Shown: positions 1 to 60,113 of the stretch, piece by piece
Layout: every line of letters starts with the position of its first letter
Numbering within the stretch: the stretch's first letter is position 1
Virus record (IMG/VR): IMGVR_UViG_3300042466_000580
Location: 1 to 60,113 of that record
DNA: 60,113 nt
From: a virus
Reading direction: 5' to 3' (one strand)
Notes under the pieces: generated by a model
Told to the model about the DNA's origin: nothing
Seen by the model: the letters and a program-made list of their open reading frames with translations, nothing else
Databases searched by the model: none
Program-made: the position numbers and the translations under genes

Positions 1-983
1 ATGTTGGCAGGGCCTCCAATTCTCTGGACTACCTGCCGGTCTTTGTCGAGAAACTCAAACTCAATGCTGACCTTATCTCGCGCTTCCTGATCGGATTCAT
101 AGCACCCCTCTGGTGGAGTCCATTGAGCGGTCGCCAAGACGCACACCTGCTCGTCCTTGACCTCCAGCTTGAGGCTGGTGATTCCGGGTATTGGGACGCA
201 GTCTCCGCATGGAGGCGGCGGCTCAGGCTTGCACTGGTAGATTCGCCAGACGGGCTTTCCGTCCTCTTCGTCGGCTATGCAACCCTCTCCAATACTGCTG
301 CACCACACGCAGTCGCCATCGTCCTTGCGGGGGATCGTGATGCTCTTGGCGGGGTCGAAGTCAATGCCGCCGGGGCAACAGCCCACAACGGTTCGCATGG
401 TTGAGCCGTCGCACTGGCAGCAATCGCTTGTGTCTTCATGCGCAAACTCGTAGCCCTGCTCCTGCTGGGCGTCCTTGATCCCGTCGAGGCAGCCAGAGAA
501 ATCGTTCTCGGAGCAGTCGAAGTTAGAGCAATTGACGAGAACTGAGGGGGAGTCGCCGCAAACGTCCGGGGGTACGGAACACTGCTGACTACAGCATCCT
601 TCCTCTAAGTCTTCCTTGTTGGGGGTGCCGCCGTTATTCACGCAGTCTTGGGTGTAGGCAGGCTTGTTGACCGGAGTTCCCTTTTCGCAGTACCAGCAAT
701 CACAGAGGGGATTGGGGTGCTGCTCGTACCACTGATTGCAGGCTTGTTCGCTGCGGCAATCGTATGGAGCATCGCCGCACTGGCTTTCAAGGAATGGGTT
801 GTCATCTATCCGGTCTGGCTGGCACTTGCCGGTAGAGCATGGATCAGGGGGAATCCATGTGCAGTATTTACCGGGAGGGCAGGGGCCGTCACCACAGCAT
901 GAGCATTCCGCAATGTTGTCAGTCTTGACAAACTTGCCGTCCTTCTTCAGGAACTTGCCGTCCTTCTTGACCAGCTTAGACAT
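1..983 (-). CDS. Cys-rich protein, 3' end cut by window edge
   Basis: Open on the minus strand from the ATG at 983 to the window edge (327 codons, no stop). The N terminus is basic (MSKLVKKDGKFLKKDGK), followed by more than 30 cysteines, often as CC, CxC or CxxC pairs, with many Pro, Gly and Asp. Residues about 30-100 form a module (PCPPGKYCTW ... PYDCRSEQAC ... HPNPLCDC) that recurs in the partial gene at the right edge. It starts in a TGATG overlap with the upstream gene, so it belongs to the late operon just after the tail-tube genes. A secreted or virion-surface disulfide-rich protein is an inference; I recognise no family. Confidence 0.75.
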   Translation of the reverse strand, partial: MSKLVKKDGKFLKKDGKFVKTDNIAECSCCGDGPCPPGKYCTWIPPDPCSTGKCQPDRIDDNPFLESQCGDAPYDCRSEQACNQWYEQHPNPLCDCWYCEKGTPVNKPAYTQDCVNNGGTPNKEDLEEGCCSQQCSVPPDVCGDSPSVLVNCSNFDCSENDFSGCLDGIKDAQQEQGYEFAHEDTSDCCQCDGSTMRTVVGCCPGGIDFDPAKSITIPRKDDGDCVWCSSIGEGCIADEEDGKPVWRIYQCKPEPPPPCGDCVPIPGITSLKLEVKDEQVCVLATAQWTPPEGCYESDQEARDKVSIEFEFLDKDRQVVQRIGGPAN

Positions 984-1615
984 CAGCAATCCACCGTGTC
1001 TTTGAGTTGCTTCTCAATGGCTTTTACCCTGTCTTCTAGGTCTGTAATTTTAGTTCGCTGTTTGTCTAGCTCCTTGGCCTGCTGGTCAAGGATTGAACAT
1101 ACATCTTGACCAGCGTACTTGCCGGTGCTGCACTTCCCCGCAGATGACTTACTTGAGCCGCATGGGTCTGAGCAAATGCCGCATGACTTGAGGAGCGACT
1201 TCAGGATTGCACATTGCGTCGTGTTCCCTACGGGGGGCAGGAAAACTTGGACACCACCACCGCCGCCGTTGCCACCGCCGCCGTCAGTGCCACTGCCGTC
1301 ACCCCCATCCCCGTCCTTGCCGTCCTTGCCAGCTTTGCCTACCGCCCACGCCCATTTGCCATTGGCCCCGGCTGCACCGGCTGCCCCGGGAGTGCCGCCC
1401 GAATACTCCTCAGGGGAACGGAAGGCATCCTGAAACGAGGAGCTTGATGCAGAGTCGGAACTGACTTCTTGGGAGTTCGACTGACTCTCCCTAAAGTCAT
1501 AGTATTCCGACATAGCCGCAGTGAATCGTGACACTATGTCTTGGGCATGGTTGGTCGGCACCCCGCCCTGAGTGAGCAAGCCCTGCACTTCGTTTAATGC
1601 ACGTTGCCAACTCAT
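983..1615 (-). CDS. Gly-rich/coiled-coil virion-associated protein
   Basis: 210 residues. Residues 1-75 are helical and Ser-rich. Residues about 80-125 are a low-complexity Gly/Ala/Asp stretch with collagen-like triplets. Two Cys clusters follow (CGICSDPCGSS, then AGKCSTGKYAGQDVC). The C terminus is a heptad-rich coiled coil (LDKQRTKITDLEDRVKAIEK) ending in Cys, as expected of a trimeric fibre or spike component. The start overlaps the stop of the tail protein upstream (TAATG). Function is unproven; position and architecture suggest a tail accessory protein. Confidence 0.65.
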   Translation of the reverse strand: MSWQRALNEVQGLLTQGGVPTNHAQDIVSRFTAAMSEYYDFRESQSNSQEVSSDSASSSSFQDAFRSPEEYSGGTPGAAGAAGANGKWAWAVGKAGKDGKDGDGGDGSGTDGGGGNGGGGGVQVFLPPVGNTTQCAILKSLLKSCGICSDPCGSSKSSAGKCSTGKYAGQDVCSILDQQAKELDKQRTKITDLEDRVKAIEKQLKDTVDC

Positions 1616-4533
1616 TAACCAGCCCCTTGCACACCGTTGACGCTGATTTCGTGAAGGATAATCGGACCAGCCTCGCTCTGTTCACCCTTTAGTCTAACAC
1701 TTACATGGGTGTCGTTGCCGGAAAATGCTGTAATTGTTTTACCTGCAAAGAGCGCACGGGCAATCCCATTTACTGGGGCACCCTCAAACAGTTGGCCCTT
1801 CATGTTCATAAAACTGGAGGGGTCTGCATCATCTGCGGTAAAGCCAGCCGAACCAAAGACCTCACGGCGGGCTACGTTCTGGCGGGGAACTTCTGAGGCA
1901 TTGTAAAACAACTCCAGCCGCACCAAGGAATCGCCCGCTGTTGGCGTGTAAAGCACCGAGATTCCACGGCTGTTCTGTTGAGCCCCTGTCTTGGAGGACT
2001 GGTCATCTTCGTATGCCATGTTCCCAGTACGGAAGGCATAAAGTACAGGTTTGCCGTCATCAGTAAGGCCGTTGGCAAGGATGTGAATCCCAGACTCGCT
2101 GGCAACTACGGGCTGCACGAATCCGTCTTCTGTCCTTATCTCTGAACCAGCACTAAAAACATAGGGATAAGACTCCACCCAAAAAGCCTTGGAGTCAGGG
2201 TCGTAGACAATCTGCCTTGTGGGGAAAGTGCCTTCGTCGCCAACGAAAGAAACGTGGATTCTGATTACGCCCAAGTTCTTGTCAGCCCGCACGAACCAAA
2301 ACTTCCTCTTGGCAAAGTCCAAAGTCTTATCCAGAGGGTCTTCGCTGGTGCAGAAGAGCGTGGCTATGGCATCGCTCACATCCTCGACGCTGCCCTGCTG
2401 ATCCATCTTGTAGAAACCATGATCATCCAGCACATAGCAGGTGCCCATCCAGATATCCCAGCACCGCTGATTCAGGCAGCCGCGATAGGCAACCAGCGCA
2501 GCCGTGGTGTCGATCTCGGGCCTACTAACAAAGTTCAGCCGGTAGCAGTGTTTGGCCTGCATGACCATCAGTGCCCCGGCAAACGGGATCAGGGCCGTGA
2601 TGTAATCGGAATCCCTAACGTTCTGCTGAAGAATGATCTCGTTGACCTCGGGTATCGACTCGGGCCGGTCTTGCTCACTGAAGAGCAGGGTGTTGGGCCG
2701 CTTCCCGGTTGTGTCTACAGCGAGGAATGCCCGGTCCTGAAACACTGCCCCAACAGCAAAGTCGGAGCTGGGAGTCCCGTAGGCATTGAGTTGCAGTCTG
2801 CCGTCAGATAGCAGGATGCTCTTGGCATCAAAGTCCGCTCTCTTCGGGTCACGAACGTCCTTGTCGTGGATCGTGTCTTCGTAGGTCGTGGTTCCGACAG
2901 GCAGCCGCACTAGCCGAAACAGGGTGGTGGCCTGATTTGCGTCTGACCGCCATAGCTCTATGTGGGTGGCACTGTCTGGCGCAGTGGCTGGCAGGGTCCA
3001 AGTGAACTTCTTGGCGCAGTCACCGGCATCCACCTCGTTGACGGGAGAAAGATTGCTGTAAAGCGGCCCGCCCTGTTCTTTAGTCACCGTGTCATTGGCA
3101 TACCTGTAGTAGCACTGGTATTTACCACGGAAGTTGGGCCTGACGATTGCCAGTGCCCGTGCCCCACCAACATCCCCGTCTGTGTTCACAACTTTGGGGG
3201 GAAACAAGTAGAGCTTGCCCGGTTCTTGGAGCTTGATTTCAGTGACTGCCCCATCACAGTTGATCTCTGTTTCAATCACATCCCCGTCTTCGGTGACGAA
3301 TGTGGGGGGAGTGAGATAGCCAGAGCCACCATTTGTGATAGTTGTCTTGATTTTCCGCTGTTTGTACGGATTGCTGTTGGTGATGGTCAGTTCGTCGGGA
3401 CCCTTGGGGTCATATCTTGTGTACCCCCTAGCCCGCAATTGGCATTCTTGCGTGGTGTTGCACACCGGGCCTGTTGTTACCCCGGCCCCTGCCTGCCATG
3501 CGTTGGCAGTGTGGAGGGTTGCTACAACTTCCTCTCCGGGTTTGTAGCCAGAGCCAAAATTGTAGACCTGCACAGTGACTCCTTGATTTGTCAGGTCTGT
3601 GCCGTCCGAATCCTGCTTGTAGCAGTTGCCGTTGTACAGTGAATCAAAGAAGAAGATTGCACTTGCACCTCTGCCTGAGCCCCCGCTTACCGGAACAATG
3701 TAGCCGTTGCCCTCTTTTTGGTATTCGTTGAGGCAAAGCCAGAACCAAGTGGGTAGCTCTGAAATCTCAAAGAACACAATGCCCGTGTCAGGGTCACCTT
3801 CGGCATGGCCGTCCTCTAGCTCAATGACTGCTGATGCACCAGTGCCAGTGGCTGGTCCGTTAGGCGTGTCGGTGAGCGTGACGCATGGCACTTTGTCATA
3901 GCCAGCACCACCATCAGTCACCTCTATGGCAGAAACACGCGCGTCAGCAATCCTAGAGAGGGCAACTGCCTGCCTGCCGCCAGCGGGAGGTGCCGCTATA
4001 GAGACTGTGGGTGGCAGGTGATAGCCGTTGCCTACATCAGTAAGGTCAATGCGGGCAACGTAGTAGCTGGCACTGGAATCAATGGCGATCTCGGGCTTGT
4101 TGGCCGGGGGGTCAAGACCAACGGGAGTAGTGAAGCCCTCGCCATCTGCCCCCTTACGCCACACCAAACCACGCTTGCCATAGCCCTGATAGATGTAGAC
4201 CTCACCCCTACGGCCTTGTGAGAAGGTCACGGGATGATCGCCAGTAAAGCTGCCAGTGCTTAGGGTGGTTTCTTCTGTCCCATCAAACTGAACTATGTCT
4301 CCAGCGTCCGACTGACCCAAGATGATGTCGGTCTTGCCTGAGCCGGTGGACAGGCCCCAGAGTTCAATCATCCGCTGGCTGGTGGGGATGATCTTCTTGG
4401 AGCCACCACGGGCAGATAGCTGGCCCGGGACGAAGGTGGTGAGGTTCACTTGCTCGACAGCACCGCCCGGTGGCAGCAGATACCGAGAGAAGGAAGGCAC
4501 CCAGCCTTTCCACTGATTGATCTTGATGCTCAT
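1615..4533 (-). CDS. tail tube B / stabilisation-type protein (gp12-like)
   Basis: 972 residues. The start at 4533 is chosen because it overlaps the preceding stop (ATGA); a longer reading from 4551 would intrude further into that gene. The N terminus VNLTTFVPGQLSARGGSKK resembles the opening of podovirus tail tubular B / 'phage stabilisation' proteins. The middle and C-terminal half are beta-rich with many aromatic and Gly residues (DRAFLAVDTTGKRPNTLLF, ALMVMQAKHCYRLNF, YVLDDHGFYKMD), typical of the beta-propeller tail nozzle family. It follows the putative tail tube A gene, the usual order in T7-like phages. Assigned from pattern and context. Confidence 0.65.
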   Translation of the reverse strand: MSIKINQWKGWVPSFSRYLLPPGGAVEQVNLTTFVPGQLSARGGSKKIIPTSQRMIELWGLSTGSGKTDIILGQSDAGDIVQFDGTEETTLSTGSFTGDHPVTFSQGRRGEVYIYQGYGKRGLVWRKGADGEGFTTPVGLDPPANKPEIAIDSSASYYVARIDLTDVGNGYHLPPTVSIAAPPAGGRQAVALSRIADARVSAIEVTDGGAGYDKVPCVTLTDTPNGPATGTGASAVIELEDGHAEGDPDTGIVFFEISELPTWFWLCLNEYQKEGNGYIVPVSGGSGRGASAIFFFDSLYNGNCYKQDSDGTDLTNQGVTVQVYNFGSGYKPGEEVVATLHTANAWQAGAGVTTGPVCNTTQECQLRARGYTRYDPKGPDELTITNSNPYKQRKIKTTITNGGSGYLTPPTFVTEDGDVIETEINCDGAVTEIKLQEPGKLYLFPPKVVNTDGDVGGARALAIVRPNFRGKYQCYYRYANDTVTKEQGGPLYSNLSPVNEVDAGDCAKKFTWTLPATAPDSATHIELWRSDANQATTLFRLVRLPVGTTTYEDTIHDKDVRDPKRADFDAKSILLSDGRLQLNAYGTPSSDFAVGAVFQDRAFLAVDTTGKRPNTLLFSEQDRPESIPEVNEIILQQNVRDSDYITALIPFAGALMVMQAKHCYRLNFVSRPEIDTTAALVAYRGCLNQRCWDIWMGTCYVLDDHGFYKMDQQGSVEDVSDAIATLFCTSEDPLDKTLDFAKRKFWFVRADKNLGVIRIHVSFVGDEGTFPTRQIVYDPDSKAFWVESYPYVFSAGSEIRTEDGFVQPVVASESGIHILANGLTDDGKPVLYAFRTGNMAYEDDQSSKTGAQQNSRGISVLYTPTAGDSLVRLELFYNASEVPRQNVARREVFGSAGFTADDADPSSFMNMKGQLFEGAPVNGIARALFAGKTITAFSGNDTHVSVRLKGEQSEAGPIILHEISVNGVQGAG

Positions 4534-5600
4534 GTGATTGGGTTCCCGCATGAGTCATAGACCGTATCGGAGGAGCCACCAAAGACTTCTCCGGGGATGT
4601 TGCAGGTGCCTTCAGCGTTTGGCCCGCCGGTTGTGCCGCAGTTGGTTCCCTGATCCACGCCCGGTCGGAGATACCAGAGAGCGTAGTAGCCGCCACCACC
4701 AGCTTGGCCGCCGTTGTGGTTTCTCTGACCAGAAAGAACGGCAATGGCATCAGACTCAAACGCCATTCGCAGATCACGCCCGTAGATGCCGGTGGCTCCC
4801 TCAATGTTCTTGCCCATAAGGCGGGCCATCCAGACTTCAGAGCCCGCAAGCAAAGCCGTGTACATCCCGGGCGAAATGTCGAGGTAGTCAGTGATTACGA
4901 ACTTAGTGCCCTCTGGGTAAGCCATCTTGCCAGCCGGGGAATAGGCATACAGCTTGCCTGTGTTGGCAACCCCGTAAATCAAGCCCTCGTCGCTGTAGGC
5001 ATTCATGCCGGTTAGGGATTCGGGGTGCTTCCTGGGGTCAGCACTCACTCGGATGACGCTGCCAACCATCAGGTTGGTGAAGGTAGTGCCATTACCAAAA
5101 GCCTCTTGGCCGGTCCAAGAAATCGTGCCGTTTCGTGCCTGAGGCTCCCAGCCCGTAAACCTGAGATCACGGGGGCGGCGACGGTAGGTGACCGACACAC
5201 AGCTATCAGATGCCCAGCCGTTGTAGACAATGAGGTCAAATCGGTCAGGGACCTGGGTGGAAGGGGCGACCGTCCAGGCAATTCGGGCGAACCCCCGGAA
5301 CTGCAAATGAACCAGACGGTTGAACTCGGTGGGACTCAGGTACTCAGCGATCACGCCGGTCTGCGGCAACATAAACGAATCTACGGAAGTCACGCCCCAC
5401 GGCAGGGTATGCCGGGAAATGGTGTCCTGCCCACAGATGTCGATCTGCTCCTCGGCCTGATACCACCGCCAATCCCGCACAGACACTAAGTCTCTGTAGG
5501 CACTGAAGAGAGCCTGCCTCAGGACCCGGTTCTCTTGGTCTTGGGCACCGCCACCAGTGGAATCCATTAGGTAGCTGATTGCGTCAAAAGCCGAATACAT
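4530..5600 (-). CDS. tail tube A / head-tail adaptor-like protein
   Basis: 356 residues, starting at the ATG at 5600 in a TGATG overlap. The N terminus is helical (ENRVLRQALFSAYRDLVSVR, then DWRWYQAEEQ), resembling the helical bundle of tail tubular A proteins. The rest is beta-rich and ends in a Gly/Cys-rich tail. It is longer than T7 gp11 (about 200 residues), so it may carry extra domains. The gene lies between fibre genes and the tail tube B candidate, which supports a head-tail joining or tube role. Similarity is at pattern level only. Confidence 0.5.
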   Translation of the reverse strand: MYSAFDAISYLMDSTGGGAQDQENRVLRQALFSAYRDLVSVRDWRWYQAEEQIDICGQDTISRHTLPWGVTSVDSFMLPQTGVIAEYLSPTEFNRLVHLQFRGFARIAWTVAPSTQVPDRFDLIVYNGWASDSCVSVTYRRRPRDLRFTGWEPQARNGTISWTGQEAFGNGTTFTNLMVGSVIRVSADPRKHPESLTGMNAYSDEGLIYGVANTGKLYAYSPAGKMAYPEGTKFVITDYLDISPGMYTALLAGSEVWMARLMGKNIEGATGIYGRDLRMAFESDAIAVLSGQRNHNGGQAGGGGYYALWYLRPGVDQGTNCGTTGGPNAEGTCNIPGEVFGGSSDTVYDSCGNPIT

Positions 5601-6721
5601 CAAGTCACCGTGAGTGTGGCCGGGTTGGAGTTTTCAGTGCCGTTCGGGATTGGCTTGTAATTGCCAATGATCACGGTCGGGTAAGATTGGATGACAGTCC
5701 CTGTCTCAGCCGACACAACACACCGGAATTGCCTGCCGTTTCCTTCAGTGCGGGCAACAAAAGAAAGGACTGCCGAAGCCGTGTATCCGTTCTGACTGCC
5801 AGACGCACCGTCGATGTCCAGCCAAGAGCTTGAGTCCCAGCCGCCAGCCGAGCCCTCGGCAGAAGCCTGCCACTTCCATGAAACCCGGGCAAGCGACACC
5901 TTTGTGCCCGTATGCACCGTAGCCGTCATTCGGAAGATGGCCGTGCTTCCTGCCGAAACACTGGTATCAAAGGGCTGGGAGTCAAACTGGACTGCATCTG
6001 ATGCCTGAGGTGCAACAAACAGCATGGCCGTGCCGCTGGTTACGGAAAGGCTGTCGGCTGTGGCGATGCACCTGTAGGATCGCCCGCTCAATGCAATGTC
6101 CGCAGTGATCCTAAGGGAGCTTGTGGGCGGGGCTGCTAGGTCAGCCCACTTCGTCTGGTCAGAAGTGTTGGCAGGGAGGGACTGCCACTTGTAAGAAATC
6201 AACGCTCCCGAAGAGTGGATGGCTTCCGCAATAAACACAACAGCATCCCCGTCTGTCACGGACTCGTCTTCCGGCTGCACGGCAAATTTTAGGGTTGATC
6301 CAGTTCCGCCTCCGCTTCCGTTTCCGGTGCTGCTAACAGGCAAGACAAGATGCAAGACTTGATTGGGAGGGCTGCCGGTAATGGTGGCACTGGCAGTAGT
6401 GCCGGTAGTCACGGTGCCAATAGTCAGAGAGCAGGGGGCTCCCGGCTGACCGTTGACGCCACTAGGCCCAACTGGCCCTTGCGGCCCGACCGACCCATTA
6501 ACACCGGACTCAGATTGATAGCTTAATTCTGCATACCTGCTGATGCCGTCACCGATCTTCCACTTGCCGGTGTCGGACTCATAGGCAGTCGCCCCCGCAC
6601 TAAGCACGGGGTTAGATATGAACCACTCCGAAGAGGTCTTGGAGGGCATAGCGAACGGGGATGGAGAGCCGCAGCCGCAGCCAGAAGGGGTGCCGGTGCA
6701 GGTGCTTGGGACAAAGCTCAT
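5600..6721 (-). CDS. fibre/adhesin-like protein with collagen repeat and Ig-like domains
   Basis: 373 residues. The order is a Cys/Ser-rich N terminus (about 1-25), a module reading WFISNPVLSAGATAYESDTG and KWKIGDGISRYAELSY that matches the fibre N-terminal domain preceding Mtd/hyaluronidase-like proteins, a short collagen segment (GPQGPVGPSGVNGQPG), then two Ig-like repeats of about 85 residues each (cores SYKWQSLPAN ... YRCIATADS and WKWQASAEG ... FRCVVSAETG) with one Cys near the end of each. Ig-like domains on phage tails commonly mediate weak surface binding. The start overlaps the upstream stop (ATGA). Confidence 0.65.
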   Translation of the reverse strand: MSFVPSTCTGTPSGCGCGSPSPFAMPSKTSSEWFISNPVLSAGATAYESDTGKWKIGDGISRYAELSYQSESGVNGSVGPQGPVGPSGVNGQPGAPCSLTIGTVTTGTTASATITGSPPNQVLHLVLPVSSTGNGSGGGTGSTLKFAVQPEDESVTDGDAVVFIAEAIHSSGALISYKWQSLPANTSDQTKWADLAAPPTSSLRITADIALSGRSYRCIATADSLSVTSGTAMLFVAPQASDAVQFDSQPFDTSVSAGSTAIFRMTATVHTGTKVSLARVSWKWQASAEGSAGGWDSSSWLDIDGASGSQNGYTASAVLSFVARTEGNGRQFRCVVSAETGTVIQSYPTVIIGNYKPIPNGTENSNPATLTVT

Positions 6722-6981
6722 TGTTGCTCCTCAGTTGTCAGTGCCGCCCGGTACGCATCACACTCTGCCTTGACTGCCGCCAGTGCCGCATCTTGCTCGG
6801 CAGCGAGAGCAGCCTCATCGACTCTGAGTTGATCCATCTCTGCCTGAACTTGCGCTTGCTTGTCCTGTGCGGCTTTGTCCTGTGCCTGCAACTCGGCCTG
6901 CCGCTTGGCCTGTTCGGCTGCGGCCATGTCGATGACGGGCTCGGCCACAGTGTCGGTCACTACTTCGTTTTCAGTTGTCAT
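6718..6981 (-). CDS. small coiled-coil protein in fibre cluster
   Basis: 87 residues, almost entirely helical and charged (QAKRQAELQAQDKAAQDKQA, then VDEAALAAEQDAALAAVK). It is predicted to be one long coiled coil with no membrane segment or signal peptide. It is translationally coupled to the fibre gene downstream by a 4-base overlap. It could be a fibre chaperone or trimerisation partner. No family recognised. Confidence 0.6.
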   Translation of the reverse strand: MTTENEVVTDTVAEPVIDMAAAEQAKRQAELQAQDKAAQDKQAQVQAEMDQLRVDEAALAAEQDAALAAVKAECDAYRAALTTEEQQ

Positions 6982-6989
6982 GCTGCTAC

Positions 6990-8627
6990 CTAAAAGGTTC
7001 CCTGCACTTCCGTAGACCAGTTGCTATTTTCCGTTGCGGTGTAGTACCGGATTGAAAATTTGGTGCCTGTTATGTTCGTATCGACGCTAGTGAAAACACA
7101 GGCGTGTCTTTCATCTGCCCCAAGAGCCATCGACACCCAGCCCGAGTATGTGGCAACGCCGCCTACAAACATCTTGGTGGTGGTATTCACCTTGCCAAGA
7201 AGAAGCGATTGTGCAGGGTTGATTGAGGTATTTATGTATCCCTGCAAACCAGTAATCGTCGCACTGGCGACAGGTGCGGTGGACATGACGGCGCACGCCT
7301 TACCGGCATCTGTTTGCCCGTTGGCAAGTCCAAACACCTTGAATATGGAAGGTGCGTTAATCGTTGGGTTGGTTTGCGTTCCAGACAGGTCGGAGAAGTT
7401 GAGCTTGGCGTTGACAAAGGCTGTGCCGTTGTATCGAAGGACTTGCCCTGCGGCGGGAGTGGTGACCGTAACGTCAGTCAGGTCATCCGCCTTAAGGGTG
7501 GGCACTCCATTGATGGCCGAAGCCGGAATGGACTTGGCAGCAAAGTTATGGGCGGTGCCAGCACTGGTGATGTTGCCAACTACCTCTAGGGTAGACCGCA
7601 GCTTGGCGGCCCCACCGACCTCTAGGGCGACGGCAGGAGTAGACCAGCCTATGCCAACATTGCTCTTGAAGTAGGAGTCAGCATCCCCCTGAAACTGCAC
7701 GGCATAAGAGCCAGATGCTTTCGGAACATCCACATAGAGGCCGCAGTTGCGGGTGCCGCCACTGACGATAGCTTGCAGGCCAAAGTTCTGCGTAGCGGTG
7801 GCGGTGACGTTGCCGATGACCCCAATGCCCGTGCTGACCGTGCCGGTAACGTCGCCCCGCACGCCCGTTACACCGCCAGAGGTTGCGGACGTACCGACAC
7901 CGGCCCCGTAAAACCCAATGGCCGTAACGCTGTCGCCCGCCGTGACAGTTGATTTGGCTTGGGTATCATTGACGATGAAGTCGCCGCCAGAGGCGGTTAT
8001 GTTGCCAGAGGCGGTGATGGCAAAGTTGTCGGCTGTGCACTCAAAAGTTCTGCCAGTGGCTACTGTGTTCCTGAGTGTGATCGCCGTTGCGGTAGTGGCT
8101 ACGTTTGCCGCCTGCACGCTGATCTGCATGAAAGAGTCGCAGCCAGTGGCAGTTCCGTCCGCAGCGGCAGTTACGCCGATCACGCCAGCCGTCCGCTCGC
8201 CCGTCCCATTCGGCACCGCGAACCGCACTTGACCCAACTGGTCATTCGCCTTGACCGGAGTAGGTGCAGCAAGAGTGCCCCGATCCTTGCGGAGAGTAAG
8301 GAACGGCCCATACGGGTCTTCGTTTGCGTTCGTAATGCGGGCAATAGCGCGACCTGTTTCCGCAGCTACCGTAACGAGGCTGGAGACTGTGGCCGTGCCC
8401 GCAGGCTGCGGAGCCTTAACCGTGAGCGGGCCGGTCATGTTGTCGCCAGCCAAGTTGACATAGATCGCATCTAGGTCTGGCTGAGAGACAAGGAGCTTCC
8501 CGTCTGTGCCGATTCTTGCGAGGTTCTTGGCATCGGCACTAACTACGGTCGGGCCTTCTGCCCCATCGGCTCCCTGAAGGGGTAGCCACTTGGTGCCGTC
8601 GAAGATGTGTGGTTTTGGATCAGCCAT
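6990..8627 (-). CDS. large tail fibre protein
   Basis: 545 residues. It opens with a short module (HIFDGTKWLPLQGADGAEG) shared with four neighbouring genes. A long Thr/Ala/Val/Gly-rich beta region follows, with a repeated shape (TATGCDSFMQISVQAANVAT, AIGFYGAGVGTSATSGGVTG). Later come SNVGIGWSTPAVALEVGG, the usual 'VGIGT..P...L.V.G' fibre motif, and KADDLTDVTVTTPAAGQVLRY, a repeat seen in many phage fibres. The C terminus is Trp/Tyr-containing and probably globular. The role is host recognition or fibre shaft by family pattern. Confidence 0.7.
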   Translation of the reverse strand: MADPKPHIFDGTKWLPLQGADGAEGPTVVSADAKNLARIGTDGKLLVSQPDLDAIYVNLAGDNMTGPLTVKAPQPAGTATVSSLVTVAAETGRAIARITNANEDPYGPFLTLRKDRGTLAAPTPVKANDQLGQVRFAVPNGTGERTAGVIGVTAAADGTATGCDSFMQISVQAANVATTATAITLRNTVATGRTFECTADNFAITASGNITASGGDFIVNDTQAKSTVTAGDSVTAIGFYGAGVGTSATSGGVTGVRGDVTGTVSTGIGVIGNVTATATQNFGLQAIVSGGTRNCGLYVDVPKASGSYAVQFQGDADSYFKSNVGIGWSTPAVALEVGGAAKLRSTLEVVGNITSAGTAHNFAAKSIPASAINGVPTLKADDLTDVTVTTPAAGQVLRYNGTAFVNAKLNFSDLSGTQTNPTINAPSIFKVFGLANGQTDAGKACAVMSTAPVASATITGLQGYINTSINPAQSLLLGKVNTTTKMFVGGVATYSGWVSMALGADERHACVFTSVDTNITGTKFSIRYYTATENSNWSTEVQGTF

Positions 8628-8691
8628 TGAATTGCCCTAGTGTTCTTGGCCGGGAGGCGAGATTGCCATCCCGGCAGTGACCGATGCCTCG

Positions 8692-9300
8692 TTACGGAAT
8701 CTGGAACCAGATGGCTCCCTTAGCAGCACCGACCGGCTCATCAGCTTGCGGCCCGTACACCTCCTGAGACTTGCCATCAGCACCGTCCGCACCATCGGCA
8801 CCAGCTTCACCCTTCTCGCCGGGATCACCCTTCGCTCCATCGGCACCGGCAACTCCGTCCGCACCGTCAGCACCAGCGGGGCCTTGCGGGCCAACCGGGC
8901 CGCGAATCGGGCCGACGTTACTGTACGTCGTGCCGTCGTACACAATGCCGTCACCGGGCAGGGCTGGGCCGGTTGCGCTTGCGGGAGTGCCGACCGGAAC
9001 AGGATCGGACACAATAAACATATCACCCGCCTCTACCGGGACGGTGATCGGCCATTCGGTCAGGGGGCCGACAATGGTTACGCCGGAACCGGCATCGCCC
9101 TTCTCACCGGGCACGCCTTGCTCACCCGGATCGCCTTTCGGGCCAGCCTCACCCGGCGCACCCGGCTGACCCGGCGGGCCTTCATTTCCAGACGGGCCGG
9201 GATCGCCCTTCGCGCCGTCAGCACCGGGCTGACCATCCGCACCAGCGGGGCCACGCAGAGACAGCCATTCAGTTCCGTTGTAAACAAGGACATCAGCCAT
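8692..9300 (-). CDS. collagen-like fibre protein
   Basis: 202 residues. The N-terminal module VLVYNGTEWLSL is shared with neighbours. Two collagen-type Gly-X-Y blocks (about residues 15-65 and 140-190) flank a 60-residue beta-rich insert (GSGVTIVGPLTEWPITVPVE ... GDGIVYDGTTYSNVGP). It ends in a short IWFQIP segment. Collagen-like triplets form trimeric rods in phage fibres. It is separated from the next gene by a 64-base gap in which I see nothing definite. Confidence 0.65.
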   Translation of the reverse strand: MADVLVYNGTEWLSLRGPAGADGQPGADGAKGDPGPSGNEGPPGQPGAPGEAGPKGDPGEQGVPGEKGDAGSGVTIVGPLTEWPITVPVEAGDMFIVSDPVPVGTPASATGPALPGDGIVYDGTTYSNVGPIRGPVGPQGPAGADGADGVAGADGAKGDPGEKGEAGADGADGADGKSQEVYGPQADEPVGAAKGAIWFQIP

Positions 9301-9313
9301 AGTCAGGTTCCTT

Positions 9314-9565
9314 TCAAGTTAAGTCATCAAGAGTTCGGTAGGTCTTCACTTGGTCGAGAGTTCGATAAACCTTCTTCACACCTTCGTTAATCCAGTGGTC
9401 ACCCACGCTGGCAGTGGTGGGCATGGTGGCCTGAACGAAGACGTTGATTGATTTGCCATCAGCACCAGCGGGACCGGCTGGGCCCTGTGGGCCAACACTG
9501 CCGCCGCCACCCGTTGAGATCGGCTGCCAGCCTGTGCCGTCAAAGTAGTAGAGGTTGTTTGCCAT
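9314..9565 (-). CDS. short collagen-like fibre module protein
   Basis: 83 residues. It begins with the shared head module (LYYFDGTGWQPISTGGGG), then a brief collagen stretch (GPQGPAGPAGADG), then the second shared module (VQATMPTTASVGDHWINEG) and a C-terminal internal duplication (VYRTLDQVK/TYRTLDDL). It looks like a minimal fibre made of the two modules that recur in the longer neighbours. The start overlaps the preceding stop (TAATG). Confidence 0.6.
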   Translation of the reverse strand: MANNLYYFDGTGWQPISTGGGGSVGPQGPAGPAGADGKSINVFVQATMPTTASVGDHWINEGVKKVYRTLDQVKTYRTLDDLT

Positions 9566-11280
9566 TACGCAACCTTTGCTTTGAGTTCTGCAATGTCAGC
9601 TTGTGCTTGCGTGAGTGCCGCCCGCAATGCCGTCAACTCGTCCACTAGGGTCAACTCATCAGCCACGAACTTTGGAGCAAAGTTGCCGTCAACGTAGTCC
9701 TTGCGGGTCAGGTGACTGGCTGCCGTAGGGGCCGCAGCGGTGGACTCCACGTTCGCGGAAATAGACACAACGCCAGAGGCATTGGTTACGGTCGGGCCAC
9801 CTGAGCCAAACCGAATGGCTGTACCAGTTGCCCGCACCTCAAGCAGCACCACCGCCGCAACGCTGGTAGTGGTCATAAGCAGCAAGTTGGAGTTGTTGTT
9901 GCGGAAAGCAACGCCACCGCTGGAGCCAAAGATGTTATAGGTCGAGGCCCAAGTCATCGTGTTGACTGCGGTCGGGGCCACGATGGTGCCCGTCATAGTC
10001 CCGCCGGTAGTCTTCAGGAATGCCGTACTTCCTGAGACAGCCCCATCAACGTACTTCTTGTTTGTGAGGTCGTTGTCTACGGCTGGGGCGAAGGGGGTCT
10101 GTGGGTTGGCACCGAGAAACTGCACTTGCGCAGTGTCGGGAGCGGCAACAAAAGCCTGCTTACCACCCGGCATATACAGCCGGTAATAGGCCCCATCGTA
10201 GTAGGTATATACGTCAGTGCCATTGAATCCGGCGGGGCCAGCGTTTGGCGCGTACCGCAGGGGGCCGTTCATGACATCCCCTGCCTTGTTGACATAGTTG
10301 CCAGCAAGGGAAGCCGTGCAAACTCCATTGGCATCAATTGCCAAGCCAGTGCCAATCTTGATGCCACCCAGAATTGCAGCACTGGCCTTAGGCAAAACAT
10401 AGTCACTACCAGCACTTGCACTGATGGTGCCGTCAGCCGTGACCGTGATTCCACTACCAATCTTCACCCCACCAAGAACAGTGGCAGTGGCAATAGCGGT
10501 AGGGCCAGCGGGTCCGACTTCACCCTGCGGCCCAGCGGGGCCAGTGACAGAATCACCCTTGGGGCCAGCAACCCCGGGTTCTCCCTGAATGCCTTGAATG
10601 CCTTGGGGACCCGCCACGCCTTGTGGGCCTTGCACTGGGCCAGAGTCTTGCCATGCTGCCTTAGTGTCATCCCAAACAAAACCCCTAGCTGGCTCGGGGG
10701 TCGAGACAACATAGAGGTCGCCCTGAGTGGCAGAAGCTGGGAGGTCGCCTTGGGTGGCAACTGTGCCTGCATACCTAATCCCAAGGCCCGGGGGTCCTTG
10801 AATACCTTGAGGACCCTGAACGCCTTCTGGGCCTTGAATGCCCTGCTCGCCCTGAGGGCCAGCTTCACCAGCCACGCCGGGATCACCCTTCGGACCAGCA
10901 ACTCCCGCCTCACCCTGCGGACCAGCGGGACCAGCTACACCGGCTTCGCCATTCACACCGGGCAAGCCCTGCGGAATCTTGAATGACAGGGATGCTTTGT
11001 TCTCGTTACCGACATTGATCACTTCGGCTGGGAGTCCACCTTCAATCGTGATCGTTTCGGCTACTTCGATTGTGGCAGCAAGGCCCGGTTCGCCTTGGGG
11101 GCCGGGTTCACCTTCACCCGGAGAGCCGGGAGGTGCAGTGCCATTGGGCTGAATCCACAAGTCACCAACAGCCGCCGGGGTGGTGGGCATGGTGTCAGAG
11201 ACAATGTGTGCGGAGTCAGAGCCGCCACCTGTGGAGATGGGGAGCCACTCAGTGCCTGACCAGTAATACATCGCAGCCAT
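9565..11280 (-). CDS. long collagen-like tail fibre
   Basis: 571 residues. The head module [17 protein letters not shown] is followed by the 'GDLWIQPNG' module and extended collagen blocks (about residues 50-80, 120-165 and 215-255), interrupted by small beta domains ([33 protein letters not shown]). The C-terminal half resembles a fibre body with KKYVDG/RKDYVDG hinge-like motifs, ending in an Ala/Leu coiled coil ([20 protein letters not shown]). Probably a trimeric receptor-binding or decoration fibre. Confidence 0.7.
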
Positions 11281-11456
11281 TACTTGTACTTCTCCTCATC
11301 TTCACGGAGTTGTCGAATGTGTTCTTCAAGCCACTTCTGAAGGGCCCGATGCTCTGCGTCCATCCACCAGCCAATGGCTAGGCCGACTAGGTATCCAGAG
11401 ATGAATAGCCCGCCTAGGACAATGACTGCCCAGACGATAACTGTGTCGATCTGCAT
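11280..11456 (-). CDS. 58-residue single-pass membrane protein
   Basis: A short gene overlapped by 1 base at both ends with its neighbours (TGATG at the start, TAATG at the end), strong evidence that it is translated. The N-terminal half is a long hydrophobic segment ([20 protein letters not shown], then LAIGWWM). The C-terminal half is charged and helical ([20 protein letters not shown]). This layout fits a small holin, spanin or other membrane accessory protein. No enzymatic motif. Its place in the middle of the fibre genes is unusual. Confidence 0.6.
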
Positions 11457-12790
11457 CAGTAGGCTGCCTTCCAGCGAATGCCTGAGAAGTTAGCCTCGTT
11501 TGACTTTGCGCCGGGACTCACCCTGATGTCGCGGTTCTTGCTGCTCACTGAACAGAATCCGTATGTCACCGCTGTGCCGGTAAGCCGCATGGCAAGCGGG
11601 TAGTTTGCGTCGAGGTCTGCAAGAGGGAACTGCGGCGGCAGTCGCAGCGGATTCCACTCGGCAGCACCCGCCAGAAATGTCAGTGTGCCCCTGAGTTCAA
11701 TGAACCCGCCAAGCATCCTCGCCTGAATCTCCGTTGAAGGAGTTTCTTTTGTCCCGTCCATGCGGATGATCGGAGTCCAGTCAATGTCTGGCGGCGGCAT
11801 TTTCGTACCACCGACAAGCATCAACTTCACAGCGTCGAGGATGGAGGTCTTGAAACCAGCCAGTGCTGGATCGTTGATCGAATTGGCACCAACAGGACTG
11901 ATTGCCGCCAGCTTGTCATCGACTTGCTTGCGGGAGTACAGCATCAGGGCCATCTGGTTATCAAAGTCAACCTTGCTGAATGCTTGGTCAATCCGCATAA
12001 AGCGGTCATCAACCTGCTTCTGGGTGTAAACGTCGGCCTGATAGGCGAACCGATCAATATCCACAAGCGTCAGAAACTTCGCATCGCACTCAGCCTTCGT
12101 GTAGGCATCAATCGTCGGAGCAGCCTTGCTCTCAAGGGCATCCATGCGGGACTTGAGGGGATCGAAGTCAGACTTCATCACCACATATTCGATGCTCGAC
12201 ACAGTAGCCAGCACCAGCCGCTCGCCGTAGCCCTCTCCCGTGTCTGTGTAGGTAAGGGCGACGGGCGGCTCGTTCTTGTCACCGAATCCGTAGCCCTGTG
12301 CCGTAACAACTTTGGCTAGAAGGTTCTGCGTGTTGTCACTGATCTTGGCATAGGCAGTCAGGTCAACCGGGCCAACCTGAGAGATGATTTCAGTGATCTG
12401 CTCTGGGGTAAGCTGACCGCTGATGGAGTCGCCAATGGCCTCGTCAACTTCAGCTTTGGTGTAGGTCGTGGCCTTGTCGGCCTTGAGGTCGAGTTTGGCG
12501 GCGGTCTGGATGCCGATCTGTTCTGCAACGAAAGGGATTTGGTCGGCAACACCCTGCACTCCAAGATTGGAATCATCCAAGCCTTGCTGAAGGGCCGCAA
12601 CCTTTGCATCCACCTCTTGCTTGGTGTACCGCTCCGTGAAGGCAACCGTGGCAGCGGCTTTGATCTCGTCTGTCTGACCATCGACATACTCGGTGGTTGC
12701 ATAGGCAGACAGGTCAGCATCAGTGCCGCCGCCCAGAGGGATGGCAACCCACTCCTGCTTGTCCTTGTCGAAGTAATTCAGGCTTGGCAT
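11456..12790 (-). CDS. tail fibre with YTKxEVD repeats
   Basis: 444 residues. The N terminus (SLNYFDKDKQEWVAIPLGGG) is a variant of the shared head module. At least five degenerate copies of the phage-fibre coiled-coil repeat follow (YTKQEVDAK, YTKAEVDEA, YTKAECDAK, YTQKQVDDR, YSRKQVDDK). The last about 100 residues are a compact beta domain (ARMLGGFIELRGTLTFLAG ... PPQFPLADLDANYPLAMR), typical of a receptor-binding tip. Probably one of several alternative fibres. Confidence 0.7.
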   Translation of the reverse strand: MPSLNYFDKDKQEWVAIPLGGGTDADLSAYATTEYVDGQTDEIKAAATVAFTERYTKQEVDAKVAALQQGLDDSNLGVQGVADQIPFVAEQIGIQTAAKLDLKADKATTYTKAEVDEAIGDSISGQLTPEQITEIISQVGPVDLTAYAKISDNTQNLLAKVVTAQGYGFGDKNEPPVALTYTDTGEGYGERLVLATVSSIEYVVMKSDFDPLKSRMDALESKAAPTIDAYTKAECDAKFLTLVDIDRFAYQADVYTQKQVDDRFMRIDQAFSKVDFDNQMALMLYSRKQVDDKLAAISPVGANSINDPALAGFKTSILDAVKLMLVGGTKMPPPDIDWTPIIRMDGTKETPSTEIQARMLGGFIELRGTLTFLAGAAEWNPLRLPPQFPLADLDANYPLAMRLTGTAVTYGFCSVSSKNRDIRVSPGAKSNEANFSGIRWKAAY

Positions 12791-12792
12791 GG

Positions 12793-13518
12793 CTATCCCT
12801 TTGGATTGATCCAGATACTAGAGGTGGTCGTTGGGGCTAGGTCAGACACCACAAACGGCGGCTCGACAGTGGGAGCAACGCCGCCACCAGCCGGGTTCAG
12901 CCAGAGCGTGGAGAGGTTGCCCGGTGCGGTGGTGCCAACGTAGATGTTGCCGGTGTTGGCAAGCACCCACTCTTCGGTGGCTATGCTCTCCTCGACAATG
13001 CCCTTGAGTGGAGTGCCGTCCACCCGGAGTGAGAGCTTGGCAGTGCCGTCTGGATTGGCAGTGATAAAGAGGGTGTTGGGGCCGTCCAAGTCGATGGCCT
13101 TGGGGGCAATGACCTTGCCGCGAATCGCAGCCAGAACGTCGATGTTCGCAGCTTCGATGTCGGCTGTGGGGTCAATCCACAGGTCACCGATCTCTTGCCC
13201 GGGTGGCGGCTCGACCTCGGAGACAATGTGCAGGGCATCGTGGCCGGGAGGGCCTTCTGGACCGGCTGGACCCTGTGGCCCGGGAGTGCCAGCGGTGCCG
13301 TCACCACTCGCTATCCAAGGTAGCTGGGACCATCTCACCCACCCGTCGCCTACCTTGAGGTTCGGCCCCTCGGTGGCACCAATAACGTAACCCATCTCGC
13401 CAGAGGCAAGGATCGGGTCATTCTTCAGCCAGTTGGCAGCCGTGTCCTGACGGAACCTGATCCGCTGGTAGCCCCTCTCATCAGAGGCGCAGTTGGGATG
13501 GGTGCTAGGCGTGGACAT
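12793..13518 (-). CDS. fibre protein with Mtd-like N terminus and collagen linker
   Basis: 241 residues from the ATG at 13518, preferred over 13533 because CAGGAG sits 7 bases upstream. The N terminus (RIRFRQDTAANWLKNDPILA, then GYVIGATEG, KVGDGWVRW) matches the domain found at the start of major-tropism-determinant and hyaluronidase-like tail proteins. A collagen linker (GPQGPAGPEGPPG) follows, then three copies of the short 'G-D-L-W-I-x-P' type module. No C-type-lectin variable domain is present. A promoter-like element lies directly upstream. Confidence 0.65.
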   Translation of the reverse strand: MSTPSTHPNCASDERGYQRIRFRQDTAANWLKNDPILASGEMGYVIGATEGPNLKVGDGWVRWSQLPWIASGDGTAGTPGPQGPAGPEGPPGHDALHIVSEVEPPPGQEIGDLWIDPTADIEAANIDVLAAIRGKVIAPKAIDLDGPNTLFITANPDGTAKLSLRVDGTPLKGIVEESIATEEWVLANTGNIYVGTTAPGNLSTLWLNPAGGGVAPTVEPPFVVSDLAPTTTSSIWINPKG

Positions 13519-13533
13519 AGAATGCTCCTGCAC

Positions 13534-13569
13534 TATTTATGTCCCGGCCAGACAAAACTGAACCGCTAC
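13534..13569 (-). promoter_or_regulatory. putative late promoter (copy 1)
   Basis: On the minus strand the gap between two late genes reads GTAGCGGTTCAGTTTT, about 6 bases, then CGGGACATAAATA. The same two blocks with the same spacing occur at 59304-59339, and the second block alone at 28338-28350. It ends 15 bases before the ATG of the fibre gene. A promoter for the phage sigma factor is inferred. A processing or other protein-binding site would also fit. Confidence 0.4.
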
Positions 13570-14105
13570 TTGCCACGTTTCCAGGCAGGCGCGTGCTTGT
13601 CCTTGACCTGACGAACAGCTTCCTGGCGGGTCAGCTTGGGGTTACTCGCCATAGCCTGCTTGGCCAGCTTGTCCACGATCTTGGCATTTAGGGCTGGCTT
13701 GACTGGCTCGACCTCATGCCCCTCCACATTCACGATCCCACTGACGTTGAGGTTACGCGCCTTGGCTACCCGCTTGATGTCGCTTACAGAATCCACCCAA
13801 GCACCTGGGTCCATGTGCCCGCGTTTGTCAGCCAGCCCGCCCAAGTAATACTTGCCGTTGATGTTGATGCCCGCCGCCTTGGCTTCCCGTGCCATCTTCT
13901 TGGCCATCCTTGCCGGGATGCCGTCCATCCAGTTGCCGTCGAGCCGCCCCTGCATGAAGGCCCGGTCAGTGCCTTGGGTGCCGGGTGGCTGTTGTAGTGC
14001 CGCCATTTCCGCAAATCGCGGTGTCTGCCCTGCATTGATCATGCGGATGTAATGCTCTCGGACCTCCAAGCTGGCCCGCTGAATGTCAAAGGGAAGGTTC
14101 ATCAT
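13566..14105 (-). CDS. conserved phage protein next to the portal gene
   Basis: 179 residues from the ATG at 14105, which overlaps the HNH gene stop (ATGA) and has GGAGG 5 bases upstream; a second ATG follows at once. The segments TPRFAEMAALQQPPGTQGTD, ININGKYYLGGLAD and GAWVDSVSDIKRVAKARN follow a pattern I recall from uncharacterised proteins encoded beside portal or head genes in diverse phages. The C terminus is basic (KLTRQEAVRQVKDKHAPAWK). Function unknown. The HNH gene probably inserted between this gene and the portal gene. Confidence 0.55.
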   Translation of the reverse strand: MMNLPFDIQRASLEVREHYIRMINAGQTPRFAEMAALQQPPGTQGTDRAFMQGRLDGNWMDGIPARMAKKMAREAKAAGININGKYYLGGLADKRGHMDPGAWVDSVSDIKRVAKARNLNVSGIVNVEGHEVEPVKPALNAKIVDKLAKQAMASNPKLTRQEAVRQVKDKHAPAWKRGK

Positions 14106-14578
14106 GCAATCCTCCAAGTAGTGCCGCTGGCAACGCCGCTAACGGTACTGCGAGAAACTCCAAACCATTTGACAAGGAATGTCCGTAACCCAGCGGTGCG
14201 GCTCTGGTGGCGGCGATACATTTCACGGATCGACCGAACGTCGGACTCACGCAGCTTGGACTGGGGCAGAGCCTCGCCTTTAAGGGTCCCCTGCCTGCCC
14301 TTTGCCACCTTGTCTTCCGCGTTTGACTTGTCCGTACCAAGGAACAAGTGATCTGGGCGAACGCACTTGGGGTTGTCGCACAGGTGCAGGACTAAAGCAC
14401 CTTCGGTTATTGGGCCGTTATGAAGCTCCCACGACACGCGATGGCTTGCCACCGTTTTGCCACTGTCCTTTATCTTTCCATAGCCGTCATGGTTACAGCA
14501 CCCAGTCCACTCCCAGCATCCATTCGGGGCACCGGAATCGACCTTCAACCAGAACCGCTCCTCCAAGCTGTCGCTCAT
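14102..14578 (-). CDS. HNH homing-type endonuclease
   Basis: 158 residues. The layout CWEWTGCCNHDGYGKI, then ASHRVSWELHNGPI, then LHLCDNPKCVRPDHLFLGT is the HNH_3-type zinc/metal nuclease fold (central His, Asn and His in HLCDN...HL). A C-terminal DNA-binding segment with an HTH look (VKWFGVSRSTVSGVASG) follows. Such free-standing nucleases cut intron-less alleles and spread between phages. It sits between portal and the next head gene with 4-base overlaps on both sides. A diverged relative lies at 35004-35495. Confidence 0.8.
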   Translation of the reverse strand: MSDSLEERFWLKVDSGAPNGCWEWTGCCNHDGYGKIKDSGKTVASHRVSWELHNGPITEGALVLHLCDNPKCVRPDHLFLGTDKSNAEDKVAKGRQGTLKGEALPQSKLRESDVRSIREMYRRHQSRTAGLRTFLVKWFGVSRSTVSGVASGTTWRIA

Positions 14579-16671
14579 GGCTGTAGCTCCTGTGGGACTT
14601 GCTGGGGTTCAGAAACCTCCCCGCCACCTTCCGGGGCCGGGGAGGCGGCATCGGCTGGTCCGGCTGGTGGCTGGGGAGGCTGCGGCGGTGGCTCGGGGAT
14701 CATGTAAGGCGTGTAATCAACGTCGATGGCCTCGCAGTAATCCCTCAGAAGGGCATTCATCGGCCCCGGCATCCCCTGCATCACAAGTGGCTGGAGGACC
14801 GGGCCCAGCGTCTGGAGAGCGATCTGGAGGGCTTCGATACGCCCAGCCTTGTTCGGCTTCCTCGCGCTGCCCGCCTCAATGCGGTAGTCGTAGTTCATGG
14901 CAAGCTGGCCCAAGCTCACCTGATCTTGGAGACTCTTCCAGACAGACGCACCGATGGGACCAAGCACGGGAGCGATGTCCTCTTCTTGGAGTAACCAGCG
15001 GGCTGCCAGAGCTTCACGGCGGGCCAGCATGGACATAGCGTCCTCCAGCACGTTCGCCATATCGTCTGGCCTGACCGAAATCTGTTCCGACTTCACCTGC
15101 GCTTCTGCGGCACTTCTATAAGAATTTCTCGTCATACCGTAAGTGAGTTCTGTGAGTCCGACTCTTTTGTCGAACATCTCCGAAACGGCTTGAACGATTT
15201 GCCATAACTCAGGCGTGACCTGCGGAAGCTGTAGCACAGACACGATGTCATTCACTGACCGTCCAAGAGTCTCGGACAACTCAATGAGCGAGAACCCTGA
15301 TTGCTCATGTCGGAGCAACTGTTCCTTGATGTCATCCCCCGCCGCCTTGCTCACACCCACCATCGTCTTAGACGAGATCATCACCCGGGTGGCAAGGAAG
15401 GAAAGTGCCCAGTTCAGGAACTTCAATTCCGGCATCCCCGGTTTCATGTGACTGATCGGCCACACTGACCCAGGCTTACGGTGACACTGGAACGGGGTAA
15501 AAGGCCAGCCGTTGTGATCCGCATAAAACGGGATGGGCCAACGAGTTCGCGTGAACAAGCTATTGGGAAGACCTGTCTCGTCTGGCTCCTCCAGTGCAAT
15601 AGCCTTTGGGACATTCAGTGGGTAATCCACACCCTCTGCCACCACCAGATAACAGTTCGGGCCCAGCCCATCGAACATCTGGGCGTATTCTTTCGGGGAA
15701 CCCTTCAAGTTGTGCCCGAATCCAGTCTTCGACCAGATTTTCCAGTAGACGATCAGGTCGTTCGTCTTGCCGTTCTTTTTCTTCATCTTGTAGCCACGGT
15801 CTTCTTCCATAGACCGGGCGACAAAGCTCTCCATGTGCCCCTTCAGTTCCGACCGCTCCAAGCCGTACTTCTCAGCCACCTCGGCAATCGGGTGAACACA
15901 GCGACGGGCACACCACAGGATGTCCTCCTGCTCGTCCGCGTCAGGGTCCAGAAGCAGGTTGTCCACGTTGTCGTGGAATGAACCGATGAGCCCAACCGGC
16001 GGGCCATCCTCGCCACCCATCTCAATCAATTCGGTCCACCACACACCCATGCCTTTGAGAATGCCCTCGTCCACCACCTTGCGGGTGTGTTCCTTCAGGT
16101 TCAACTGGCCGGGGGTGTAGTTCAAGTACGCACTGATGATCTCAGAGAACGCTTCCCGCTGTTGCTCGACCATGCCAATCTGTTGGCTGGCCTGGATGTA
16201 CTGCTCAATCTCCGGGGGAAGGATCGGCTGCCCAGTCATCGGGTCAGTCTGGGGTTGCTGGTTCGTGTCGATCCCAACAGCTTCAGGCGGGACGGCTGGG
16301 AACTTCTTTGCCGTCACCGTCCGCACTGGGTTGCGAGAATAGATGACTGAGCCAATGAGCTTCACAGCCTCAAAAGCCCGGTTCACAGTCATCCGAAAGC
16401 TGGGCGGTGAAATCTTGGAGTATGGGGCCGCACCCTCTTTCCAGAAGAAGTTCTCTCCACCGTCGAAGAAATTCATCGCTTCCCGGGCATCGTCCGAAAA
16501 AGCCTTCTTTGCCTTGCGGGCTAGGTCCAGCTTTCGCAGCCAGCCGGTGGAGATGCTTCTGAGGGCATCCTCCATCTGACGCTGGGGCACAACATCCGGT
16601 GGCGGATCGGCCAGTTGGCTGGGATCACCACCGGACATGGGAACGTCTGGGTCGATGTTAGCTTCGCTCAT
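14575..16671 (-). CDS. portal (head-tail connector) protein
   Basis: 698 residues, the length of P22-type portals. It is acidic and helical with a Pro/Gln-rich C terminus (PPPQPPQPPAGP). It contains the usual portal-like segments near the N terminus (WLRKLDLARKAKKAFSDDAR, NFFWKEGAAP) and a central WPIPFYADHNGWPFTPFQ and FLATRVMISSKTMVGV region. It is encoded three genes after terminase large subunit, the standard position. It would form the dodecameric DNA-entry ring at one capsid vertex. Assigned from length, composition and order. Confidence 0.75.
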   Translation of the reverse strand: MSEANIDPDVPMSGGDPSQLADPPPDVVPQRQMEDALRSISTGWLRKLDLARKAKKAFSDDAREAMNFFDGGENFFWKEGAAPYSKISPPSFRMTVNRAFEAVKLIGSVIYSRNPVRTVTAKKFPAVPPEAVGIDTNQQPQTDPMTGQPILPPEIEQYIQASQQIGMVEQQREAFSEIISAYLNYTPGQLNLKEHTRKVVDEGILKGMGVWWTELIEMGGEDGPPVGLIGSFHDNVDNLLLDPDADEQEDILWCARRCVHPIAEVAEKYGLERSELKGHMESFVARSMEEDRGYKMKKKNGKTNDLIVYWKIWSKTGFGHNLKGSPKEYAQMFDGLGPNCYLVVAEGVDYPLNVPKAIALEEPDETGLPNSLFTRTRWPIPFYADHNGWPFTPFQCHRKPGSVWPISHMKPGMPELKFLNWALSFLATRVMISSKTMVGVSKAAGDDIKEQLLRHEQSGFSLIELSETLGRSVNDIVSVLQLPQVTPELWQIVQAVSEMFDKRVGLTELTYGMTRNSYRSAAEAQVKSEQISVRPDDMANVLEDAMSMLARREALAARWLLQEEDIAPVLGPIGASVWKSLQDQVSLGQLAMNYDYRIEAGSARKPNKAGRIEALQIALQTLGPVLQPLVMQGMPGPMNALLRDYCEAIDVDYTPYMIPEPPPQPPQPPAGPADAASPAPEGGGEVSEPQQVPQELQP

Positions 16672-17006
16672 CTGCTACCGTACCTTCTGCAACAGTACCA
16701 CTGACCGCTCGGGCTCTGTGCGTAACCAACGTCAACGTCAGGCATCCCTGAGGTGGCGTAACAACAATTTCGATAGGCCGCATCTGGCGAGGAGCCCATG
16801 CCCAGACCCTCTGGGCCAGAGTTACCACCCAAGTGCTGGAGCCGCCCCATGCGGGCACAGGCTTCCGCGACACCCTGAGCGGTGTTGGTAGCAGCCCGTG
16901 CCATGTTCTGGACCGGCTGGCCTTGCTGGTACTGGCGACGAGGCTTTGCGTGAGCCACCCCCGTCAAGATCGAACACATAGCGAAAGCCGTAAGAAGGCG
17001 ACTCAT
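16668..17006 (-). CDS. small secreted Cys-containing protein
   Basis: 112 residues. A clear Sec signal peptide covers residues 1-20 (LLTAFAMCSILTGVAHA, cleavage near AHA). The mature part ends SPDAAYRNCCYATSG ... GQWYCCRRYG, with two CC pairs. A similar 'SPDAA-RNCC-...-WYAC-Y' ending is, as far as I recall, common among planctomycete exported proteins, hinting at the host. It overlaps both neighbours by 4 bases. Its presence between terminase and portal is unexpected; a role in the host envelope is inferred. Confidence 0.6.
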   Translation of the reverse strand: MSRLLTAFAMCSILTGVAHAKPRRQYQQGQPVQNMARAATNTAQGVAEACARMGRLQHLGGNSGPEGLGMGSSPDAAYRNCCYATSGMPDVDVGYAQSPSGQWYCCRRYGSR

Positions 17007-17410
17007 TCGGACACCTCCACTTCCACAGCTTCTTCCTTGCGGGGGCGACCTGGGCCACGGCGAACCGGCTCCTCACTGGGGGTGCGGGCCTCGGCCATCT
17101 TGAGCTTTGTCAAGAAAGGCTTGAGTTCCTTGAGGATTTCGGTGGTCGGATGGACGGTGAAGCAGCCCCACTGAATCCAGTTACCAGCGATCTCAGACTC
17201 CCGCCAGAACGGATCGTCCCTGTGGCGAACGCTCTTCTTCTCGACAAGCCCTGAGTTCTCAGAAAACATCAGGATGGAGATTGTCTCTCTGCCCTTCTGA
17301 ATGACCCAACCCAGGCTGGGCGGATTTGAGCTAGAGAGCGGGTCATCGTGCCACAGGACGAGATCACCGACAGACAAGTCGGCAATAATCTGGACTGAAA
17401 CAATCTGCAT
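17003..17410 (-). CDS. unknown protein with C-terminal AT-hook
   Basis: 135 residues. The N-terminal half is beta-rich (SVGDLVLWHDDP, WVIQKGRETISILMF) and SH3-like in appearance. The C terminus carries a textbook AT-hook core (RRGPGRPRKEEA), a minor-groove DNA-binding motif, followed by an acidic tail. It lies directly after terminase large subunit, so a DNA-packaging accessory role is possible. No family recognised. Confidence 0.6.
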   Translation of the reverse strand: MQIVSVQIIADLSVGDLVLWHDDPLSSSNPPSLGWVIQKGRETISILMFSENSGLVEKKSVRHRDDPFWRESEIAGNWIQWGCFTVHPTTEILKELKPFLTKLKMAEARTPSEEPVRRGPGRPRKEEAVEVEVSE

Positions 17411-17464
17411 GGTTTTGCCTCCACCACGGGGAATGATCTGGCCGTAGCCTACTGACCCCTAGAG

Positions 17465-17482
17465 GGCGGGCAATAGTTACGC
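17465..17482 (-). repeat. 18-bp intergenic repeat, copy 1
   Basis: The minus strand reads GCGTAACTATTGCCCGCC, 5 bases after the terminase stop codon, identical over 18 bases to 25553-25570. A 10-base part (GGCGGGCAAT on the plus strand) also occurs near 28605. Both full copies follow a late gene stop and precede a new ribosome binding site. Confidence 0.6.
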
Positions 17483-17487
17483 CAGTG

Positions 17488-19149
17488 TTACGCAACGTAG
17501 GTCTGGGAGGTGTAACTTGAGGGGGCTAGGTAAACCACGCTCGCGTCCTCGCCACGCTCCCGCCGCCTCTTAGCAAGCCAGGGTTCCCACCACGCAACCT
17601 CGGCCTTAACCTCTGGCTTGTGGTACTTGGGGTCTGCGGCAAATATGTAGCGCATACAGTCCATCAAGTGAGACACCGACCGTGGGTGGGGCTTGTCGAG
17701 GACGATTGAGTGACCACCGACCACCGTGGACTGCCTCTTGTAACGCTTGATCTCTCGGATGAAGTTGGGCATGGCCCCTTCAAGGACCCGGAGGTAAGGG
17801 GTTCCCTTCGACCGGATGTGCATGGCATTACGGACGCTCTCAATGCCGGACATGATGTCATCCGACCCGTGCATGAAGGACGAGCCGGTGGCCTTTGACC
17901 GCACCCCCAATAACTCAAGCTGTTCCGCGTACTGTTGGCCGGGGGACTTGCCGCCGCCGATGTCGGTCAGGCGGGCACCATGCGAGTCGATAATGAAGGC
18001 ATAGAACTGGGGCTGCCCTGCCAGCTTGGCCGCGAACTTCTCGGCAAACACCACGGCGGAACAGTTAGGGATATAGAGTTCGTCATAGATCAGGACGAAA
18101 TCCCCGGAGGGCGGGACTGCCACGAACATCACCGCACAGATCGCATGGCCTGGGTCAATCGCCGCATACCGGCACCAGTCTGCGGGAATCTGACCTTCCG
18201 GCAGTTCTTTGCGAGAAAAGCCGTGGATGCCCATGTTGAACGAACCGTACATCAAAACAGAGTCGAAGGTGAACTCGCCCTCCGCTCTCATCCTCAGGAC
18301 TTCCTCGCCCTGCGCGGCCCACTGCTCCACGGCCAATGCACGGGCCTCTTTGGAGATGTGTTCGTTGTCGAGGAACCTCAGGACGAACTTCTTGGGATTG
18401 TCCCTACCCTCTTCTGCCGCCTTATCCGCACGCTCGCACAGGCCGAAGAGTGCGTCATTCTTGGAGTGCGGGGTTGCCGACCAGATCAGCCTTCCTTTGT
18501 AGTCCGCAAGACGGGCTTGTAACTCAGCCAACCAAGTGCTTTCGGATGACAAGTCCTCGTCAATCCACGCAAGATGGGCCCGGTAGCCCTGAGGAGGATC
18601 GCCCTCAGACGAGAAAAAATAAATCTGCCAGCCGTTCGTCAGTTCGCATGACTGCATATACCCCGCAGACTTCAGCACCCAGCTAATGTTTTTGATCATC
18701 CTGGGCGGAATCAGCGGAGGGGCAGGCTTGGCATCGGCCTCTCGGTCTTTGTCCGCTACCGGGTCATACGCGCGCCACTCTTTAGTATGGGCATCTTGGA
18801 TGATCTTAAATGCCCCAGACTTAAATAAGCCCTTCACGCACACCATGCCGATGTGCCGCCAGTCGGCCCCTACCACCACCGCTGTGCCGTTTTCTTTTGG
18901 GTACTTACCCTCCACTGGGTGCGTCCCGGTGACAGCCCAGGCGAACTCAAGCATGGCAGCCGTAGTCTTGCCGCTCCGATTTCCTCCCAGGACAACGCGC
19001 TCGCTGGCCATGTCCGCGTGAAAAGGTTGCTGATTGGCGTTAGGACGGTAGAGCCGGACAGACTCAAGCTGGCGAGATGCCAACTCCCGCTGGAGGTCGA
19101 GCATCTCCTGACGCGCGTGCTGGCTTACTCGGTCGAGAGGATTACTCAC
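17488..19149 (-). CDS. terL: terminase large subunit
   Basis: 553 residues. The ATPase Walker A is GGNRSGKT at residues 55-62 and Walker B is LAWIDED at 193-199, with the coupling motif IWSATP nearby. The C-terminal RNase H-like nuclease shows the expected acidic positions in AAIDPGHAICAVMF, FIIDSHGARL and HLMDCMRYIF. It packages DNA through the portal and cuts at headful or specific sites. The start overlaps the small-subunit candidate by 8 bases. Confidence 0.92.
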   Translation of the reverse strand: MSNPLDRVSQHARQEMLDLQRELASRQLESVRLYRPNANQQPFHADMASERVVLGGNRSGKTTAAMLEFAWAVTGTHPVEGKYPKENGTAVVVGADWRHIGMVCVKGLFKSGAFKIIQDAHTKEWRAYDPVADKDREADAKPAPPLIPPRMIKNISWVLKSAGYMQSCELTNGWQIYFFSSEGDPPQGYRAHLAWIDEDLSSESTWLAELQARLADYKGRLIWSATPHSKNDALFGLCERADKAAEEGRDNPKKFVLRFLDNEHISKEARALAVEQWAAQGEEVLRMRAEGEFTFDSVLMYGSFNMGIHGFSRKELPEGQIPADWCRYAAIDPGHAICAVMFVAVPPSGDFVLIYDELYIPNCSAVVFAEKFAAKLAGQPQFYAFIIDSHGARLTDIGGGKSPGQQYAEQLELLGVRSKATGSSFMHGSDDIMSGIESVRNAMHIRSKGTPYLRVLEGAMPNFIREIKRYKRQSTVVGGHSIVLDKPHPRSVSHLMDCMRYIFAADPKYHKPEVKAEVAWWEPWLAKRRRERGEDASVVYLAPSSYTSQTYVA

Positions 19150-19774
19150 GGGGCGGCTCCGCTAGGCGGGCCATTGCGGCAGCTTGATCAAGGTCTATTG
19201 AGGAGAGGTTTGCCAGGGGAATCTCAACCTCGCTCGTCTGGTTCAGGTACTCCAGATTCTTCTGGGACTCCGCAGCCAGGGCAATCTTCTGGGCAAGCCG
19301 TGCCTCTAGCTCGTCATCGCTCATCAGCGAGACAGGCTTCTGCACCGCGCCGCTCTCAGCCACGTTGTTTGTCAGCCGGACTACAGACTCCAGAATGCTG
19401 GTGCGAATCCGCCCGCCTGGAGGGGCTGAGTGGTAGGTGTGGGCCAGTTCGTTGGCTAGACCGTTCACGCCACCAAAGAGCGTATAGATCGACTCAAGTA
19501 GCTCTGTGCTGTGCGGGATATTGCTGCCGCCCCTGCGGACCACGGGGGCCTGCATGAACGATTCCGCTGCCCGCCGGGAGGTGGACTCGACCTTCTGCCT
19601 GTGCCGGACCAGCTTGTAGCACTGCTTGCAGATCGGCTGAAGGGTGTGCTGGGTCCCGGGGACCAGGGGCCACCGCCGCCGGTCGAGAGGCTTGACAATG
19701 CCGCACATTTCGCAGGCACGGCTATTCACCAGAGGACCGTCCGGGTCAACGTCTGGGATGTCGATCTCTTCCAT
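19142..19774 (-). CDS. zinc-finger protein, terminase small subunit candidate
   Basis: 210 residues. The N terminus has a four-Cys zinc site (CEMCGIVKPLDRR ... CKQCYK) resembling HNH or zinc-ribbon starts. The C-terminal two thirds are helical and charged (SDDELEARLAQKIALAAESQ). It is encoded directly before and overlapping terL, the classic small-subunit position, and helical oligomerisation would fit. No HTH is obvious, so the assignment rests mainly on position. Confidence 0.5.
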   Translation of the reverse strand: MEEIDIPDVDPDGPLVNSRACEMCGIVKPLDRRRWPLVPGTQHTLQPICKQCYKLVRHRQKVESTSRRAAESFMQAPVVRRGGSNIPHSTELLESIYTLFGGVNGLANELAHTYHSAPPGGRIRTSILESVVRLTNNVAESGAVQKPVSLMSDDELEARLAQKIALAAESQKNLEYLNQTSEVEIPLANLSSIDLDQAAAMARLAEPPRE

Positions 19775-19777
19775 GCT

Positions 19778-19993
19778 TCACCTATCAAGCTGGAGCGAAG
19801 ACACGCTGGGGTCAGGTCGGACACCAGAAGCCATCTTCTGCATCTTCACCAGAGGGCTCTCTTCCTCAGGTGGCTGGCCGTCTTGTCGGGCCATCAGGTC
19901 GCCAACGCTCTGACCAGTCAGGAAGTTCCCAAGACCAGCTACCGCATCAGAGGGCAGCCGGGAGTCGAGGAGCTTGCGGATCATGTCGCTCAT
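19778..19993 (-). CDS. small protein of unknown function
   Basis: 71 residues (IRKLLDSRLPSDAVAGLGNF, then GDLMARQDGQPPEEESPLVK). It is amphipathic, with no membrane segment or Cys. It overlaps the upstream gene by 4 bases, so it is probably real. No family recognised; possibly a virion or packaging accessory. Confidence 0.5.
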   Translation of the reverse strand: MSDMIRKLLDSRLPSDAVAGLGNFLTGQSVGDLMARQDGQPPEEESPLVKMQKMASGVRPDPSVSSLQLDR

Positions 19994-20397
19994 TCGATCC
20001 CGTTCTCCCTTCCCTTGCGGCGGGCATACTCTTCGTCTGTTTCCTGTCGGAGAAAGCCGTAGCCGCCGTTGTTGTTCTGCTGCTTCTTCCTGAGCAAGGC
20101 ATCATCAAGAACGAGCGGGTCCTTCTTGGGGTAGTACGGCTGCGGCATCATGTACTGGTTGGGCTGCCCTGCCCCGGGGACAGGCTTTTGGGGACGATAT
20201 GGCATCGGCATAACGTCAGGGCCAGCGTTCGGGTCAACCGGCTGATTGATGTACGGCATCTTCCTGATAGTGCCATCGTCATTCTCAAGGTCACGGAGCC
20301 GCTGCTTGTGAAGCTCCTGTCCCAACAGGGCGCGAATGCGATCCTCTGTGGTGGTTGCCTTGGGCTGCTTGAGATATTGCTCGTATGGATTCGGCAT
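19990..20397 (-). CDS. Pro/Gln/Tyr-rich late protein
   Basis: 135 residues from the ATG at 20397; a longer reading from 20463 would run through the strong hairpin at 20439-20475 and is less likely. Low-complexity Pro/Tyr/Met region (KPVPGAGQPNQYMMPQPYYP), with a basic C terminus (EYARRKGREN). No known domain. Disordered virion-associated proteins of this type are common near packaging genes. Confidence 0.45.
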   Translation of the reverse strand: MPNPYEQYLKQPKATTTEDRIRALLGQELHKQRLRDLENDDGTIRKMPYINQPVDPNAGPDVMPMPYRPQKPVPGAGQPNQYMMPQPYYPKKDPLVLDDALLRKKQQNNNGGYGFLRQETDEEYARRKGRENGIE

Positions 20398-20438
20398 GGC
20401 CTTGACCCTCGGAAGATTACCGTGAAACCTTGCGTAAA

Positions 20439-20475
20439 GGCCGGGGGGAGTGGCGTGACTCACTCACCCCCGGCC
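20439..20475 (-). terminator. strong GC hairpin inside late operon (weak terminator?)
   Basis: The arms GGCCGGGGG-GAGTG and CACTC-A-CCCCCGGCC form about 14 bp with one bulged A around an 8-base loop. On the minus strand it is followed only by TTTACG, so it is a poor intrinsic terminator. It may act as an mRNA stabiliser or partial attenuator after the Ala-rich secreted protein gene. Confidence 0.45.
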
Positions 20476-20496
20476 CCCACACAACACACACTCAGA

Positions 20497-20919
20497 TCAG
20501 TTACCGAAGAAAGCCTTGGCAGTCACGCCTTCCGCAGCCGCAGCACCGGCAGCTTCCTGAGCCTTGGCCGCAGCCTTGGCAGCCTTGCGACCAGCCGAGG
20601 CTTCCTCACGCATAGCCTTGGCAACCTTCTTCGATGCCTTGTGGGCACCACGGCGGCTCATCGGGGCCTTGCCAGCCGGGGAGCCTTCGCCCACCGACAC
20701 CTCTTCGGTCACGGTCACATCACCGGCACCATCGACCTCGACAGTTTCCTTGACCTTGACACCGGGGGTCACGGTCACATCCTGCTCGACTTCGACAGCC
20801 ACCGGGGCAGCGACGGTCTTCTTGGTCTTCTTGCCGTGGCAGCCCGTACCGGCGTTGACAACACCGGAGGTAAGACAGCCGAGGAGGAAGGCAAGGGTGA
20901 ACACAACAAACTTATTCAT
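20497..20919 (-). CDS. small exported Ala/Lys-rich protein
   Basis: 140 residues. A signal peptide covers residues 1-23 (KFVVFTLAFLLGCLTSGVVNA); a Cys at 15 could instead suit lipoprotein processing, but no clean lipobox is seen. The middle is acidic and Val-rich (VEVEQDVTVTPGVKVKETVE) and the C terminus is a basic Ala-rich helix (HKASKKVAKAMREEASAGRK). No family recognised. It is one of several envelope-directed proteins in this part of the operon. Confidence 0.55.
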   Translation of the reverse strand: MNKFVVFTLAFLLGCLTSGVVNAGTGCHGKKTKKTVAAPVAVEVEQDVTVTPGVKVKETVEVDGAGDVTVTEEVSVGEGSPAGKAPMSRRGAHKASKKVAKAMREEASAGRKAAKAAAKAQEAAGAAAAEGVTAKAFFGN

Positions 20920-20947
20920 GGGAGCAATTCCTAGGGAGGGGAGGGGA

Positions 20948-21400
20948 CTAACGGAAGACCTGGGTGTAAGACGCGCCTACCTGACCGACACCAATCGTAG
21001 TATAGCGGCTACTTAGTATGTTTCTGCGGTGACCGGGAGAGTGCATCCAAGCTCTTACTGTTGCTTCTGGGCTGGGGTAACCCTTTGCGACGTTCTCCCC
21101 ATAGGGGCCTTTACTGTGGTGCATCCTGCCTGCATTCATTACTGCCGACCAGTTACGAGCGAACCGCATCATCTCGGGCACGGGTTTCAACGAGGCAAGA
21201 CCGTGTTTGTTTCTCTCAATGTTGGTGAGCCGGATTACATCCATCTCGCACTGATTACCGATTGGCGGCGGCTTCTTAACTACCTTCTTGGGAGGCGGGC
21301 AAGCTACGGGCTCTGGGACCAGTAAGGGGACAACTTGGTTGAGGCATAGCAACGCAAAGGCTGCCATAGCCAATCCGAATGCCGCTCTCAGCGGAGTCAT
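20948..21400 (-). CDS. secreted CAP-domain (SCP-like) protein
   Basis: 150 residues. The N-terminal hydrophobic segment (FGLAMAAFALLCLNQVVPLL) is a signal peptide or anchor. From about residue 50 the CAP fold is clear: IRLTNIERNKHGLASLKP, ARNWSAVMNAGRMHHSKG, GENVAKGY and AWMHSPGHRRNIL with the two family His residues. CAP proteins occur widely as secreted bacterial proteins of varied role. On a phage it could modify or bind the envelope during lysis or entry. It overlaps the upstream membrane-protein gene (ATGA). Confidence 0.8.
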   Translation of the reverse strand: MTPLRAAFGLAMAAFALLCLNQVVPLLVPEPVACPPPKKVVKKPPPIGNQCEMDVIRLTNIERNKHGLASLKPVPEMMRFARNWSAVMNAGRMHHSKGPYGENVAKGYPSPEATVRAWMHSPGHRRNILSSRYTTIGVGQVGASYTQVFR

Positions 21401-21693
21401 TTTGGATTACTTTCCAGCTTGAACTTCTCCATCTTCTCTGGCGGCTTGGCATCGTAGATCACCGCATACACAAGGTCACGGGTTACATTGGCCGCAACAT
21501 CACACCCCTGTCGCTCCAGGCTGTTCTTGAGTTCCAGTAGTTGAATCACCGTTCCGATCTCACGGGACTGTTCTCGGTTTCTTTTCCACAGGAGAGAGGA
21601 CAGCCACAAGCTGATTGTCTTGGTGACAAACGGGCTCGTCAGGAGCAATACGCCAACGATCAAGATCAGGTTCTGTGGTGTGGCCCAGTCCAT
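21397..21693 (-). CDS. membrane-anchored helical protein (spanin/holin-like)
   Basis: 98 residues. One hydrophobic segment near the N terminus (LILIVGVLLLTSPFV), then an amphipathic Trp/Leu helix, then a charged coiled-coil-like tail. This is the architecture of an inner-membrane spanin or single-pass holin. It lies between a putative signal-anchored metallopeptidase and the CAP protein, supporting a lysis or envelope cluster. Sequence alone does not distinguish the alternatives. Confidence 0.55.
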   Translation of the reverse strand: MDWATPQNLILIVGVLLLTSPFVTKTISLWLSSLLWKRNREQSREIGTVIQLLELKNSLERQGCDVAANVTRDLVYAVIYDAKPPEKMEKFKLESNPK

Positions 21694-21694
21694 C

Positions 21695-22480
21695 TTATTC
21701 CTTTGTTAGGGAGGCGAATCTGTCCGACTGCCATTCGATGAAGTTGGAGAGGTTCTGGATGTCCGCGTAATCGGGGTCACGCTTCTTGACCACGGACAAC
21801 ATCACCCGGCAGTACCTCTCCATCTCCCTGGCAAAGTCTTCAGTCTCGCTACGTTTCTCCCATCCAAGTTGGCGGCGGGCAATAGTTCCCGTGATGTAGG
21901 CATTCCACTCGTCCAGCAAATAGATCGGACTCTTGTTCCAGTCCCTCCGTTGCTCGACCATGTAGAGCTTGTAGATCGGCCCCCGCTGGTTCTTGGGGAC
22001 CGTGTTGGCTACCTGTTCGATGGTTATCTCTGGGTGCCTGAGGACGATCCCCTTGCCGCCCCCTACATAAATGCCGTGTTTGACCGTACTGGCGTGGAGT
22101 CTGTTGGATACCCCGTGGTTCATTTCGTGCGCCCAGGTCACCAGATCACCGGGCTCTGTGGGGTCAGCCCAGTAATGTGGGTTCTCCAGGCGGCAGTAGA
22201 GGTCAGTAAGAACGTCGCACTTCTGCGGTGTTGGTTTCCTGAGGGGCGGGCAGATTCCAGTGACAAAGGGAAGGTCCGGCTTGACCAGCACCGACACAGT
22301 TTTGGGTTTGGGCGGGGGTGGGTCAGGAAGCCGGACTTGAGTTGGTTCTGTCCTCAGTTGGTAGGGCTGAAAAGATTTCGGCTGGCGGGGAGTTTTAGGC
22401 TCATCCCGCCAGCCGAAGATCGCAAGCACTAGGCCAACCAGAATGGCAATCCGCCCAGCGGTGATTGCTAGGGATTCCAT
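21695..22480 (-). CDS. signal-anchored HExxH metallopeptidase-like protein
   Basis: 261 residues. The N terminus is a membrane anchor (AITAGRIAILVGLVLAIFGW), followed by a Pro-rich linker to about residue 65. Residues 118-122 are HEMNH, a zincin HExxH signature in a helical context (VTWAHEMNHGVSNRLH). A later acidic helix (LLDEWNAYITGTIARRQLG) could supply the third ligand. Candidate roles are a SAR-type endolysin or a protease acting in the periplasm. I did not recognise a named family. Confidence 0.55.
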   Translation of the reverse strand: MESLAITAGRIAILVGLVLAIFGWRDEPKTPRQPKSFQPYQLRTEPTQVRLPDPPPPKPKTVSVLVKPDLPFVTGICPPLRKPTPQKCDVLTDLYCRLENPHYWADPTEPGDLVTWAHEMNHGVSNRLHASTVKHGIYVGGGKGIVLRHPEITIEQVANTVPKNQRGPIYKLYMVEQRRDWNKSPIYLLDEWNAYITGTIARRQLGWEKRSETEDFAREMERYCRVMLSVVKKRDPDYADIQNLSNFIEWQSDRFASLTKE

Positions 22481-22491
22481 TCTTGGGTTGG

Positions 22492-23253
22492 TCAGACAGT
22501 GGGCTCAGGCGTGACAGCCGGATCGACAACCGGGTCCACCACCGGGTCCACCACCGGAGCAACTTCCGGGGCAACAACCGGCTCGACCACCGGGGCCGGG
22601 GCAGTCTCGACCACTGGCTCAACCGCCGTGGAAGGGGCAGCCGCCGGATCGGTTGCAACAGCCGGATCAGCGGCAGCGTCCTCAGTCGCAGGAGCTTCCT
22701 CGTCGGCACCCTTCGTCACCGGCACCACCGAAGCACCAGCTTGCACGTTGACGAGCGTCCGAACCTTGCCCTTCACAACGGGCGAGATCGCAACGCCAAT
22801 CGAAGTACCAGCCGCACCAGCAGCCGCAGTACCACCAGCACCGATGCCCACCAGCGCACCGGGGGCAAAGGTAGCCGAGGTCATGATGGCAGTCGGGCCA
22901 ACGGTCACCAGCCAGAAGATGTCACCAACGGCAACACCTGCGGGCGGGAGATACTCGTCAACCACACCAATCGGAGCGTCGGCAACCGAAGTCGCTGGGC
23001 CGTCCACCTCGTCAAGGATGGCACTCTTCTTGAACTTGACAACCGTGCCCGCGAGGAGCGGACCAGCCGAGGTGTTGCGAACCGCGATGCAGGTCACCAG
23101 ACGGTTACTAAGGAACGAACCGGCATTGCTCGTCCGGGGGTCGGTGTCGGTGAACACCTTGGACGATCCAACAACGGCACCACCCTGCAAGGGGTTAGTA
23201 ACACCGAGAGTCTGACCCCGGCCAAACCAAGGATCGGCACTGATAATGGACAT
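22492..23253 (-). CDS. head decoration-like protein
   Basis: 253 residues. The first about 185 residues are small beta-strand-rich segments (VTCIAVRNTSAGPLLAGTVV, PIGVVDEYLPPAGVAVGDIF, ALVGIGAGGTAAAGAAG) resembling DUF2190-like capsid cement or decoration proteins. The C-terminal about 65 residues are an Ala/Pro/Val/Glu low-complexity tail with near-repeats (VVEPVVAPEVAPVVDPVVDP). It is encoded immediately after the major capsid gene, the usual place for decoration proteins. Confidence 0.55.
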   Translation of the reverse strand: MSIISADPWFGRGQTLGVTNPLQGGAVVGSSKVFTDTDPRTSNAGSFLSNRLVTCIAVRNTSAGPLLAGTVVKFKKSAILDEVDGPATSVADAPIGVVDEYLPPAGVAVGDIFWLVTVGPTAIMTSATFAPGALVGIGAGGTAAAGAAGTSIGVAISPVVKGKVRTLVNVQAGASVVPVTKGADEEAPATEDAAADPAVATDPAAAPSTAVEPVVETAPAPVVEPVVAPEVAPVVDPVVDPVVDPAVTPEPTV

Positions 23254-23282
23254 TGCTTTCTACTTTCAGGTGAGGGTTGGGA

Positions 23283-24416
23283 TCAGGCAATCGCTTGCAG
23301 CTTAAAGAAGTTACGCGGGGATTTCAGCTTCATGTTCCCGAGAACACTCACGACGTACCTGTACGCCTGTGTATCCTCATTATAGAACGGGCCCTCGCTT
23401 GTCAGGAGGTTCCCTTCCATGCAGTACAGTTCCATGTTGGCGACTGACAATCCGTAACCACAGCCTGCCGGGACGGCATACTCAGTCGTAACGTCGCAGC
23501 CGTCCTGCATGAAGGAGTCATTGAAGCCGTACTGCTTCAGACCCGTGTTACTGGAGATGAGAGCCCGCTCCTTGCTGTCGAGCTTGTTCATGTAGCTGAT
23601 GTACAGCTTACGATCAAGCACAACCATGTCGATCTGGCTCTCCTTAGTATCATTGCGTTTTGCCTGTTGAATGCCCTCGCGGACAGCCTGAACGCACTGA
23701 TCATCCCAGGTGAACGAATCCGTGCCATCAGCCTTCTTACCCTTGAAGTAACGGCTGGTGTAGTTGACCACAATCGGCGACCAGTGATCATACTCAGGAT
23801 CAGCCACACCGTTGGGCCACGAACCCTCAAGCTGCGAACCAGCCACAGCACCAAGGCCAGTGCTGAGTCCAGCGTAGTTGTCGGATGGCCAGCCAAACGG
23901 ATCGTCAGGGTTCGCAGTCCGCTTGCTACCATCGGTGATGTTGACCGTGCCGTCGATGGCGAACATGGACTCAAGGCCGTGGAACCGAAGTTCGTTACCA
24001 GCCTTGTTGCCGTCGATGTAGATTTCCTTGGACAGATGCTCGCTCATCGACTCCTCAAGCCGCGTGGCCATGCCACCAGCGACGTTGATAAGTGCGGCCT
24101 GACCACGGTTCTCAAGCATTTCACGCTTGTAAATCGAATCTGTGACCTGATACCCACGGTACGGGAGGGTCGCGGTCGAGAAGAGATTCTGCCTTGCGAA
24201 AACGCGAGGAGTTTCTCCATTGTTGCCTGAAACAGGCTGATTTCTCATGCGGACTTGCCAGTTGAGATTGAGGCCAGCACTGTTCATAACAACATTGCCT
24301 GAGCCTTCCAGCATGGCGAAGACTTTAAAGCGACGGAACGTGGTCTGCTCAGTCTCCCGAAGGTAGTTCTGGATCGTAGTCTGAATAACCCGGGCCCAGT
24401 CAGTGCTATTAGCCAT
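23283..24416 (-). CDS. major capsid protein
   Basis: 377 residues, with a composition typical of a shell protein (many Asn, Gly and aromatic residues). It lies between the scaffold candidate upstream and the decoration candidate downstream. Characteristic segments are YRGYQVTDSIYKREMLENRG, ATRLEESMSEHLSKEIYIDG and, near the end, QAYRYVVSVLGNMKLKSPRN. HK97-type fold is assumed rather than shown. No proteolytic delta domain is evident at the N terminus, consistent with a separate scaffold. Confidence 0.8.
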   Translation of the reverse strand: MANSTDWARVIQTTIQNYLRETEQTTFRRFKVFAMLEGSGNVVMNSAGLNLNWQVRMRNQPVSGNNGETPRVFARQNLFSTATLPYRGYQVTDSIYKREMLENRGQAALINVAGGMATRLEESMSEHLSKEIYIDGNKAGNELRFHGLESMFAIDGTVNITDGSKRTANPDDPFGWPSDNYAGLSTGLGAVAGSQLEGSWPNGVADPEYDHWSPIVVNYTSRYFKGKKADGTDSFTWDDQCVQAVREGIQQAKRNDTKESQIDMVVLDRKLYISYMNKLDSKERALISSNTGLKQYGFNDSFMQDGCDVTTEYAVPAGCGYGLSVANMELYCMEGNLLTSEGPFYNEDTQAYRYVVSVLGNMKLKSPRNFFKLQAIA

Positions 24417-24430
24417 TTGGCTCTCCTAGT

Positions 24431-25501
24431 TCAGATGTAACCGGCGGCATTAAGGTTTTCCGCCAACATTTGCTCAAAAGTAAGTTTCTGCTTCGGCTGT
24501 CGCGGATCGTTGTTGGCGGCACCGGCTGACCGACTTGGATTTCGGCTGGCTTCCCGGCGTAAGTAACTCATGTTCTGCTGGGCAAGGTCTTGAGGTGCTG
24601 GTGCTTGGGCCACGGGGGCTTGCTGCACTGGCGGTGCCGCCTGGGGTGGTTGGGGCTGGTACTGCGGCTGGGGTGGGGCAGAGTCAAGTGAGTACCGTTG
24701 CCGGAACAACTCAAGCTCTACCTTCTCAACCGCGTAGTCAGCCCGATCCTTACCGGGCGGAATACCTCTCGCTCTTGCTTCGTCTATATACTTATGGAGT
24801 AGTAATCCAGCCGGTGAAACGCTACCTGTGTTCTGGTCATACAACCAGTCAGCGTTTTCTTTCTCAAAAGTATCGACATAAGCCTCGCGGTCGCGGGTGG
24901 CAAGCTGCTCTTGGATAATCTCCTGAGCCTGCTTTTGAGCCATTTCCGCAACCATCGGACCAATGGCATCCTCTGGGTTACTCAGAAACTTCTGGGCAAA
25001 GTCGGCCCGGTAGTTCTGCCACTCAGAGAGAGCCAGCCTCGCGTCATACGGGGCATCAGGATGGATTACATCCCGGCCACTCTCGTCCTTGGTGAGGTAA
25101 CGCTTGTAGCTTTCCTTCAGTTCTGGCGGGTTCCACCACTTCTTGGCCTGGGGGGCAGCCTGTTGCGGAGCTTGCTGTTGGGGCTGTTGCTGCGCCTGTT
25201 GCTGGGATTCAAGCCACTTCTGGTACTGGGGCCGATTGGAGATGTACTCCTGGGTAATCGGCATGATCGACTGGTACTGTTGCAACTGGCGGGTAGCAGC
25301 TTGCTCCCGCTGCATAGCCTGATAGAGGCTCGTTGCTATTGCCCGGTCATCTTGGCCCTGAAACTGGGGCAGTTGCTTGAAGCTGTCCCAAGGCGAGTGT
25401 GCGACTTCAGCCTGGGGAGCGGAGTGCGATTCCGGCTGCGAGTCCGCAACAGGAGCATCATTCTCAACGGGAACGGAATTCTGCTCAATGTCTTCTGACA
25501 T
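24431..25501 (-). CDS. capsid scaffolding protein
   Basis: 356 residues from the ATG at 25501, chosen because GGAGG lies 5 bases before it; an ATG at 25513 lacks a good site. Acidic and Gln/Pro-rich with long low-complexity blocks (QQQAQQQPQQQAPQQAAPQ; PQPQYQPQPPQAAPPVQQ) and a charged helical middle (AQEIIQEQLATRDREAYVDT). Its position just before the capsid gene and its composition are typical of scaffolds. The C-terminal helix (KLTFEQMLAENLNAAGY) may be the capsid-binding part. Confidence 0.75.
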   Translation of the reverse strand: MSEDIEQNSVPVENDAPVADSQPESHSAPQAEVAHSPWDSFKQLPQFQGQDDRAIATSLYQAMQREQAATRQLQQYQSIMPITQEYISNRPQYQKWLESQQQAQQQPQQQAPQQAAPQAKKWWNPPELKESYKRYLTKDESGRDVIHPDAPYDARLALSEWQNYRADFAQKFLSNPEDAIGPMVAEMAQKQAQEIIQEQLATRDREAYVDTFEKENADWLYDQNTGSVSPAGLLLHKYIDEARARGIPPGKDRADYAVEKVELELFRQRYSLDSAPPQPQYQPQPPQAAPPVQQAPVAQAPAPQDLAQQNMSYLRREASRNPSRSAGAANNDPRQPKQKLTFEQMLAENLNAAGYI

Positions 25502-25552
25502 GGTGGCCTCCATTTAAGAAGTAAGACCACCGAATTGTGTCAAGGGTCTGGC

Positions 25553-25570
25553 GGCGGGCAATAGTTACGC
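25553..25570 (-). repeat. 18-bp intergenic repeat, copy 2
   Basis: Identical to 17465-17482, 7 bases after the stop at 25578. About 10 bases further along the minus strand is TTGACA (25543-25538), which could be a -35 box for the scaffold/capsid genes. The -10 candidates 17-20 bases on (TCTTAA, TTAAAT) are weak. Confidence 0.55.
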
Positions 25571-25577
25571 GGAGTAA

Positions 25578-26924
25578 TTACTTAGAGAGTAATCCGCCAA
25601 GCCAGTTGCCAGCCTTGGTTACATTGGTCTGGGGACGTACTATCTGGCCGTTGATGTTCTCTAGCTGCTTGATTGATTGCTGGCGACCGGCCTCTTCTGT
25701 GTGCTGGTCGGCCTGCCACTGAGAGTTACTGCGAGGGTCGTTCGTCATCAACTCAGCCCCTAGCTCGACTAAGTTAGTTGCATCCCCCGCCTCGTCTGTG
25801 AGGTGAGCGGTAGCGCGACCTCTCCACGTTGGCCTAGCAGTAAGATTCTTGGTGATCTCGTTTGCAGTGCTGCGAGCAAAGCGAGACACCCCAGGAACTC
25901 CCGCCTTTGCAACACCAGTGGCCACGCCACGAACCGCAGTGGGAACAGCCTTCATGGAGCCCACCGCGCCCGTCCCGTCGAGCATCCCGTTGCCAAAGCT
26001 AAGGGCTGCGTTGACTACGGGCTGGGCGTAACCCAACTGGCCGTTCATATGCTCTGGGAGAATGTGGTTGCCTATCGACCGGAACGTGTCTCCTGCGGTC
26101 ATTCCCTCAGAAGCGGCATGTGCATCTCGGCCTTGCTGGATCAAAGCGTCGTTTGCCCGCCAGCCATTGTCCGCTGCCAAGGCCGGATTCGTGCGGTGGA
26201 AGTCAGAACCCTGAGAGCGGACGGCGGCATCACCAATCGCCGTCATTGGATCGGTCTGTACCCCGTTTGCTTTCCTAAGAAGGGCAGTCCCGATGAGACT
26301 CGCCCCATCCGAAACAGCCCCACCCATCTTGGTAGTGAAGCTGCCGACAAAGTTCTCGGGATTCAATATCTCCCCAATCCCACCCTCGGGGATGCCAGGG
26401 AACATCGTGCCGGGGCCGGAACCAGGGAGGTAGGCGTATTTCCTATCAAGCTGTTGAGCGTAGAGCTTGGCGGCACCATCCCTCTGGCTTGAACCTGTGT
26501 CCGCGCTCCCTGCCCAGGCGGATGGCCCCGGCATCCCGAACCAACCCTGGTCGGTTGACTTGGGCTCCTGGGGATCGAATGCCTCATAAAGCCGCTTCCG
26601 GCTATCAAGCTGGTCGAGATACTGACCACCGGGGGAGAGTTCGTAGGAGCCGGGAGTCCTTCCCTTGAGTTGGTCCGGTGTCCACCCCTTGCCTGTGTAC
26701 CCACTGAGCATCTGGTCTTGAAGGGCCCGCTCTTCGTCATTCTGCGGCTGGTAGCTGGGGTGGCCAATCGCCATGTTGCGGCGGAATCTCTCCATTGCAG
26801 GCGTGGATTTGCCAGCCATGTGGGCAGCCGCCATAGCCTTTGCATTGAACCTAAGCTGCTGCTCCTGGGGAAGGCGGGCAATATCCGCCTCGTAAGCGTG
26901 AATGAGTGCTTCTTCAGGTGTCAT
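25578..26924 (-). CDS. large late protein, function unknown
   Basis: 448 residues. The N terminus is helical (EEALIHAYEADIARLPQEQQ, then KAMAAAHMAGK). The middle is Gly/Ala/Pro-rich, with a hydrophobic Gly/Ala stretch around GAVGSMKAVPTAVRGVATGV that could associate with membranes. It overlaps the upstream gene by 4 bases and precedes the scaffold. An ejection or internal virion protein is possible given composition; no motif fixes it. Confidence 0.5.
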   Translation of the reverse strand: MTPEEALIHAYEADIARLPQEQQLRFNAKAMAAAHMAGKSTPAMERFRRNMAIGHPSYQPQNDEERALQDQMLSGYTGKGWTPDQLKGRTPGSYELSPGGQYLDQLDSRKRLYEAFDPQEPKSTDQGWFGMPGPSAWAGSADTGSSQRDGAAKLYAQQLDRKYAYLPGSGPGTMFPGIPEGGIGEILNPENFVGSFTTKMGGAVSDGASLIGTALLRKANGVQTDPMTAIGDAAVRSQGSDFHRTNPALAADNGWRANDALIQQGRDAHAASEGMTAGDTFRSIGNHILPEHMNGQLGYAQPVVNAALSFGNGMLDGTGAVGSMKAVPTAVRGVATGVAKAGVPGVSRFARSTANEITKNLTARPTWRGRATAHLTDEAGDATNLVELGAELMTNDPRSNSQWQADQHTEEAGRQQSIKQLENINGQIVRPQTNVTKAGNWLGGLLSK

Positions 26925-28180
26925 GCGAGTAATGCCGTCCGTAGGCTGGGATTGGTGGAGCTAGTCTTGAAGTTCATGTTTGTCTCAAAGTCATTCGCCC
27001 CGTCCGGCCCGTGGGCCTTCATGATTTGCTGCAAAGTCTCAATCTGCTTCTCAAGACCATGAGCGGGGGAGCCGTAATTGGGGTGGCCTTCAAGATTGAT
27101 GATCGGATCACGCCCAGTCATCTTGTAGTTGCGGATGTAATCCAGCACGTTGTCGAGCGTGGCCTGGGTGGCACCAACATCCCGCATCCCCGGCTGAACG
27201 GTTTCGATGAGCCGCTTCGTGTGGAACAGGAGATTCCCCATCTCCAGCCCATTGCTAGATAAATACTGAGCCTCGGGAGTGGTCAGAAGAGAACGGTTGA
27301 TGTCACCAATCGCGGGCCGCTCTAAGGGGTTTCCCCGCAATCTCGGGCCACTCTGCCGCAGGATGTAATCAAAGCTGGGCACAGAGTGATGGAGGACACC
27401 GTGCCCACCTCCTTCATGCTGTCCTACGTTGATTCCCCTGGTGACAGGCTGAAACTTCCCAGCCGCCATCTGATCGCCGCTGCGATTCAGGAAGATGGAC
27501 TGGGTTGCCATGTCCGCAAACCCTTGGGAAGTAGACTCGTCAAACCCATCCTTCTGGCCCCGATAAACCATCCACGGGCGATTCATTTGCTCTTGGATGT
27601 CATCTAGGTGGTATATCTCCGCATTCCCCATGCCGTGAGGGAGGTTGCGGTCAACAAGCCTGCCTACGATGCGGTCTGAATGGGGTCGATTGCCGGTGAG
27701 TCCATCCAGCATCCTCCAAGGAGTTGTCCGCGTAACGGCAACATCCTCAGAGAAACCCATAGCTCCATCAGCAAAGTCTGGCTTCTTGGAGGTATGGATC
27801 GTTCCCGGGTAGGTGTAAGTCGGGGAATCACCAGTGAGGGTGTCCCGAAACATATTCGTTCTCTTGCCTTCAGCCTTAATGGCCTCAAAGAGAGCGTTGT
27901 TGGTTACGGTCGAGGCATCTGGATCGCCCGTGGCGGCAATGGCTTCACGGGCAACCGACATGGGAGCCAAGTCCCCACCAGTCGTGTAGTTCCGGTCATC
28001 CAGCCGCTCCTCGACAACCTTCTCCGCTGCCGACATGGGGCGGGGGTTCTCAATAGCATAATCGTCAATCAGCTTGGCGTTCTGGTAGTTCTTCAGCCGC
28101 AGATCGTTCGCCTCTGGTATGGAGAGGACACGGGCGGGGGCCTGCAAGACTTTCCGAATGTTGTCTACGTTGCGGCCCAT
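26921..28180 (-). CDS. large late protein, function unknown
   Basis: 419 residues, with GGAGG 6 bases before the ATG. Rich in Asn, Asp and Arg, with no signal peptide or membrane segment. The string GQHEGGGHGVLHHS contains a His/Glu cluster, but the spacing is HExxxH rather than HExxH, so a zincin call is not justified. It is the first large gene of the late operon after the divergent promoter region. Possibly a structural or toxin-like effector; no family recognised. Confidence 0.5.
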   Translation of the reverse strand: MGRNVDNIRKVLQAPARVLSIPEANDLRLKNYQNAKLIDDYAIENPRPMSAAEKVVEERLDDRNYTTGGDLAPMSVAREAIAATGDPDASTVTNNALFEAIKAEGKRTNMFRDTLTGDSPTYTYPGTIHTSKKPDFADGAMGFSEDVAVTRTTPWRMLDGLTGNRPHSDRIVGRLVDRNLPHGMGNAEIYHLDDIQEQMNRPWMVYRGQKDGFDESTSQGFADMATQSIFLNRSGDQMAAGKFQPVTRGINVGQHEGGGHGVLHHSVPSFDYILRQSGPRLRGNPLERPAIGDINRSLLTTPEAQYLSSNGLEMGNLLFHTKRLIETVQPGMRDVGATQATLDNVLDYIRNYKMTGRDPIINLEGHPNYGSPAHGLEKQIETLQQIMKAHGPDGANDFETNMNFKTSSTNPSLRTALLA

Positions 28181-28201
28181 CAGCCACCTCCACCGATCAG
28201 G

Positions 28202-28333
28202 TCACTCACGGGGCTCTTTCCACCGGGCGACAAGCTCGGCAATCCCGCCTACGAGCGCAACGCCACCCACAACAAAAGCGAGGTAGCACACCATCGCGTA
28301 AGTCAGGTCAACAACGAAGCGGGCGGGTTCCAT
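28202..28333 (-). CDS. 43-residue membrane protein
   Basis: ATG at 28333. One hydrophobic segment (YAMVCYLAFVVGGVALVGGI) is followed by a short basic/acidic tail (ELVARWKEPRE). It is framed by the gene at 28341 upstream and the 419-residue gene downstream. The start is only 8 bases from the stop of the preceding gene, and a promoter-like CGGGACATAAGTA overlaps that stop. Too short for family assignment. Confidence 0.45.
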   Translation of the reverse strand: MEPARFVVDLTYAMVCYLAFVVGGVALVGGIAELVARWKEPRE

Positions 28334-28337
28334 GCCC

Positions 28338-28350
28338 TACTTATGTCCCG
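28338..28350 (-). promoter_or_regulatory. late-promoter-like motif (partial copy)
   Basis: The minus strand reads CGGGACATAAGTA, matching 12 of 13 positions of the motif at 13534-13546 and 59304-59316. The upstream TTCAG block of the other copies is absent here. It includes the stop codon of the gene ending at 28341. Confidence 0.3.
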
Positions 28351-28547
28351 GCTTGATTACCCTTGGCCCGCTTCTTACGCGCCCGGTAGTCCTTCATGTA
28401 GGCAGCCTTGGCAGCTAGGTGTTCCTTGTGAGCCACAGGGTCCATCCGCAGCACCCGCATCCGCTCATGGTAAGTCTCCCGATCAGACTCCCGGTGACGA
28501 TCCTTCGTGATCTGATCAAAAACCGGACTGTTCTTCGGCCTGCCCAT
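28341..28547 (-). CDS. small basic protein, paralogue of divergent neighbour
   Basis: 68 residues from the ATG at 28547 (GGAG 8 bases upstream), preferred over a long upstream extension through the operator region. Highly charged and helical (RPKNSPVFDQITKDRHRESD; DPVAHKEHLAAKAAYMKDYR; RKKRAK). The pattern R-x3-DP-x6-AK-x2-Y-x3-R also occurs in the gene at 28697 on the other strand. Nucleic-acid binding is plausible from composition. It is the first gene of the leftward operon. Confidence 0.5.
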   Translation of the reverse strand: MGRPKNSPVFDQITKDRHRESDRETYHERMRVLRMDPVAHKEHLAAKAAYMKDYRARKKRAKGNQAGT

Positions 28548-28625
28548 GAACGTGTCTCCTAATGGGTGTAATCGAACCGCCCTGATTACAAACACCTTCA
28601 GAGAGGCGGGCAATCCTTTGGACAA

Positions 28626-28666
28626 GCAATGGACAAGTGACTTGTCTACTGTCCACTGACCATTGC
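28626..28666. promoter_or_regulatory. nested palindromes in divergent control region
   Basis: Between divergent genes 28547 and 28697. GACAAG-TGA-CTTGTC (28632-28646) is a perfect dyad; it sits inside a 7-bp outer dyad GCAATGG (28626-28632) and CCATTGC (28660-28666). GGACAAG is also directly repeated just upstream. This is a typical repressor-operator arrangement. The LexA-type HTH protein at 38703 is a candidate ligand by inference only. Confidence 0.5.
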
Positions 28667-28696
28667 CCGCTGGTGTACTCACTGGATACTCAGGGC

Positions 28697-29113
28697 ATGA
28701 GCAAGTCCAACACTCAGAAGGTGCGTGAGTACAGAGAGCGGCTCAAGGCAGACCCAGAGAGGTGGGCTGCATATCGGGCAAAGCAGTCTGGCTACCAACG
28801 CACCTGCCGACAGAAAGGCAGCGTGAGTACACCAGTGAGTACACCAAGGAAGCCAACCCAGGAGGAACGTGCGGCATTGCTGGCTGCGTTCGATGAGCCT
28901 GCCCCGTCAGTAGCGCACCTCGGCGGCAAACACGCAGCCCCAGCCACCGTCTACCACGGCATCCCACCTGACGCACTCATCAAGCAATACCAAGAACACC
29001 ACGCCAAGCAGCTTCCCGTGCCCCTAGCCGATCACCCCTTCATCAAAGCCCTCCAAGAGAGACTGCCATGCACCCTAGTCAAGGAACTGCCCCCCAAGGA
29101 GAAACCGAAGTGA
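28697..29113 (+). CDS. first gene of rightward early region; basic N-terminal protein
   Basis: 138 residues from the ATG at 28697. The N terminus is a charged helix (NTQKVREYRERLKADPERWA, then AYRAKQSGYQRT) like the divergent paralogue at 28341. The C-terminal half carries short His/Pro-rich segments (AKQLPVPLADHPFIKALQER). It is the first gene after the divergent operator region. A DNA-binding early regulator is possible but unproven. Confidence 0.55.
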   Translation: MSKSNTQKVREYRERLKADPERWAAYRAKQSGYQRTCRQKGSVSTPVSTPRKPTQEERAALLAAFDEPAPSVAHLGGKHAAPATVYHGIPPDALIKQYQEHHAKQLPVPLADHPFIKALQERLPCTLVKELPPKEKPK

Positions 29114-29379
29114 GCAACCCAGAGCATGAGATCACCAAGCTGCGGTGGGCCCTGAAGACAAAACAGAACATCATCGACCGGCTCAAAGAAGGTATCCGCC
29201 GCCTAGCCGACCAAGATGCCACCCTGTCCATAGAGGGCGGGAGTGTGACCGTGACGATGGATGCCACCCTCACCGCAGAGGAACGGGAAGCGATTAAAGA
29301 AGGTGCAGATGCCCTATATGGGATCGGGCACGACGATGAAGCTGCCACCCTCAGGAAGCTACTGGAGAGACTGTCATGA
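29110..29379 (+). CDS. small coiled-coil protein
   Basis: 89 residues from the GTG at 29110, which overlaps the upstream stop (GTGA) and has AAGGAG 8 bases before it; an ATG at 29068 lacks a site. The helical N terminus (ITKLRWALKTKQNIIDRLKE) is followed by a beta hairpin-like middle and an acidic helix (TAEEREAIKEGADALYGIG). No family recognised. Confidence 0.5.
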   Translation: MSNPEHEITKLRWALKTKQNIIDRLKEGIRRLADQDATLSIEGGSVTVTMDATLTAEEREAIKEGADALYGIGHDDEAATLRKLLERLS

Positions 29380-29504
29380 CCTCCGCAATCCTGCAAACCT
29401 GTTCCGTAGTGCTGGTAGTGAGCATCACCGCGATGGTGGCCACAGGTAGCTTCTGCATGGTGTGCATGATGATCCGGGTTCTTGTGGGGAAAGACACAGA
29501 CTGA
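29376..29504 (+). CDS. 42-residue membrane protein
   Basis: ATG at 29376 overlapping the preceding stop (ATGA), with GGAGA upstream. Almost wholly hydrophobic (CSVVLVVSITAMVATGSFC, then MVCMMIRVLVG), ending KDTD. Coupling and composition support a real single-pass membrane peptide. Confidence 0.45.
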   Translation: MTSAILQTCSVVLVVSITAMVATGSFCMVCMMIRVLVGKDTD

Positions 29505-30046
29505 CTGGTTTCTGGCAGGGAGGGGTGTAATCCAGTTCTGGGATGGGGAAAAAGTCCGGGGGGGGAACTAACAGATAGGTGCGGGGGCGCGGGGGGGCTC
29601 GGGGGCCGCACACGCGATCACACGCCCGCGTTTCTTCGCCCGTGCGGGGATAGCCGCGAGCCTCCGCAAGCCCGCAGAACCGCAGCCACGGGCCTTGGCG
29701 GGCATTCCAGCGGGCGGGCGCGAGGGACCGCAGGGGAATCGTTGCCCCGTGGAACACTGTGGCAAGTTTTCGGCAGATTACACCCCTTTCGGCTGACTAT
29801 CATCACCACCCCGATCATCATGCCCATCATTGTCGGCATGGTTTTCTGCCCGGTATCTGGCATGGTTTGGCTGGTATCGGCCAGACCATGATCGGAATCG
29901 GCCATCGTGCTTGGGTGCCTGCGCGGTGCTTTCCTGGGCTTGCCCGTGCGGTTCCTCATGGGCCTGTGCGGTGTCTTCCCCGGTTGGGTGTGCGGTGTCT
30001 TTCGTGCCCTCTCGCGTGCGCTGTCTTCGTGTGTGTGTGCGCCTGG
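29505..30046 (+). other. 540-bp non-coding leader region
   Basis: No convincing gene. The first part has homopurine G runs (29553-29600) and very GC-rich inverted segments. The part at about 29917-30040 is a degenerate tandem array in which GTGCGSTGTCTTYC-like units recur every 20-27 bases. Reading frames through it are low-complexity shadows. It may be a long 5' leader or an origin/regulatory region, as it lies just upstream of the first GGA-hairpin module. Confidence 0.35.
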
Positions 30047-30104
30047 AATCTCCGGAGGAGATTTCGCCCTGTTGGTTGGTGTCGGCAATCGACCACTCCG
30101 GTCG
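30047..30104 (+). ncRNA. GGA-hairpin module 1
   Basis: AATCTCC-GGA-GGAGATT (30047-30063) is a perfect 7-bp stem with a GGA triloop, followed by TCGCCCTGTTGGTTGG and then a second hairpin CGACC-ACTCC-GGTCG (30090-30104). It lies 31 bases upstream of the next start codon. No U-tract is seen, unlike modules 2, 5, 6 and 7. Confidence 0.6.
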
Positions 30105-30134
30105 GTGCGGCAACCACAATCGGGGAGCGATGCA

Positions 30135-30479
30135 ATGCGGATCATTGAGCAACGGCTATGCGATGCGGTGAGAGCGGGGCGACCATTTCGGTCTGGCAAC
30201 ACTGTGGCCCGGGTCATGGTGACGGGTGGCTTTCGGGTGGAACTGCACGGGAATGCGATTGCTTGGGCGGCGGGGCGAAAGCCTGACGGGACGTTCCACG
30301 GTGTGACCATCGACCACTGTGGGTGGAAGACTGCGACCACCAAAAGCCGGATCAATGCCCTTCTGAGCGGCATCGGCATCAACAAGCGGGTCTATCAACG
30401 CGACGGGGCTTGGTTCATTTCCGACTTCGGCCTGCGGGGGCATTCGGACACTCCATTCGACCGCTATCACACGCTGTAG
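30135..30479 (+). CDS. conserved small phage protein (GWxTxTTxxRxN type)
   Basis: 114 residues from the ATG at 30135 (GGGGAG 7 bases upstream). The core reads RVELHGNAIAWAAG, then HCGWKTATTKSRINALLSGI and RVYQRDGAWFISD, matching a pattern I know from uncharacterised proteins in many phages ('L.GN.IA...GW.T.TT..RLN...VYQ..'). Beta-rich, probably a small single-domain protein. Function unknown. Confidence 0.65.
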   Translation: MRIIEQRLCDAVRAGRPFRSGNTVARVMVTGGFRVELHGNAIAWAAGRKPDGTFHGVTIDHCGWKTATTKSRINALLSGIGINKRVYQRDGAWFISDFGLRGHSDTPFDRYHTL

Positions 30480-30491
30480 TCACGCCCGCCT

Positions 30492-30530
30492 ACTCCACGG
30501 AGTGGAGTTCGCCCTGTTGGTTGGCATCAC
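30492..30530 (+). ncRNA. GGA-hairpin module 2
   Basis: ACTCCAC-GGA-GTGGAGT (30492-30508), then TCGCCCTGTTGGTTGG. It begins 12 bases after the preceding stop and is followed 30 bases later by an intrinsic terminator. Confidence 0.65.
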
Positions 30531-30559
30531 CCCGAATTGGCCGATGGGGTTACTCGGCT

Positions 30560-30600
30560 CCCCCGGTGGATCACGTTGATTCACCGGGGGTTTTCTTTTC
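30560..30600 (+). terminator. intrinsic terminator/attenuator after module 2
   Basis: CCCCCGGTG ... CACCGGGGG is a perfect 9-bp stem with TTTTCTTTTC. It ends only 20 bases before the next ATG, leaving no room for a new promoter, so the downstream gene needs read-through. Confidence 0.8.
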
Positions 30601-30620
30601 TTCACGCAAAGGGATCACGC

Positions 30621-30860
30621 ATGTACCACGACATCATCACTGACGATCAGGACATCATCGGCACGGTCGAAATCTTCAAGTTCGACGGTGTGCGGGTTTG
30701 CGAGGGCGATTGCTGGGCTGACGAAGACGGCGAAACCCTCCCCGCCGGTTGGTACTGGTGGACCTGCGTCCCCGGTTGCCTGCCCGATTCTGACCCATTC
30801 GGCCCCTTCGCCACGAAGACGAAAGCAATGGACGCCGCGGAGCGTTCCTATCTGGACTGA
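30621..30860 (+). CDS. small acidic Trp-rich protein
   Basis: 79 residues from the ATG at 30621 (AAAGGG upstream). It contains WADEDGETLPAGWYWWTCVP, then DPFGPFATKTKAMDAAE; the 'GPF-T---A--A' ending is frequent in small phage proteins. Strongly acidic. No function known. Expression is preceded by the GGA module and terminator. Confidence 0.55.
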   Translation: MYHDIITDDQDIIGTVEIFKFDGVRVCEGDCWADEDGETLPAGWYWWTCVPGCLPDSDPFGPFATKTKAMDAAERSYLD

Positions 30861-30870
30861 CGCCCGCATG

Positions 30871-30955
30871 ACTCTCCGGAGGAGAGTTCACCCTGTTGGA
30901 TGGTGGCGGTTGGCTGACGGAAGCCTTTCCCCGGTTCGACTCCGGGGCACCGCAC
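30871..30955 (+). ncRNA. GGA-hairpin module 3 with tRNA T-arm-like domain
   Basis: ACTCTCC-GGA-GGAGAGT (30871-30887), then TCACCCTGTTGGATGG, in which CACC and GGTG can pair around a TTGG-containing loop like a tRNA D-arm. Next come GCGGT, a small hairpin GGCT-GACGGA-AGCC, a T-arm hairpin CCCGG-TTCGACT-CCGGG (30930-30946), and ACCGC closing with GCGGT. No terminator U-tract. No full cloverleaf or anticodon loop can be drawn. Confidence 0.6.
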
Positions 30956-30991
30956 TGGTTACGGGTTCGATTACACACTGAGGGCACCATC

Positions 30992-31297
30992 ATGGGCAAA
31001 ATCACGCTTGATACCGACGTTTGCGGCGGGGCTTACTGCCTCATCGTCAATGACGATGGTTCGGACATTCTCATTCAGTCCGATTGGGACTTGCCAGGGG
31101 TTGCTTCCACGTTTGGGTGGAGCGTTCGGGATGTGAAAACGCCGGGACGGGACTGCGACCACCACGGGACTGACGGCACGGTGGATTGCCCAGAGTGCGG
31201 GCTGAAAGCCGGGACATTCATCAGCGAAGCTGGCGACTGGATCAACAGTAACGACGGTGCGTCCGTTGATGACCCGGGCTATTTCGATGGCGAGTAA
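30992..31297 (+). CDS. small His/Cys-containing protein
   Basis: 101 residues from the ATG at 30992. Beta-rich N terminus (GAYCLIVNDDGSDILIQSDW), then a possible metal site (RDCDHHGTDGTVDCPECG) and an acidic C terminus. The pattern 'C-H--...C--CG' suggests a zinc ribbon. Function unknown. Confidence 0.55.
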   Translation: MGKITLDTDVCGGAYCLIVNDDGSDILIQSDWDLPGVASTFGWSVRDVKTPGRDCDHHGTDGTVDCPECGLKAGTFISEAGDWINSNDGASVDDPGYFDGE

Positions 31298-31307
31298 CCA
31301 AGCCGAA

Positions 31308-31340
31308 ACCGGGGAAACCCGGTCTGTCCGTAATGCGGGC
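31308..31340 (+). ncRNA. two-hairpin element, copy 1
   Basis: ACCGGG-GAAA-CCCGGT (31308-31323), a GNRA-tetraloop hairpin, then CT, then GTCCG-TAATG-CGGGC (31326-31340). Copy 2 at 32283 keeps the first hairpin exactly and the second stem with different, compensating bases. Both begin about 5-11 bases after a stop codon and are followed by CACTGA and a CACACA-rich spacer. Confidence 0.55.
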
Positions 31341-31376
31341 ACTGAAGATGGCTACACACACACAAGGGGTATCACA

Positions 31377-31784
31377 ATGGCTGAAACGCTGACGATTGGC
31401 GACGTTACCATCACGGTCTGCGGGCAGGATCGGGATTACGAGGGCCGCACTTGCTACGAGGTGTCGATTGCCTTCCCAGAGGGCTATTCCTACACCGACA
31501 AGCAGGGGGAAACGCAGTTTATCGACCGGGGTTTTATTCACCGGGAACGTGACCTGCGATCTGGCTGCCAAGGCGGGACTGAGCGGGAGGGGATGGAAAG
31601 CCTGCTTTCCTTCCTGACGGCGGCGGCGGAAGCCTACCGCTACACCATGCGGACGGGCCGCGAGAGCGACAACAGCGACCTTTTCCCGGCCTTCATCGTG
31701 GAATGGGCACACCAAAACGACAGCGAAATTCAGTCTGTCCAGTGCATGTACGAGTTCGACCGCTCGGGTGAAAGCCTCGCGTAA
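31377..31784 (+). CDS. early protein of unknown function
   Basis: 135 residues from the ATG at 31377 (AAGGGG 7 bases upstream). Mixed alpha/beta (TIGDVTITVCGQDRDYEG; ESLLSFLTAAAEAYRYTM; FPAFIVEWAHQNDSEIQSVQ). The stop codon overlaps the stem of GGA module 4. No motif recognised. Confidence 0.55.
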   Translation: MAETLTIGDVTITVCGQDRDYEGRTCYEVSIAFPEGYSYTDKQGETQFIDRGFIHRERDLRSGCQGGTEREGMESLLSFLTAAAEAYRYTMRTGRESDNSDLFPAFIVEWAHQNDSEIQSVQCMYEFDRSGESLA

Positions 31785-31863
31785 TCAACGGAGTTGATTT
31801 CACCCTGTTGGATGGCAGCGACGTTGGTTGACCGCAAAGTGGGTTCGATTCCCACTTGTCGCT
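31783..31863 (+). ncRNA. GGA-hairpin module 4 with tRNA T-arm-like domain
   Basis: AATCAAC-GGA-GTTGATT (31783-31799) overlaps the preceding TAA, then TCACCCTGTTGGATGG, then GCGAC ... a T-arm GTGGG-TTCGATT-CCCAC (31839-31855) ... GTCGC. Compared with module 3 both outer and inner stems differ but still pair, while the TTCGAYT loop is kept. Not a complete tRNA. Confidence 0.6.
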
Positions 31864-31897
31864 CTGGTTCGATTGTTCACACCCTTGGAGAGCGACC

Positions 31898-32278
31898 ATG
31901 ACAAAGCGAGAAGAAATCGACGCGGTGAAAGCGTTCGTTGCCAGCCTGCCCCGGGATTCCTATGCCCGGGATGCACTGGAGCCGTTCCTGATGGAGTTTG
32001 AGAAGGGTGTCTATGCGGACTACGTTCCGACCGTTCACGACTCATGGCGGCACCGCCGGGAGGCTGACGAGGAAGCCGGTCAAGCGAGGAAGGTGCTGGC
32101 TGCGGTCAAGGAAGAAATCAAGCAGGCCAAAGCACGACTGCGTAATTGCTGCGTCGGCATGGGCACCCTGCTCGACCGGGCGAAGCAACTTCAGCACTCC
32201 ATCGACAACACGGCGGAAACCCTGAAGGGGCTGCACGGTGCGGCGGATGCACTCAACGAACGGATCGCCAGCATATAG
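31898..32278 (+). CDS. early coiled-coil protein
   Basis: 126 residues from the ATG at 31898 (GGAGA upstream). A helical N-terminal domain (REEIDAVKAFVASLPRDSYA) is followed by a long heptad-rich coiled coil (ARKVLAAVKEEIKQAKARLR; LLDRAKQLQHSIDNTAETLK). No catalytic motif. Possibly an adaptor or inhibitor of a host protein; this is inference from shape only. Confidence 0.55.
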   Translation: MTKREEIDAVKAFVASLPRDSYARDALEPFLMEFEKGVYADYVPTVHDSWRHRREADEEAGQARKVLAAVKEEIKQAKARLRNCCVGMGTLLDRAKQLQHSIDNTAETLKGLHGAADALNERIASI

Positions 32279-32282
32279 CGAA

Positions 32283-32315
32283 ACCGGGGAAACCCGGTCT
32301 GTGGGTGTGACCCAC
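32283..32315 (+). ncRNA. two-hairpin element, copy 2
   Basis: ACCGGG-GAAA-CCCGGT (32283-32298), CT, then GTGGGT-GTG-ACCCAC (32301-32315). Same spacing and layout as copy 1, with a covarying second stem. It lies 31 bases before the next ATG. Confidence 0.55.
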
Positions 32316-32345
32316 ACTGATGAGCTACACACAAAAGGATCAACC

Positions 32346-32738
32346 ATGAAATTCGACCGGAAATTCGCCCAGTTTGTATGCGTTGGGGACACGATCAAGG
32401 CAGACGTTACTGACAAGTTGCAACTCGTTGCCACTCTCGTCTTCGACAGCGACTGCGACCCGCAAAACGAGGGCTGGTATGACGAGCCAGACGTTGAGCG
32501 GTGGAAGAATGACGAGTGGCATTTCGTGGGGGTTGTGTTGTCCGTTCAATCGCACGACGGCACGATCAAGAGGAACCTCGGCTCCCTCTGGGGAAACGAG
32601 GCCAACCTCAGGGACAATAACGACCACCTGACAGACGTTGCCAATGAGTTGATTGACGAGCGGGAAATCGTGGCCGCACTGCGGGAGATTTACGAGCCCG
32701 TAACCCGGGCGATTAAGACTCTCACACACACAGCCTAA
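32346..32738 (+). CDS. early protein of unknown function
   Basis: 130 residues from the ATG at 32346 (AAAAGGA upstream). Acidic, beta-rich first half (FVCVGDTIKADVTDKLQLVA; VGVVLSVQSHDGTIKRNLGS), helical end (ANELIDEREIVAALREIYEP). The stop lies inside the stem of GGA module 5, so ribosomes finishing this gene would disturb that hairpin. Confidence 0.55.
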   Translation: MKFDRKFAQFVCVGDTIKADVTDKLQLVATLVFDSDCDPQNEGWYDEPDVERWKNDEWHFVGVVLSVQSHDGTIKRNLGSLWGNEANLRDNNDHLTDVANELIDEREIVAALREIYEPVTRAIKTLTHTA

Positions 32739-32766
32739 CGGAGTTAGGCACGACCCTCTGGTTGGT
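32733..32766 (+). ncRNA. GGA-hairpin module 5
   Basis: GCCTAAC-GGA-GTTAGGC (32733-32749) with the stop codon in its left arm, then ACGACCCTCTGGTTGG, a diverged version of the conserved tail. Followed by TTGGATGACGG and a terminator. Confidence 0.6.
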
Positions 32767-32781
32767 ATCGGTTGGATGACG

Positions 32782-32813
32782 GCCCCGGCAATTTCGCCGG
32801 GGCTTTTCTTTTT
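32782..32813 (+). terminator. intrinsic terminator/attenuator after module 5
   Basis: GCCCCGGC-AATTTC-GCCGGGGC, a perfect 8-bp stem, with TTTTCTTTTT. The next ATG is 14 bases on, so downstream expression requires read-through. Confidence 0.85.
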
Positions 32814-32826
32814 CACGGGGCACACC

Positions 32827-33105
32827 ATGCAAACGCAATGGGAATGGACACGGGTCAACAACGACACGAACGGCAATGGCCGGTTCGTCTGCCACTTCCT
32901 GCCACTGGTGCGGGACATGGCTGGCAAGGGATGGGGCACCAACAGCTTGTACAAGCTGGCCTGCAAGCGGGCCAACAAGCTGGGCGGTCGCAAGTACCAC
33001 ACGAAATCGTTCGGTGGTGGGGTGGTTTTCCAAGCGTATTCCAGCACGTTGCCGGACTTGGAGCGACGGATTCTTGAACTGCAAACCGAAGGGGGTGACG
33101 CATGA
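32827..33105 (+). CDS. small basic early protein
   Basis: 92 residues from the ATG at 32827. Reads WEWTRVNNDTNGNGRFVCHF, then YKLACKRANKLGGRKYHTKS and VFQAYSSTLPDLERRILELQ. Mixed fold with basic middle. It is coupled to the next gene (ATGA overlap). Function unknown. Confidence 0.55.
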   Translation: MQTQWEWTRVNNDTNGNGRFVCHFLPLVRDMAGKGWGTNSLYKLACKRANKLGGRKYHTKSFGGGVVFQAYSSTLPDLERRILELQTEGGDA

Positions 33106-33608
33106 GCAGCATGGCATATGACGAACTGACCGAAATCGCCGGGGAGTATGGGCTGACACTCACGTTTGAGTTCATGCCACAGGTCTTCCCCGAAGACACC
33201 AAGTCCACGGACATGAGCATGAAATGGCTGGTGACTGTGCGGCATCGGGGCAACCCGTTGCTGGCCACCACCTACACCCAAGGGGTGGCTCACTGCCCGT
33301 CCTATTCGGGCGTCAAGTGGGGACGGGGCCTGACCGTTGCCCAGCTTGAGAACCTGCGGCGTGACTGTGCCAGCCCGCAGCCCAAGGGTGGGCCGAAGGA
33401 ACCGCTGACCGCTCTGTGGTGCATCGCTTCCGACTGCCAGACGGTGATGGACGGTGGATCGTTTGAGGGATGGGCCCGTGAGCTTGGCTATGACACGGAC
33501 TCCCGCAAGGCGGAAGGCATCTATGACGAGTGCGTTCGCCAGTACCTGAAGCTGAAGCAGGCCATCGGTGACGAGGGCATCCTGACTCTGGCTGCGGTCG
33601 AACTGTGA
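33102..33608 (+). CDS. conserved phage protein (GYDxDSRKA type)
   Basis: 168 residues. The C-terminal half (ALWCIASDCQTVMDGGSFEG, then WARELGYDTDSRKAEGIYDE, CVRQYLKL) matches a pattern I recall from many uncharacterised phage proteins. The N-terminal half is beta-rich (KWLVTVRHRGNPLLATTYTQ). ATGA overlap with the upstream gene. Function unknown. Confidence 0.65.
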   Translation: MSSMAYDELTEIAGEYGLTLTFEFMPQVFPEDTKSTDMSMKWLVTVRHRGNPLLATTYTQGVAHCPSYSGVKWGRGLTVAQLENLRRDCASPQPKGGPKEPLTALWCIASDCQTVMDGGSFEGWARELGYDTDSRKAEGIYDECVRQYLKLKQAIGDEGILTLAAVEL

Positions 33609-33622
33609 CGGCACCCTGCCAC

Positions 33623-33645
33623 CCCCTCTGTTCAGAGCAGAGGGG
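33623..33645 (+). ncRNA. intergenic hairpin of a third type
   Basis: CCCCTCTG-TTCAGAG-CAGAGGGG, an 8-bp stem between two genes, 15 bases after a stop codon and 46 bases before the next start. No U-tract follows. It takes the position that GGA modules occupy elsewhere. Confidence 0.4.
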
Positions 33646-33690
33646 AGAGTTGGGGATCGTTTGAGTTACACACACGAAAGGAAACGCACG

Positions 33691-33870
33691 ATGATTCTCG
33701 GGAAAAGCAGTGAACTGCGGAACTACAGGGGCTTTGTTTATGACGGCGGGCACGGCGGGCCGTATTGGATTGTCGGCTGCTTGTCGGCGGGCACGTTCAG
33801 CAACCTCGCTGACCTTCGCCGGTACGTTGACGAGAACCTTTGGGTCTGCCCAAGAAATGCTGGCGGCTGA
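33691..33870 (+). CDS. 59-residue early protein
   Basis: ATG at 33691 with AAAGGA upstream. Short, Gly/Tyr-rich (NYRGFVYDGGHGGPYWIVGC) with a helical end (LADLRRYVDENLWVCP). It resembles a small beta-hairpin plus helix protein. No family recognised. Confidence 0.5.
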   Translation: MILGKSSELRNYRGFVYDGGHGGPYWIVGCLSAGTFSNLADLRRYVDENLWVCPRNAGG

Positions 33871-33905
33871 CTGAACACACATCCCATTACACGACGAGGT
33901 GACGA

Positions 33906-34124
33906 ATGACCCTGAAAACGACGGTCGAACTGACGAGGGGTGAGCTTGGCATCCTTGCCGCTGCCACCCTTGGCGAGTGGACAGAGGCGGATAGGTTGCG
34001 GATAGATGGCAACCGCGACGGTTGGTATGACAAGAAAGCGAAGGAGCGGGTGGAAGTCCACCTGTACGAGACTGACAAGCTGTTCAACAAACTTAGGAAC
34101 CTAATCAAGGAGATGGACGCATGA
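33906..34124 (+). CDS. 72-residue helical early protein
   Basis: ATG at 33906 after GAGGTGA. Helical (VELTRGELGILAAATLGEWT; VEVHLYETDKLFNKLRNLIK), acidic. It is coupled to the next gene by ATGA overlap. Unknown function. Confidence 0.55.
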   Translation: MTLKTTVELTRGELGILAAATLGEWTEADRLRIDGNRDGWYDKKAKERVEVHLYETDKLFNKLRNLIKEMDA

Positions 34125-34405
34125 GCAAGCACACACCGGGACCGTGGGATACTGGGGCGGGCGACATGACTGTTCGCCTCAACCGTCTGGCCGATGAGAT
34201 TGCCAATCGGTTTGGCGACCACTCTGACCGTCAGGTCGAGGGCAATGCTGCCCTGCTCTTGGCTGCCCCCGAGCTACTGGCTGCGCTGAAGGAGGTGGCA
34301 GAAGGTTGTGAGTCCAGACTGCGAAAGGGCAAGGACAGCGGCGATCTGGAAACGCTGCGTCTGTGCCGTGCCGCAATCAACAAGGCAGAAGGGAGGGGTG
34401 AGTGA
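34121..34405 (+). CDS. conserved small phage protein (MSKHTPGPW type)
   Basis: 94 residues. It begins SKHTPGPWDTG and later has GNAALLLAAPELLAALKE. These two elements define a very widespread uncharacterised phage and bacterial protein group ('HTPGPW ... N--L-AAAPELL-AL'). Function unknown. 4-base overlaps with both neighbours. Confidence 0.75.
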   Translation: MSKHTPGPWDTGAGDMTVRLNRLADEIANRFGDHSDRQVEGNAALLLAAPELLAALKEVAEGCESRLRKGKDSGDLETLRLCRAAINKAEGRGE

Positions 34406-34470
34406 GCGACAACCTATGGGCCTTGCTAGTGGCGGGCCTGATGGTGCTGCACCTCATGTGTAGTGAGTGA
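34402..34470 (+). CDS. 22-residue hydrophobic micro-ORF
   Basis: GTG at 34402 overlapping the preceding stop (GTGA) with GGGAGG just upstream. Encodes a short hydrophobic peptide (LWALLVAGLMVLHLMCSE). The good ribosome site and coupling argue for translation. The short length keeps confidence modest. Confidence 0.35.
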   Translation: MSDNLWALLVAGLMVLHLMCSE

Positions 34471-34476
34471 CACACG

Positions 34477-34515
34477 ACTGTTCGGAGAACAGTTCACCCT
34501 GTTGGTTGGTATCGA
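34477..34515 (+). ncRNA. GGA-hairpin module 6
   Basis: ACTGTTC-GGA-GAACAGT (34477-34493) then TCACCCTGTTGGTTGG. The hairpin is identical to module 7. It is followed without gap by a terminator stem. Confidence 0.65.
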
Positions 34516-34548
34516 CCCTCGGCAATTCCGCCGGGGGTTTTTCTTTTT
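34516..34548 (+). terminator. intrinsic terminator/attenuator after module 6
   Basis: CCCTCGGC-AATTCC-GCCGGGGG (8 bp, one G-U pair) with TTTTTCTTTTT; the next ATG is 18 bases on. Confidence 0.85.
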
Positions 34549-34565
34549 CACAAAGGAACTTTGAC

Positions 34566-34979
34566 ATGGCGACGAGCGACATCATTGCGGCGATGGCAGC
34601 GGGCACCACGGCGACGGCAACCAAGACGGTGGGCAAGGGTAAGCGGGCGGTCGAGGTGACCATCACCCGTACTGCCCCGGCGGTGGTGGTGGTGGACGAG
34701 ACTGTGACCGACGAGCCGGTCAGCTACACCGGCAAGCTGCCAGTGGATGAGGGCAAGGTGGTAACCGAAATCCTCCCCGGCTTGTCTCTTGTCCGGTACT
34801 CGCGTGGCTACACGGCACTGCGGGTGAAGGGCAAGGCATGGGGTGGTAACAAGGTGACGATTGGCAGGCCGCTCTGGCGGGAAGACTTGCTCGCCCTTGG
34901 CCGTGCCCTCCTGGCGGATGCAGAGGGAGCCCTGTCCTACGATGAGGCCCACGGCAAAGAAGAAGTTGTGCCGTTCTGA
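34566..34979 (+). CDS. early protein of unknown function
   Basis: 137 residues from the ATG at 34566 (AAAGGA upstream). Ala/Thr/Val-rich first half (AAMAAGTTATATKTVGKGKR; APAVVVVDETVTDE), then a compact region (GLSLVRYSRGYTALRVKGKA) and a helical acidic end. No motif recognised. It is preceded by attenuator module 6. Confidence 0.55.
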   Translation: MATSDIIAAMAAGTTATATKTVGKGKRAVEVTITRTAPAVVVVDETVTDEPVSYTGKLPVDEGKVVTEILPGLSLVRYSRGYTALRVKGKAWGGNKVTIGRPLWREDLLALGRALLADAEGALSYDEAHGKEEVVPF

Positions 34980-35003
34980 ACACATACCACAAGGAGATTC
35001 GAC

Positions 35004-35495
35004 ATGGCAGCGTTAGACCCAAGGCCGGTGAAGGAAAGGATTCTGTCCAGCATCTCCAAGCCTGACGGGGAGGGCGGGTGCTGGGTTTGGCAGGGAGTAA
35101 CACTTCCCCGTGGGTACGGTCAGATCAGCGTCCACTCTCAAAGGCATTACGCCCATCGACTGTCTTACGAGACTTTTGTTGGGCCTATCCCTGACGGCTT
35201 GGACATCATGCACCTGTGCGACAACCCGTCTTGCGTCAACCCGGCTCATCTGACACCGGGTACACGCAAGAGAAACATGAATGACGCATCTTTGAAGGGA
35301 CGAGTCCCGCATGGGGAGAGGCACTGGGGTGCAAAGCTGACAGAAGACAAAGCGCGTGAGTTGATTGCGGTCAGGGATCGGGACGGTCTGTCTTACAGAA
35401 ATCTGGCCAAGCTGTTTGGCATCAGCACGATGCAGGCTTGCCGGATATGCACGGGAAAGAGGTGGGCTGGTCTTTCAAGAAAGGAGGACGAGTAA
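35004..35495 (+). CDS. HNH homing-type endonuclease
   Basis: 163 residues (AAGGAG upstream). CWVWQGVTLPRGYGQI, AHRLSYETFVGPIPDGLD and MHLCDNPSCVNPAHLTPGT form the HNH_3-type nuclease core. The C terminus has a KLTEDKARELIAVRD segment and an HTH-like LAKLFGISTMQACRICTG for DNA recognition. Related to the late-region copy at 14102-14578. Probably a mobile free-standing homing endonuclease. Confidence 0.8.
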   Translation: MAALDPRPVKERILSSISKPDGEGGCWVWQGVTLPRGYGQISVHSQRHYAHRLSYETFVGPIPDGLDIMHLCDNPSCVNPAHLTPGTRKRNMNDASLKGRVPHGERHWGAKLTEDKARELIAVRDRDGLSYRNLAKLFGISTMQACRICTGKRWAGLSRKEDE

Positions 35496-35704
35496 TGATC
35501 CGATTCGATTCCCCCATCCTCACCGCATCACAAGCGGCGAAGGTGGCGGGCTGTTCGGACAACTACATGCGGCGGTTGCTGGATGGCGGCAAGGCCACCG
35601 GGTACTACACCGGAACGGTCTGGCTGATGGAACTGAACGAGGCACTGAGGGTTCGCGGTGAACTTACGGTGCGGTCAATAGGCAAACGAAAGGCAGGCAA
35701 GTGA
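35495..35704 (+). CDS. HTH protein, excisionase-like candidate
   Basis: 69 residues, starting in a TAATG overlap. LTASQAAKVAGCSDNYMRRL is a clear winged-HTH/excisionase-type recognition segment, followed by LDGGKATGYYTGTVWLMELN and a basic C terminus (SIGKRKAGK). Small size and the presence of integrases in the genome make a recombination directionality factor possible; a transcription regulator is equally possible. Confidence 0.55.
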   Translation: MIRFDSPILTASQAAKVAGCSDNYMRRLLDGGKATGYYTGTVWLMELNEALRVRGELTVRSIGKRKAGK

Positions 35705-36048
35705 TGAACGATAGATACAGGATGTGTCACATGACGCCGAAGGTAAGCGTGGAGTTGGAGTCCGGGGACACAGCGGAGCTTACGCTCGGTGACTGCATGA
35801 GGGTGATAAACCAACTCATGCACCACAAGTTCCTACAGTTTGACGTTGACCTGCCGCGAACGCTGATGGGCAGGGATATTGCAGAGTGGGAACAGGTCGG
35901 TGTTCACGGGACTGGTGAGTCTTGCTGGCAGTACGAGGACGATCTCGACAACCTGACCATCACTCTCCAGCTTGACGAGATCACTGCGATTGGTGGCCTG
36001 CCCCGGGAGGAGTTCCGTAACATCCCTAAAGAGAAGGAGGTGGAGTGA
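35704..36048 (+). CDS. early protein of unknown function
   Basis: 114 residues from the ATG at 35704 (TGATG overlap). Acidic, beta-rich (VSVELESGDTAELTLGDCMR; DDLDNLTITLQLDEITAIGG). No motif recognised. Confidence 0.5.
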   Translation: MNDRYRMCHMTPKVSVELESGDTAELTLGDCMRVINQLMHHKFLQFDVDLPRTLMGRDIAEWEQVGVHGTGESCWQYEDDLDNLTITLQLDEITAIGGLPREEFRNIPKEKEVE

Positions 36049-36368
36049 TGGCAAAGAAGCCAAGCCGGGGCCGTGAGTACAAGGCGCAGCGTGAGTTCCT
36101 CATGCTGCAAGTACAGCGGGCTTTGATCCGGGGAATCTTGCGGCTGCATGACAAGGGCTGGACCCCCGACGAGATCGCAGCTTCGGTCGATGTGATGATG
36201 AAGGCCATCGGTGACACGATGGTCAAAGACCTTGCAACCAACGGGGAGATTGACCCCAAGACCTACGAGTTCACGATCCGCAGCGTGGAGTCGGTGATCA
36301 GCGCGGACAAGTATGCGGAAACCGTGGCCGATTGCTTTGAGGAAATGAAACGAAAGGAAGGTAAGTGA
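36048..36368 (+). CDS. helical early protein
   Basis: 106 residues, TGATG overlap at the start, with GGAGG upstream. Basic N terminus (AKKPSRGREYKAQREFLMLQ), then amphipathic helices (RALIRGILRLHDKGWTPDEI; DVMMKAIGDTMVKDL). The phrase GWTPDEIAASVDVMM has an HTH-like look. Function unknown. Confidence 0.5.
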   Translation: MAKKPSRGREYKAQREFLMLQVQRALIRGILRLHDKGWTPDEIAASVDVMMKAIGDTMVKDLATNGEIDPKTYEFTIRSVESVISADKYAETVADCFEEMKRKEGK

Positions 36369-36685
36369 TGAGAACGACGATGACTCTGGTGCTGGCACTG
36401 GTAGCTGGCACAGCGTTCGGTCAGTACCCCTATGCCATACCACCGGCATGGGGATACATGAATAAGAACGAGGCCATGAGGCAGCAACAGTTTGAGAATC
36501 AGCGGTGGCAACGTGAGCAGCGGGAGAAGGAAGCGAACTACCTATGGGGCGGCGACCCTATGGAGTACGCAGAGCGAGGTGCCCGCATTCGGATGATGAA
36601 GGAACAGACCCGGACCCTGCGGTTGCAGAATGACTACCGCGAGAAGACGGGGAACTTCCTCATCGACAACAATCCGTTCAGGTAG
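36368..36685 (+). CDS. exported helical protein
   Basis: 105 residues from the ATG at 36368 (TGATG overlap). Signal peptide at residues 1-19 (TMTLVLALVAGTAFG, cleavage before QYPY). The mature part is Gln/Arg/Glu-rich and helical (MRQQQFENQRWQREQREKEA; RIRMMKEQTRTLRLQND). An early gene encoding an exported protein suggests a superinfection or envelope function, by inference. Confidence 0.6.
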   Translation: MRTTMTLVLALVAGTAFGQYPYAIPPAWGYMNKNEAMRQQQFENQRWQREQREKEANYLWGGDPMEYAERGARIRMMKEQTRTLRLQNDYREKTGNFLIDNNPFR

Positions 36686-36711
36686 TTGACGTATACGCTT
36701 GTATACTGTAT
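36686..36711 (+). promoter_or_regulatory. putative promoter with GTATAC operator pair
   Basis: TTGACG (36686-36691) is followed by GTATAC-GCTT-GTATAC (36691-36706), and TATACT or TATCGT could serve as -10. The paired hexamers form a perfect dyad. It lies directly after a stop codon and upstream of module 7. It is the only clear promoter-like site I found inside the early region. Confidence 0.4.
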
Positions 36712-36725
36712 CGTGTGTGTGCGTT

Positions 36726-36764
36726 ACTGTTCGGAGAACAGTTCGCCCTGTTGGTTAGTAGCAA
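36726..36764 (+). ncRNA. GGA-hairpin module 7
   Basis: ACTGTTC-GGA-GAACAGT (36726-36742), then TCGCCCTGTTGGTTAG. The hairpin is identical to module 6, while the flanks differ. Confidence 0.65.
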
Positions 36765-36775
36765 CGATGGACTTG

Positions 36776-36813
36776 GCCCCGGCAGCACTTCGCTGTCCGG
36801 GGCTTTTTGTTTT
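36776..36813 (+). terminator. intrinsic terminator/attenuator after module 7
   Basis: GCCCCGG-CAGC ... GCTG-T-CCGGGGC, about 11 bp with one bulge around ACTTC, followed by TTTTTGTTTT. The next ATG is 21 bases on. Confidence 0.85.
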
Positions 36814-36833
36814 CACACCCAAAGGAATTGACC

Positions 36834-37703
36834 ATGACCCCTCTGAATAGTTCGATTGTCGAGCGTGTCCGTAACTTCTTTCCCGATGTGACCAAGCAGT
36901 CGCTGTTCTCCCCGGACATGCGGCCCACTCCCCACTGTGGCCTGTTCAGAAATGACACGGGAGCTTGCTTCGGTCCTGCGGTCAGTGCCAACTACGAGCT
37001 TCACACCACCGATGACATCTGTGCCTTGGTGGAAGCGAGCGAGCCGGTGCTGGGTGAGTGCGGCGACGTTCAGTTGGGCTTCCGAGATGGACACTATGTC
37101 TCCATCCAGCCCACCAAGGAGCATCTGTTTACCGTTCACAAGAACGACACGGTGTTCCCCCGGCTGATCGTGACGGCCCGCTATGGCGAGGCTTTCACTG
37201 CCACCATCGGGTTGTTCCGGGTGGTGTGCGGCAACCTCGCCATCTTCCAGAAGGTGGCGGGAACCTCGGTGCGGATCAGGCACACCTACTCCCTCCGCTC
37301 CAAGATGGAAGACCTCATCGAAGACTTCCACTCGCTGCGGAATGGGGTGGGCAACCTTGAGGTGGCGATCAAGGAGATGGCTGACCGCAAGGTGCGGCTG
37401 GCTGATTTCCTCGACGGCATCTACGGCACCCCGCTTGAGAGTGCAACGGAGCGGTCGATCACCATGCACCGCAACCGCACTGAGCAGATCGTGCGGCGGC
37501 TGATGCGTGAGCAGGTTGCATTGGGTGAGCCCACTGCAATCAACGAGGTCAGTGCATGGGCCGCGTTCAATGCGGTACAGGGATTCATCCAGCATGACTC
37601 CCGCCGCAAGGGCAAGCCGGGTGATTTCGACCGGGCAATCATGGCTCTGTCGGACGCGAAGGTTCTTCAGGCCCAGCACTTGGCCATGACGATGGCGGTC
37701 TAG
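36834..37703 (+). CDS. DUF932-like protein
   Basis: 289 residues from the ATG at 36834 (AAAGGA upstream). The central region (RYGEAFTATIGLFRVVCGNL, then AIFQKVAGTSVRIRHTYSLR, SKMEDLIEDF) and the helical C-terminal half match the DUF932/plasmid- and phage-type protein pattern, with the conserved 'R-VC-N' core. The family is common on mobile elements, without a settled function. It is the largest early gene apart from the recombinase, under module 7. Confidence 0.65.
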   Translation: MTPLNSSIVERVRNFFPDVTKQSLFSPDMRPTPHCGLFRNDTGACFGPAVSANYELHTTDDICALVEASEPVLGECGDVQLGFRDGHYVSIQPTKEHLFTVHKNDTVFPRLIVTARYGEAFTATIGLFRVVCGNLAIFQKVAGTSVRIRHTYSLRSKMEDLIEDFHSLRNGVGNLEVAIKEMADRKVRLADFLDGIYGTPLESATERSITMHRNRTEQIVRRLMREQVALGEPTAINEVSAWAAFNAVQGFIQHDSRRKGKPGDFDRAIMALSDAKVLQAQHLAMTMAV

Positions 37704-37715
37704 TCACAAGGCAGT

Positions 37716-37748
37716 GCGGGGCGGGGAGTGCGTTGCTCCTCGCCCCGC
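37716..37748 (+). ncRNA. strong intergenic hairpin
   Basis: GCGGGGCGGGGAG-TGCGTTG-CTCCTCGCCCCGC, 13 bp with one G-U pair, 12 bases after a stop. No U-tract follows, so an mRNA barrier or processing element is more likely than a terminator. Confidence 0.5.
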
Positions 37749-37768
37749 TGGCCACAAGGGGAACGAAC

Positions 37769-38077
37769 ATGAACAGGCTGACCGAATACCGAATGAGCGA
37801 GCGACGGCTACTGAAACCGGGGACACGATTCACCGCGAAGGGCGGGCCGGTCTACCAGTTAGCCGATGGGACTGCCGTGCCACTGGCATCACGCGGACCC
37901 TTTGAGTTCATCGCCTACTGTCAGGCGGATGGGTACGACTTTATCCAGGCACGGGATCGGGACGGGTGTAGTGCGGTGCTGCACCTGACAGGGGAGAGGA
38001 AGACTGCCAGCCCTGAGATTATCGGGCGACCTTACACGTTGGGGAAGGTGTTTCGTAAACAACCAAGGAGGAGGTGA
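37769..38077 (+). CDS. small SH3-like early protein
   Basis: 102 residues from the ATG at 37769 (AAGGGG upstream). RLLKPGTRFTAKGGPVYQLA resembles the first strands of small SH3-like phage proteins. Basic C terminus (GKVFRKQPRRR). Function unknown. Confidence 0.55.
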   Translation: MNRLTEYRMSERRLLKPGTRFTAKGGPVYQLADGTAVPLASRGPFEFIAYCQADGYDFIQARDRDGCSAVLHLTGERKTASPEIIGRPYTLGKVFRKQPRRR

Positions 38078-38078
38078 A

Positions 38079-38249
38079 ATGTTCAAGTTCAGATACAAGG
38101 ATGGGCTCGCTCAGACTGAGACTGAAATGATTCGTGCCCTGCGTTTGCGGGGCTATGCCGTTGTGGTTGTCAAGTCTGACGCGATGCGGCGAGGCTTTAT
38201 CGAAGAGGCTATGCGGAAGGCAGCAACACAGAAAGAGAGGGCGACATGA
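38079..38249 (+). CDS. 56-residue basic early protein
   Basis: ATG at 38079 with a strong AAGGAGG upstream, 1 base after the previous stop. FKFRYKDGLAQTETEMIRAL, then RGYAVVVVKSDAMRRGFIEE and a basic helix. It is coupled to the next gene (ATGA). No family recognised. Confidence 0.55.
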   Translation: MFKFRYKDGLAQTETEMIRALRLRGYAVVVVKSDAMRRGFIEEAMRKAATQKERAT

Positions 38250-38503
38250 TCGCACTGATTGAGATCGCGTTTCTATACTACTGGTGTAATACATTCAGCA
38301 CCTCGGCCAACGACGGTGCGACCTACCGGCAGCGGGTCAAGGTGACTGCCGCCATGATCGTGTTCCTCATTGTGGCTGGGCATTCCGCCAGCAAGGATTT
38401 GTTTGCCGTCCTCGCTGGCTGGGCGGTAGCCATAGAGGTGGTGTGTTTTGTCCTGGCGTTCCTTGACTATGACGAGCGACTCTTTCCCCGGGAGGTGAAT
38501 TGA
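38246..38503 (+). CDS. multi-pass membrane protein
   Basis: 85 residues. Two or three hydrophobic segments (IALIEIAFLYYWCNTF; TAAMIVFLIVAGHSA; LFAVLAGWAVAIEVVCFVLA) and an acidic tail. Holin-like in topology but encoded in the early region, so superinfection exclusion or another membrane role is as likely. Confidence 0.55.
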   Translation: MIALIEIAFLYYWCNTFSTSANDGATYRQRVKVTAAMIVFLIVAGHSASKDLFAVLAGWAVAIEVVCFVLAFLDYDERLFPREVN

Positions 38504-38700
38504 TGGACCCATACGAAGAACGAAGCGTAGCCCCAGTGGACCGCAACTCCCTGGAGTACCGGCTCTACCAGTTGGCTATCGCTTGCTACCGATACCTCGA
38601 CGCGAAGGACCCAAAGCAAGCTGAGTTGAAGCAGCTTTGCAATGACCTACCGCATGAGTACGAAGAGAGAAGATTCCGCGCACACCGAGAGAGGAACTGA
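38503..38700 (+). CDS. 65-residue helical early protein
   Basis: ATG at 38503 (TGATG overlap). Charged and helical (EYRLYQLAIACYRYLDAKDP; QAELKQLCNDLPHEYEERRF). No motif recognised. Confidence 0.5.
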   Translation: MDPYEERSVAPVDRNSLEYRLYQLAIACYRYLDAKDPKQAELKQLCNDLPHEYEERRFRAHRERN

Positions 38701-38702
38701 CC

Positions 38703-38933
38703 ATGACCACCGTAACCCTGACTGAGCGGCAGGAAGAAATCCTGCGGTACATTGCCAGCCACATTGACATCAATGGGTTTCAACCCAGCTTCAGAGAGAT
38801 GATGGCACGGTTCAAGATCAGGAGCCCCAACGGAATCAAGGGGCACCTTCAAGCACTGGAACGTAAGGGAATCATTGCGTCGAATTACCAAACCTCACGG
38901 GCAATTTCATTTAACTGGAAGGAGTGGCTGTAA
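38703..38933 (+). CDS. LexA-type DNA-binding protein without protease domain
   Basis: 76 residues. The whole sequence is the LexA N-terminal winged HTH: LTERQEEILRYIASHIDING, FQPSFREMMARFKIRSPNGI, KGHLQALERKGIIASNY, ending SRAISF. The S24 autoprotease half is absent, so it cannot self-cleave. Candidate transcription regulator, perhaps recognising the palindromes at 28626-28666 or the host SOS box. Its stop overlaps the recombinase start. Confidence 0.8.
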   Translation: MTTVTLTERQEEILRYIASHIDINGFQPSFREMMARFKIRSPNGIKGHLQALERKGIIASNYQTSRAISFNWKEWL

Positions 38934-39802
38934 TGCCCACATGCTTTCTTTATTCCAGGGTGTCAACAGAAGATCAAAATTTGTCGCCCGCTTGGCAAGC
39001 CGAAGTCTGCAAGAACCACTACGAGTTCAGCCTAAAGTCAAAGGGGTACGCACTGCACCCCGAAGTCTTTCATGACCACGGCGTGTCGGCCTATCATGTT
39101 GACTGGCGTGACAGGCCGCGAGCCCGTGAGATGTTCAACCTCGTCAAACCGGGTGACATCATCGTGGTGGCAAAGCAAGATCGTGCCTTCCGATCCAGCC
39201 GAGACAGAGAAAATACTTTCTACTTTCTCAACAAGGTTGGCATCGACATCGTGATACTTGATGCGATGCTCGACACTAGCACTGCCGCCGGGAAGTTTGC
39301 TGCGTCCGTGATAGCAGCGCAGTGCCAGTTTGAGTCTGACGTTAAGAGCGAAAGACAGAAGGCAGCCCACTCCATCCGGCGGCAGCGGAAGACACCGATG
39401 AAAAAGTTGCCACCCCCAGGCTGGAAGCTGGACAAGATGATTGACGAGCTAGTCCCTGACTGGGATGAGCGGCGGCTGATGGCCACGGTCTATGACCAGC
39501 GTGACAAGGGCTATCGCTCGGTGGCGGAAGCGGTGCGGGTACTCAAGGCGGCGGGCACACTGCGGGCCAATGGCTGCAAGTACACGCAGTCATGGTTCAC
39601 CAGGGCCTACTCTGTCTTCCTGAGGAACTTCCCTTGCGAAGGCTACCAATGCCACTGCCGGTCGGAGCATAAGGCAAAGGCTCACATGAAGGTGGGCAAG
39701 CTCGTCAAGAAACGGAAGGACCGGATTGCAAAGCTAGTCCGGCCTCACGACGTAGCTTCCCCAGCTTCGCAGCAAGTAGCTTCGCAGCCTGCCGGGTACT
39801 GA
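38933..39802 (+). CDS. serine recombinase (resolvase/invertase family)
   Basis: 289 residues from the ATG at 38933 (TAATG overlap; AAGGAG 8 bases upstream). Catalytic Ser11 in YSRVSTEDQ. Further family motifs are KPGDIIVVAKQDRAFRSSRD and DTSTAAGKFAASVIAAQCQF followed by ESDVKSERQKAA. The C-terminal half is a shorter basic DNA-binding region with a Cys/His cluster (CEGYQCHCRSEHKAKAH). It could catalyse integration, resolution or inversion. Its end overlaps the sigma-factor gene on the other strand by 98 bases. Confidence 0.85.
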   Translation: MPTCFLYSRVSTEDQNLSPAWQAEVCKNHYEFSLKSKGYALHPEVFHDHGVSAYHVDWRDRPRAREMFNLVKPGDIIVVAKQDRAFRSSRDRENTFYFLNKVGIDIVILDAMLDTSTAAGKFAASVIAAQCQFESDVKSERQKAAHSIRRQRKTPMKKLPPPGWKLDKMIDELVPDWDERRLMATVYDQRDKGYRSVAEAVRVLKAAGTLRANGCKYTQSWFTRAYSVFLRNFPCEGYQCHCRSEHKAKAHMKVGKLVKKRKDRIAKLVRPHDVASPASQQVASQPAGY

Positions 39803-40244
39803 TCCCCTTGGACTTGGCCATCTTGCGGATACTAACCCCCTCTATCACGCTCTCTGTGATCCACTCCCTGTCCTCGCTGGGCAGGGAGTGGAGGGCGGTC
39901 AGTATCTCGCTGGTGATGGGGTCATCTTCCAGCCTCTCGGGTGGCAGCCTTCTTTCAATGGCTGTTATCTGAATTCTGAATGCACTTCCGTTGCGACTAC
40001 GGATTTCTGTGCGGCACGACTTGAGAAGTTCGTGCATGATCGCCCGACTGAAGTAAGCCTTCGGGTCCCGGGCGGGATCGAACGTGCGGGCTGCCATCAC
40101 ACACGCCAGCCTAGCCGCCGACTCCAAATCCTCCCTGTCTACCACCTCTCTAAGACACGGGTAGTTCCCCATGAAGTAGTGCAGGCACGGGGCCACAAAC
40201 TCCAGGGCCCTCTCGGCCATAGCTTGCTGGTCTGGGGTGAGCAT
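39705..40244 (-). CDS. RNA polymerase sigma-70-like factor
   Basis: 179 residues from the ATG at 40244. A region-2-like segment (REVVDREDLESAARLACVMA, then FDPARDPKAYFSRAIMHELL) is followed by a linker and a region-4 HTH (LPSEDREWITESVIEGVSIR, KMAKSKGISTRQAAKLLAAK). The length and two-domain layout fit an ECF-type sigma. It would redirect host RNA polymerase; the repeated CGGGACATAAATA elements are candidate targets. It is the last gene of the leftward metabolism operon. Confidence 0.7.
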   Translation of the reverse strand: MLTPDQQAMAERALEFVAPCLHYFMGNYPCLREVVDREDLESAARLACVMAARTFDPARDPKAYFSRAIMHELLKSCRTEIRSRNGSAFRIQITAIERRLPPERLEDDPITSEILTALHSLPSEDREWITESVIEGVSIRKMAKSKGISTRQAAKLLAAKLGKLRREAGLALQSGPSVS

Positions 40245-40246
40245 AG

Positions 40247-40423
40247 TCACAGGCGCGCATGGGTTGCCTCCCGATACGTCCGGCTGCAATGCGATTCATA
40301 GCATTCCCGGCACCGGACATCTTCACTCGGCATACCGTATGGGTCAACATTGACGGTGGCCTTTTTGCCACAGTCAACGCACTCACCAGGGGACTCGGGA
40401 TGGCTTGTTTCTTCGCTTGCCAT
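40247..40423 (-). CDS. 58-residue zinc-ribbon protein
   Basis: ATG at 40423 with GAGGAG 7 bases upstream; overlaps the gene before it by 41 bases in another frame. Four-Cys site: GECVDCGKKATVNVDPYG, then VRCRECYESHC. A small nucleic-acid- or protein-binding zinc ribbon. The stop is 2 bases before the sigma-factor ATG. Confidence 0.6.
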   Translation of the reverse strand: MASEETSHPESPGECVDCGKKATVNVDPYGMPSEDVRCRECYESHCSRTYREATHARL

Positions 40424-40727
40424 GCGCGTACTCCTCTATCTTTTTACGGGCCACTTCGGGGGAAACCTGCAACAGTTCGCAGCAATCTTCCATAGTCACT
40501 ATCCCCACCCCACCCTTTAGCCACCGCTCGGCGGCAGCCCAGTCATCCCGCTGCTGCATGGCCCAGGAGCGGCAGGCAAAAGCCTCCACTCCCCGGGCCT
40601 GCCGGAATAGGTTGCGACTCTCGGCTATCTTCTGGGCGGCATCATGCAGGAGCCCCACGCACAGTAACCTCCAGCCCCCTTGCAGGGTCAGGTTGTCGAG
40701 GTGCCGTGTCTCTATGTCGCCAGTCAT
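40383..40727 (-). CDS. small protein with HTH-like C terminus
   Basis: 114 residues. A helical N-terminal region (GGWRLLCVGLLHDAAQKIAE; SWAMQQRDDWAAAERWLKGG) is followed by an HTH-like segment (MEDCCELLQVSPEVARKKIE) and a basic tail. It overlaps the upstream gene (ATGA). Possibly a regulator. Confidence 0.55.
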   Translation of the reverse strand: MTGDIETRHLDNLTLQGGWRLLCVGLLHDAAQKIAESRNLFRQARGVEAFACRSWAMQQRDDWAAAERWLKGGVGIVTMEDCCELLQVSPEVARKKIEEYAHGKRRNKPSRVPW

Positions 40728-41254
40728 TTCTTGGCCTCCGTATCTATCGCCATCAGGAGGTTCGCTGCGGCGTGACCCAGGTGATCCTCTGACTGGTCGC
40801 CAGCCAGGAAGCTGAAGATGTGGGCCAACGCATGGTTCAGTATGTCGTTGACCGGGAACCCACGCTCCCAGTTATTGAGCCCGTACTTCTCCGCACCCTC
40901 TGCCATCGTCAGGGCGACTCGCTTGAGCCCGATGAGGGGGACGAGATCGTACCGCTCGGTGAGGTGTGATCGCCGCGCCCCGGTGTCATAGAGCTTGAAA
41001 GCATCGACACCAGCCGGGGAAGGTCGGTCAACCTCAGTGTGATCAGCCAGTCTGTCCGTTTCTTCTTGTGGCAGACCACGGCTAACTTGCTCATACCAGC
41101 TTCTTGCACGGCTCGCTCCATCGTTGGGTGGATCGATAAGGCTTCCACCATCTTGCTCTCCACATGGAGAAGCGGAACCTCCGCTATCACCAAGTCCGCT
41201 GCCCCCCCCTCCACACAACCGTTGAACTGCTGTGACCGCCTCGCTGATTCCCAT
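40724..41254 (-). CDS. DUF5664 / dATP-dGTP diphosphohydrolase-like protein
   Basis: The C-terminal about 95 residues are convincing: YDTGARRSHLTERYDLVPLI, GLKRVALTMAEGAEKYGLNN, WERGFPVNDILNHALAHIFS and DQSEDHLGHAAANLLMAI, the DUF5664 signature linked to phage nucleotide-pool hydrolases. The start is uncertain: no start codon lies close to the domain in this frame, and the ATG at 41254 would make a low-complexity N terminus lying inside the resolvase gene. A -1 frameshift from that gene is an alternative. Confidence 0.6.
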   Translation of the reverse strand: MGISEAVTAVQRLCGGGGSGLGDSGGSASPCGEQDGGSLIDPPNDGASRARSWYEQVSRGLPQEETDRLADHTEVDRPSPAGVDAFKLYDTGARRSHLTERYDLVPLIGLKRVALTMAEGAEKYGLNNWERGFPVNDILNHALAHIFSFLAGDQSEDHLGHAAANLLMAIDTEAKK

Positions 41255-41328
41255 CCCATTACCTCCCTTAAAGTTTGAGCTAACAACCTTTCCGCACGCG
41301 CCCCCTTGGCTCGACTATTCACCGGCAT
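40909..41328 (-). CDS. Holliday-junction-resolvase-like PD-(D/E)xK nuclease
   Basis: 139 residues from the ATG at 41328 (AAGGAGG upstream). GARAERLLAQTLREVMGW, then RRSQQFNGCVEGGAADLVIA, LLHVESKMVE (the Asp ... ExK core) and AGMSKLAVVCHKKKRTDWLI follow the Hjc-like nuclease layout. It would process branched DNA before packaging. The last about 30 residues are low complexity, and its 3' part overlaps the DUF5664 frame by 346 bases. Confidence 0.65.
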   Translation of the reverse strand: MPVNSRAKGARAERLLAQTLREVMGWESARRSQQFNGCVEGGAADLVIAEVPLLHVESKMVEALSIHPTMERAVQEAGMSKLAVVCHKKKRTDWLITLRLTDLPRLVSMLSSSMTPGRGDHTSPSGTISSPSSGSSESP

Positions 41329-41575
41329 GGCCACCCTCCTTCTCTCGCTTGGCCATTGCCTTCTTTAACCAAGCTGGCAGCTTTGGTTTGTGCCCCAGGA
41401 ACAAGTACCTGTGCTGCACCCGGAGAGTCCCTTGAGTTACCGGACGAAGAACGTGTTGGTAGGTGTAACGCTTGCCCTCAACGTCATAGGTCAGGTAGTC
41501 AACAAGGTCATCCTCTTGCAGCTTCTCTGCCCGCCCGCAAAGCGGACCACCAACGTAGACAACCCTGCGTTTCAT
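41315..41575 (-). CDS. small conserved phage protein
   Basis: 86 residues. RVVYVGGPLCGRAEKLQEDD, then GKRYTYQHVLRPVTQGTLRV and YLFLGHKPKLPAWLKKAM. Beta-rich front with a basic helical end. ATGA overlap upstream. I recall similar short 'GGP-CG' proteins in other phages, without known function. Confidence 0.55.
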   Translation of the reverse strand: MKRRVVYVGGPLCGRAEKLQEDDLVDYLTYDVEGKRYTYQHVLRPVTQGTLRVQHRYLFLGHKPKLPAWLKKAMAKREKEGGHAGE

Positions 41576-41886
41576 GTATCACCTTCCTTCACAAACACCC
41601 CCTCTTTGGTGAGCGTTCCCTTCCGATCCTTGATCTGTTCGTAAGCCGCAGCCAAACACAACGGCAGTGTTACGCCCGTCAACTTGCAGTAGATGATGAG
41701 CGTTACCACAACGTCACCAACCCCGTCAACCATCCCGGCACTGTCATTCTTCAATGTGGCATCGGCCAGTTCACCTAGCTCCGACATGGTCTTCATAAGC
41801 TGGGCCATAGGTGTGGAGTTGGGGATGATCTGCCTGTCCTTCGCCCACTGTTCCACCAGTTCAATCAGGTAATCCGTAGACTTCAT
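41572..41886 (-). CDS. MazG-like nucleotide pyrophosphohydrolase
   Basis: 104 residues from the ATG at 41886 (GGAG 9 bases upstream), preferred over 41985, which would run through the zinc-ribbon gene. LIELVEQWAKDRQIIPNS, TMSELGELADATLKND and GMVDGVGDVVVTLIIYC carry the acidic metal-binding ExxE...D..D arrangement of all-alpha NTP pyrophosphohydrolases. These alter nucleotide pools or (p)ppGpp during infection. It overlaps the next gene by 4 bases. Confidence 0.75.
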   Translation of the reverse strand: MKSTDYLIELVEQWAKDRQIIPNSTPMAQLMKTMSELGELADATLKNDSAGMVDGVGDVVVTLIIYCKLTGVTLPLCLAAAYEQIKDRKGTLTKEGVFVKEGDT

Positions 41887-41888
41887 GC

Positions 41889-42041
41889 CTATCTCCTTTC
41901 GATTCGGTACTCGGGACATCCACAGACAACACAGGGCTGGTTGTTTTCTTTGACGGCGTTGCACCGATTGCAGAAGCGAGTGCATCCGCCACGATCCTTC
42001 TCATTGCATTCCGGCAGCGGCAGCAGCAGTTGTCTTGGCAT
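41889..42041 (-). CDS. 50-residue zinc-ribbon protein
   Basis: ATG at 42041 immediately after the preceding stop, stop 2 bases before the MazG-like start. Contains CTRFCNRCNAVKENNQPC and VVCGCPEYR, a compact four- to six-Cys ribbon. It fills the gap exactly, and its stop overlaps the MazG ribosome site, supporting reality over a 62-residue alternative frame in the same place. Confidence 0.6.
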   Translation of the reverse strand: MPRQLLLPLPECNEKDRGGCTRFCNRCNAVKENNQPCVVCGCPEYRIERR

Positions 42042-42299
42042 TCAGGCATTCCCCACCTCGGCTACAAAGAGCGGCCCGTGCTGGCCAACGTAGGCACCCA
42101 ACGTGTTGAACTGAAAGAACTCCTCTGCCTCTTCCTCGCTCATGCCATCGCGGTCCATGAGAATCTTGATGCACTTCTCATGGGAGTAGACGGCAACCTG
42201 GGAGTGGTGGTGGTTGCTGGTGACACCGATCAGGGCATCCTCAAGGCCATCAGCCAGGAGCATCTCGGGATTGATCTCAGCCAGTCTGTCTCTGTCCAT
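42042..42299 (-). CDS. conserved small protein (GAYVG type)
   Basis: 85 residues from the ATG at 42299 (TGATG overlap). DGLEDALIGVTSNHHHSQVA, VYSHEKCIKILMDRDGMSEE, EAEEFFQFNTLGAYVGQHGP follow a pattern I recall in many phages and bacteria ('D---A-IG----------YD---C---L----GMS-EEA-E-F-FN--GAY-G--TP-F'). Function unknown. Confidence 0.7.
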   Translation of the reverse strand: MDRDRLAEINPEMLLADGLEDALIGVTSNHHHSQVAVYSHEKCIKILMDRDGMSEEEAEEFFQFNTLGAYVGQHGPLFVAEVGNA

Positions 42300-42730
42300 C
42301 ACTCACCTCGCTCCATGTAAGGGGCTCGGGATGCCAGGAGTCGAGCGTTCTTCTCACGCTCCTCCGCGATCCATTGAGGTAGCTCGGTGGCAGGGTCTTC
42401 CTTCAGGGCAGCCCTGTTTCTCAGCTTGGCTAGGAAAGCAAGGTCAACCTCCCCGTCCTCCTGCTCCTTACAAAGAAGGACAACAGAGAGGGGGAGTGGC
42501 CTTTCGCTGTGGCCTTGATGGTGGTCGGAGTGGCAGCGGCGGCAGATCAATCCAAGATTTCTGGCATCCCAGTAATCCATACTCCTGCCTCTGCCGCAAA
42601 TGTGGTGAACCTCTAGGGTCCTTTCCCAAGACTTGATGTGCTTACCCCACCAGCACACGAAGCACCTCTCGCACAGGTCAACGTATTCCTTGACCCTTCT
42701 GACGATTCGATCTGACTTCTTGCTGGGCAT
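42299..42730 (-). CDS. HNH endonuclease domain protein
   Basis: 143 residues. CERCFVCWW, then LEVHHICGRGRSMDYWDARN, LGLICRRCHSDHHQ gives the classical HNH order (His-His, Asn, Cys-x2-Cys-His...His). Unlike the homing-type HNH genes here, it lacks a separate DNA-recognition tail. Roles include packaging-associated nicking or a general nuclease. Confidence 0.75.
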   Translation of the reverse strand: MPSKKSDRIVRRVKEYVDLCERCFVCWWGKHIKSWERTLEVHHICGRGRSMDYWDARNLGLICRRCHSDHHQGHSERPLPLSVVLLCKEQEDGEVDLAFLAKLRNRAALKEDPATELPQWIAEEREKNARLLASRAPYMERGE

Positions 42731-42732
42731 GG

Positions 42733-42921
42733 TTAGCTCCCCAGCTTGGCAGCTTGCCTGGGGGTCAGGCCGATGCGCCCCCCGAAGTCACTCGTCCATC
42801 CCAAGTTGGGGATGATGCCCTTGGTGATCTCAAGGTGGCACTCCATGCACTTGGGGACGTTGACCCCATCCTTCTCTTCATGCCAGACCTCTGCCTTATC
42901 GCCGCACTTGCACTTCATCAT
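42733..42921 (-). CDS. 62-residue zinc-ribbon protein
   Basis: Starts ATGATG at 42921 with AAGGAG upstream. KCKCGDKAEVWHEEKDG and VPKCMECHLEITKG form a four-Cys ribbon. The end (GLTPRQAAKLGS) resembles a short helix. Third zinc-ribbon protein of this operon. Function unknown. Confidence 0.55.
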   Translation of the reverse strand: MMKCKCGDKAEVWHEEKDGVNVPKCMECHLEITKGIIPNLGWTSDFGGRIGLTPRQAAKLGS

Positions 42922-42983
42922 GGTTCTCCTTGGTGTATTGAAAGCCGGTTTTGATGGCCCGGGTCCGGCAACCGGGATGCAAA

Positions 42984-43340
42984 CTAGAAAGCGTCATCGA
43001 AGGCGGCGGCTGCGGATGGTGCTGCCTCGCGTTGCTGCCACTTCACCCAGCCATTGCCACTCAGGAAGGAACCATCCTTGCCCTTACGCCTGGGGTACAG
43101 CTTGTTGCCCACTCGGGTCTGGCCAAAGCCAAGCGTGGCACCGCAGTCCTTGCAGACCATTTCGTGGTACACGTTCCCGTCCCTCTCACGAACAGCGGGC
43201 ACGGTGTTGGCACTGTCGCAGGCACCACACACAGAGTTGCTGAACACCTCCACGGCATTGGCCAGTTCAGTGAAACACTCCTTCACATCGCTGCCCTCCA
43301 CCTCAATCTCAAGCCTGTCTGACTTATGTCTAATACGCAT
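42984..43340 (-). CDS. zinc-ribbon protein, recombination-associated by context
   Basis: 118 residues, GAGGTGA upstream. RLEIEVEGSDVKECFTELAN, then CGACDSANTVPAVRERDGNV, YHEMVCKDCGATLGFGQTRV and LYPRRKGKDGSFLSGNGWVK. The four-Cys ribbon with 'C-ACGA-L-FGQ...LFP-R' is a pattern I recall from phage recombination operons next to annealing proteins. ssDNA or complex binding is inferred. Confidence 0.6.
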   Translation of the reverse strand: MRIRHKSDRLEIEVEGSDVKECFTELANAVEVFSNSVCGACDSANTVPAVRERDGNVYHEMVCKDCGATLGFGQTRVGNKLYPRRKGKDGSFLSGNGWVKWQQREAAPSAAAAFDDAF

Positions 43341-43344
43341 TCAA

Positions 43345-43980
43345 TCACCTCTTTCTTGGGCGGTAAACTTTTACAGGTTGGGAGAGTGCCCTTTCTGGCT
43401 CCCAGCCAAGACGAAGACGAGTCCTCAAAGTACGATCCGACATTCCGGCATCTCTCGCCCACTCAGCCAGAGTTTTCTTGGTTCCTTCAACCGAAATAAT
43501 CCGGTTGTTTCTTGTGTTGTTTGCTTGCTGTCGCTTGGTTGCCCAGCGGCAGTTGGTGGGCTCGTAACCAACGCTGTTATTGATGCGATCCAGCGTCATT
43601 CCTTCAGGGCGAAGGCCCATGTCGCTCAAGAAGTTCTCAAACGAATCAAGCCACCTCTGGCACACGGAGATTCCCCTGCCCCCGTATCGGTGGTATTCAG
43701 GCGAATTTCTATTAGTGCAACGCTGAACCATAGACTTGTACGATGCCATTTCACGGCTCTCGGAAAGCCCGTGTGTTATGCGAGACAGTGCCACGCCATG
43801 TCCGCAGGTTTTGGTGGCACCGCACACAACGCTATGGGCAGCGGGCCGCGTGATCTTTCCGCATGAACAAAGACACTTCCATCGAACAAGATTGCCGTCC
43901 CGCTCTACCCCAAGGACATAAAGGTCGCCCCAATATCTTTCGGTTGGGTGCAAAAGACTTCGACGCACACTGGCCTCCAT
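43345..43980 (-). CDS. homing-endonuclease-like protein with zinc-finger N terminus
   Basis: 211 residues from the ATG at 43980; a GTG at 43968 has GGAGG at ideal spacing and may be the true start. A ribbon (WKCLCSCGKITRPAAHSVVC, TKTCGHG) is followed by SYKSMVQRCTNRNSPEYHRY, GGRGISVCQRWLDSFENFLS, DMGLRPEGMTLDRINNSVGY and NCRWATKRQQANNTRNNR. This is the common phage 'THGLS-S--Y-SW--M--RC' endonuclease-like group. The C terminus has a possible DNA-binding repeat (LAEWARDAGMSDRTLRTRLR). Confidence 0.75.
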   Translation of the reverse strand: MEASVRRSLLHPTERYWGDLYVLGVERDGNLVRWKCLCSCGKITRPAAHSVVCGATKTCGHGVALSRITHGLSESREMASYKSMVQRCTNRNSPEYHRYGGRGISVCQRWLDSFENFLSDMGLRPEGMTLDRINNSVGYEPTNCRWATKRQQANNTRNNRIISVEGTKKTLAEWARDAGMSDRTLRTRLRLGWEPERALSQPVKVYRPRKR

Positions 43981-44507
43981 CTATTAACCCTATTAGGTCT
44001 ACCCCAGTAGGGTGTATCTAAGTATCTATGTATCTTGTTACTAGGTTGCGCTTGTAGTTGCGCTTGTATTTCAGTGTCCGCTCTTAGGAAACTGGACGGG
44101 TGCAGGGAAAGGTCCTTGCCGGTTTCCCTTTCGGGCAGTACCGGGTCGAACCCTTCCCTCACCGATCATCCAGTTTCCTAAGAAGGGACTATGTTGTGTC
44201 CGCTCTTGAGGTATCCAGTGTCTTCAAGGGTCCCCGATCATCGCACTCACGGGGCTTGCATCTTCCTTTACCATTGCGCTGGTTACTGGCTGGGTCGTTT
44301 GCTTTAGGTCTAACCCTTTGGGTCTTGCCAGTGCCTTCCGTCACCACCACGATTACCCGTGGCCCTCCGTCTGATAACCCTTTAAATGTAAGCCCATCAG
44401 ATCAGGGCCCACATCGACCGACTGCCTTGTTCTCCGTCCCCTTCAGGCGTATGGGGTAGTGTGAATACCAGCGTTACCCTGCCGATGAAAATCGGTCAAT
44501 GGTTTGG
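43981..44507. other. 527-bp intergenic region rich in inverted and direct repeats
   Basis: No convincing gene; a 119-codon plus frame (44100-44459) has no coding-like composition and no partner genes. It holds a 15-bp perfect inverted repeat (44082-44096 and 44169-44183), the direct repeat GTGTCCGCTCTT (about 44074 and 44195), the direct repeat CCGATCATC in both halves, a tandem TTGCGCTTGTA pair (about 44046-44070), and CCCTA...TAGGG near 43990. It could be an ncRNA pair, an origin, or an attachment/recombination region. Confidence 0.45.
44082..44183. repeat. 15-bp inverted repeat enclosing a structured 72-base core
   Basis: The arms TCTTAGGAAACTGGA and TCCAGTTTCCTAAGA are perfectly complementary. 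The interior can fold further (GGGAAA...TTTCCC) and contains CGGGTCGAACCC. The flanking promoter and transcribed strand cannot be decided from sequence. Confidence 0.6.
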
Positions 44508-44981
44508 TCAAAGAAAAATTTCCTCTGGCTTGCAAAATCTGACGCACTCAATTGGCACGACGTAGTAGGTGCAGTCTCGCCCCTGCTTTTTGTCATAGGC
44601 ATCCTTGGTCTTCCACCTGTGCTTGGTGTGACCGTAGACGCAGGCCACGCACTGGCCGTCAGATGATTCGATGAAGTAGGCAAACAGGGCAGACTGTTTG
44701 GCCTTAGCATCCACCTTGTACTTCTCGTCAATGATGATGGTTGGGAATGGGAAGTCTTCCCTGCTTGTGAACTGGATGGTTCTGACTTTGTGTTCGGCTC
44801 GTAGCTGAAGCATCAGGTCGCCGCTATCCGCGTAATCCATGCGGGACTCAACGTCTGGTGTCATCTCGGTTGGTGACAGCCAGACAGACACGTTCTTCCT
44901 GCGAAGCAGGGCAGCGAATCTCTCTACCGCTCGTATGCTTTTGCGGAAATCCTCTAGGAATGCTGCGACTGGTTTCACCAT
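44508..44981 (-). CDS. phage protein of unknown function after helicase
   Basis: 157 residues, start overlapping the helicase stop by 7 bases. Helical N terminus (FLEDFRKSIRAVERFAALLR), then a mixed core (AEHKVRTIQFTSREDFPFPT; IIIDEKYKVDAKAKQSALFA; YFIESSDGQCVACVYGHTKH). The order D/E...ID-x-K...Y-F-I could be a diverged PD-(D/E)xK or DNA-sensor fold, but I am not confident. Context suggests DNA metabolism. Confidence 0.5.
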   Translation of the reverse strand: MVKPVAAFLEDFRKSIRAVERFAALLRRKNVSVWLSPTEMTPDVESRMDYADSGDLMLQLRAEHKVRTIQFTSREDFPFPTIIIDEKYKVDAKAKQSALFAYFIESSDGQCVACVYGHTKHRWKTKDAYDKKQGRDCTYYVVPIECVRFCKPEEIFL

Positions 44982-46552
44982 TGGGCCACCTCCTCTGCCA
45001 GCACTGCCTCACGGCGATCCACCTCTTGCTTCACGGCAGCCGACCACATGGCATTCAGCTTCCCCTCCCTCAACATCCACTGGAGATATGAGAGGGGCAC
45101 CACAGGGTCACGCAGGGGCCTTCCTCGCCATCTGCCAAAGGGCACCCTGAATCCACGCACGGTGGGAGTCTTGGCATCGGGGCGGGCGAACAGGTCACGG
45201 GACCGGCTATCGAACGTCACCCCCACTACCAGTTGCTTGCGCCGCTCCCGCTCGGCCTCCCGTTCCAGCCGCTCCAGTTCTTTCTGTTCATCAATGGCAG
45301 CTTGGATGTCGGCATCCAGTTCCTCCAGGGTCTGCTCCTCGCCGCCCTCGTCCTCGTCCTTGATCTTGTCGATCAGTTCCTTAGGACCCGCCATCAGAAT
45401 GTCGATGGCTGTGATGGGCTGGTGGTAGCGGCTGGTGGAGGTGATGTCATGGAGGTGCCAGTTGGGCTTGGCCGATGCAGCGATGGCAGCCGCCCGCTCC
45501 TCGACCGTGTTCAGACCATCCAGCACCCCTGGCAGGGCGCGTGTGCCCCGGCCCAGCATCTGCATATAGGTGGCCTTGGACTTGGTGGGCCTGCCGTTGA
45601 TGATGCAGCGGACCTCGGGAATATCGACACCCCGACCAAGCACCCGGCAGTTGACGATCAGCCTGCTCTCCCCGGCCTTGAACGCTGCCATCTCAGCCGC
45701 CCGCTCTTCCTCATTCTGGGTGCCGTAGACCAGCGAGGTCTTAACCCCATGCCGCTCCTGCATCATGTCCCGCATGAGGATGGACTGCCTCACGCTGTTG
45801 CAGAACATGACGTTGAACCGCTCGACCATCACTCGGTTAGCCAGGGCGGCAAGGTCATGGAGAACCTGTTCGCTGGTCAGGATGCGGTCGAGTTCATCAG
45901 GGGCGTAATCCACCCTGTTCTTTGACAGGTGGGCAAAGGACACCGACTCCACCCGATGGACCGTCACCAGGGGCTCCACCAGATACGCCAGCTTGAAGGC
46001 ATCCCGTAGCTCCATTGAGTAGCCACAGTCTGTGTAGAACCCAAACAGGCTCTCCTTCTTCTTGGAGCGGAAGGGTGTAGCCGTGATGCCCAGCACCCGT
46101 GCCCCGCCCTCAATGAACTCCTTCAGGATTTCCCGGGCAGTCTTGGAGAAGAACGAATCGCACTCGTCCACGATGATGAGGTCGATCTGCCCGATGAACC
46201 TTCGGAACCGCTCGTTGCTCTGGAGCGTCTGCCATGTGGCTACGATCCAGCCCGTGCCCGCGTCAGCCTTATTGAAAGCCTGTTCGATGTCAGCTACCTG
46301 ACGGCGAAGGTGGCGGATGGTCCCGGCCCACTGCTTCACAAGGTTGTCTTGCTGGCAGATGACCATGACCCTGGCCCCCTCCTTGGGCATACAGACCGTC
46401 GCCGTTGTCTTGCCCATCCCAGTGGGCAGAACCCCAAGGACAGCCTTGTGCCCCGCCCTGAAGCTGGCCCTGCAACCAGAGATGAATCCCTTCTGATAGC
46501 AGCGGAGGATGTCATCGAACAAAGGAAGGTGTTCGTAGCGTGGGTTGTTCAT
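44975..46552 (-). CDS. superfamily 2 DNA/RNA helicase with C-terminal DUF3820-like domain
   Basis: 525 residues. Motif I PTGMGKT at 43-49, motif II DECD at 129-132, motif III TATPFR, and in the second RecA domain GRGVDIPEVRCIINGRPTKS and YMQMLGRGTRALPG (motifs IV-VI). An acidic coiled coil follows (EGGEEQTLEELDADIQAAID), then a C-terminal VPFGRWRGRPLRDPV and PLSYLQWML, the DUF3820 signature. Probable ATP-dependent DNA unwinding or fork remodelling; the only helicase seen. The start overlaps the csrA stop (TGATG). Confidence 0.85.
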   Translation of the reverse strand: MNNPRYEHLPLFDDILRCYQKGFISGCRASFRAGHKAVLGVLPTGMGKTTATVCMPKEGARVMVICQQDNLVKQWAGTIRHLRRQVADIEQAFNKADAGTGWIVATWQTLQSNERFRRFIGQIDLIIVDECDSFFSKTAREILKEFIEGGARVLGITATPFRSKKKESLFGFYTDCGYSMELRDAFKLAYLVEPLVTVHRVESVSFAHLSKNRVDYAPDELDRILTSEQVLHDLAALANRVMVERFNVMFCNSVRQSILMRDMMQERHGVKTSLVYGTQNEEERAAEMAAFKAGESRLIVNCRVLGRGVDIPEVRCIINGRPTKSKATYMQMLGRGTRALPGVLDGLNTVEERAAAIAASAKPNWHLHDITSTSRYHQPITAIDILMAGPKELIDKIKDEDEGGEEQTLEELDADIQAAIDEQKELERLEREAERERRKQLVVGVTFDSRSRDLFARPDAKTPTVRGFRVPFGRWRGRPLRDPVVPLSYLQWMLREGKLNAMWSAAVKQEVDRREAVLAEEVAQW

Positions 46553-46767
46553 CAGACACCTTCCTTTCTGCGCCGCTCCTCACGTTCTGCTTCAGCCTGC
46601 AACCGACCGTACTTCCCGACCAACTCCTCCCTGAGAATCGTGTACTCGGGGGGCGCGTCGATCCCGATCCGCACGGCACCACCTTGGGTGATGTGCGTGA
46701 CCGTGATCTTGATGTTCCCCGGTTCGATAACGATGGTCTGATTGACCCGGCGTCCTAGTACCAACAT
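46552..46767 (-). CDS. csrA: CsrA/RsmA family post-transcriptional regulator
   Basis: 71 residues from the ATG at 46767 (GGAGGTGA upstream, overlapping the previous stop). It aligns along its length with CsrA: MLVLGRRVNQTIVI, VTVTHITQGGAVRIGIDAP and TILREELVGK. The residues that contact RNA in known CsrA dimers are kept (Leu4, Arg6-Arg7, and Arg46 in REE, equivalent to Arg44); the preceding His is Leu. The C terminus is an extended charged helix (EAEREERRRKEGV). CsrA dimers bind GGA in hairpin loops, and seven GGA-loop hairpins lie in the early region of this genome. Confidence 0.9.
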   Translation of the reverse strand: MLVLGRRVNQTIVIEPGNIKITVTHITQGGAVRIGIDAPPEYTILREELVGKYGRLQAEAEREERRRKEGV

Positions 46768-47324
46768 CACTCACCTCCGTGTGTAATTGGTTCGATTCCC
46801 AACGCTCCATCCAGCACCGATGACCGCTTTGACGGGCGACCACGCCGCTTCTTCACTGCAACATCTGGCTGGCTGCCATCGACAGGTCTGTCTCCTTCTT
46901 GTTGGCGAACCTCCCCACCCACCGGGTTGACCATTCGTGCGTTGTCCACTGGTCTTGAACCCACTTGATCCGCTCGGCCAGATCGTCCGGCACTGGCCTC
47001 ATCAACCCGCTCCTGGCTGACCGGCGGTACTGGGTGTATTGGCTCCGCAGTTCGTGGAGCCTGAGGTCCGGCATCCGCTTCCTGACCTCTAGGAAGTCCA
47101 GCCCCTGCGACACCAGTTCCGACAGAAGCACCTCGTCCTCGTCCGTCATCTCTCTGTAGCCAGCCATCGAAGAAGTTCTCCGCTTGTGCATCCAACGCCG
47201 ACTGCATCGTTCGCAACTCCGCGAACAGCAACGGCAAGACTTTCATTAAGACGTTGGGCAATTCCTGAAGGGTGGCCTTGCACAGGTAACCTTCAAGCTG
47301 GTCTATGTCGGCTTTAGACAGCAC
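46767..47324 (-). CDS. possible DNA-binding protein with C-terminal AT-hook (overlapped frame)
   Basis: 185 residues from the GTG at 47324 (GGAGG 6 bases upstream, within the erf stop region). The N-terminal 60 residues (LSKADIDQLEGYLCKATLQE; VLMKVLPLLFAELRTMQSAL) look real, and the C terminus (KKRRGRPSKRSSVLDGALGI) has an AT-hook. The middle (about 100 residues) is low complexity and is covered by a better-looking gene in another frame (46853-47167). It may be two small genes, with a GTG at 46856 starting a 29-residue AT-hook peptide, or a frameshifted unit. Confidence 0.4.
   Translation of the reverse strand: MLSKADIDQLEGYLCKATLQELPNVLMKVLPLLFAELRTMQSALDAQAENFFDGWLQRDDGRGRGASVGTGVAGAGLPRGQEADAGPQAPRTAEPIHPVPPVSQERVDEASAGRSGRADQVGSRPVDNARMVNPVGGEVRQQEGDRPVDGSQPDVAVKKRRGRPSKRSSVLDGALGIEPITHGGE
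46853..47167 (-). CDS. HTH-like small protein in overlapping frame
   Basis: 104 residues from the ATG at 47167 (GGAGA 9 bases upstream). YREMTDEDEVLLSELVSQGL, DFLEVRKRMPDLRLHELRSQ and DDLAERIKWVQDQWTTHEWS look like a globular helical DNA-binding protein. It lies wholly within the frame listed at 46767-47324. Its stop (GTGA) overlaps a possible GTG start of a 29-residue AT-hook peptide that ends at csrA. Confidence 0.55.
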   Translation of the reverse strand: MAGYREMTDEDEVLLSELVSQGLDFLEVRKRMPDLRLHELRSQYTQYRRSARSGLMRPVPDDLAERIKWVQDQWTTHEWSTRWVGRFANKKETDLSMAASQMLQ

Positions 47325-48015
47325 CGGCCACCTCCTCTTCCTTGGGGAGAAGGGCACCAAACTGACGGCGAAGTTTGGCAATCTCGTCAGCCGTCAGGTC
47401 ACCTGTCTCAGCCAGCGACTCGGCCTGGGCGAACACCTTGGCAAGCTCGGCGGGCAGCTTGGTCAGGGTCTTGCACTTGTTCTCAACCCGCTTGTACAGA
47501 TCGTTCTTCGCTGCCTTGGGTGCAGGGGCAGGAGCCTTCTCCTTGGCCACCTCGGCGTTGACTTGAGAGTGAGCTTCCTCGGCTTGCTCCAAGTCTTCGG
47601 CACCAACGCTCCAGCCACCGGCAAGCTGGAGGAACAACTGCTTCTTCGTGTAGGTGCTGGCAGCCTCAAGGGACTGGTTGTCCTCACGCCTATTACCATT
47701 TTTGTCGATCATGTCCCGCATCGGGAGGACGCACGACACCCACTCGCCCGTCTTGTGAACGAGGCGACCGACCATCACCAACTCGGTGCCCATGTAGCCT
47801 GTCTGAAACAACGGCATGGGGAAGCCATGCTTGTTCAAGGCAGGGAGCAAGGCAACACAGATGTCACCAAGCGTCGAGTAATCAAACTTGCCGTACTCAT
47901 TACGGCCAGTCTTCTTGATCGGCTTGTACTCCATCTGGGCCAGAGCCAAGGCAGTTACTAGCTGCTTGGTTTCCGGGGATGAGGTTACGCCGCGAATGTA
48001 GTTGTCGATCTCCAT
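47314..48015 (-). CDS. erf: ERF-family ssDNA annealing protein
   Basis: 233 residues (AAGGAG upstream). YGKFDYSTLGDICVALLPAL, NKHGFPMPLFQTGYMGTELV, GRLVHKTGEWVSCVLPMRD and QSLEAASTYTKKQLFLQLAG match the ERF core, in which the 'GSA-TYA-RY' helix is a hallmark. The C-terminal about 90 residues are an acidic/basic linker and helix. It catalyses annealing of complementary single strands, working with the RecE-like exonuclease encoded next to it. Confidence 0.82.
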   Translation of the reverse strand: MEIDNYIRGVTSSPETKQLVTALALAQMEYKPIKKTGRNEYGKFDYSTLGDICVALLPALNKHGFPMPLFQTGYMGTELVMVGRLVHKTGEWVSCVLPMRDMIDKNGNRREDNQSLEAASTYTKKQLFLQLAGGWSVGAEDLEQAEEAHSQVNAEVAKEKAPAPAPKAAKNDLYKRVENKCKTLTKLPAELAKVFAQAESLAETGDLTADEIAKLRRQFGALLPKEEEVAGAV

Positions 48016-48032
48016 GTGTTACTCCTTTGTTA

Positions 48033-48995
48033 CTATTCGACCTGTGAAAAAACCCGATCCCCAAAACCAGGCATGGTCAATTCATTAACCTTGCCGTAAC
48101 CGTCCTCCATCCAATCGCCGGTTGCCCTGCGACGAGCGATGTCAGTGAGAAGCTCATCCAGCCTGCGGCGGGCCCAGTCCATGTAGGAGGGCGGCAGGGT
48201 GATGACCTGGGTCAGATATGGGGCGACGGTTTGCGTCACCACAAAGTGCATGGGGGGCTCGGCCAACCCGCTGACCACTGCCCCCTGTTCGTAGAGGGCC
48301 GCACTGATTCCGTACCCGTAAGTCCTTACGGATCGGGCCCAGTCCTTGAGAATGTTCTTCTCAGAGGTGGTCTTGTAGTCCCCCAACTGTCCGCTGTTGC
48401 AGATGAAGTCAGGGCGGCAGCGGGCCATGACCCCAGCCGTGGACTCCCACCGGATTGAGGCTTCCCTATGGAGGATGTCTTCCTCAAGCTCGACTGCCTT
48501 GGGGTTCAGGCCAAAGCGGTCCTGCATCTTCCCAAGAATTTCCCCCATCTCGGGGGACAGGATGATCGCGTCCGAAGCTAGGGTGGCAAGCCACTCCTTG
48601 GTTGCCTTTTTTGTGGACAACCCCCCACTTGCGGTACAATGTTCTTCAGGGGCAGTGACCGCCCGCTCCGAGAACTGGTCGTAACCAATCTCCCTGAGCG
48701 TGTGCCAAGCACTTCCTAGCTGGAGGGCTGCCGACTTGGAGTCGGAACCCCACCCCATCTCCACGTTGTCATGGAAGACCGTGGCTGACTCTGCCAGACG
48801 AATCTGGGTGGAGCCAAGGTGAACCAGATCACCGTGATAGGTGGTGATCGGCTCGTCATAGAGAACTGAAAAGCGGGCGACGAGAGTCGAACTCGCAACA
48901 TCTAGCTTGGGAAGATAGTCACCGCCTGAATTGGGGGAAAAGTTTTTGACTTCCCCAAAAGTGGTGCCATCTTCCTCCTTACTGGAGGTAGTCAT
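48033..48995 (-). CDS. RecE-like PD-(D/E)xK exonuclease
   Basis: 320 residues. GSAWHTL near residue 97, then ARCRPDFI (Asp196) and GQLGDYKTTSEKN (Asp206, Lys208) with the later TYGYGISAALYEQG give the layout of the phage exonuclease VIII/DUF3799 group. It would resect double-stranded ends for the ERF annealing protein. The ATG at 48995 shares the tetranucleotide CATG with the start of the divergent integrase. The first about 30 residues also carry the ribosome site of that gene on the other strand. Confidence 0.75.
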   Translation of the reverse strand: MTTSSKEEDGTTFGEVKNFSPNSGGDYLPKLDVASSTLVARFSVLYDEPITTYHGDLVHLGSTQIRLAESATVFHDNVEMGWGSDSKSAALQLGSAWHTLREIGYDQFSERAVTAPEEHCTASGGLSTKKATKEWLATLASDAIILSPEMGEILGKMQDRFGLNPKAVELEEDILHREASIRWESTAGVMARCRPDFICNSGQLGDYKTTSEKNILKDWARSVRTYGYGISAALYEQGAVVSGLAEPPMHFVVTQTVAPYLTQVITLPPSYMDWARRRLDELLTDIARRRATGDWMEDGYGKVNELTMPGFGDRVFSQVE

Positions 48996-49851
48996 GGGCT
49001 CTCAAAAGTCCTTTCTTGAAGTGGCGAAACAACACGCAGCCGTCAATGGAGTCGGCAAGGAATACCGGGACCACCTCTTGCGGACGGCGAGAAAGCTGTC
49101 GGCAGCCGGAATAGATTCCGTGGCTACGGTCAATGCTGATCGCATCAACAAACTCCTCGACTCCGTTCAAGGCTCGCCCTCAACAGTGGCCGCGAATCGA
49201 AGGATGGTTTGCACCTTGATTCGTGCCGCCGTGGGGCAACGTGCTGGAAAGATAATCGACGGCATCCGAAGGGTCAAGTGTTCGGTTCCGCCTCCAGTGG
49301 CATGGTCGGAAAAAGAATTGGAGAAGCTGTTGGCGGCTGCCGATGGCATGAAGAGAACACTTTCTTCAGGTTGCCCAGCCTCCCTGTTTTTCCGCGCTTG
49401 GATTCTGACCGGCTACTACACCGGGCTAAGATTTTCGGATCAGTTAAACCTGAAGGTGAATCAGCTTCGCGGCGACCGGCTGCACCATGTCATCAGCAAG
49501 ACATCGCAGCCGTTCACAAAGGTTCTCAGTCAGGAGGTGGTGGCTCTCCTGAGGCAACTGGCAGACCACCCCGCCAACAAGGACGGCAAGACGTTCTTCT
49601 CATGGGCACTGAAGGAACACTGGCTGCGGGTCTGGTTCCGCCGACTGTGCAAGCAGGCTGGGCTGGAGGGCACACCCAAGTGGCTGAGAAGGAGCGGGGC
49701 CACAGCTTGCGAGGCTCAGAGTCCGGGGTCAGCCAGCCGCTATCTCGCGCACCGCTCCCCGGAATTGGCCCTCAAATACTACGTTGATGCCAGCTTGCTG
49801 CCGGATGCCATGCCCACCCCGCCACGGCTACAGCACAAACGGGTTTCCTAG
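48994..49851 (+). CDS. int: tyrosine recombinase/integrase
   Basis: 285 residues from the ATG at 48994 (GGAGG 5 bases upstream); a TTG at 48931 is less likely. An N-terminal SAM-like core-binding domain (about 20-95) is followed by catalytic residues Arg146 (GYYTGLRFSD), Lys169 (ISKTSQP), Arg232 (KWLRRSGAT), His253 (YLAHRSPELA) and Tyr262/263 (ALKYYVD). The usual first His of the H-x-x-R box is Lys229. Likely integrase of a temperate phage, or a dimer resolvase. The 3' end overlaps the convergent internal-virion gene by 24 bases. Confidence 0.85.
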   Translation: MGSQKSFLEVAKQHAAVNGVGKEYRDHLLRTARKLSAAGIDSVATVNADRINKLLDSVQGSPSTVAANRRMVCTLIRAAVGQRAGKIIDGIRRVKCSVPPPVAWSEKELEKLLAAADGMKRTLSSGCPASLFFRAWILTGYYTGLRFSDQLNLKVNQLRGDRLHHVISKTSQPFTKVLSQEVVALLRQLADHPANKDGKTFFSWALKEHWLRVWFRRLCKQAGLEGTPKWLRRSGATACEAQSPGSASRYLAHRSPELALKYYVDASLLPDAMPTPPRLQHKRVS

Positions 49852-52800
49852 ATCGCCAACTGCCTGAGCCTGAGCTTTCTTCGCCGCCCTGGCTTCCTTC
49901 CGCATCTGGCGGTCGAGCCGGTAGAGGAGAACGTCATCGGGGTTGGCGTATGGCAGCATCTCTTCAGGAATGTAGCGGGACTCAAATTTCTTGATTGCTG
50001 GGGAATCAGAGAGCATATCGGTCAGTTCACGGCTGGCATCCATGCGGGCCGCATCTTCGCTGATGTTCGTGATCTTGCTGCCGGTCAACATATTGAAGGC
50101 ATTCTGGCCCAGCCGCGCCGACAGGTTGGGCACCCGCTCATCGTCCATGAGTCGGTTCGTAAGCTGAAGCACTCGCGGGGCATGGGGCACGAAGTCGAGC
50201 AGCATATTGCTGCCCTTCAACAGGTAGTCCGGTGTGCTGTATGGGTCCACGCCAGCCGCCCGCCCCAGCTTTTGGATCGTGGGCTCAAACTCATTCAGCG
50301 ATTTACCAGTGTGGAGGTTCCGGCCAGACAGTAACTCCACCCCGTCGCGGATGATCGGGTGCATTAGCTGACTGGTAGTATCAAGGAACGTGTTATATGC
50401 ACTGTCCCCGTACTTCACGCTACCATCAAGCCCCTGCTTGATGTTGAACATATTGATAAGACTGCGACCGGGAACGTCGATGCTGTTCAAGAAGCTGTTG
50501 ACACCCGGCGTTTCCGGTGCCAGTGCGTCAATCACACTGCCCAGCCCGGGGACACCACGCAATCCCTCCAGGCTGAACCCTACGCTCTCCTTGATTTGCT
50601 TGGGCGTATAGGAATCATCGGGGTTGTCAGCGTCAGTCTGATTAACAACGGCATCGGGTGCCCGCAGTGCTATGTTTGTGTAAGCACCACCCGGTCGGTT
50701 CCATATCTTCTGTGCTACATATGCACCAATTCTGGAATTGTAACTCCAGAAGGGCACGAAGCTCTTAATGAACCCCTTCTCAAACCTTGTTAGTGAACCG
50801 TAGTCCACCTGAGCCGCCATGATTCTGCGACTCGCCTCTGGCACACTGACCCCTTGAAACATTAAACCGGCGTAACCCCCAACCCGATTGATCGTGTCGG
50901 TAGTGTCACCAAGTTTGGCACCCCACCTCAACAGCGGGTCAGTGAGTTGGCGATCAGCGATGTAGTCAGAGAAGTTCTCGCCACCGAATGGGTTGATCGC
51001 CCCAGCAAACCTTCTGAGAGGGTCTGTGTATGACCTGAGTCCACCTCTATAGAACTCGGAGTAGGCGGCATTGTTCGGGCTGAGAGGGGTTCTGCCGCTC
51101 AGTGCATCACCGACTTGATAGCCAACGGTGGTGACAGGGCTGGCACCAGGGAGGACGGCATCGCGGATCGACTCGCCTGTCTGGCTGCCGGTCCATCGGG
51201 AACCAACGTCTTCGATCCTGCGGCCACCAAGAATCCCAGAGGCACCCAGGTCATCGCGGAACGCTGCGATGGCAGCATCCATGTTGGTTTCAGCCAGCGT
51301 TTTGTAGCGGGGCATCTGGGCGACGAGTGGACCCAGCCGGTCGGTCTGCCCCTGGAGCAAATACTTGGCGGCGGCATACCCGTTCCGCAGATCGTTGACG
51401 TTGCCCACCTCAATGGTGTTGCTGATCGCACCTGAGAACCAGTCACGCGCAAAACGGGCAGGCCATGTGAGGATGCTCGACTTCCACATATTGGTCAGAT
51501 CGTCCATGAATTTCCCAAGGACACCCTGCACTTCGGGCATCGCGTAGTAGTCGGAAATCCTGTTGAATCGGTCAACGATTCTCTGGTCGATTGACACGTT
51601 GGCGAGATCGGCAGCGGTGAGTGTCTGCCCCGTCCCGGCCAGTCGAGCATTGATGCGGTCGAGGATTTGCTGTTGAGCCCCCTGCAACACACCATTGGTA
51701 TTGGTGGTGCGAAGGTCGAGGTCTGTCAGCGTCCGCAGCATGGAGTCATGGCTACCACCCGGGACTTGCAGATAGTTCTCAAGGTTGGCCGATGACCCCA
51801 GAGCGTCATAGAGAACCCGCGACCTACCGATGGCCCGCTCTCTGCCACGCACATACCGGCTGGCATCCTCTAGGAAGTGCCTGTCGAACAGTCCTCGACC
51901 AGACTCCAGAGCTTGGGGGCTCATGGACCGGATGTCCCTGGCCAGCTTGGTCGCCTGGGCCCGCGTGTAGGCAGGGCCAGCACCCACTCGGGAATTGACT
52001 GTCTGAAGAATGTGGTCGGCAGCAATGGCATCGTTGGCCGCGCCGGTGACCGCAGCATCTCGGGACAGTTCATTGATGGTCTGGGTGCCACCCGGAACTT
52101 GGTAGGCCGAATCTCTCGCAAGCTGGTCGCCGGTCATTACAGACCAGTCTTTGCCCGCCTTGCCGCCCATGTTGGGTGCGTTGCGTCCAAACACACCATC
52201 GTCCACACCACGGGGGAAATACTTTGTTCCGTAGGGATCGTTCAGTTCTGCGGAACCAATGCCAGCTTCCCGGCTGCGGGTGATGTAATCGTCGGCTGTC
52301 TGCCGCCACTGGGTAACGAAGTCATCTAGGTTGTTGCTGGTGACGAGTGCTTGGTCGGCAGCGTTGGCTGTTCCCTCAATGACGTTGCGGACGGCAGTCG
52401 AAACCTGGGGGTCACCGAATGCGGCGGGCGAACGCTCTGCCAACTCCCGGGCCATGCGAGTTGTCCACCGGGAAGCTGCCTCGGTGGCCGCTCTGTCAGA
52501 TCGGACAAGACTCTTAGAGAGGATTTGCTGCCCCTCTTCAGTCGCACCCTGCACGTTGTCGCCAAAGATATTGCTGGCAGACACTCCATAGCGACCAAGT
52601 TTCGACCACCGCAGTGCCTGACCAGCCCGGTCAAACAGGGCAGCGGACCCAGCACCTAGAGCCCTGCCGCCAAAGGCATCGGGAATCTGGGCACCCACCG
52701 GGCCACCAAGAACCTTAGGCAGCCACAACCCCACATCGTTGTAGAGCCGGTCGTTTGCCACATCCGCATAGCCCATGCGGTGGTTCTTCTGGAGCCACTG

Positions 52801-53466
52801 TTCGATACCCTCTCGGGCTGCGTCTGGGTTGGCCTGGGCCTCGACCAGTTCTCTGAGCGTGGTGTTCCTGCCTGCCGTGCGACTGCCGACAATCGGGCGG
52901 GACAACAGGTCATCATCGGTCAGGTCTGCGATGCCCTTGCCGAAGTTGTCATGCAGGGAGCGGGTGGCGTTACGGGCGTAACCCATGTCGCCAAGCCGGT
53001 CGATGTCCCTGGCACCACGGGCAACGTCATCGACAAGATTGCGACCGGCAACTCGGGTCACATCGTCTGCGATACCAGCCGCCCTGGCCGCGAGCGTAGC
53101 CTTGCTGGCAGCACCCGCACCAAAGGAAACAAGATTCAGGGGGTCAGTCCCAGCGTCGAAAGCGAACTCTGCGATTGGCCTGCCCCAGCCACCCCAGGCA
53201 TCCTCGCTCGGACGAATGCCATAGGCATCCATCGTTTCGCCAGTCTCTGATCCAGAGAACAGGGGCCGTCCCATCAAGAGGTCATTCTTGAGGGAGTTGG
53301 CCCCGTTCAGCAACCCAAGCAGCTTGCTTGAGGTGGGGCGGGTTCCGCGAGTCAGACCCTCCAGTGCCTCATCCCGCTGCCATGCGGGGAGGTCTGCCAG
53401 TGCAGGCGTGTCATCTGCTATTGGCAAAAACGGATTGCTGTCGAGGAGCGGGTTGCGCCATGCCAT
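49828..53466 (-). CDS. giant internal virion / DNA-ejection protein candidate
   Basis: 1212 residues. Long helical, Ala/Arg/Asp-rich body (GAASKATLAARAAGIADDVT; DYITRSREAGIGSAELNDPY). Two aromatic membrane-interacting-type segments occur late: WKSSILTWPARFARDWFSGA and GFIKSFVPFWSYNSRIGAYV. Such 'FxPFWxYN' segments recur in giant ejection or polyvalent phage proteins. It is the last gene of the late operon, the position of podovirus internal core proteins. No lytic transglycosylase motif was recognised. Confidence 0.6.
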   Translation of the reverse strand: MAWRNPLLDSNPFLPIADDTPALADLPAWQRDEALEGLTRGTRPTSSKLLGLLNGANSLKNDLLMGRPLFSGSETGETMDAYGIRPSEDAWGGWGRPIAEFAFDAGTDPLNLVSFGAGAASKATLAARAAGIADDVTRVAGRNLVDDVARGARDIDRLGDMGYARNATRSLHDNFGKGIADLTDDDLLSRPIVGSRTAGRNTTLRELVEAQANPDAAREGIEQWLQKNHRMGYADVANDRLYNDVGLWLPKVLGGPVGAQIPDAFGGRALGAGSAALFDRAGQALRWSKLGRYGVSASNIFGDNVQGATEEGQQILSKSLVRSDRAATEAASRWTTRMARELAERSPAAFGDPQVSTAVRNVIEGTANAADQALVTSNNLDDFVTQWRQTADDYITRSREAGIGSAELNDPYGTKYFPRGVDDGVFGRNAPNMGGKAGKDWSVMTGDQLARDSAYQVPGGTQTINELSRDAAVTGAANDAIAADHILQTVNSRVGAGPAYTRAQATKLARDIRSMSPQALESGRGLFDRHFLEDASRYVRGRERAIGRSRVLYDALGSSANLENYLQVPGGSHDSMLRTLTDLDLRTTNTNGVLQGAQQQILDRINARLAGTGQTLTAADLANVSIDQRIVDRFNRISDYYAMPEVQGVLGKFMDDLTNMWKSSILTWPARFARDWFSGAISNTIEVGNVNDLRNGYAAAKYLLQGQTDRLGPLVAQMPRYKTLAETNMDAAIAAFRDDLGASGILGGRRIEDVGSRWTGSQTGESIRDAVLPGASPVTTVGYQVGDALSGRTPLSPNNAAYSEFYRGGLRSYTDPLRRFAGAINPFGGENFSDYIADRQLTDPLLRWGAKLGDTTDTINRVGGYAGLMFQGVSVPEASRRIMAAQVDYGSLTRFEKGFIKSFVPFWSYNSRIGAYVAQKIWNRPGGAYTNIALRAPDAVVNQTDADNPDDSYTPKQIKESVGFSLEGLRGVPGLGSVIDALAPETPGVNSFLNSIDVPGRSLINMFNIKQGLDGSVKYGDSAYNTFLDTTSQLMHPIIRDGVELLSGRNLHTGKSLNEFEPTIQKLGRAAGVDPYSTPDYLLKGSNMLLDFVPHAPRVLQLTNRLMDDERVPNLSARLGQNAFNMLTGSKITNISEDAARMDASRELTDMLSDSPAIKKFESRYIPEEMLPYANPDDVLLYRLDRQMRKEARAAKKAQAQAVGDLGNPFVL

Positions 53467-54833
53467 CAGTCAGCCCACGGGGTAAGGCCACGGATTGCGT
53501 TGCCAATGCCAAATCCAAGGTTGTCGCCAAACTGGGCATACGAAGCGTTCTTCCCAAAGATTCTCTGGAAGTGCTTCTGGTTATCCACCGTGTCGGGCAG
53601 GCCAGCATACTGCATGAACTGGGAATAGCTCATGTTGCCAGCCACCTGTTGGAGTTCAGACAACTCATCCGGGGAGAGCTTGTCCAGCCGCTTCGCCATG
53701 TCTCGGACGATGGGCTGGTAGTGGTTCTCCACTGCCTTCTTTGCTGCCGCCGCATCACCGTTGCTTCTCTGCATGTGCAGGGTTTCAATGGCAGTTTTGC
53801 GTCCTTGCCCAGGAGGCATCGCGGCAATCTCCTTCATGCCCTTGTCCACAGACTCCAATGCTGTCGGAGGTACTGGCTTCTGGGAGGCGAGTTCACCCTT
53901 CGCCTTCTCGGAAGCATTGTGCTGATCGGTCATGTTGCGGGCGGCATAGAGGAAGCTCTGCCCGTAAATCTGTCCGTACATGGCAGCCTTCGCACTGGCA
54001 TCGGCTAGGTCGCCCCGTGCCGCACTGGCAGACACATCCTCCATAGCCATGATGTAGCCGCGAGGTACACCCATCTGCCGTGCAATGTTGTTCTGCTTGG
54101 CTTGGTTGTCCACGTTGATGCCGATCTGGGCAGCCTTCTGGGCATCCAGATGATCGGTCAATGCACGGGTGGCTACAGCCCTGGCCGAATGACCGCCATT
54201 AGTCTGGTCATAAGAAGCCGCCATGTCTGTGTACAGCGCAGGATTCTTGGCGATTTCATCCCGGTAGCGATTAGCTTGCTGCTTCAGAAACATCTTCCTG
54301 CGGTAGTCATCGGGCACGCCCATGCCATTGGTTCGTGGCTGCGGCGCACCTTCCCCTGTCTTGACCCACCCGCCACCGTAGTCTCGGTAGCCAGCCGCCA
54401 GCATCTCTTCCCTTGTTGCCGTCTTGGGATCGACCGTGGGAAGGGGAGGGGGGGGTGGTGCCGATGGCTGCGGGGGAGCCGGGGCAGGCTGCGGATCACC
54501 ACCACCAATTCCATTGAGTACAGTGCCAAGCCCATAGCCGCCAGCCGCCACTGCGGCAGCGATCTGAGCCGCCCTCTGCCAGCCACTCACGCCAGGAGCC
54601 CGGGGTGTTGGCGTTGGAGGGGCTGTCGGCCCGGGGAGATTTCTAGTCGGGGGAGGCGACGGCAGGTTGCGGCCAGTGGGAGTAGGCGCAGCAGGGGTAG
54701 GGGCTGCGGGAGTAGGTGGCACAACGCCGGGGCGACCGGCTGGAGTTCCGGGGCCAGGGAACGGTGACGGCGACACAGCACCATTGGCGAGATCGTTAAG
54801 CCACTTGATTCCATTTCTGATCGTTCGGCTCAT
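53466..54833 (-). CDS. internal virion protein candidate with Pro-rich N terminus
   Basis: 455 residues. Starts SRTIRNGIKWLNDLA, then a Pro/Ala-rich disordered region to about 110 (PTPAAPTPAAPTP), a short hydrophobic stretch (AAQIAAAVAAGGYGLGTVLN), a further Pro cluster, then a helical, Gln/Ala-rich C-terminal two thirds (NQAKQNNIARQMGVPRGYIM; QSFLYAARNMTDQHNASEK). The same plan and first six residues occur in the next gene upstream. Probably part of the ejected inner core. Confidence 0.55.
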   Translation of the reverse strand: MSRTIRNGIKWLNDLANGAVSPSPFPGPGTPAGRPGVVPPTPAAPTPAAPTPTGRNLPSPPPTRNLPGPTAPPTPTPRAPGVSGWQRAAQIAAAVAAGGYGLGTVLNGIGGGDPQPAPAPPQPSAPPPPPLPTVDPKTATREEMLAAGYRDYGGGWVKTGEGAPQPRTNGMGVPDDYRRKMFLKQQANRYRDEIAKNPALYTDMAASYDQTNGGHSARAVATRALTDHLDAQKAAQIGINVDNQAKQNNIARQMGVPRGYIMAMEDVSASAARGDLADASAKAAMYGQIYGQSFLYAARNMTDQHNASEKAKGELASQKPVPPTALESVDKGMKEIAAMPPGQGRKTAIETLHMQRSNGDAAAAKKAVENHYQPIVRDMAKRLDKLSPDELSELQQVAGNMSYSQFMQYAGLPDTVDNQKHFQRIFGKNASYAQFGDNLGFGIGNAIRGLTPWAD

Positions 54834-54836
54834 GCG

Positions 54837-57614
54837 TCACCTCGTCCAGTTCTGGAGAATTTGCGTGTTGGGATTCAGGCTCATGTTGAAGTTACGGAGG
54901 GCACGAATCCGGTCCTCGGGCTTGGCACCCAGGTCTTGGCTTCCCTCGCCGCCACGGGGAACGTAGGGGAAGGGGAATCCCTCTGGGCCTTGAGGTCCCA
55001 TCGGCGGGATGTTGCCCGGGGGTGGCGGCTCAATGCCACCACCAACCGGCGGCTGCCCACCACCAACTGGAGGTTGCCCGCCACGAATCAGGAGTTCACG
55101 AATCCCCAACGCGCCACCAACAAGCCCAGCCCGCTTGGCCCATTTCTTCCACTGAGGCTCGGCCTGCGGCGTTGCATCAGGGGTGTGTACGGACGGGTCC
55201 TCAGGACGGTTGATTACCACATCTTCTAGGTCTGGCTCTCTCTTAACCTCAACCGGATCAGGCTCTCGCTTGATCTCAAACTCTGCATCAATCGGCTCGT
55301 TGTTGAGGTCGAGGTCCCTGCGGGGCGGCAGCACCTCAACGGGATCAATGGGTGTGGTCGATGCCGCCAGCTTGCCACCCTGAAGGTCGGCAGTAGTGCT
55401 GGGGATCAACGCACCACCTGGGGCAGTATCCTGACTACCGGGCACCATAGAGCCACCGGCAGAGCTTGGGTTAGCCGGTGTGACAGGAATCAAGTCTCCC
55501 CCGGTCTGGGCCGGAAAGGGATTGAACGGACGGTTCAGGGTGCCAGCCTCGCGGTCCATCGTCTGCATGGAGTTGATGCCAGACATGGAGTCCAGCCGCT
55601 CTGCCAACACCAGCCGTCGCTGGAGTTCGGCAATCTTGCTGGCCTTCGCCGCCGCAGCACTGGTGCCTGGGGCCTCGGGCTCATTGGACTCCAAGAGTTC
55701 CCGAAGCTGCTGACGCAAGACAGAGGAACGCTCCATCTCGTTCCCAACCGTCTTGTTGAACTCAGCCTGGAACTGCCGTCGCCGCTCTAGGTCGGAGTCG
55801 CTGACCATCCGGTTCTCCCGGTTGTAGGCAGCAAAAGGACGGTCGCCGTCAGGGATATACTTTTTCTTCCCGTCCTCGTCATACACAACCGCGTTGTAAG
55901 ACCCTGGCTTGTTGCCGGGGAGTTCCTTGGCAGGCTTGCTGTTCACCCCACGGCGGTCACCCAAGTCTCGGCCAAGGGCAAAGTTGGGGTCCACCTCTTC
56001 GGTCGAGATCGGCTCACCTTCACCACTCAATCGCTGTTGCAGATCGGCAAGCTCTTCGGGGCCAACCTCGTCACCAAGCTCCATGCCGGGATTGCCTTGA
56101 GCGATTACTTGCTTCGGGGCAGGAGCCTCGCCACGCACGTTCGGAGTGCCAAGGTTGGGGACGTTGGCTGGGTCCTGAGTGGTGGAAACCCCATCACCAA
56201 TGCCACCAGCCGGGGCCGCAGGGCTGCCGTCACCAGGGCGGGTGCTTGGCTTGTAGTTCTCGCCCCATCCTTGATGCCCGAAAATGTCCTCAAACTTGCG
56301 GGTAAGGGAAGCAATCGTTTGCTCCATCATCAGTGCCCGCTCTGCCGTCTGTGCGGCCTTCACTGAGTCAGGCATATTCTGACGAAGAAGCGGGCCAGCC
56401 TTCTTCTCTGACATCTGACCAGGGGGAATGTCGCCGCCGTTCATCCGGTCAACAGGGAAGTCAGGATCGTGGTTGTAATCCTGAAGCAACTCAGTCGCAT
56501 CCGCTCGCTCGCCTGCCGTGACGGGCGTGACGTTCATGCTCTCTTTGTTCGTAGTGGAAACGAAATCACGGGCGAACTCTTCTGCGGAACTGTACTGTTG
56601 GTTGGGGGTAGTGAAGTCGCCCCTCTTCACTGTGCGGAAAGCATCAAGTGCATCGCTGTGGTCGGCAGGCCGGACACTCGTAACGTGTCTCTTCATTTTG
56701 CTGCCGGTGTTACCCGGAGCAAAGACGCTAGGGTTGTCTTGTCTGCTATCCGCAGTGTCGAACATCAGCGGATCGCTTGCCCGCTTGCTGTCGATTACGT
56801 CATGGGCATTGCTGTTTTCAGCAAGCCTGTTCATTAGCGCGGTGGCTTTCTGCTTTGGGGTCTGAGTGCCTGCGGCCAGAGCCCTGCCTGGGGGACGCGG
56901 ATTGACTCCCGATCCCCGTGGAGTGTTGGCGGCATCGTCATAGACAGGGCCAACACGAAGTCCCTCTTTGGCTCGCTCAATAGCCCGCCGAGTCTGGGGG
57001 TCAGTGTTCTCGTCTGTGTACTTGGGGTAGTAGACGGTGTTGCCGTCCTTGTCCTTGCCCTTCCTCAGACCAAGCTCACCACGATTGCTCGTAACGTCCT
57101 TCAGAACCTTGGGGTCTTCCGATGGATTCTCTGGCTGGAACGGTTTTGGCTCCATCCCTGCCTGTGCATCAATACCGTCCAGGCGAACGCCACCGCCAGG
57201 AGTGGCAGGCTTGTTCTGAATCCAAGAGGCATCCGGGTCCACCCCATTGAACACCGCATCGACCAGCATCTTGCCTTCTTCGGTAAGCTCAATCGGGCGG
57301 GGCTTCTTGGTCGCGGGGTCAATGCCAGCCACCTGGGGATTGCGTGTTTCCGCCGTGATGGTTCGCAAGAGCTTGTCTTGCTCATCGGGGGACATGTTGT
57401 CCACGATCTTGCGAAGCTGTGCCAAGTCCTCGGGCGCACCGCTGTAGATCAGGTTGCGAACAAAACTGAGAGGAAGGGCAGTGTCTACGTTGTGACCAGC
57501 CTTGTTCGGGTTCTGGGCCAGGGCCTTGCGCGCGGCCCCTTCGCCAGTCTTTACGCGAGGTGCGTCAGGCACATTGTCGGCCTCTCCAAGCAGCTTGCGA
57601 ATTGTGCGGCTCAT
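54837..57614 (-). CDS. large Pro/Gly/Asp-rich virion protein candidate
   Basis: 925 residues, ATGA overlap at its start. SRTIRKLLGEADNVPD at the N terminus; long disordered acidic/Pro-rich region with helical blocks (FVRNLIYSGAPEDLAQLRKI; DLERRRQFQAEFNKTVGNEM; ASKIAELQRRLVLAERLD). Near the C terminus a Gly/Ala hydrophobic segment (RAGLVGGALGIRELLI) is followed by tandem GGQPPVGG repeats and FPFPYVPRGG. The composition suits an unfolding ejection protein. Function inferred from order only. Confidence 0.5.
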   Translation of the reverse strand: MSRTIRKLLGEADNVPDAPRVKTGEGAARKALAQNPNKAGHNVDTALPLSFVRNLIYSGAPEDLAQLRKIVDNMSPDEQDKLLRTITAETRNPQVAGIDPATKKPRPIELTEEGKMLVDAVFNGVDPDASWIQNKPATPGGGVRLDGIDAQAGMEPKPFQPENPSEDPKVLKDVTSNRGELGLRKGKDKDGNTVYYPKYTDENTDPQTRRAIERAKEGLRVGPVYDDAANTPRGSGVNPRPPGRALAAGTQTPKQKATALMNRLAENSNAHDVIDSKRASDPLMFDTADSRQDNPSVFAPGNTGSKMKRHVTSVRPADHSDALDAFRTVKRGDFTTPNQQYSSAEEFARDFVSTTNKESMNVTPVTAGERADATELLQDYNHDPDFPVDRMNGGDIPPGQMSEKKAGPLLRQNMPDSVKAAQTAERALMMEQTIASLTRKFEDIFGHQGWGENYKPSTRPGDGSPAAPAGGIGDGVSTTQDPANVPNLGTPNVRGEAPAPKQVIAQGNPGMELGDEVGPEELADLQQRLSGEGEPISTEEVDPNFALGRDLGDRRGVNSKPAKELPGNKPGSYNAVVYDEDGKKKYIPDGDRPFAAYNRENRMVSDSDLERRRQFQAEFNKTVGNEMERSSVLRQQLRELLESNEPEAPGTSAAAAKASKIAELQRRLVLAERLDSMSGINSMQTMDREAGTLNRPFNPFPAQTGGDLIPVTPANPSSAGGSMVPGSQDTAPGGALIPSTTADLQGGKLAASTTPIDPVEVLPPRRDLDLNNEPIDAEFEIKREPDPVEVKREPDLEDVVINRPEDPSVHTPDATPQAEPQWKKWAKRAGLVGGALGIRELLIRGGQPPVGGGQPPVGGGIEPPPPGNIPPMGPQGPEGFPFPYVPRGGEGSQDLGAKPEDRIRALRNFNMSLNPNTQILQNWTR

Positions 57615-57892
57615 GCGTCTTCCTTCTTCTTCTTGCGGCGGAACGGCAGGTCTTTCTCAGCAACCAGATCGTCCTCTTCCACCTTGGGGGTCTTGGGCTT
57701 GCCGTTCTTGGACTCCTTCAAGTCAGCGAGGGAGTTGGACTCTTCTTCGTCCTTCTCCGCGTGCTTCTCCTTCTCCTCGTCGGTCTTCTTGCCGTAGGGG
57801 AGTTGGTTGCGGACAAGCCCATTCAGCACCTTCCTAAGCTGCTTAGGGGTGAGGTCATCCAGATCAAGGCCCGAAATCGCTTGGTGGCTCAT
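57611..57892 (-). CDS. small highly charged protein
   Basis: 93 residues, GGAG upstream. A short N-terminal helix (LDDLTPKQLRKVLNGLVRNQ) is followed by a Lys/Glu-rich tail (KTDEEKEKHAEKDEEESNSL; FRRKKKKEDA). It is coupled to the 925-residue gene by a 4-base overlap. Perhaps an assembly chaperone for the internal proteins. Confidence 0.5.
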   Translation of the reverse strand: MSHQAISGLDLDDLTPKQLRKVLNGLVRNQLPYGKKTDEEKEKHAEKDEEESNSLADLKESKNGKPKTPKVEEDDLVAEKDLPFRRKKKKEDA

Positions 57893-57901
57893 CGCTAACT
57901 C

Positions 57902-58360
57902 CTATGCAAGACCCTTGCCCAACATGGCAAGACGCAGCCTTAACGCTGCCTGATTGCGAGCGTTTGCAATGGACGCTCGGTTGGTTGTTTTGTTGAAGTC
58001 GTACCCAAATCTCGCGTCGTTCTTTTCGGTCCTCTGGCCGTAATCAAACGCCATAGCCCCCTGTCGGAGCATCTGGTTGTCGAACGTGGCCTGACTGTTG
58101 AACTGTTGATCCTCGGCCTCAATGCCCGCCCGCTTCTGGGCACCGGCGGCATTACCGGCAGCCTCTTGCTGGTTGGCATACATGGCTTGGCTGGCACCGG
58201 AGGAGACACCGCGATTGCCAGTGTTCCTTGTGTCGGTGGCGGCGGTCTGCGATTTCTGAACTTCACCTGCGTAGACGTTTGCCGCCATGTCCTGAGTTGC
58301 AGAGTCTGCGACCAGCTTTGGTGGCTTGATACGGAACGGGGTGTTGTCTGCACTAAACAT
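57902..58360 (-). CDS. Ala/Gln/Asn-rich virion protein (internal core-like)
   Basis: 152 residues from the ATG at 58360, chosen because it begins 2 bases after the upstream stop; a longer reading from 58396 overlaps that gene. Helical, Ala/Gln/Asn-rich with no Cys (MYANQQEAAGNAAGAQKRAG; QMLRQGAMAFDYGQRTEKND). The composition is like T7 gp14-type inner proteins. Assigned by composition and order. Confidence 0.5.
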   Translation of the reverse strand: MFSADNTPFRIKPPKLVADSATQDMAANVYAGEVQKSQTAATDTRNTGNRGVSSGASQAMYANQQEAAGNAAGAQKRAGIEAEDQQFNSQATFDNQMLRQGAMAFDYGQRTEKNDARFGYDFNKTTNRASIANARNQAALRLRLAMLGKGLA

Positions 58361-58362
58361 GA

Positions 58363-58779
58363 TTACCCAATCAATCCGATATGGCCGGTCTGCCAATCAC
58401 TCTGCAACCCTATCTGTTGCTCAAGCAGCTTGGCGGCGAATGAAGACTGTTGGTTGCGCTGGCCCATCAACTGCTTGTATCTGCCCATCTGAGCCTGCCG
58501 CCATTGCTGGTTCATCTGCTCGCCCTGCTGCATCTGCTTGTTGCCCATCTCGGCATTGGACTTAGAGACATCTCGGTCAACCTGCGCGGCGTTTGAGAAC
58601 GCGAGTCCCTTTGATAAATCATCAACGGCCCGGTCCCCCGTCGCTGTGCCAGTGCGAGGAGTGAAGGCGGAACCCTGGAGCAAGGATTGCTTTATGGAGC
58701 CAGCGTTGACCCCCTGCCTATTGGTGGGCATCTTGGGTGCAGACGATGGGGTAGGTGCTTTCGGTAGCGGAGAGTTCAT
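58363..58779 (-). CDS. Gln-rich small virion protein candidate
   Basis: 138 residues. Pro/Ser N terminus, then a Gln/Met-rich helix (AEMGNKQMQQGEQMNQQWRQ; MGRYKQLMGQRNQQSSFAAK). It forms a run of three similar Gln/Ala-rich genes with its neighbours, possibly diverged paralogues. No known family. Confidence 0.5.
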   Translation of the reverse strand: MNSPLPKAPTPSSAPKMPTNRQGVNAGSIKQSLLQGSAFTPRTGTATGDRAVDDLSKGLAFSNAAQVDRDVSKSNAEMGNKQMQQGEQMNQQWRQAQMGRYKQLMGQRNQQSSFAAKLLEQQIGLQSDWQTGHIGLIG

Positions 58780-58782
58780 GGA

Positions 58783-59298
58783 TTACCCCAGCATTAATCT
58801 GGCCAGGGGGCTCTGGTACGGGTGCGGGGTTCGCTTGCCGTTTTGGATTCGGTAGCCACCAAGACCCGCCATGTTCAGGAGCGAGCGATTGCGGGCCTGA
58901 CGGGCGGCATCTGACGGGGGAGAGCCGTATCCGCCCTGAGGTTCAGCCTGGGCCCTCTGGTTCGCCCCCTGTTGCCGCATGGCCTCTAGCTGGTACTGGT
59001 GCTGCCGCTCCCGCTCGTCCTCTACCTGCCTCTTGCGGGAAGCCAACTCGCTGGCCCACGCCGCATTGGTTGCCGCGTACATATCCTTTTGCATCGCAGC
59101 GTGTTCTTGAAACATATTCATGCTGTTCTGCGGCTTTCGGGAGGGGGCAGCCTGGACAGCCTGCGGTCGAGGCTGGGCGGCTGGCTGCGGTGCCTCTTTC
59201 TCGTCTTCCTTCTTGTCATCCGCTGGCTTGGCAGGGGCAGGCTGTGCGCCACCCCAGTTGAAGCTGCCAAGAACGGAGTTGGCCCAAGGGTTTTTCAT
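58783..59298 (-). CDS. Pro/Gln-rich virion protein candidate
   Basis: 171 residues from the ATG at 59298 (a GTG at 59301 directly before it is an alternative). Starts KNPWANSVLGSFNWGGAQPA, then Ala/Pro/Lys low complexity and a charged helix (WASELASRKRQVEDERERQH). A promoter-like motif ends 5 bases before the start, so this may be the first gene of an internal-virion sub-operon. Confidence 0.5.
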   Translation of the reverse strand: MKNPWANSVLGSFNWGGAQPAPAKPADDKKEDEKEAPQPAAQPRPQAVQAAPSRKPQNSMNMFQEHAAMQKDMYAATNAAWASELASRKRQVEDERERQHQYQLEAMRQQGANQRAQAEPQGGYGSPPSDAARQARNRSLLNMAGLGGYRIQNGKRTPHPYQSPLARLMLG

Positions 59299-59303
59299 CA
59301 CCT

Positions 59304-59339
59304 TATTTATGTCCCGCTCGCGTCAAACTGAAACGCTAC
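59304..59339 (-). promoter_or_regulatory. putative late promoter (copy 2)
   Basis: Minus strand: GTAGCGTTTCAGTTTG, then GCGGGACATAAATA, matching 13534-13569 in both blocks with 16 bases between TTCAG and CATAAAT. It overlaps the end of the upstream gene. Confidence 0.4.
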
Positions 59340-59748
59340 TTTGGGCTTTTCTCTCAGCAAGCGTGACCGCAGCCATGACCAAGCCCCTCCCGGCCATGCG
59401 GACAAACGGCAGGCCTCTCTTTGCTGACTCTTCCCCTAGCCAATCAACCACTGTCTCAATGTTATCCTTAACCCACTGGCATCCCATCTTGTCCATGTGG
59501 GCAGCCCTGGAGTTACAGCTACAGGTGGGGGTAGCCGTAATGCCAATCTTCTTTAGCAACCCCTTGAGTTGGGTTCCGGCTAGGCACTCTGGCGGCTTGG
59601 GTTCACGGGAGTGTGGGAAGCTGGGGTGGGTTTCGTCTATCGTCCACATATCCCCTGCCTGCTTGACTACGCAGGGCATAACCTCGGGCAGGGAGTAACC
59701 ACGCTCTCGGCATCTGGCTATCAGGTGGTCTTTGTTGCAGGTAATCAT
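59323..59748 (-). CDS. small Cys-containing late protein
   Basis: 141 residues from the ATG at 59748 (ATGA overlap), preferred over a start at 59817 inside the upstream gene. Features are ITCNKDHLIARCRERGYSLP, then LKGLLKKIGITATPTCSCNS, RAAHMDKMGCQWVKDNIETV, VDWLGEESAKRGLP. The 'T--C-CN-RA--MD--G--W' segment recurs, as I recall, in uncharacterised planctomycete and phage proteins. It could be a metal- or cofactor-binding domain. Function unknown. Confidence 0.6.
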   Translation of the reverse strand: MITCNKDHLIARCRERGYSLPEVMPCVVKQAGDMWTIDETHPSFPHSREPKPPECLAGTQLKGLLKKIGITATPTCSCNSRAAHMDKMGCQWVKDNIETVVDWLGEESAKRGLPFVRMAGRGLVMAAVTLAERKAQSSVSV

Positions 59749-60113
59749 GGGAGGGGGTTGTCTCCTTGTCGCCCCACGCAGGGAGGATTCGGGTTGGCCT
59801 GTAGCCATGCTTCGCAAGCCGCCTTGCTTGTGCAGTCATACGGACGGGGCGCACAATAGGCTGGGGGTAATGGGTCTGAGTCATCCCATACGGCATCAAG
59901 CCAGCACTCACCATCACCGCAATCAGGCGGCGACCATGTGCATGTTGCATTTGGCGGGCAGGGGTCGGGGGGCGGCGGCTTGCAGGCAGCTTGGCACTCC
60001 TCCATCGTGGCGTAGACTTCCGGCTGGCCCGCGCACTCGTTGCACGGAGCACACTCCCAGATTTGCGAGAACGGCCCCTGACAAATGTAGCCATCGGGCT
60101 GCGGCGGCTTGCA
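59745..60113 (-). CDS. Cys-rich protein, 5' end cut by window edge
   Basis: Open from the right edge in frame with the TGC at 60113 to the stop at 59745 (122 codons). Reads CKPPQPDGYICQG, WECAPCNECAGQP, then PCPPNATCTWSPPDCGDGEC, PYDCTSKAACEAWLQANPNP. The latter 60 residues are the same module as residues about 30-100 of the protein cut at the left edge. If the molecule is circular the two could be one protein, but the direct join is one base out of frame. Confidence 0.7.
   Translation of the reverse strand, partial: CKPPQPDGYICQGPFSQIWECAPCNECAGQPEVYATMEECQAACKPPPPDPCPPNATCTWSPPDCGDGECWLDAVWDDSDPLPPAYCAPRPYDCTSKAACEAWLQANPNPPCVGRQGDNPLP

Follow-up and report, generated by a model that had tools for sequence, protein, structure and literature searches.

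The DNA analysed here, a 60,113-nt stretch of a virus record (the window), carries seven copies of a module, M, which is a real, conserved structured family. M is about 36 nt long and consists of a 17-nt hairpin (a 7-bp helix closed by a triloop) followed by a tail. The most likely reading, which can only be put forward tentatively from comparison of the sequences, is that M may be a nut-like site for factor-dependent read-through. The initial annotation had described seven perfect 7-bp hairpins closed by GGA, with five or six different stem sequences and a conserved tail. All seven are present on the + strand and none occurs on the - strand, while 100 dinucleotide shuffles gave a mean of 0.07 such stems and never more than one. 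Six distinct stems were counted (ACTGTTC is used twice), and the tail is conserved with small departures in six copies but not in copy 5, whose tail, ACGACCCTCTGGTTGG, is of the type found in other phages.

Table 1 Features of the M-bearing operon and the csrA gene, in window coordinates
Feature	Position	Strand	Remarks
M copy 1	30047..30082	+	AATCTCC GGA GGAGATT + tail; before first cluster gene; no terminator or tRNA-like fold behind
M copy 2	30492..30527	+	followed by terminator
Terminator of copy 2	30560..30600	+	intrinsic; consensus scan and predicted ensemble
M copy 3	30871..30906	+	followed by tRNA-like fold
tRNA-like fold after copy 3	30906..30953	+	acceptor GCGGT/ACCGC, one arm, T-arm with TTCGACT loop
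Type II hammerhead-like ribozyme	31301..31360	+	CUGAAGA core, one extra base before stem II; RF02276 27.5 bits, E 0.038
M copy 4	31783..31818	+	stop codon of upstream gene overlaps stem; followed by tRNA-like fold
tRNA-like fold after copy 4	31817..31863	+	acceptor AGCGACG/TGTCGCT, T-arm with TTCGATT loop
Type II hammerhead ribozyme	32276..32333	+	core CGAAAC, GUC, CUGAUGAG; RF02276 30.8 bits, E 0.005
M copy 5	32733..32768	+	stop codon of upstream gene inside stem; followed by terminator
Terminator of copy 5	32781..32813	+	intrinsic; consensus scan and predicted ensemble
Element X	33606..33681	+	TGACGG.A.CC..CCACCC-hairpin-TTGGGGATCGTT; exchanged with hammerheads in relatives
M copy 6	34477..34512	+	followed by terminator
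Terminator of copy 6	34514..34548	+	intrinsic; consensus scan and predicted ensemble
Promoter-like sequence	36686..36714	+	sigma70-like, TTGACG-17-TATCGT, just upstream of copy 7
M copy 7	36726..36761	+	promoter-like sequence upstream, terminator downstream
Terminator of copy 7	36775..36812	+	intrinsic; read in sequence, scan recovers a short piece
csrA gene, 71 aa	46552..46767	-	PF02599 E 4.9e-17; candidate RNA-binding trans-acting factor

Homologues with preserved stems in related phages, named beforehand as a test of the family, were found. Carriers are uncultivated bacterial viruses: six related phage records together with several short contigs and, in a Planctomycetaceae MAG (G001), one phage-like contig (L118). 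The six larger phage records (37 kb or more) hold four to eight copies each, and all 46 copies compiled over the carriers have the same orientation as the gene that follows them. When a selection of 392 planctomycete genomes from a larger group was searched with model R1, matches at E <= 0.01 appeared in 18 and were strong only in G001; the next best (27.2 bits), the only weak match inspected for stems, had no perfect 7-bp triloop stem. M as a universal host element was thus rejected, as the 391 genomes besides G001 gave weak matches only. A pattern scan of genome contigs returned at least 119 stretches; among those listed only L118 had a 7-bp stem, and more loci may exist. No M was detected at E <= 0.001 in the DUF932 relatives G400-G407, no homologue of g13 was found in isolated phages, and the terminase is at most 27% identical to those of isolated phages in the best 10 of 15 rows. 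Rfam 15 gave no match at the gathering threshold over the whole window, and permissive scans of window positions 29400-40400, L235-L238 and L118 gave none with the M stem as matched structure; a tRNA-Sec match in L238 (6075-6140, 22.4 bits, E 3.9) overlaps the last bases of an M stem. Literature searches, with most subscription journals outside their reach, found no paper on the M family.

Covariation of the stem, which had been claimed from the window copies, holds across the family. The 36 distinct copies have seven pairs each, and every one of the resulting 252 stem cells is paired; 94 double-sided changes occur. Neither value was reached by any of 500 shuffles. Double-sided changes affect all seven pairs, a spread equalled by 32 of the 500 shuffles, and the number of pair types shows no excess (equalled by 404). 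Triloops are RRA in all copies: GGA in 38 of 46 and AGA, AAA or GAA in the other eight, with an A two bases 5' of GGA in 18 of 36 rows. The 7-bp stem is the one well-supported helix. A second helix in the tail is weak, as the outer pairs of the candidate hairpin CC[UCU]GG are unpaired in 12, 3, 4 and 2 of 23 rows and its inner two pairs are invariant. Kissing of loop and tail (AGA with UCU) was tried by eye and rejected, for it suits the four AGA copies but accounts for neither GGA with UGUU nor GAA.

Downstream of M, a terminator follows in 21 of the 46 copies, a tRNA-like fold in 16 and neither in nine; the corresponding numbers in the window are four, two and one, and the four terminators of the initial annotation were recovered behind copies 2, 5, 6 and 7. 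A simple consensus scan found six terminators against a shuffle mean of 6.2, hence no excess, and recovered those of copies 2, 5 and 6 and part of that of copy 7. The proposal that M acts as an attenuator therefore stands only in part: 21 copies precede a terminator and copy 7 is laid out as promoter-like sequence, M, terminator and gene in six of six phages, but 25 copies have no terminator. In predicted ensembles of 20 terminator copies (L285 left out), stem (at least 0.74) and terminator (at least 0.75) form together in ten. In four others the terminator reaches at least 0.78 with the stem displaced or half displaced (0.00-0.50), and in six copies with a poor scripted terminator register the terminator lies at 0.00-0.40, with stem values of 0.93, 0.93, 0.93, 0.64, 0.25 and 0.00. 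These predictions give no clear support to a mutually exclusive attenuator. Within the same 20 copies, the stem of copy 2 is expected to lose out to an alternative pairing (its probability is 0.02) and the stems of five others have probabilities of 0.00-0.50, which counts against M as a read-through site.

M does not stand alone in the operon; hammerheads, tRNA-like folds and an element X had been missed. The type II core (CGAAA, NUH, CUGANGA, three stems) was matched by pattern with stem II at window position 32276, four times each in L236 and L237 and three times in L238, and those at window 31301 and L235 7133 contain one additional stem II base. Against RF02276 the best score was 32.3 bits, and none of 20 records reached the gathering score of 37. 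The hammerhead at 32276..32333 was not among the matches listed by a coarser RF02276 search. In 11 tRNA-like folds examined, acceptor plus T-stem comprise 11-13 bp, and neither the window nor L235-L238 or L118 yielded a tRNA call with ARAGORN. Among relatives, hammerhead, X and tRNA-like fold replace one another at equivalent junctions. Alternation of M with these elements was noticed and is, by a rough hand estimate, not clearly beyond chance.

Such a setting raises the main rival explanation, somewhat unlikely on balance, in which M is itself a processing or 3'-end element: a phage or host nuclease would cut the tail, or the stem would mark the 3' end of the upstream mRNA, and M would be one of several devices (with hammerhead, X, tRNA-like fold and terminator) splitting the operon transcript into short mRNAs. 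Along genes g1-g19 a single element (M, hammerhead or X) occupies each of the nine gaps of at least 67 nt, and gaps of up to 35 nt have none. The stop codon of an upstream ORF ends -18 to +6 nt from the stem start in 29 of 46 copies (27 of 42, plus two of four in L285), and the tRNA-like fold stands directly behind M where it occurs. One terminator block comes after M in the window and L235 and after a hammerhead in L236-L238, and the block of g6, M and terminator is 94% identical to L236, with the next gene, g7, unmatched in five loci searched. Against this explanation, M was never exchanged for a hammerhead, X or a lone tRNA-like fold at the same junction in the slots compared. Moreover, no ORF ends in the 60 nt before copy 1 in the window or L235-L238 (in L285 a 114-aa ORF does end there), and copy 7 follows a promoter-like sequence rather than directly a stop codon.

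Two further explanations were weighed. That M acts as DNA, as a single-strand hairpin or a recombination boundary at which gene cassettes and an endonuclease unit move, is highly improbable. G-U pairs are nearly absent from M stems (1 of 252 cells, vs 11 of 146 hammerhead stem cells; p 1e-4, cells not independent), an inserted endonuclease-like unit begins with M, and homology between the window and L235 breaks at element borders; however, it breaks at hammerhead borders too, every copy keeps the gene orientation, and a stem that covaries offers no constant sequence for recognition. A new class of self-cleaving ribozyme, brought to mind by the hammerheads that accompany M in phage operons, is the least probable of all. 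Catalytic cores of ribozymes are normally invariant, whereas the tail of M varies between phages and a single helix is well supported.

This variation of the tail is ordered. Among 31 copies from five phages (2000 permutations), stems are more alike within the same gene slot than in other slots (0.704 vs 0.485; 0 of 2000) and show no effect of phage (0.500 vs 0.505). Conversely, tail positions 1-12 are more alike within the same phage than between phages (0.838 vs 0.562; 0 of 2000), with no effect of slot (0.569 vs 0.617), and positions 13-16 do not follow the phage. Tracking of the phage by positions 1-12 is expected if a phage-specific factor reads the tail, and would imply such a trans-acting factor for M. 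Alternatively, the concerted change could stem from recombination between copies. The tail as target of a phage antisense RNA was considered and rejected: in six phages (pieces of G002 and G396-G399, and the window), and among the best four complements per tail, the sole one common to phages was that of the modules themselves. Further complements comprised one of 12 bases in G398 (L334 2478) and shorter ones in other phages, with no counterpart seen elsewhere.

A Pfam scan of 33 of the 82 called window proteins identified no antiterminator gene, including any like N of lambdoid phages, and gave CsrA as the sole candidate factor. It is nevertheless doubtful that M is a CsrA/RsmA binding hairpin through which the phage-encoded CsrA would control translation or stability, or a sponge for it. 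The GGA loop of most copies fits, and csrA occurs in five of the six M-bearing phage records of at least 37 kb (absent from G397, 37 kb) and in none of eight M-lacking DUF932 relatives, four of them above 50 kb, although this association may merely reflect shared ancestry. csrA was not found in five short M-bearing contigs (10-22 kb), the eight other loops do not fit, and G399 has GAA in three of its four copies, yet its CsrA and the one encoded in the window share 97% identity. The conserved tail, not required by CsrA, is also left unexplained. According to PMC4005645, RsmE prefers A(N)GGAX in loops of 5-8 nt, whereas M has a triloop.

Copy 7 speaks for read-through. In the slot before the DUF932 gene the distance from stop codon to stem is 39-41 nt in six of six phages, and this gap holds the promoter-like sequence; M, a hairpin resembling a terminator and then the gene come next. 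Transcription from a promoter that points directly into a terminator would require regulated read-through. The promoter scan of the region was at chance level (one match, 1.7 expected), the relatives' sequences being read by eye. This counts against read-through, as do the copies without a terminator, the failure to identify an antiterminator gene, the two covariation measures that shuffles equal and tail positions 13-16. An M copy stands before the first cluster gene in six of six phages, with an equivalent in L118, and M plus terminator lie upstream of the g13 family in all six records with g13, despite a varying upstream gene. In the nut-like reading, M would be an RNA recognition element in nascent phage transcripts, with a strict 7-bp stem, an RRA triloop and a tail particular to the phage. 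Stem and tail would be bound by a factor that each phage carries or tunes; once bound, it would decide whether RNA polymerase passes the following terminator or RNA-processing structure, much as at a nut site except that the hairpin precedes the linear part. Between genes the transcript would be cut by hammerheads, X and tRNA-like folds, and for that reason M would have to recur along the operon. The stem with its covariation and distribution, the terminator sequences, the positions and the phage specificity of the tail are observed, whereas action as RNA, the factor, read-through and the reason for repetition are inferred. Perhaps, although this is rather unlikely as a whole, the operon is run by an undescribed layer of RNA control. 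A phage factor that evolved together with the tail would then read each M and set read-through, interchangeable cutters (hammerheads, X as a possible new ribozyme, and RNase P-type tRNA-like folds) would split the transcript, and every gene or gene pair would have an RNA device of its own for dosage.

M would add a phage control RNA that combines strong covariation with a trackable phage-specific recognition part, and X is a candidate further processing RNA. An operon with several kinds of RNA device between its genes offers a testable model for the dosing of many small genes from one transcript, and ready-made comparisons are provided by junctions at which hammerhead, X and tRNA-like fold have naturally replaced one another.

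Several known systems resemble parts of this arrangement. A likeness to mascRNA-menRNA (RF01684) in L238 (6094-6139; 32.8 bits, E 0.0057, below the gathering score of 42.5) concerns the fold behind 16 of the 46 M copies and not M itself. The put RNAs of phage HK022, to which M had been likened, are described in PMC9378689 as about 70 nt with two stem-loops, present in two copies downstream of early promoters and working without protein; M is likewise a phage cis RNA that could act on terminators, but does not have the put architecture as given there, with one supported 7-bp helix of 17 nt in about 36 nt and a tail that differs from phage to phage. Splitting of phage transcripts has already been proposed for the type II hammerhead clusters of prophages (PMC3088659), and the hammerheads of this operon are of the same kind, small RNAs between phage genes. 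M itself lacks the hammerhead core and was not seen to swap with hammerheads at the same junction. In lambdoid phages, nut sites recognized with N protein combine a hairpin and a linear conserved part with phage-specific recognition. M differs in that the hairpin comes first, carries an RRA triloop on 7 bp and recurs several times per larger record; it resembles nut in its hairpin and linear conserved part, in a position near the operon start and, for 21 of 46 copies, before terminators, and in a phage-specific tail that may serve recognition.

The seven perfect 7-bp stems with GGA triloops that the initial annotation reported from the sequence alone were confirmed in the window (a viral record, 60,113 bases), all seven on the plus strand and none on the minus strand, while 100 dinucleotide shuffles of the window gave a mean of 0.07 such stems and a maximum of 1. 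No Rfam family matched the window above its gathering score. Upstream of copy 1, positions 29900-30040 hold GTGCGGTGTCTT-like repeats and alternating GT/CA tracts, and tracts of this kind precede many copies of the module (hereafter M), in either strand sense.

Pattern scans extended M to a near relative in viral contigs (G002, eight copies) and, among the bacterial matches listed, to L118, a Planctomycetaceae MAG contig that resembles a phage and whose flanks, once read, gave five copies with GGA, AGA and AAA loops. Three successive modules on its minus strand (2379, 2252 and 2085) have no clear gene between them. Three more records (L236, L237 and L238) were reached via a neighbouring gene, and L285, a piece of record G399 with mostly GAA loops, via the DUF932 gene. 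A model search (R2) found M in 12 of the 20 records selected as relatives or for an earlier match, and two further short contigs also carry it. The total of 46 copies, which leaves out further short-contig copies, comprises the window (7), L235 (7) and L016 (1), both pieces of G002, L236 (7), L237 (7), L238 (8), L118 (5) and L285 (4); their loops are GGA (38), AGA (4), GAA (3) and AAA (1). Within 392 planctomycete genomes, strong matches occurred only in the MAG of L118 and weak ones (27.2 bits or less) in 17 others. In an alignment of 37 copies (36 distinct, omitting near-identical copies and the four of L285), all 252 stem cells are paired, one of them as G-U, with double-sided changes at all seven pairs. 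None of 500 shuffles reached the paired percentage, the number of double-sided cells (94) or the covariation score; 32 reached the count of double-sided pairs and 404 that of pair types.

Downstream of M, a hairpin that resembles a terminator and has a T-rich run stands in 21 of 46 copies, part of these calls being made by eye as the script's register was poor, and with weak script-flagged cases at L118 2379, L238 6060 and L238 6860 excluded. Of 20 terminator copies put through folding prediction, 10 had the M stem and the terminator folded alongside each other. Another 16 copies are followed by a tRNA-like fold, built from a 5-7 bp acceptor, a single small arm and a T-arm whose loop is TTCGANN in 10 of 11 and TCCGATT in one. 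Acceptor and T-stem together span 11-13 bp; for L238 6060 the acceptor partner picked by script was poor. Against the mascRNA model of Rfam these folds scored 32.8 bits at best, with two more at 22.7. The remaining nine copies have neither: seven precede the cluster's first gene or its L118 counterpart, one is another L118 copy and one belongs to an endonuclease unit.

Across 31 copies from five phages, stem similarity follows the gene junction, or slot (0.704 vs 0.485), and not the phage, while tail bases 1-12 follow the phage (0.838 vs 0.562) and not the slot; neither contrast was reached in 2000 permutations. G002 and L237 were left out as close to the window and L236, and slots were assigned by hand. 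Tail bases 13-16 show no phage pattern and lean to slot (35/2000). A tail that follows the phage is the pattern that a phage-specific tail reader would produce, and factor-dependent read-through is the role that we tentatively favour for M; recombination between copies could alternatively give phage-specific tails. A search of six phages for a shared antisense RNA to the tail found none.

Before the DUF932 gene, the stem starts 39-41 nt downstream of the stop codon in six of six phages. The window gap contains a promoter-like TTGACG-17-TATCGT (36686-36714), one such site being no more than expected by chance for the region, and the relatives' gaps hold similar sequences; by eye, a palindrome near GTATACGCATGTATAC accompanies these sites. 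As read from sequence, a promoter-like element followed by M, a terminator and the gene is how a controlled leader would be arranged. The spacer of the window site is nearly palindromic and may be a repressor operator.

Selected features in the window and its relatives
Feature	Location	Setting	Remark
Cluster's first gene	window 30135-30479		Pfam PF23790 (Kyanoviridae Gp96)
Type II hammerhead	window 31301-31360	between small phage genes	below Rfam gathering score
Type II hammerhead	window 32276-32333	between small phage genes	below Rfam gathering score
Element X	window 33606-33681; L235 8041, 8981; L236 7456; L237 9086; L238 8157; L285 2706	intergenic	starts at stop codon TGA
LexA-type DNA-binding protein	window 38703-38933		Pfam PF01726
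Resolvase-type recombinase	window 38933-39802		Pfam PF00239
csrA, phage-encoded	window 46552-46767 (minus strand)		CsrA 84-97% identical in four relatives

Along the window operon (g1-g19), the nine gaps no shorter than 67 nt each hold one element and gaps of 35 nt or less hold none; the gap of 375 after g19 holds a gene. Type II hammerheads also occur in relatives, all under the gathering score, with four each in L236 and L237 by pattern search. Element X is an unnamed RNA and possibly a new processing RNA. With equivalence judged by BLAST grouping of flanking genes, the F8/F1 junction (families of flanking genes) holds a hammerhead in L235 vs a lone tRNA-like fold in L285, the F5/F2 junction a hammerhead in the window vs X in L235 and L238, and the position after F3 either X or a hammerhead. 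Behind M after F0, terminator and tRNA-like fold replace each other, and one terminator block is preceded by M in the window and L235 and by a hammerhead in L236-L238, where neighbouring genes differ. At no junction compared was M exchanged for a hammerhead, X or a lone tRNA-like fold. These three thus form one interchangeable class and M apparently another, and for this reason less weight is given to M as a processing element, which is possible but the less probable reading. That M is itself a ribozyme seems most improbable. Successive element-bearing gaps never both carry members of the interchangeable class in five of the six phages, L285 being the exception, and M tends to alternate with them, a pattern that a rough hand calculation did not clearly set apart from chance.

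M also opens an insertion, placed after the terminase gene or before it, in which an endonuclease-like protein is encoded. This insertion was found in relatives L242, L244 and L247; in L256 the site after terminase is empty. In the window, GCGTAAC is doubled at the terminase gene end (~17465-17495, minus strand), perhaps the scar of a lost unit. Matches of the proteins to the HNH-type C-terminal domain of GmrSD (E 0.00056 and 0.014) stayed below the Pfam cut-off, with one case also giving HNH_4 (0.022); the third copy-like protein, in L237, had no Pfam match. We read the protein as a putative HNH endonuclease and the unit as putatively mobile. Action of M at the DNA level appears very unlikely.

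A candidate factor is CsrA, the only RNA-binding family among the 33 of 82 called window proteins put through Pfam. Its gene is present in the window, G002, G396, G398 and G399, and was not found in the 37-kb G397 nor in G400-G412. RsmE structures prefer loops of the A(N)GGAX type with 5-8 nt (PMC4005645), and M has no such loop. A role of M as a CsrA site is unlikely. Clustered hammerheads in phage operons are already known, and transcript splitting has been proposed (PMC3088659); to this known setting M adds a new family of RNA.

Follow-up and report, generated by a model that had tools for sequence, protein, structure and literature searches.

Two gene junctions of an uncultured phage carry a predicted RNA element with the shape of a miniature tRNA, composed of an acceptor stem, a D-arm-like hairpin and a T-arm but lacking the anticodon arm, and comparison with related phages strongly supports this fold. 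We refer to the element as a tRNA-like structure (TLS). On balance, we slightly favor the view that the TLS is a transcript-processing mark that would be cut by host RNase P and/or RNase Z; we infer the cleavage, the enzymes, the host and transcription through the junctions from sequence.

The window, i.e., the whole stretch of DNA that was analyzed, is a 60,113-base uncultured phage record. Pfam searches identified a P22-like portal, a terminase large subunit, an ERF recombinase and a phage integrase (48931-49851). The minus strand encodes the structural genes. Small genes form a plus-strand block at about 28.6-39.8 kb, which is taken to represent the early genes and holds the TLSs. Junctions in this block contain a GGA-loop hairpin plus tail (then a terminator or a TLS), a type II hammerhead, or a hairpin designated C3.

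Architecture and conservation of the tRNA-like structures

30904-30958, plus strand: TLS of module 3 (TLS-M3), with acceptor, D-like hairpin, T-arm, discriminator N73 = A30954 and then CTGG; 74.3 bits, E 6e-16 (copy built into the covariance model)
31816-31867, plus strand: TLS of module 4 (TLS-M4); 59 bits, E 3e-12 (copy built into the covariance model)

The acceptor of TLS-M3 is formed by GCGGTT (30906-30911) and CACCGC (30948-30953), with 5 bp and one T-C mismatch. It is followed by the D-like hairpin (30912-30925, GGCT-GACGGA-AGCC) and by a T-stem of 6 bp (CCCCGG, 30929-30934; CCGGGG, 30942-30947), which closes the T-loop TTCGACT (30935-30941). In TLS-M4, A31817 plus GCGAC (31818-31822) is matched by GTCGC (31858-31862) plus T31863, and a T-stem of 7 bp (AAGTGGG, 31837-31843; CCCACTT, 31851-31857) carries the T-loop TTCGATT (31844-31850). 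CTGG again stands after the acceptor, and the D-arm-like hairpin is weak, with 2-3 bp around GTTGGTTGAC. Both modules share the exact T-loop GTTCGANNC and have N73 and then CTG where CCA would stand. The coaxial T-stem and acceptor comprise exactly 12 positions in TLS-M3 and TLS-M4 alike, as in tRNA. The combination typical of tRNA, an acceptor and T-arm stack of 12 bp with the T-loop GTTCRANNC, is therefore present in the TLS, with one mismatch in M3 of the window. No anticodon arm is found: the 14-18 nt between acceptor and T-arm fold into one hairpin.

The original prediction described a T-loop hairpin with an enclosing second stem in modules 3 and 4 and reported neither an anticodon arm nor CCA; inspection of the coordinates agrees on all these points. 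The second stem (GCGGT/ACCGC and GCGAC/GTCGC) stands as described, but the T-stem has 6 bp in module 3 and 7 bp in module 4, not 5 bp. The D-arm-like hairpin had been misplaced. It was assigned to the conserved tail with a TTGG loop but actually lies within the element, with the loop GACGGA.

A strict detector matched both TLSs and nothing else in the window (two matches on the plus strand, none on the minus strand). When the window was shuffled 300 times with dinucleotide composition preserved, no match was obtained in 289 shuffles, one in 11 and never two, i.e., about 0.04 per shuffled window, indicating that the hairpins exceed chance. The folding energy of the two single copies is modestly low (z of -1.2 and -2.0), and both have competing folds in wider sequence context. 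Because of these modest energies, the case for the TLS is based on covariation and conservation and not on energy.

ARAGORN detected no tRNA in the window, Rfam at the gathering score gave no match of any family there, and the best sub-threshold match of the tRNA model over any TLS reached 16.6 bits (G014). Permissive Rfam matches in the window, including Plastid-ycf2 over TLS-M4, were considered noise. The terminator scan revealed no intrinsic terminator at 30904-30958 or 31816-31867, where the TLS stems are followed by CTGG and not by a U run.

Close relatives were found via the neighboring proteins and the terminase, namely G014 (L024), G003 (L025), G015 (L026), G004 (L027), G002 (L136) and the fragment G005 (L137). 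A covariance model built from ten TLS copies detected 18 copies, 12 of them distinct, in seven related phage records, with four in G002; these phages are close kin, and the counts are not independent. Eight of the 18 copies were outside the building alignment. Most of these are identical to included ones, and the G002 copy L136:4461-4511 is distinct. Each long record contains 2-4 copies, located at gene junctions of the early block.

The covariation score of the TLS was 0.473 compared to 0.169 in shuffles, none of 500 shuffles reached this value, and slid pairings gave at most 0.173. The joint variation of both arms around a constant loop, first noticed within the window, is thus far clearer once the relatives are added. 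T-stem pairs are kept in 100% of the copies; the two pairs adjoining the loop are always G-C, with an invariant closing G-C pair. Fully paired acceptors occur in L026, e.g., GCGGTT/AACCGC and ACGGTT/AACCGT, and in most relatives, several copies being of this kind, all 12 of the 12 acceptor and T-stem positions are paired. The T-loop is kept as well, with TCCGATT in one copy (L025:1708) as an exception. Together with the constant 12-position helix, these features uphold the earlier description as a reduced tRNA-like structure. The hairpin that replaces the D and anticodon arms varies (GGCTGACGGAAGCC, GTGGTTCGGCCAC, GCTGATCGGCAGC, GGTGATCGGCACC), and a GG in its loop is kept. The D-loops of tRNAs carry G18-G19, and we infer that the GG of the D-like loop docks with the T-loop in the TLS.

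Under strict filters, the TLS model had no match in 149 Planctomycetia genomes, indicating that it does not simply recognize tRNAs. Distant relatives (about 53% terminase identity) contained no convincing TLS or hammerhead. Their weak matches to the TLS model (E 0.01-0.09) were treated as chance, and one of them, in G026, overlaps a real tRNA (G026:826-928, 52.3 bits, above the gathering score). Pattern scans of IMG/VR DNA for the hairpin plus tail yielded one close relative; 15 other stretches retrieved with a relaxed pattern were classified as chance or unrelated hairpins. A BLAST search of module 3 against phages gave matches with E 0.4, some annotated as tRNA-Arg of Streptomyces phages, which we ascribe to convergence and not homology, and one further match with E 0.1.

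Exchange at orthologous junctions

Other junctions of the early block hold the following elements:

31301-31353, plus strand: type II hammerhead, copy 1, between ORFs 30992-31297 and 31377-31784; predicted cut 31324/31325
32276-32327, plus strand: type II hammerhead, copy 2, between ORFs 31898-32278 and 32346-32738; predicted cut 32299/32300
33606-33665, plus strand: C3 element, a long hairpin with two internal loops, between ORFs 33102-33608 and 33691-33870

Based on their sequence, the first two are predicted type II hammerhead ribozymes that would cleave themselves. Copy 2 has an intact core (CUGAUGA...GAAA...GUC). Copy 1 has one extra U between A9 and stem II, which may impair it; the same insertion is present in the L024 counterpart. 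A search for the core CUGANGA / GAAA / UH with three stems and stem II open gave 11 matches in four of seven loci and none in L025, and a hammerhead model gave 15 strong matches in six of the TLS-bearing records and none in G003. The stems are compensated among relatives (covariation 0.596 versus 0.127). In Rfam, three relatives' copies were matched as Hammerhead_II at 31-32 bits (32.3, 31.1; E 0.009-0.018), below the gathering score of RF02276 (37 bits), and Hammerhead_II was not listed for the window in the permissive search. Further predicted type II hammerheads lie between small genes at L026 3963, 4714, 6817 and 8614 and at L027 4518, 5389, 6400 and 8657, and a copy at G002:31468-31568 has a long insertion in stem III.

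Nine copies of C3 could be aligned, with 99.3% of cells paired and a covariation of 0.498 versus 0.232. C3 is located at or just after a stop codon, in the window as well as in the other copies (L024 5963, 8335; L025 2706, 3480; L026 5656; L027 7330; L136 6525, 8780). No Rfam family matched C3 at E up to 1 in L025-L027. Its outline resembles the RNase III sites of phage early RNAs, and C3 is possibly such a site or an undescribed ribozyme.

Comparison of orthologous junctions suggests that hammerhead, TLS and C3 behave as alternatives. Between the genes beginning MARHHDS and MAETLTIGD (76% and 84% identical), L024 has a hammerhead and L025 a TLS, the latter placed directly after the stop codon without a GGA hairpin. 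Between genes 31898-32278 and 32346-32738, the window has a hammerhead, and C3 is found between the homologues in G014 and G002 (42-43% identity over 81 aa, and 64-77%). Between families F5 and F21, G015 has a hammerhead and G002 has C3. Direct replacement of a hammerhead by a TLS was therefore seen at one orthologous junction only, and replacement by C3 at two. At the junction that follows family F7, a terminator is found in the window and a TLS in G002. Plain terminators without intermediates at the sites of modules 3 and 4, named beforehand as the observation that would speak against a tRNA mimic, were not what the related phages showed; orthologous junctions hold the same element. Directly after TLS-M3, two close relatives carry different genes (window 30992-31297 versus L024 4828-5052), and the junction elements stay.

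If elements substitute for one another at a given junction, they probably serve one function, which here would be cutting RNA, because cutting its own RNA is the only function for which the hammerhead is known. The exchange with the hammerhead in related phages therefore suggests that the tRNA look-alikes serve as cut marks dividing long messages. We propose that the TLS is a miniature tRNA mimic marking a cut site in the early polycistronic RNA. It would present to tRNA-end nucleases the 12-position acceptor and T-arm stack, the T-loop, a GG-loop hairpin in the place of the D-arm and an N73-CUG tail. Host RNase P would cut at the 5' end of the TLS and/or RNase Z after N73. The upstream gene would thereby be separated from the downstream gene, and one or both fragments would carry a structured terminus. 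The self-cleaving type II hammerhead, and probably also the C3 hairpin, would serve this purpose at neighboring junctions. More tentatively, and with somewhat less than even confidence, we extend this proposal to three interchangeable cut marks that punctuate the early RNA: the hammerhead, the tRNA mimic for host nucleases, and C3 as an RNase III site or undescribed ribozyme, with marks being replaced while the junction stays. As the phages are close relatives, the swaps could also reflect recombination that moved a junction together with its gene.

Proposed host nucleases, alternative explanations and known systems

Nearly all distinct TLS copies have N73-CTG at the 3' side, and one has N73-TTG. 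In the sampled tRNA genes of Planctomycetia, CCA is encoded in 0 of 42 and N73-CT is found in 21 of 42 (background 5.5%), and in a wider sample of the phylum CCA is encoded in 27 of 77. Provided that the host call is right, the TLS resembles real tRNA genes of the probable host class in its 3' flank. Planctomycetia are the likely host class, a call that rests on one MAG contig. The terminase was searched against the GTDB collection; a single query returned nothing, and an alignment query returned this Planctomycetia contig as the only cellular relative within the sensitivity of the scan. The contig (JAPLNQ010000055.1, L177, 3.2 kb) encodes a 53%-identical terminase and is the only hint of a host; it may be mis-binned.

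All 11 sampled Planctomycetia genomes encode an A-type RNase P RNA. The TLS lacks RCCA, the motif that pairs with this RNA. In addition, pairing between N-1 and N73 is possible in 7 of the 12 distinct TLS copies and in 13 of 42 tRNAs of the host class, which may blur the RNase P site. Model substrates consisting of acceptor, T-stem and T-loop are cut by RNase P, with a conserved distance of 12 bp from the T-loop to the 5' end (PMC11143913). The D-loop appears to be dispensable for RNase P, and the T-loop or a similar loop is needed (PMC4919913). Judged by its predicted fold, the TLS has what these studies describe as required, and its T-loop lies 12 bp from the proposed cut end, the placement that we used as a mark of RNase P or RNase Z substrates (after PMC11143913). 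Recognition by tRNA-modifying enzymes, EF-Tu or RNases had been suggested for the element. RNases fit best among these candidates, and nothing specific points to EF-Tu or modification enzymes. Recognition by tRNA enzymes gains in likelihood because the TLS replaces a hammerhead at one orthologous junction and because its 3' end, N73-CTG without CCA, matches the 3' flanks seen in the probable host class, whose sampled tRNA genes encode no CCA.

The position of the TLS between a stop codon and the next start would also suit an element that tunes stability or translation, protecting mRNA ends or shaping the next leader without being cut by tRNA enzymes. The products of hammerhead and C3 would likewise leave stable hairpins at RNA ends, and in module 4 pairing of the acceptor strand GTCGCTC with GAGCGAC could cover the next Shine-Dalgarno sequence. 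However, this pairing is not kept in L025, L026 or L136, and occlusion of the Shine-Dalgarno sequence by TLS-M4, possible in the window, was rejected as not conserved. Moreover, a plain stem would suffice for such a role, leaving the exact T-loop, the 12-position stack and N73-CTG unexplained. We regard this explanation as unlikely.

The persistence of junctions next to changing genes, as after TLS-M3 in the window and L024, fits a scenario in which the junction elements are scars of recombination, i.e., homology patches for gene swapping, in which any function of the RNA would be secondary. Within each genome the tails resemble one another, and an HNH endonuclease gene (HNH_3, 35004-35495), possibly a homing enzyme driving gene exchange, lies among the junction modules. 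Compensatory stem changes with conserved loop or core nucleotides, however, need selection on RNA structure, and we hold it to be improbable that the elements are primarily scars. It is very improbable that the TLS is excised as a decoy or small RNA that would target tRNA-binding proteins or modification enzymes in trans; elbow-like features (the T-loop and the GG in the D-like loop) and several copies per genome would agree with such a role, but the fixed junction position and the hammerhead swap would be unexplained, and CCA and anticodon are absent.

That the TLS is what is left of a tRNA attachment site or of a captured tRNA gene, an origin for which the box-B-like T-arm, the integrase gene and weak tRNA-like matches elsewhere could be adduced, was rejected as hardly credible, since ARAGORN and Rfam at the gathering score detected no tRNA in the window, both arms covary, the 2-4 copies per long record never include a tRNA body, and the integrase is distant. 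An attachment site would be expected to occur once, close to the integrase, with the sequence of a tRNA 3' end, which is not the pattern of the TLS. The weak matches are located at 48872-48925 of the window (minus strand, 12.6 bits; a possible attP near the integrase), at G002:47848-47919 and at G015:55276-55338 (25.1 bits in G015).

The preferred reading, a processing mark cut by tRNA-end nucleases, has parallels in several systems. In mitochondrial polycistronic RNA, tRNA ends define mRNA ends (tRNA punctuation); mitochondria use real tRNA genes for this purpose, whereas the phage marks would be reduced mimics unable to decode. The tRNA-like domain of tmRNA and the YrlA-type Y RNAs are tRNA mimics without a normal anticodon arm. 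These RNAs stand alone, whereas the TLS is embedded between ORFs and has no CCA. Plant virus tRNA-like structures are found at genome 3' ends, usually form via a pseudoknot and have CCA-dependent functions; the TLS likewise is a viral RNA that mimics part of a tRNA, but it is not at a genome 3' end. Some of the plant virus structures are cut by RNase P, which also cuts polycistronic mRNAs; its natural mRNA and phage substrates include T4 gene 32 mRNA, the C4 RNA of P1/P7 and phage M3 RNA (PMC11143913). Like the model substrates AT1 and pMini (PMC11143913), the TLS has an acceptor and T-arm stack with a T-loop, for which the anticodon arm is not needed. Unlike these RNase P substrates, it is dedicated, is repeated at several junctions, carries a D-like hairpin where the D and anticodon arms would be, and ends in N73-CUG and not RCCA. 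HDV-like theta ribozymes beside phage tRNAs are reported as phage RNA elements that link ribozymes and tRNA, and they concern real suppressor tRNAs (PMC10879173); no tRNA genes were found at the junctions described here.

For the clustered type II hammerheads that flank genes in phage-type regions, Perreault et al. (2011, PMC3088659) suggested that they divide long transcripts into mRNAs the length of an operon or a single gene. The block analyzed here has the same ribozyme type, likewise between single genes or short gene blocks. In contrast to the Perreault system, the ribozyme here trades places at equivalent junctions with the TLS, a mark that would depend on an outside enzyme, and with the third hairpin, C3. 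Punctuation by phage hammerheads is already known, as is the cutting of tRNA-like sites in mRNAs by RNase P. In open-access papers, neither the repeated use of a tRNA mimic lacking the anticodon arm at phage gene junctions nor its exchange with a ribozyme was found to be described. If the proposal is correct, this would be natural tRNA punctuation outside organelles, with a mimic near the smallest size known for a tRNA-end nuclease. The purpose of clustered phage hammerheads would be partly answered, since a mark that depends on host enzymes replaces the ribozyme at the same junction and the shared output must then be the cut. The elements would also provide compact natural cutting modules for multi-gene RNAs, and the covariance model could be used to find more.

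Hairpins, tails and terminators

The TLS modules and the terminator modules share a GGA-loop hairpin and a tail:

30870-30888, plus strand: GGA-loop hairpin GACTCTCC-GGA-GGAGAGTT, after the stop codon of ORF 30621-30860
30889-30903, plus strand: conserved single-stranded tail CACCCTGTTGGATGG
31783-31815, plus strand: GGA-loop hairpin AATCAAC-GGA-GTTGATT and tail TCACCCTGTTGGATGG, after ORF 31377-31784
30498-30599, plus strand: module 2, comprising a GGA hairpin, a tail and an intrinsic terminator; in G002, the homologous gene is followed by a TLS
32733-32815, plus strand: GGA hairpin, tail and intrinsic terminator
34476-34550, plus strand: GGA hairpin, tail and intrinsic terminator
36726-36810, plus strand: GGA hairpin, tail and terminator-like hairpin, upstream of a DUF932 gene

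The terminator scan of the plus strand gave hits at 30560, 32781, 34514 and 36788. At other TLS and terminator junctions the GGA-loop hairpin recurs, with compensating changes in its arms. Hairpin plus tail sites are located at 30044-30079, 30492-30524, 30870-30903, 31783-31815, 32733-32755, 34476-34509 and 36726-36758; they precede terminators, TLSs and the first gene and are absent from hammerhead and C3 junctions. At the first junction, upstream of gene 1 (window 30053-30134; L025 498-586; L026 3280-3369), hairpin and tail are followed by a conserved-looking fold, TGTCGGCA-ATCGACC...GGTCGRTG-CGGC, which is neither a terminator nor a TLS. Six core copies of the conserved tail TTCRCCCTGTTGGWTGG are present in the window, where none are expected by chance. 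Tails are largely uniform within a genome and differ between genomes (CCCTGTTGG, GAGCCTCTGG, GGCCCTCTGG, CAGCCCAGTTG), a pattern that might be explained by a phage-specific factor recognizing them, e.g., in antitermination.
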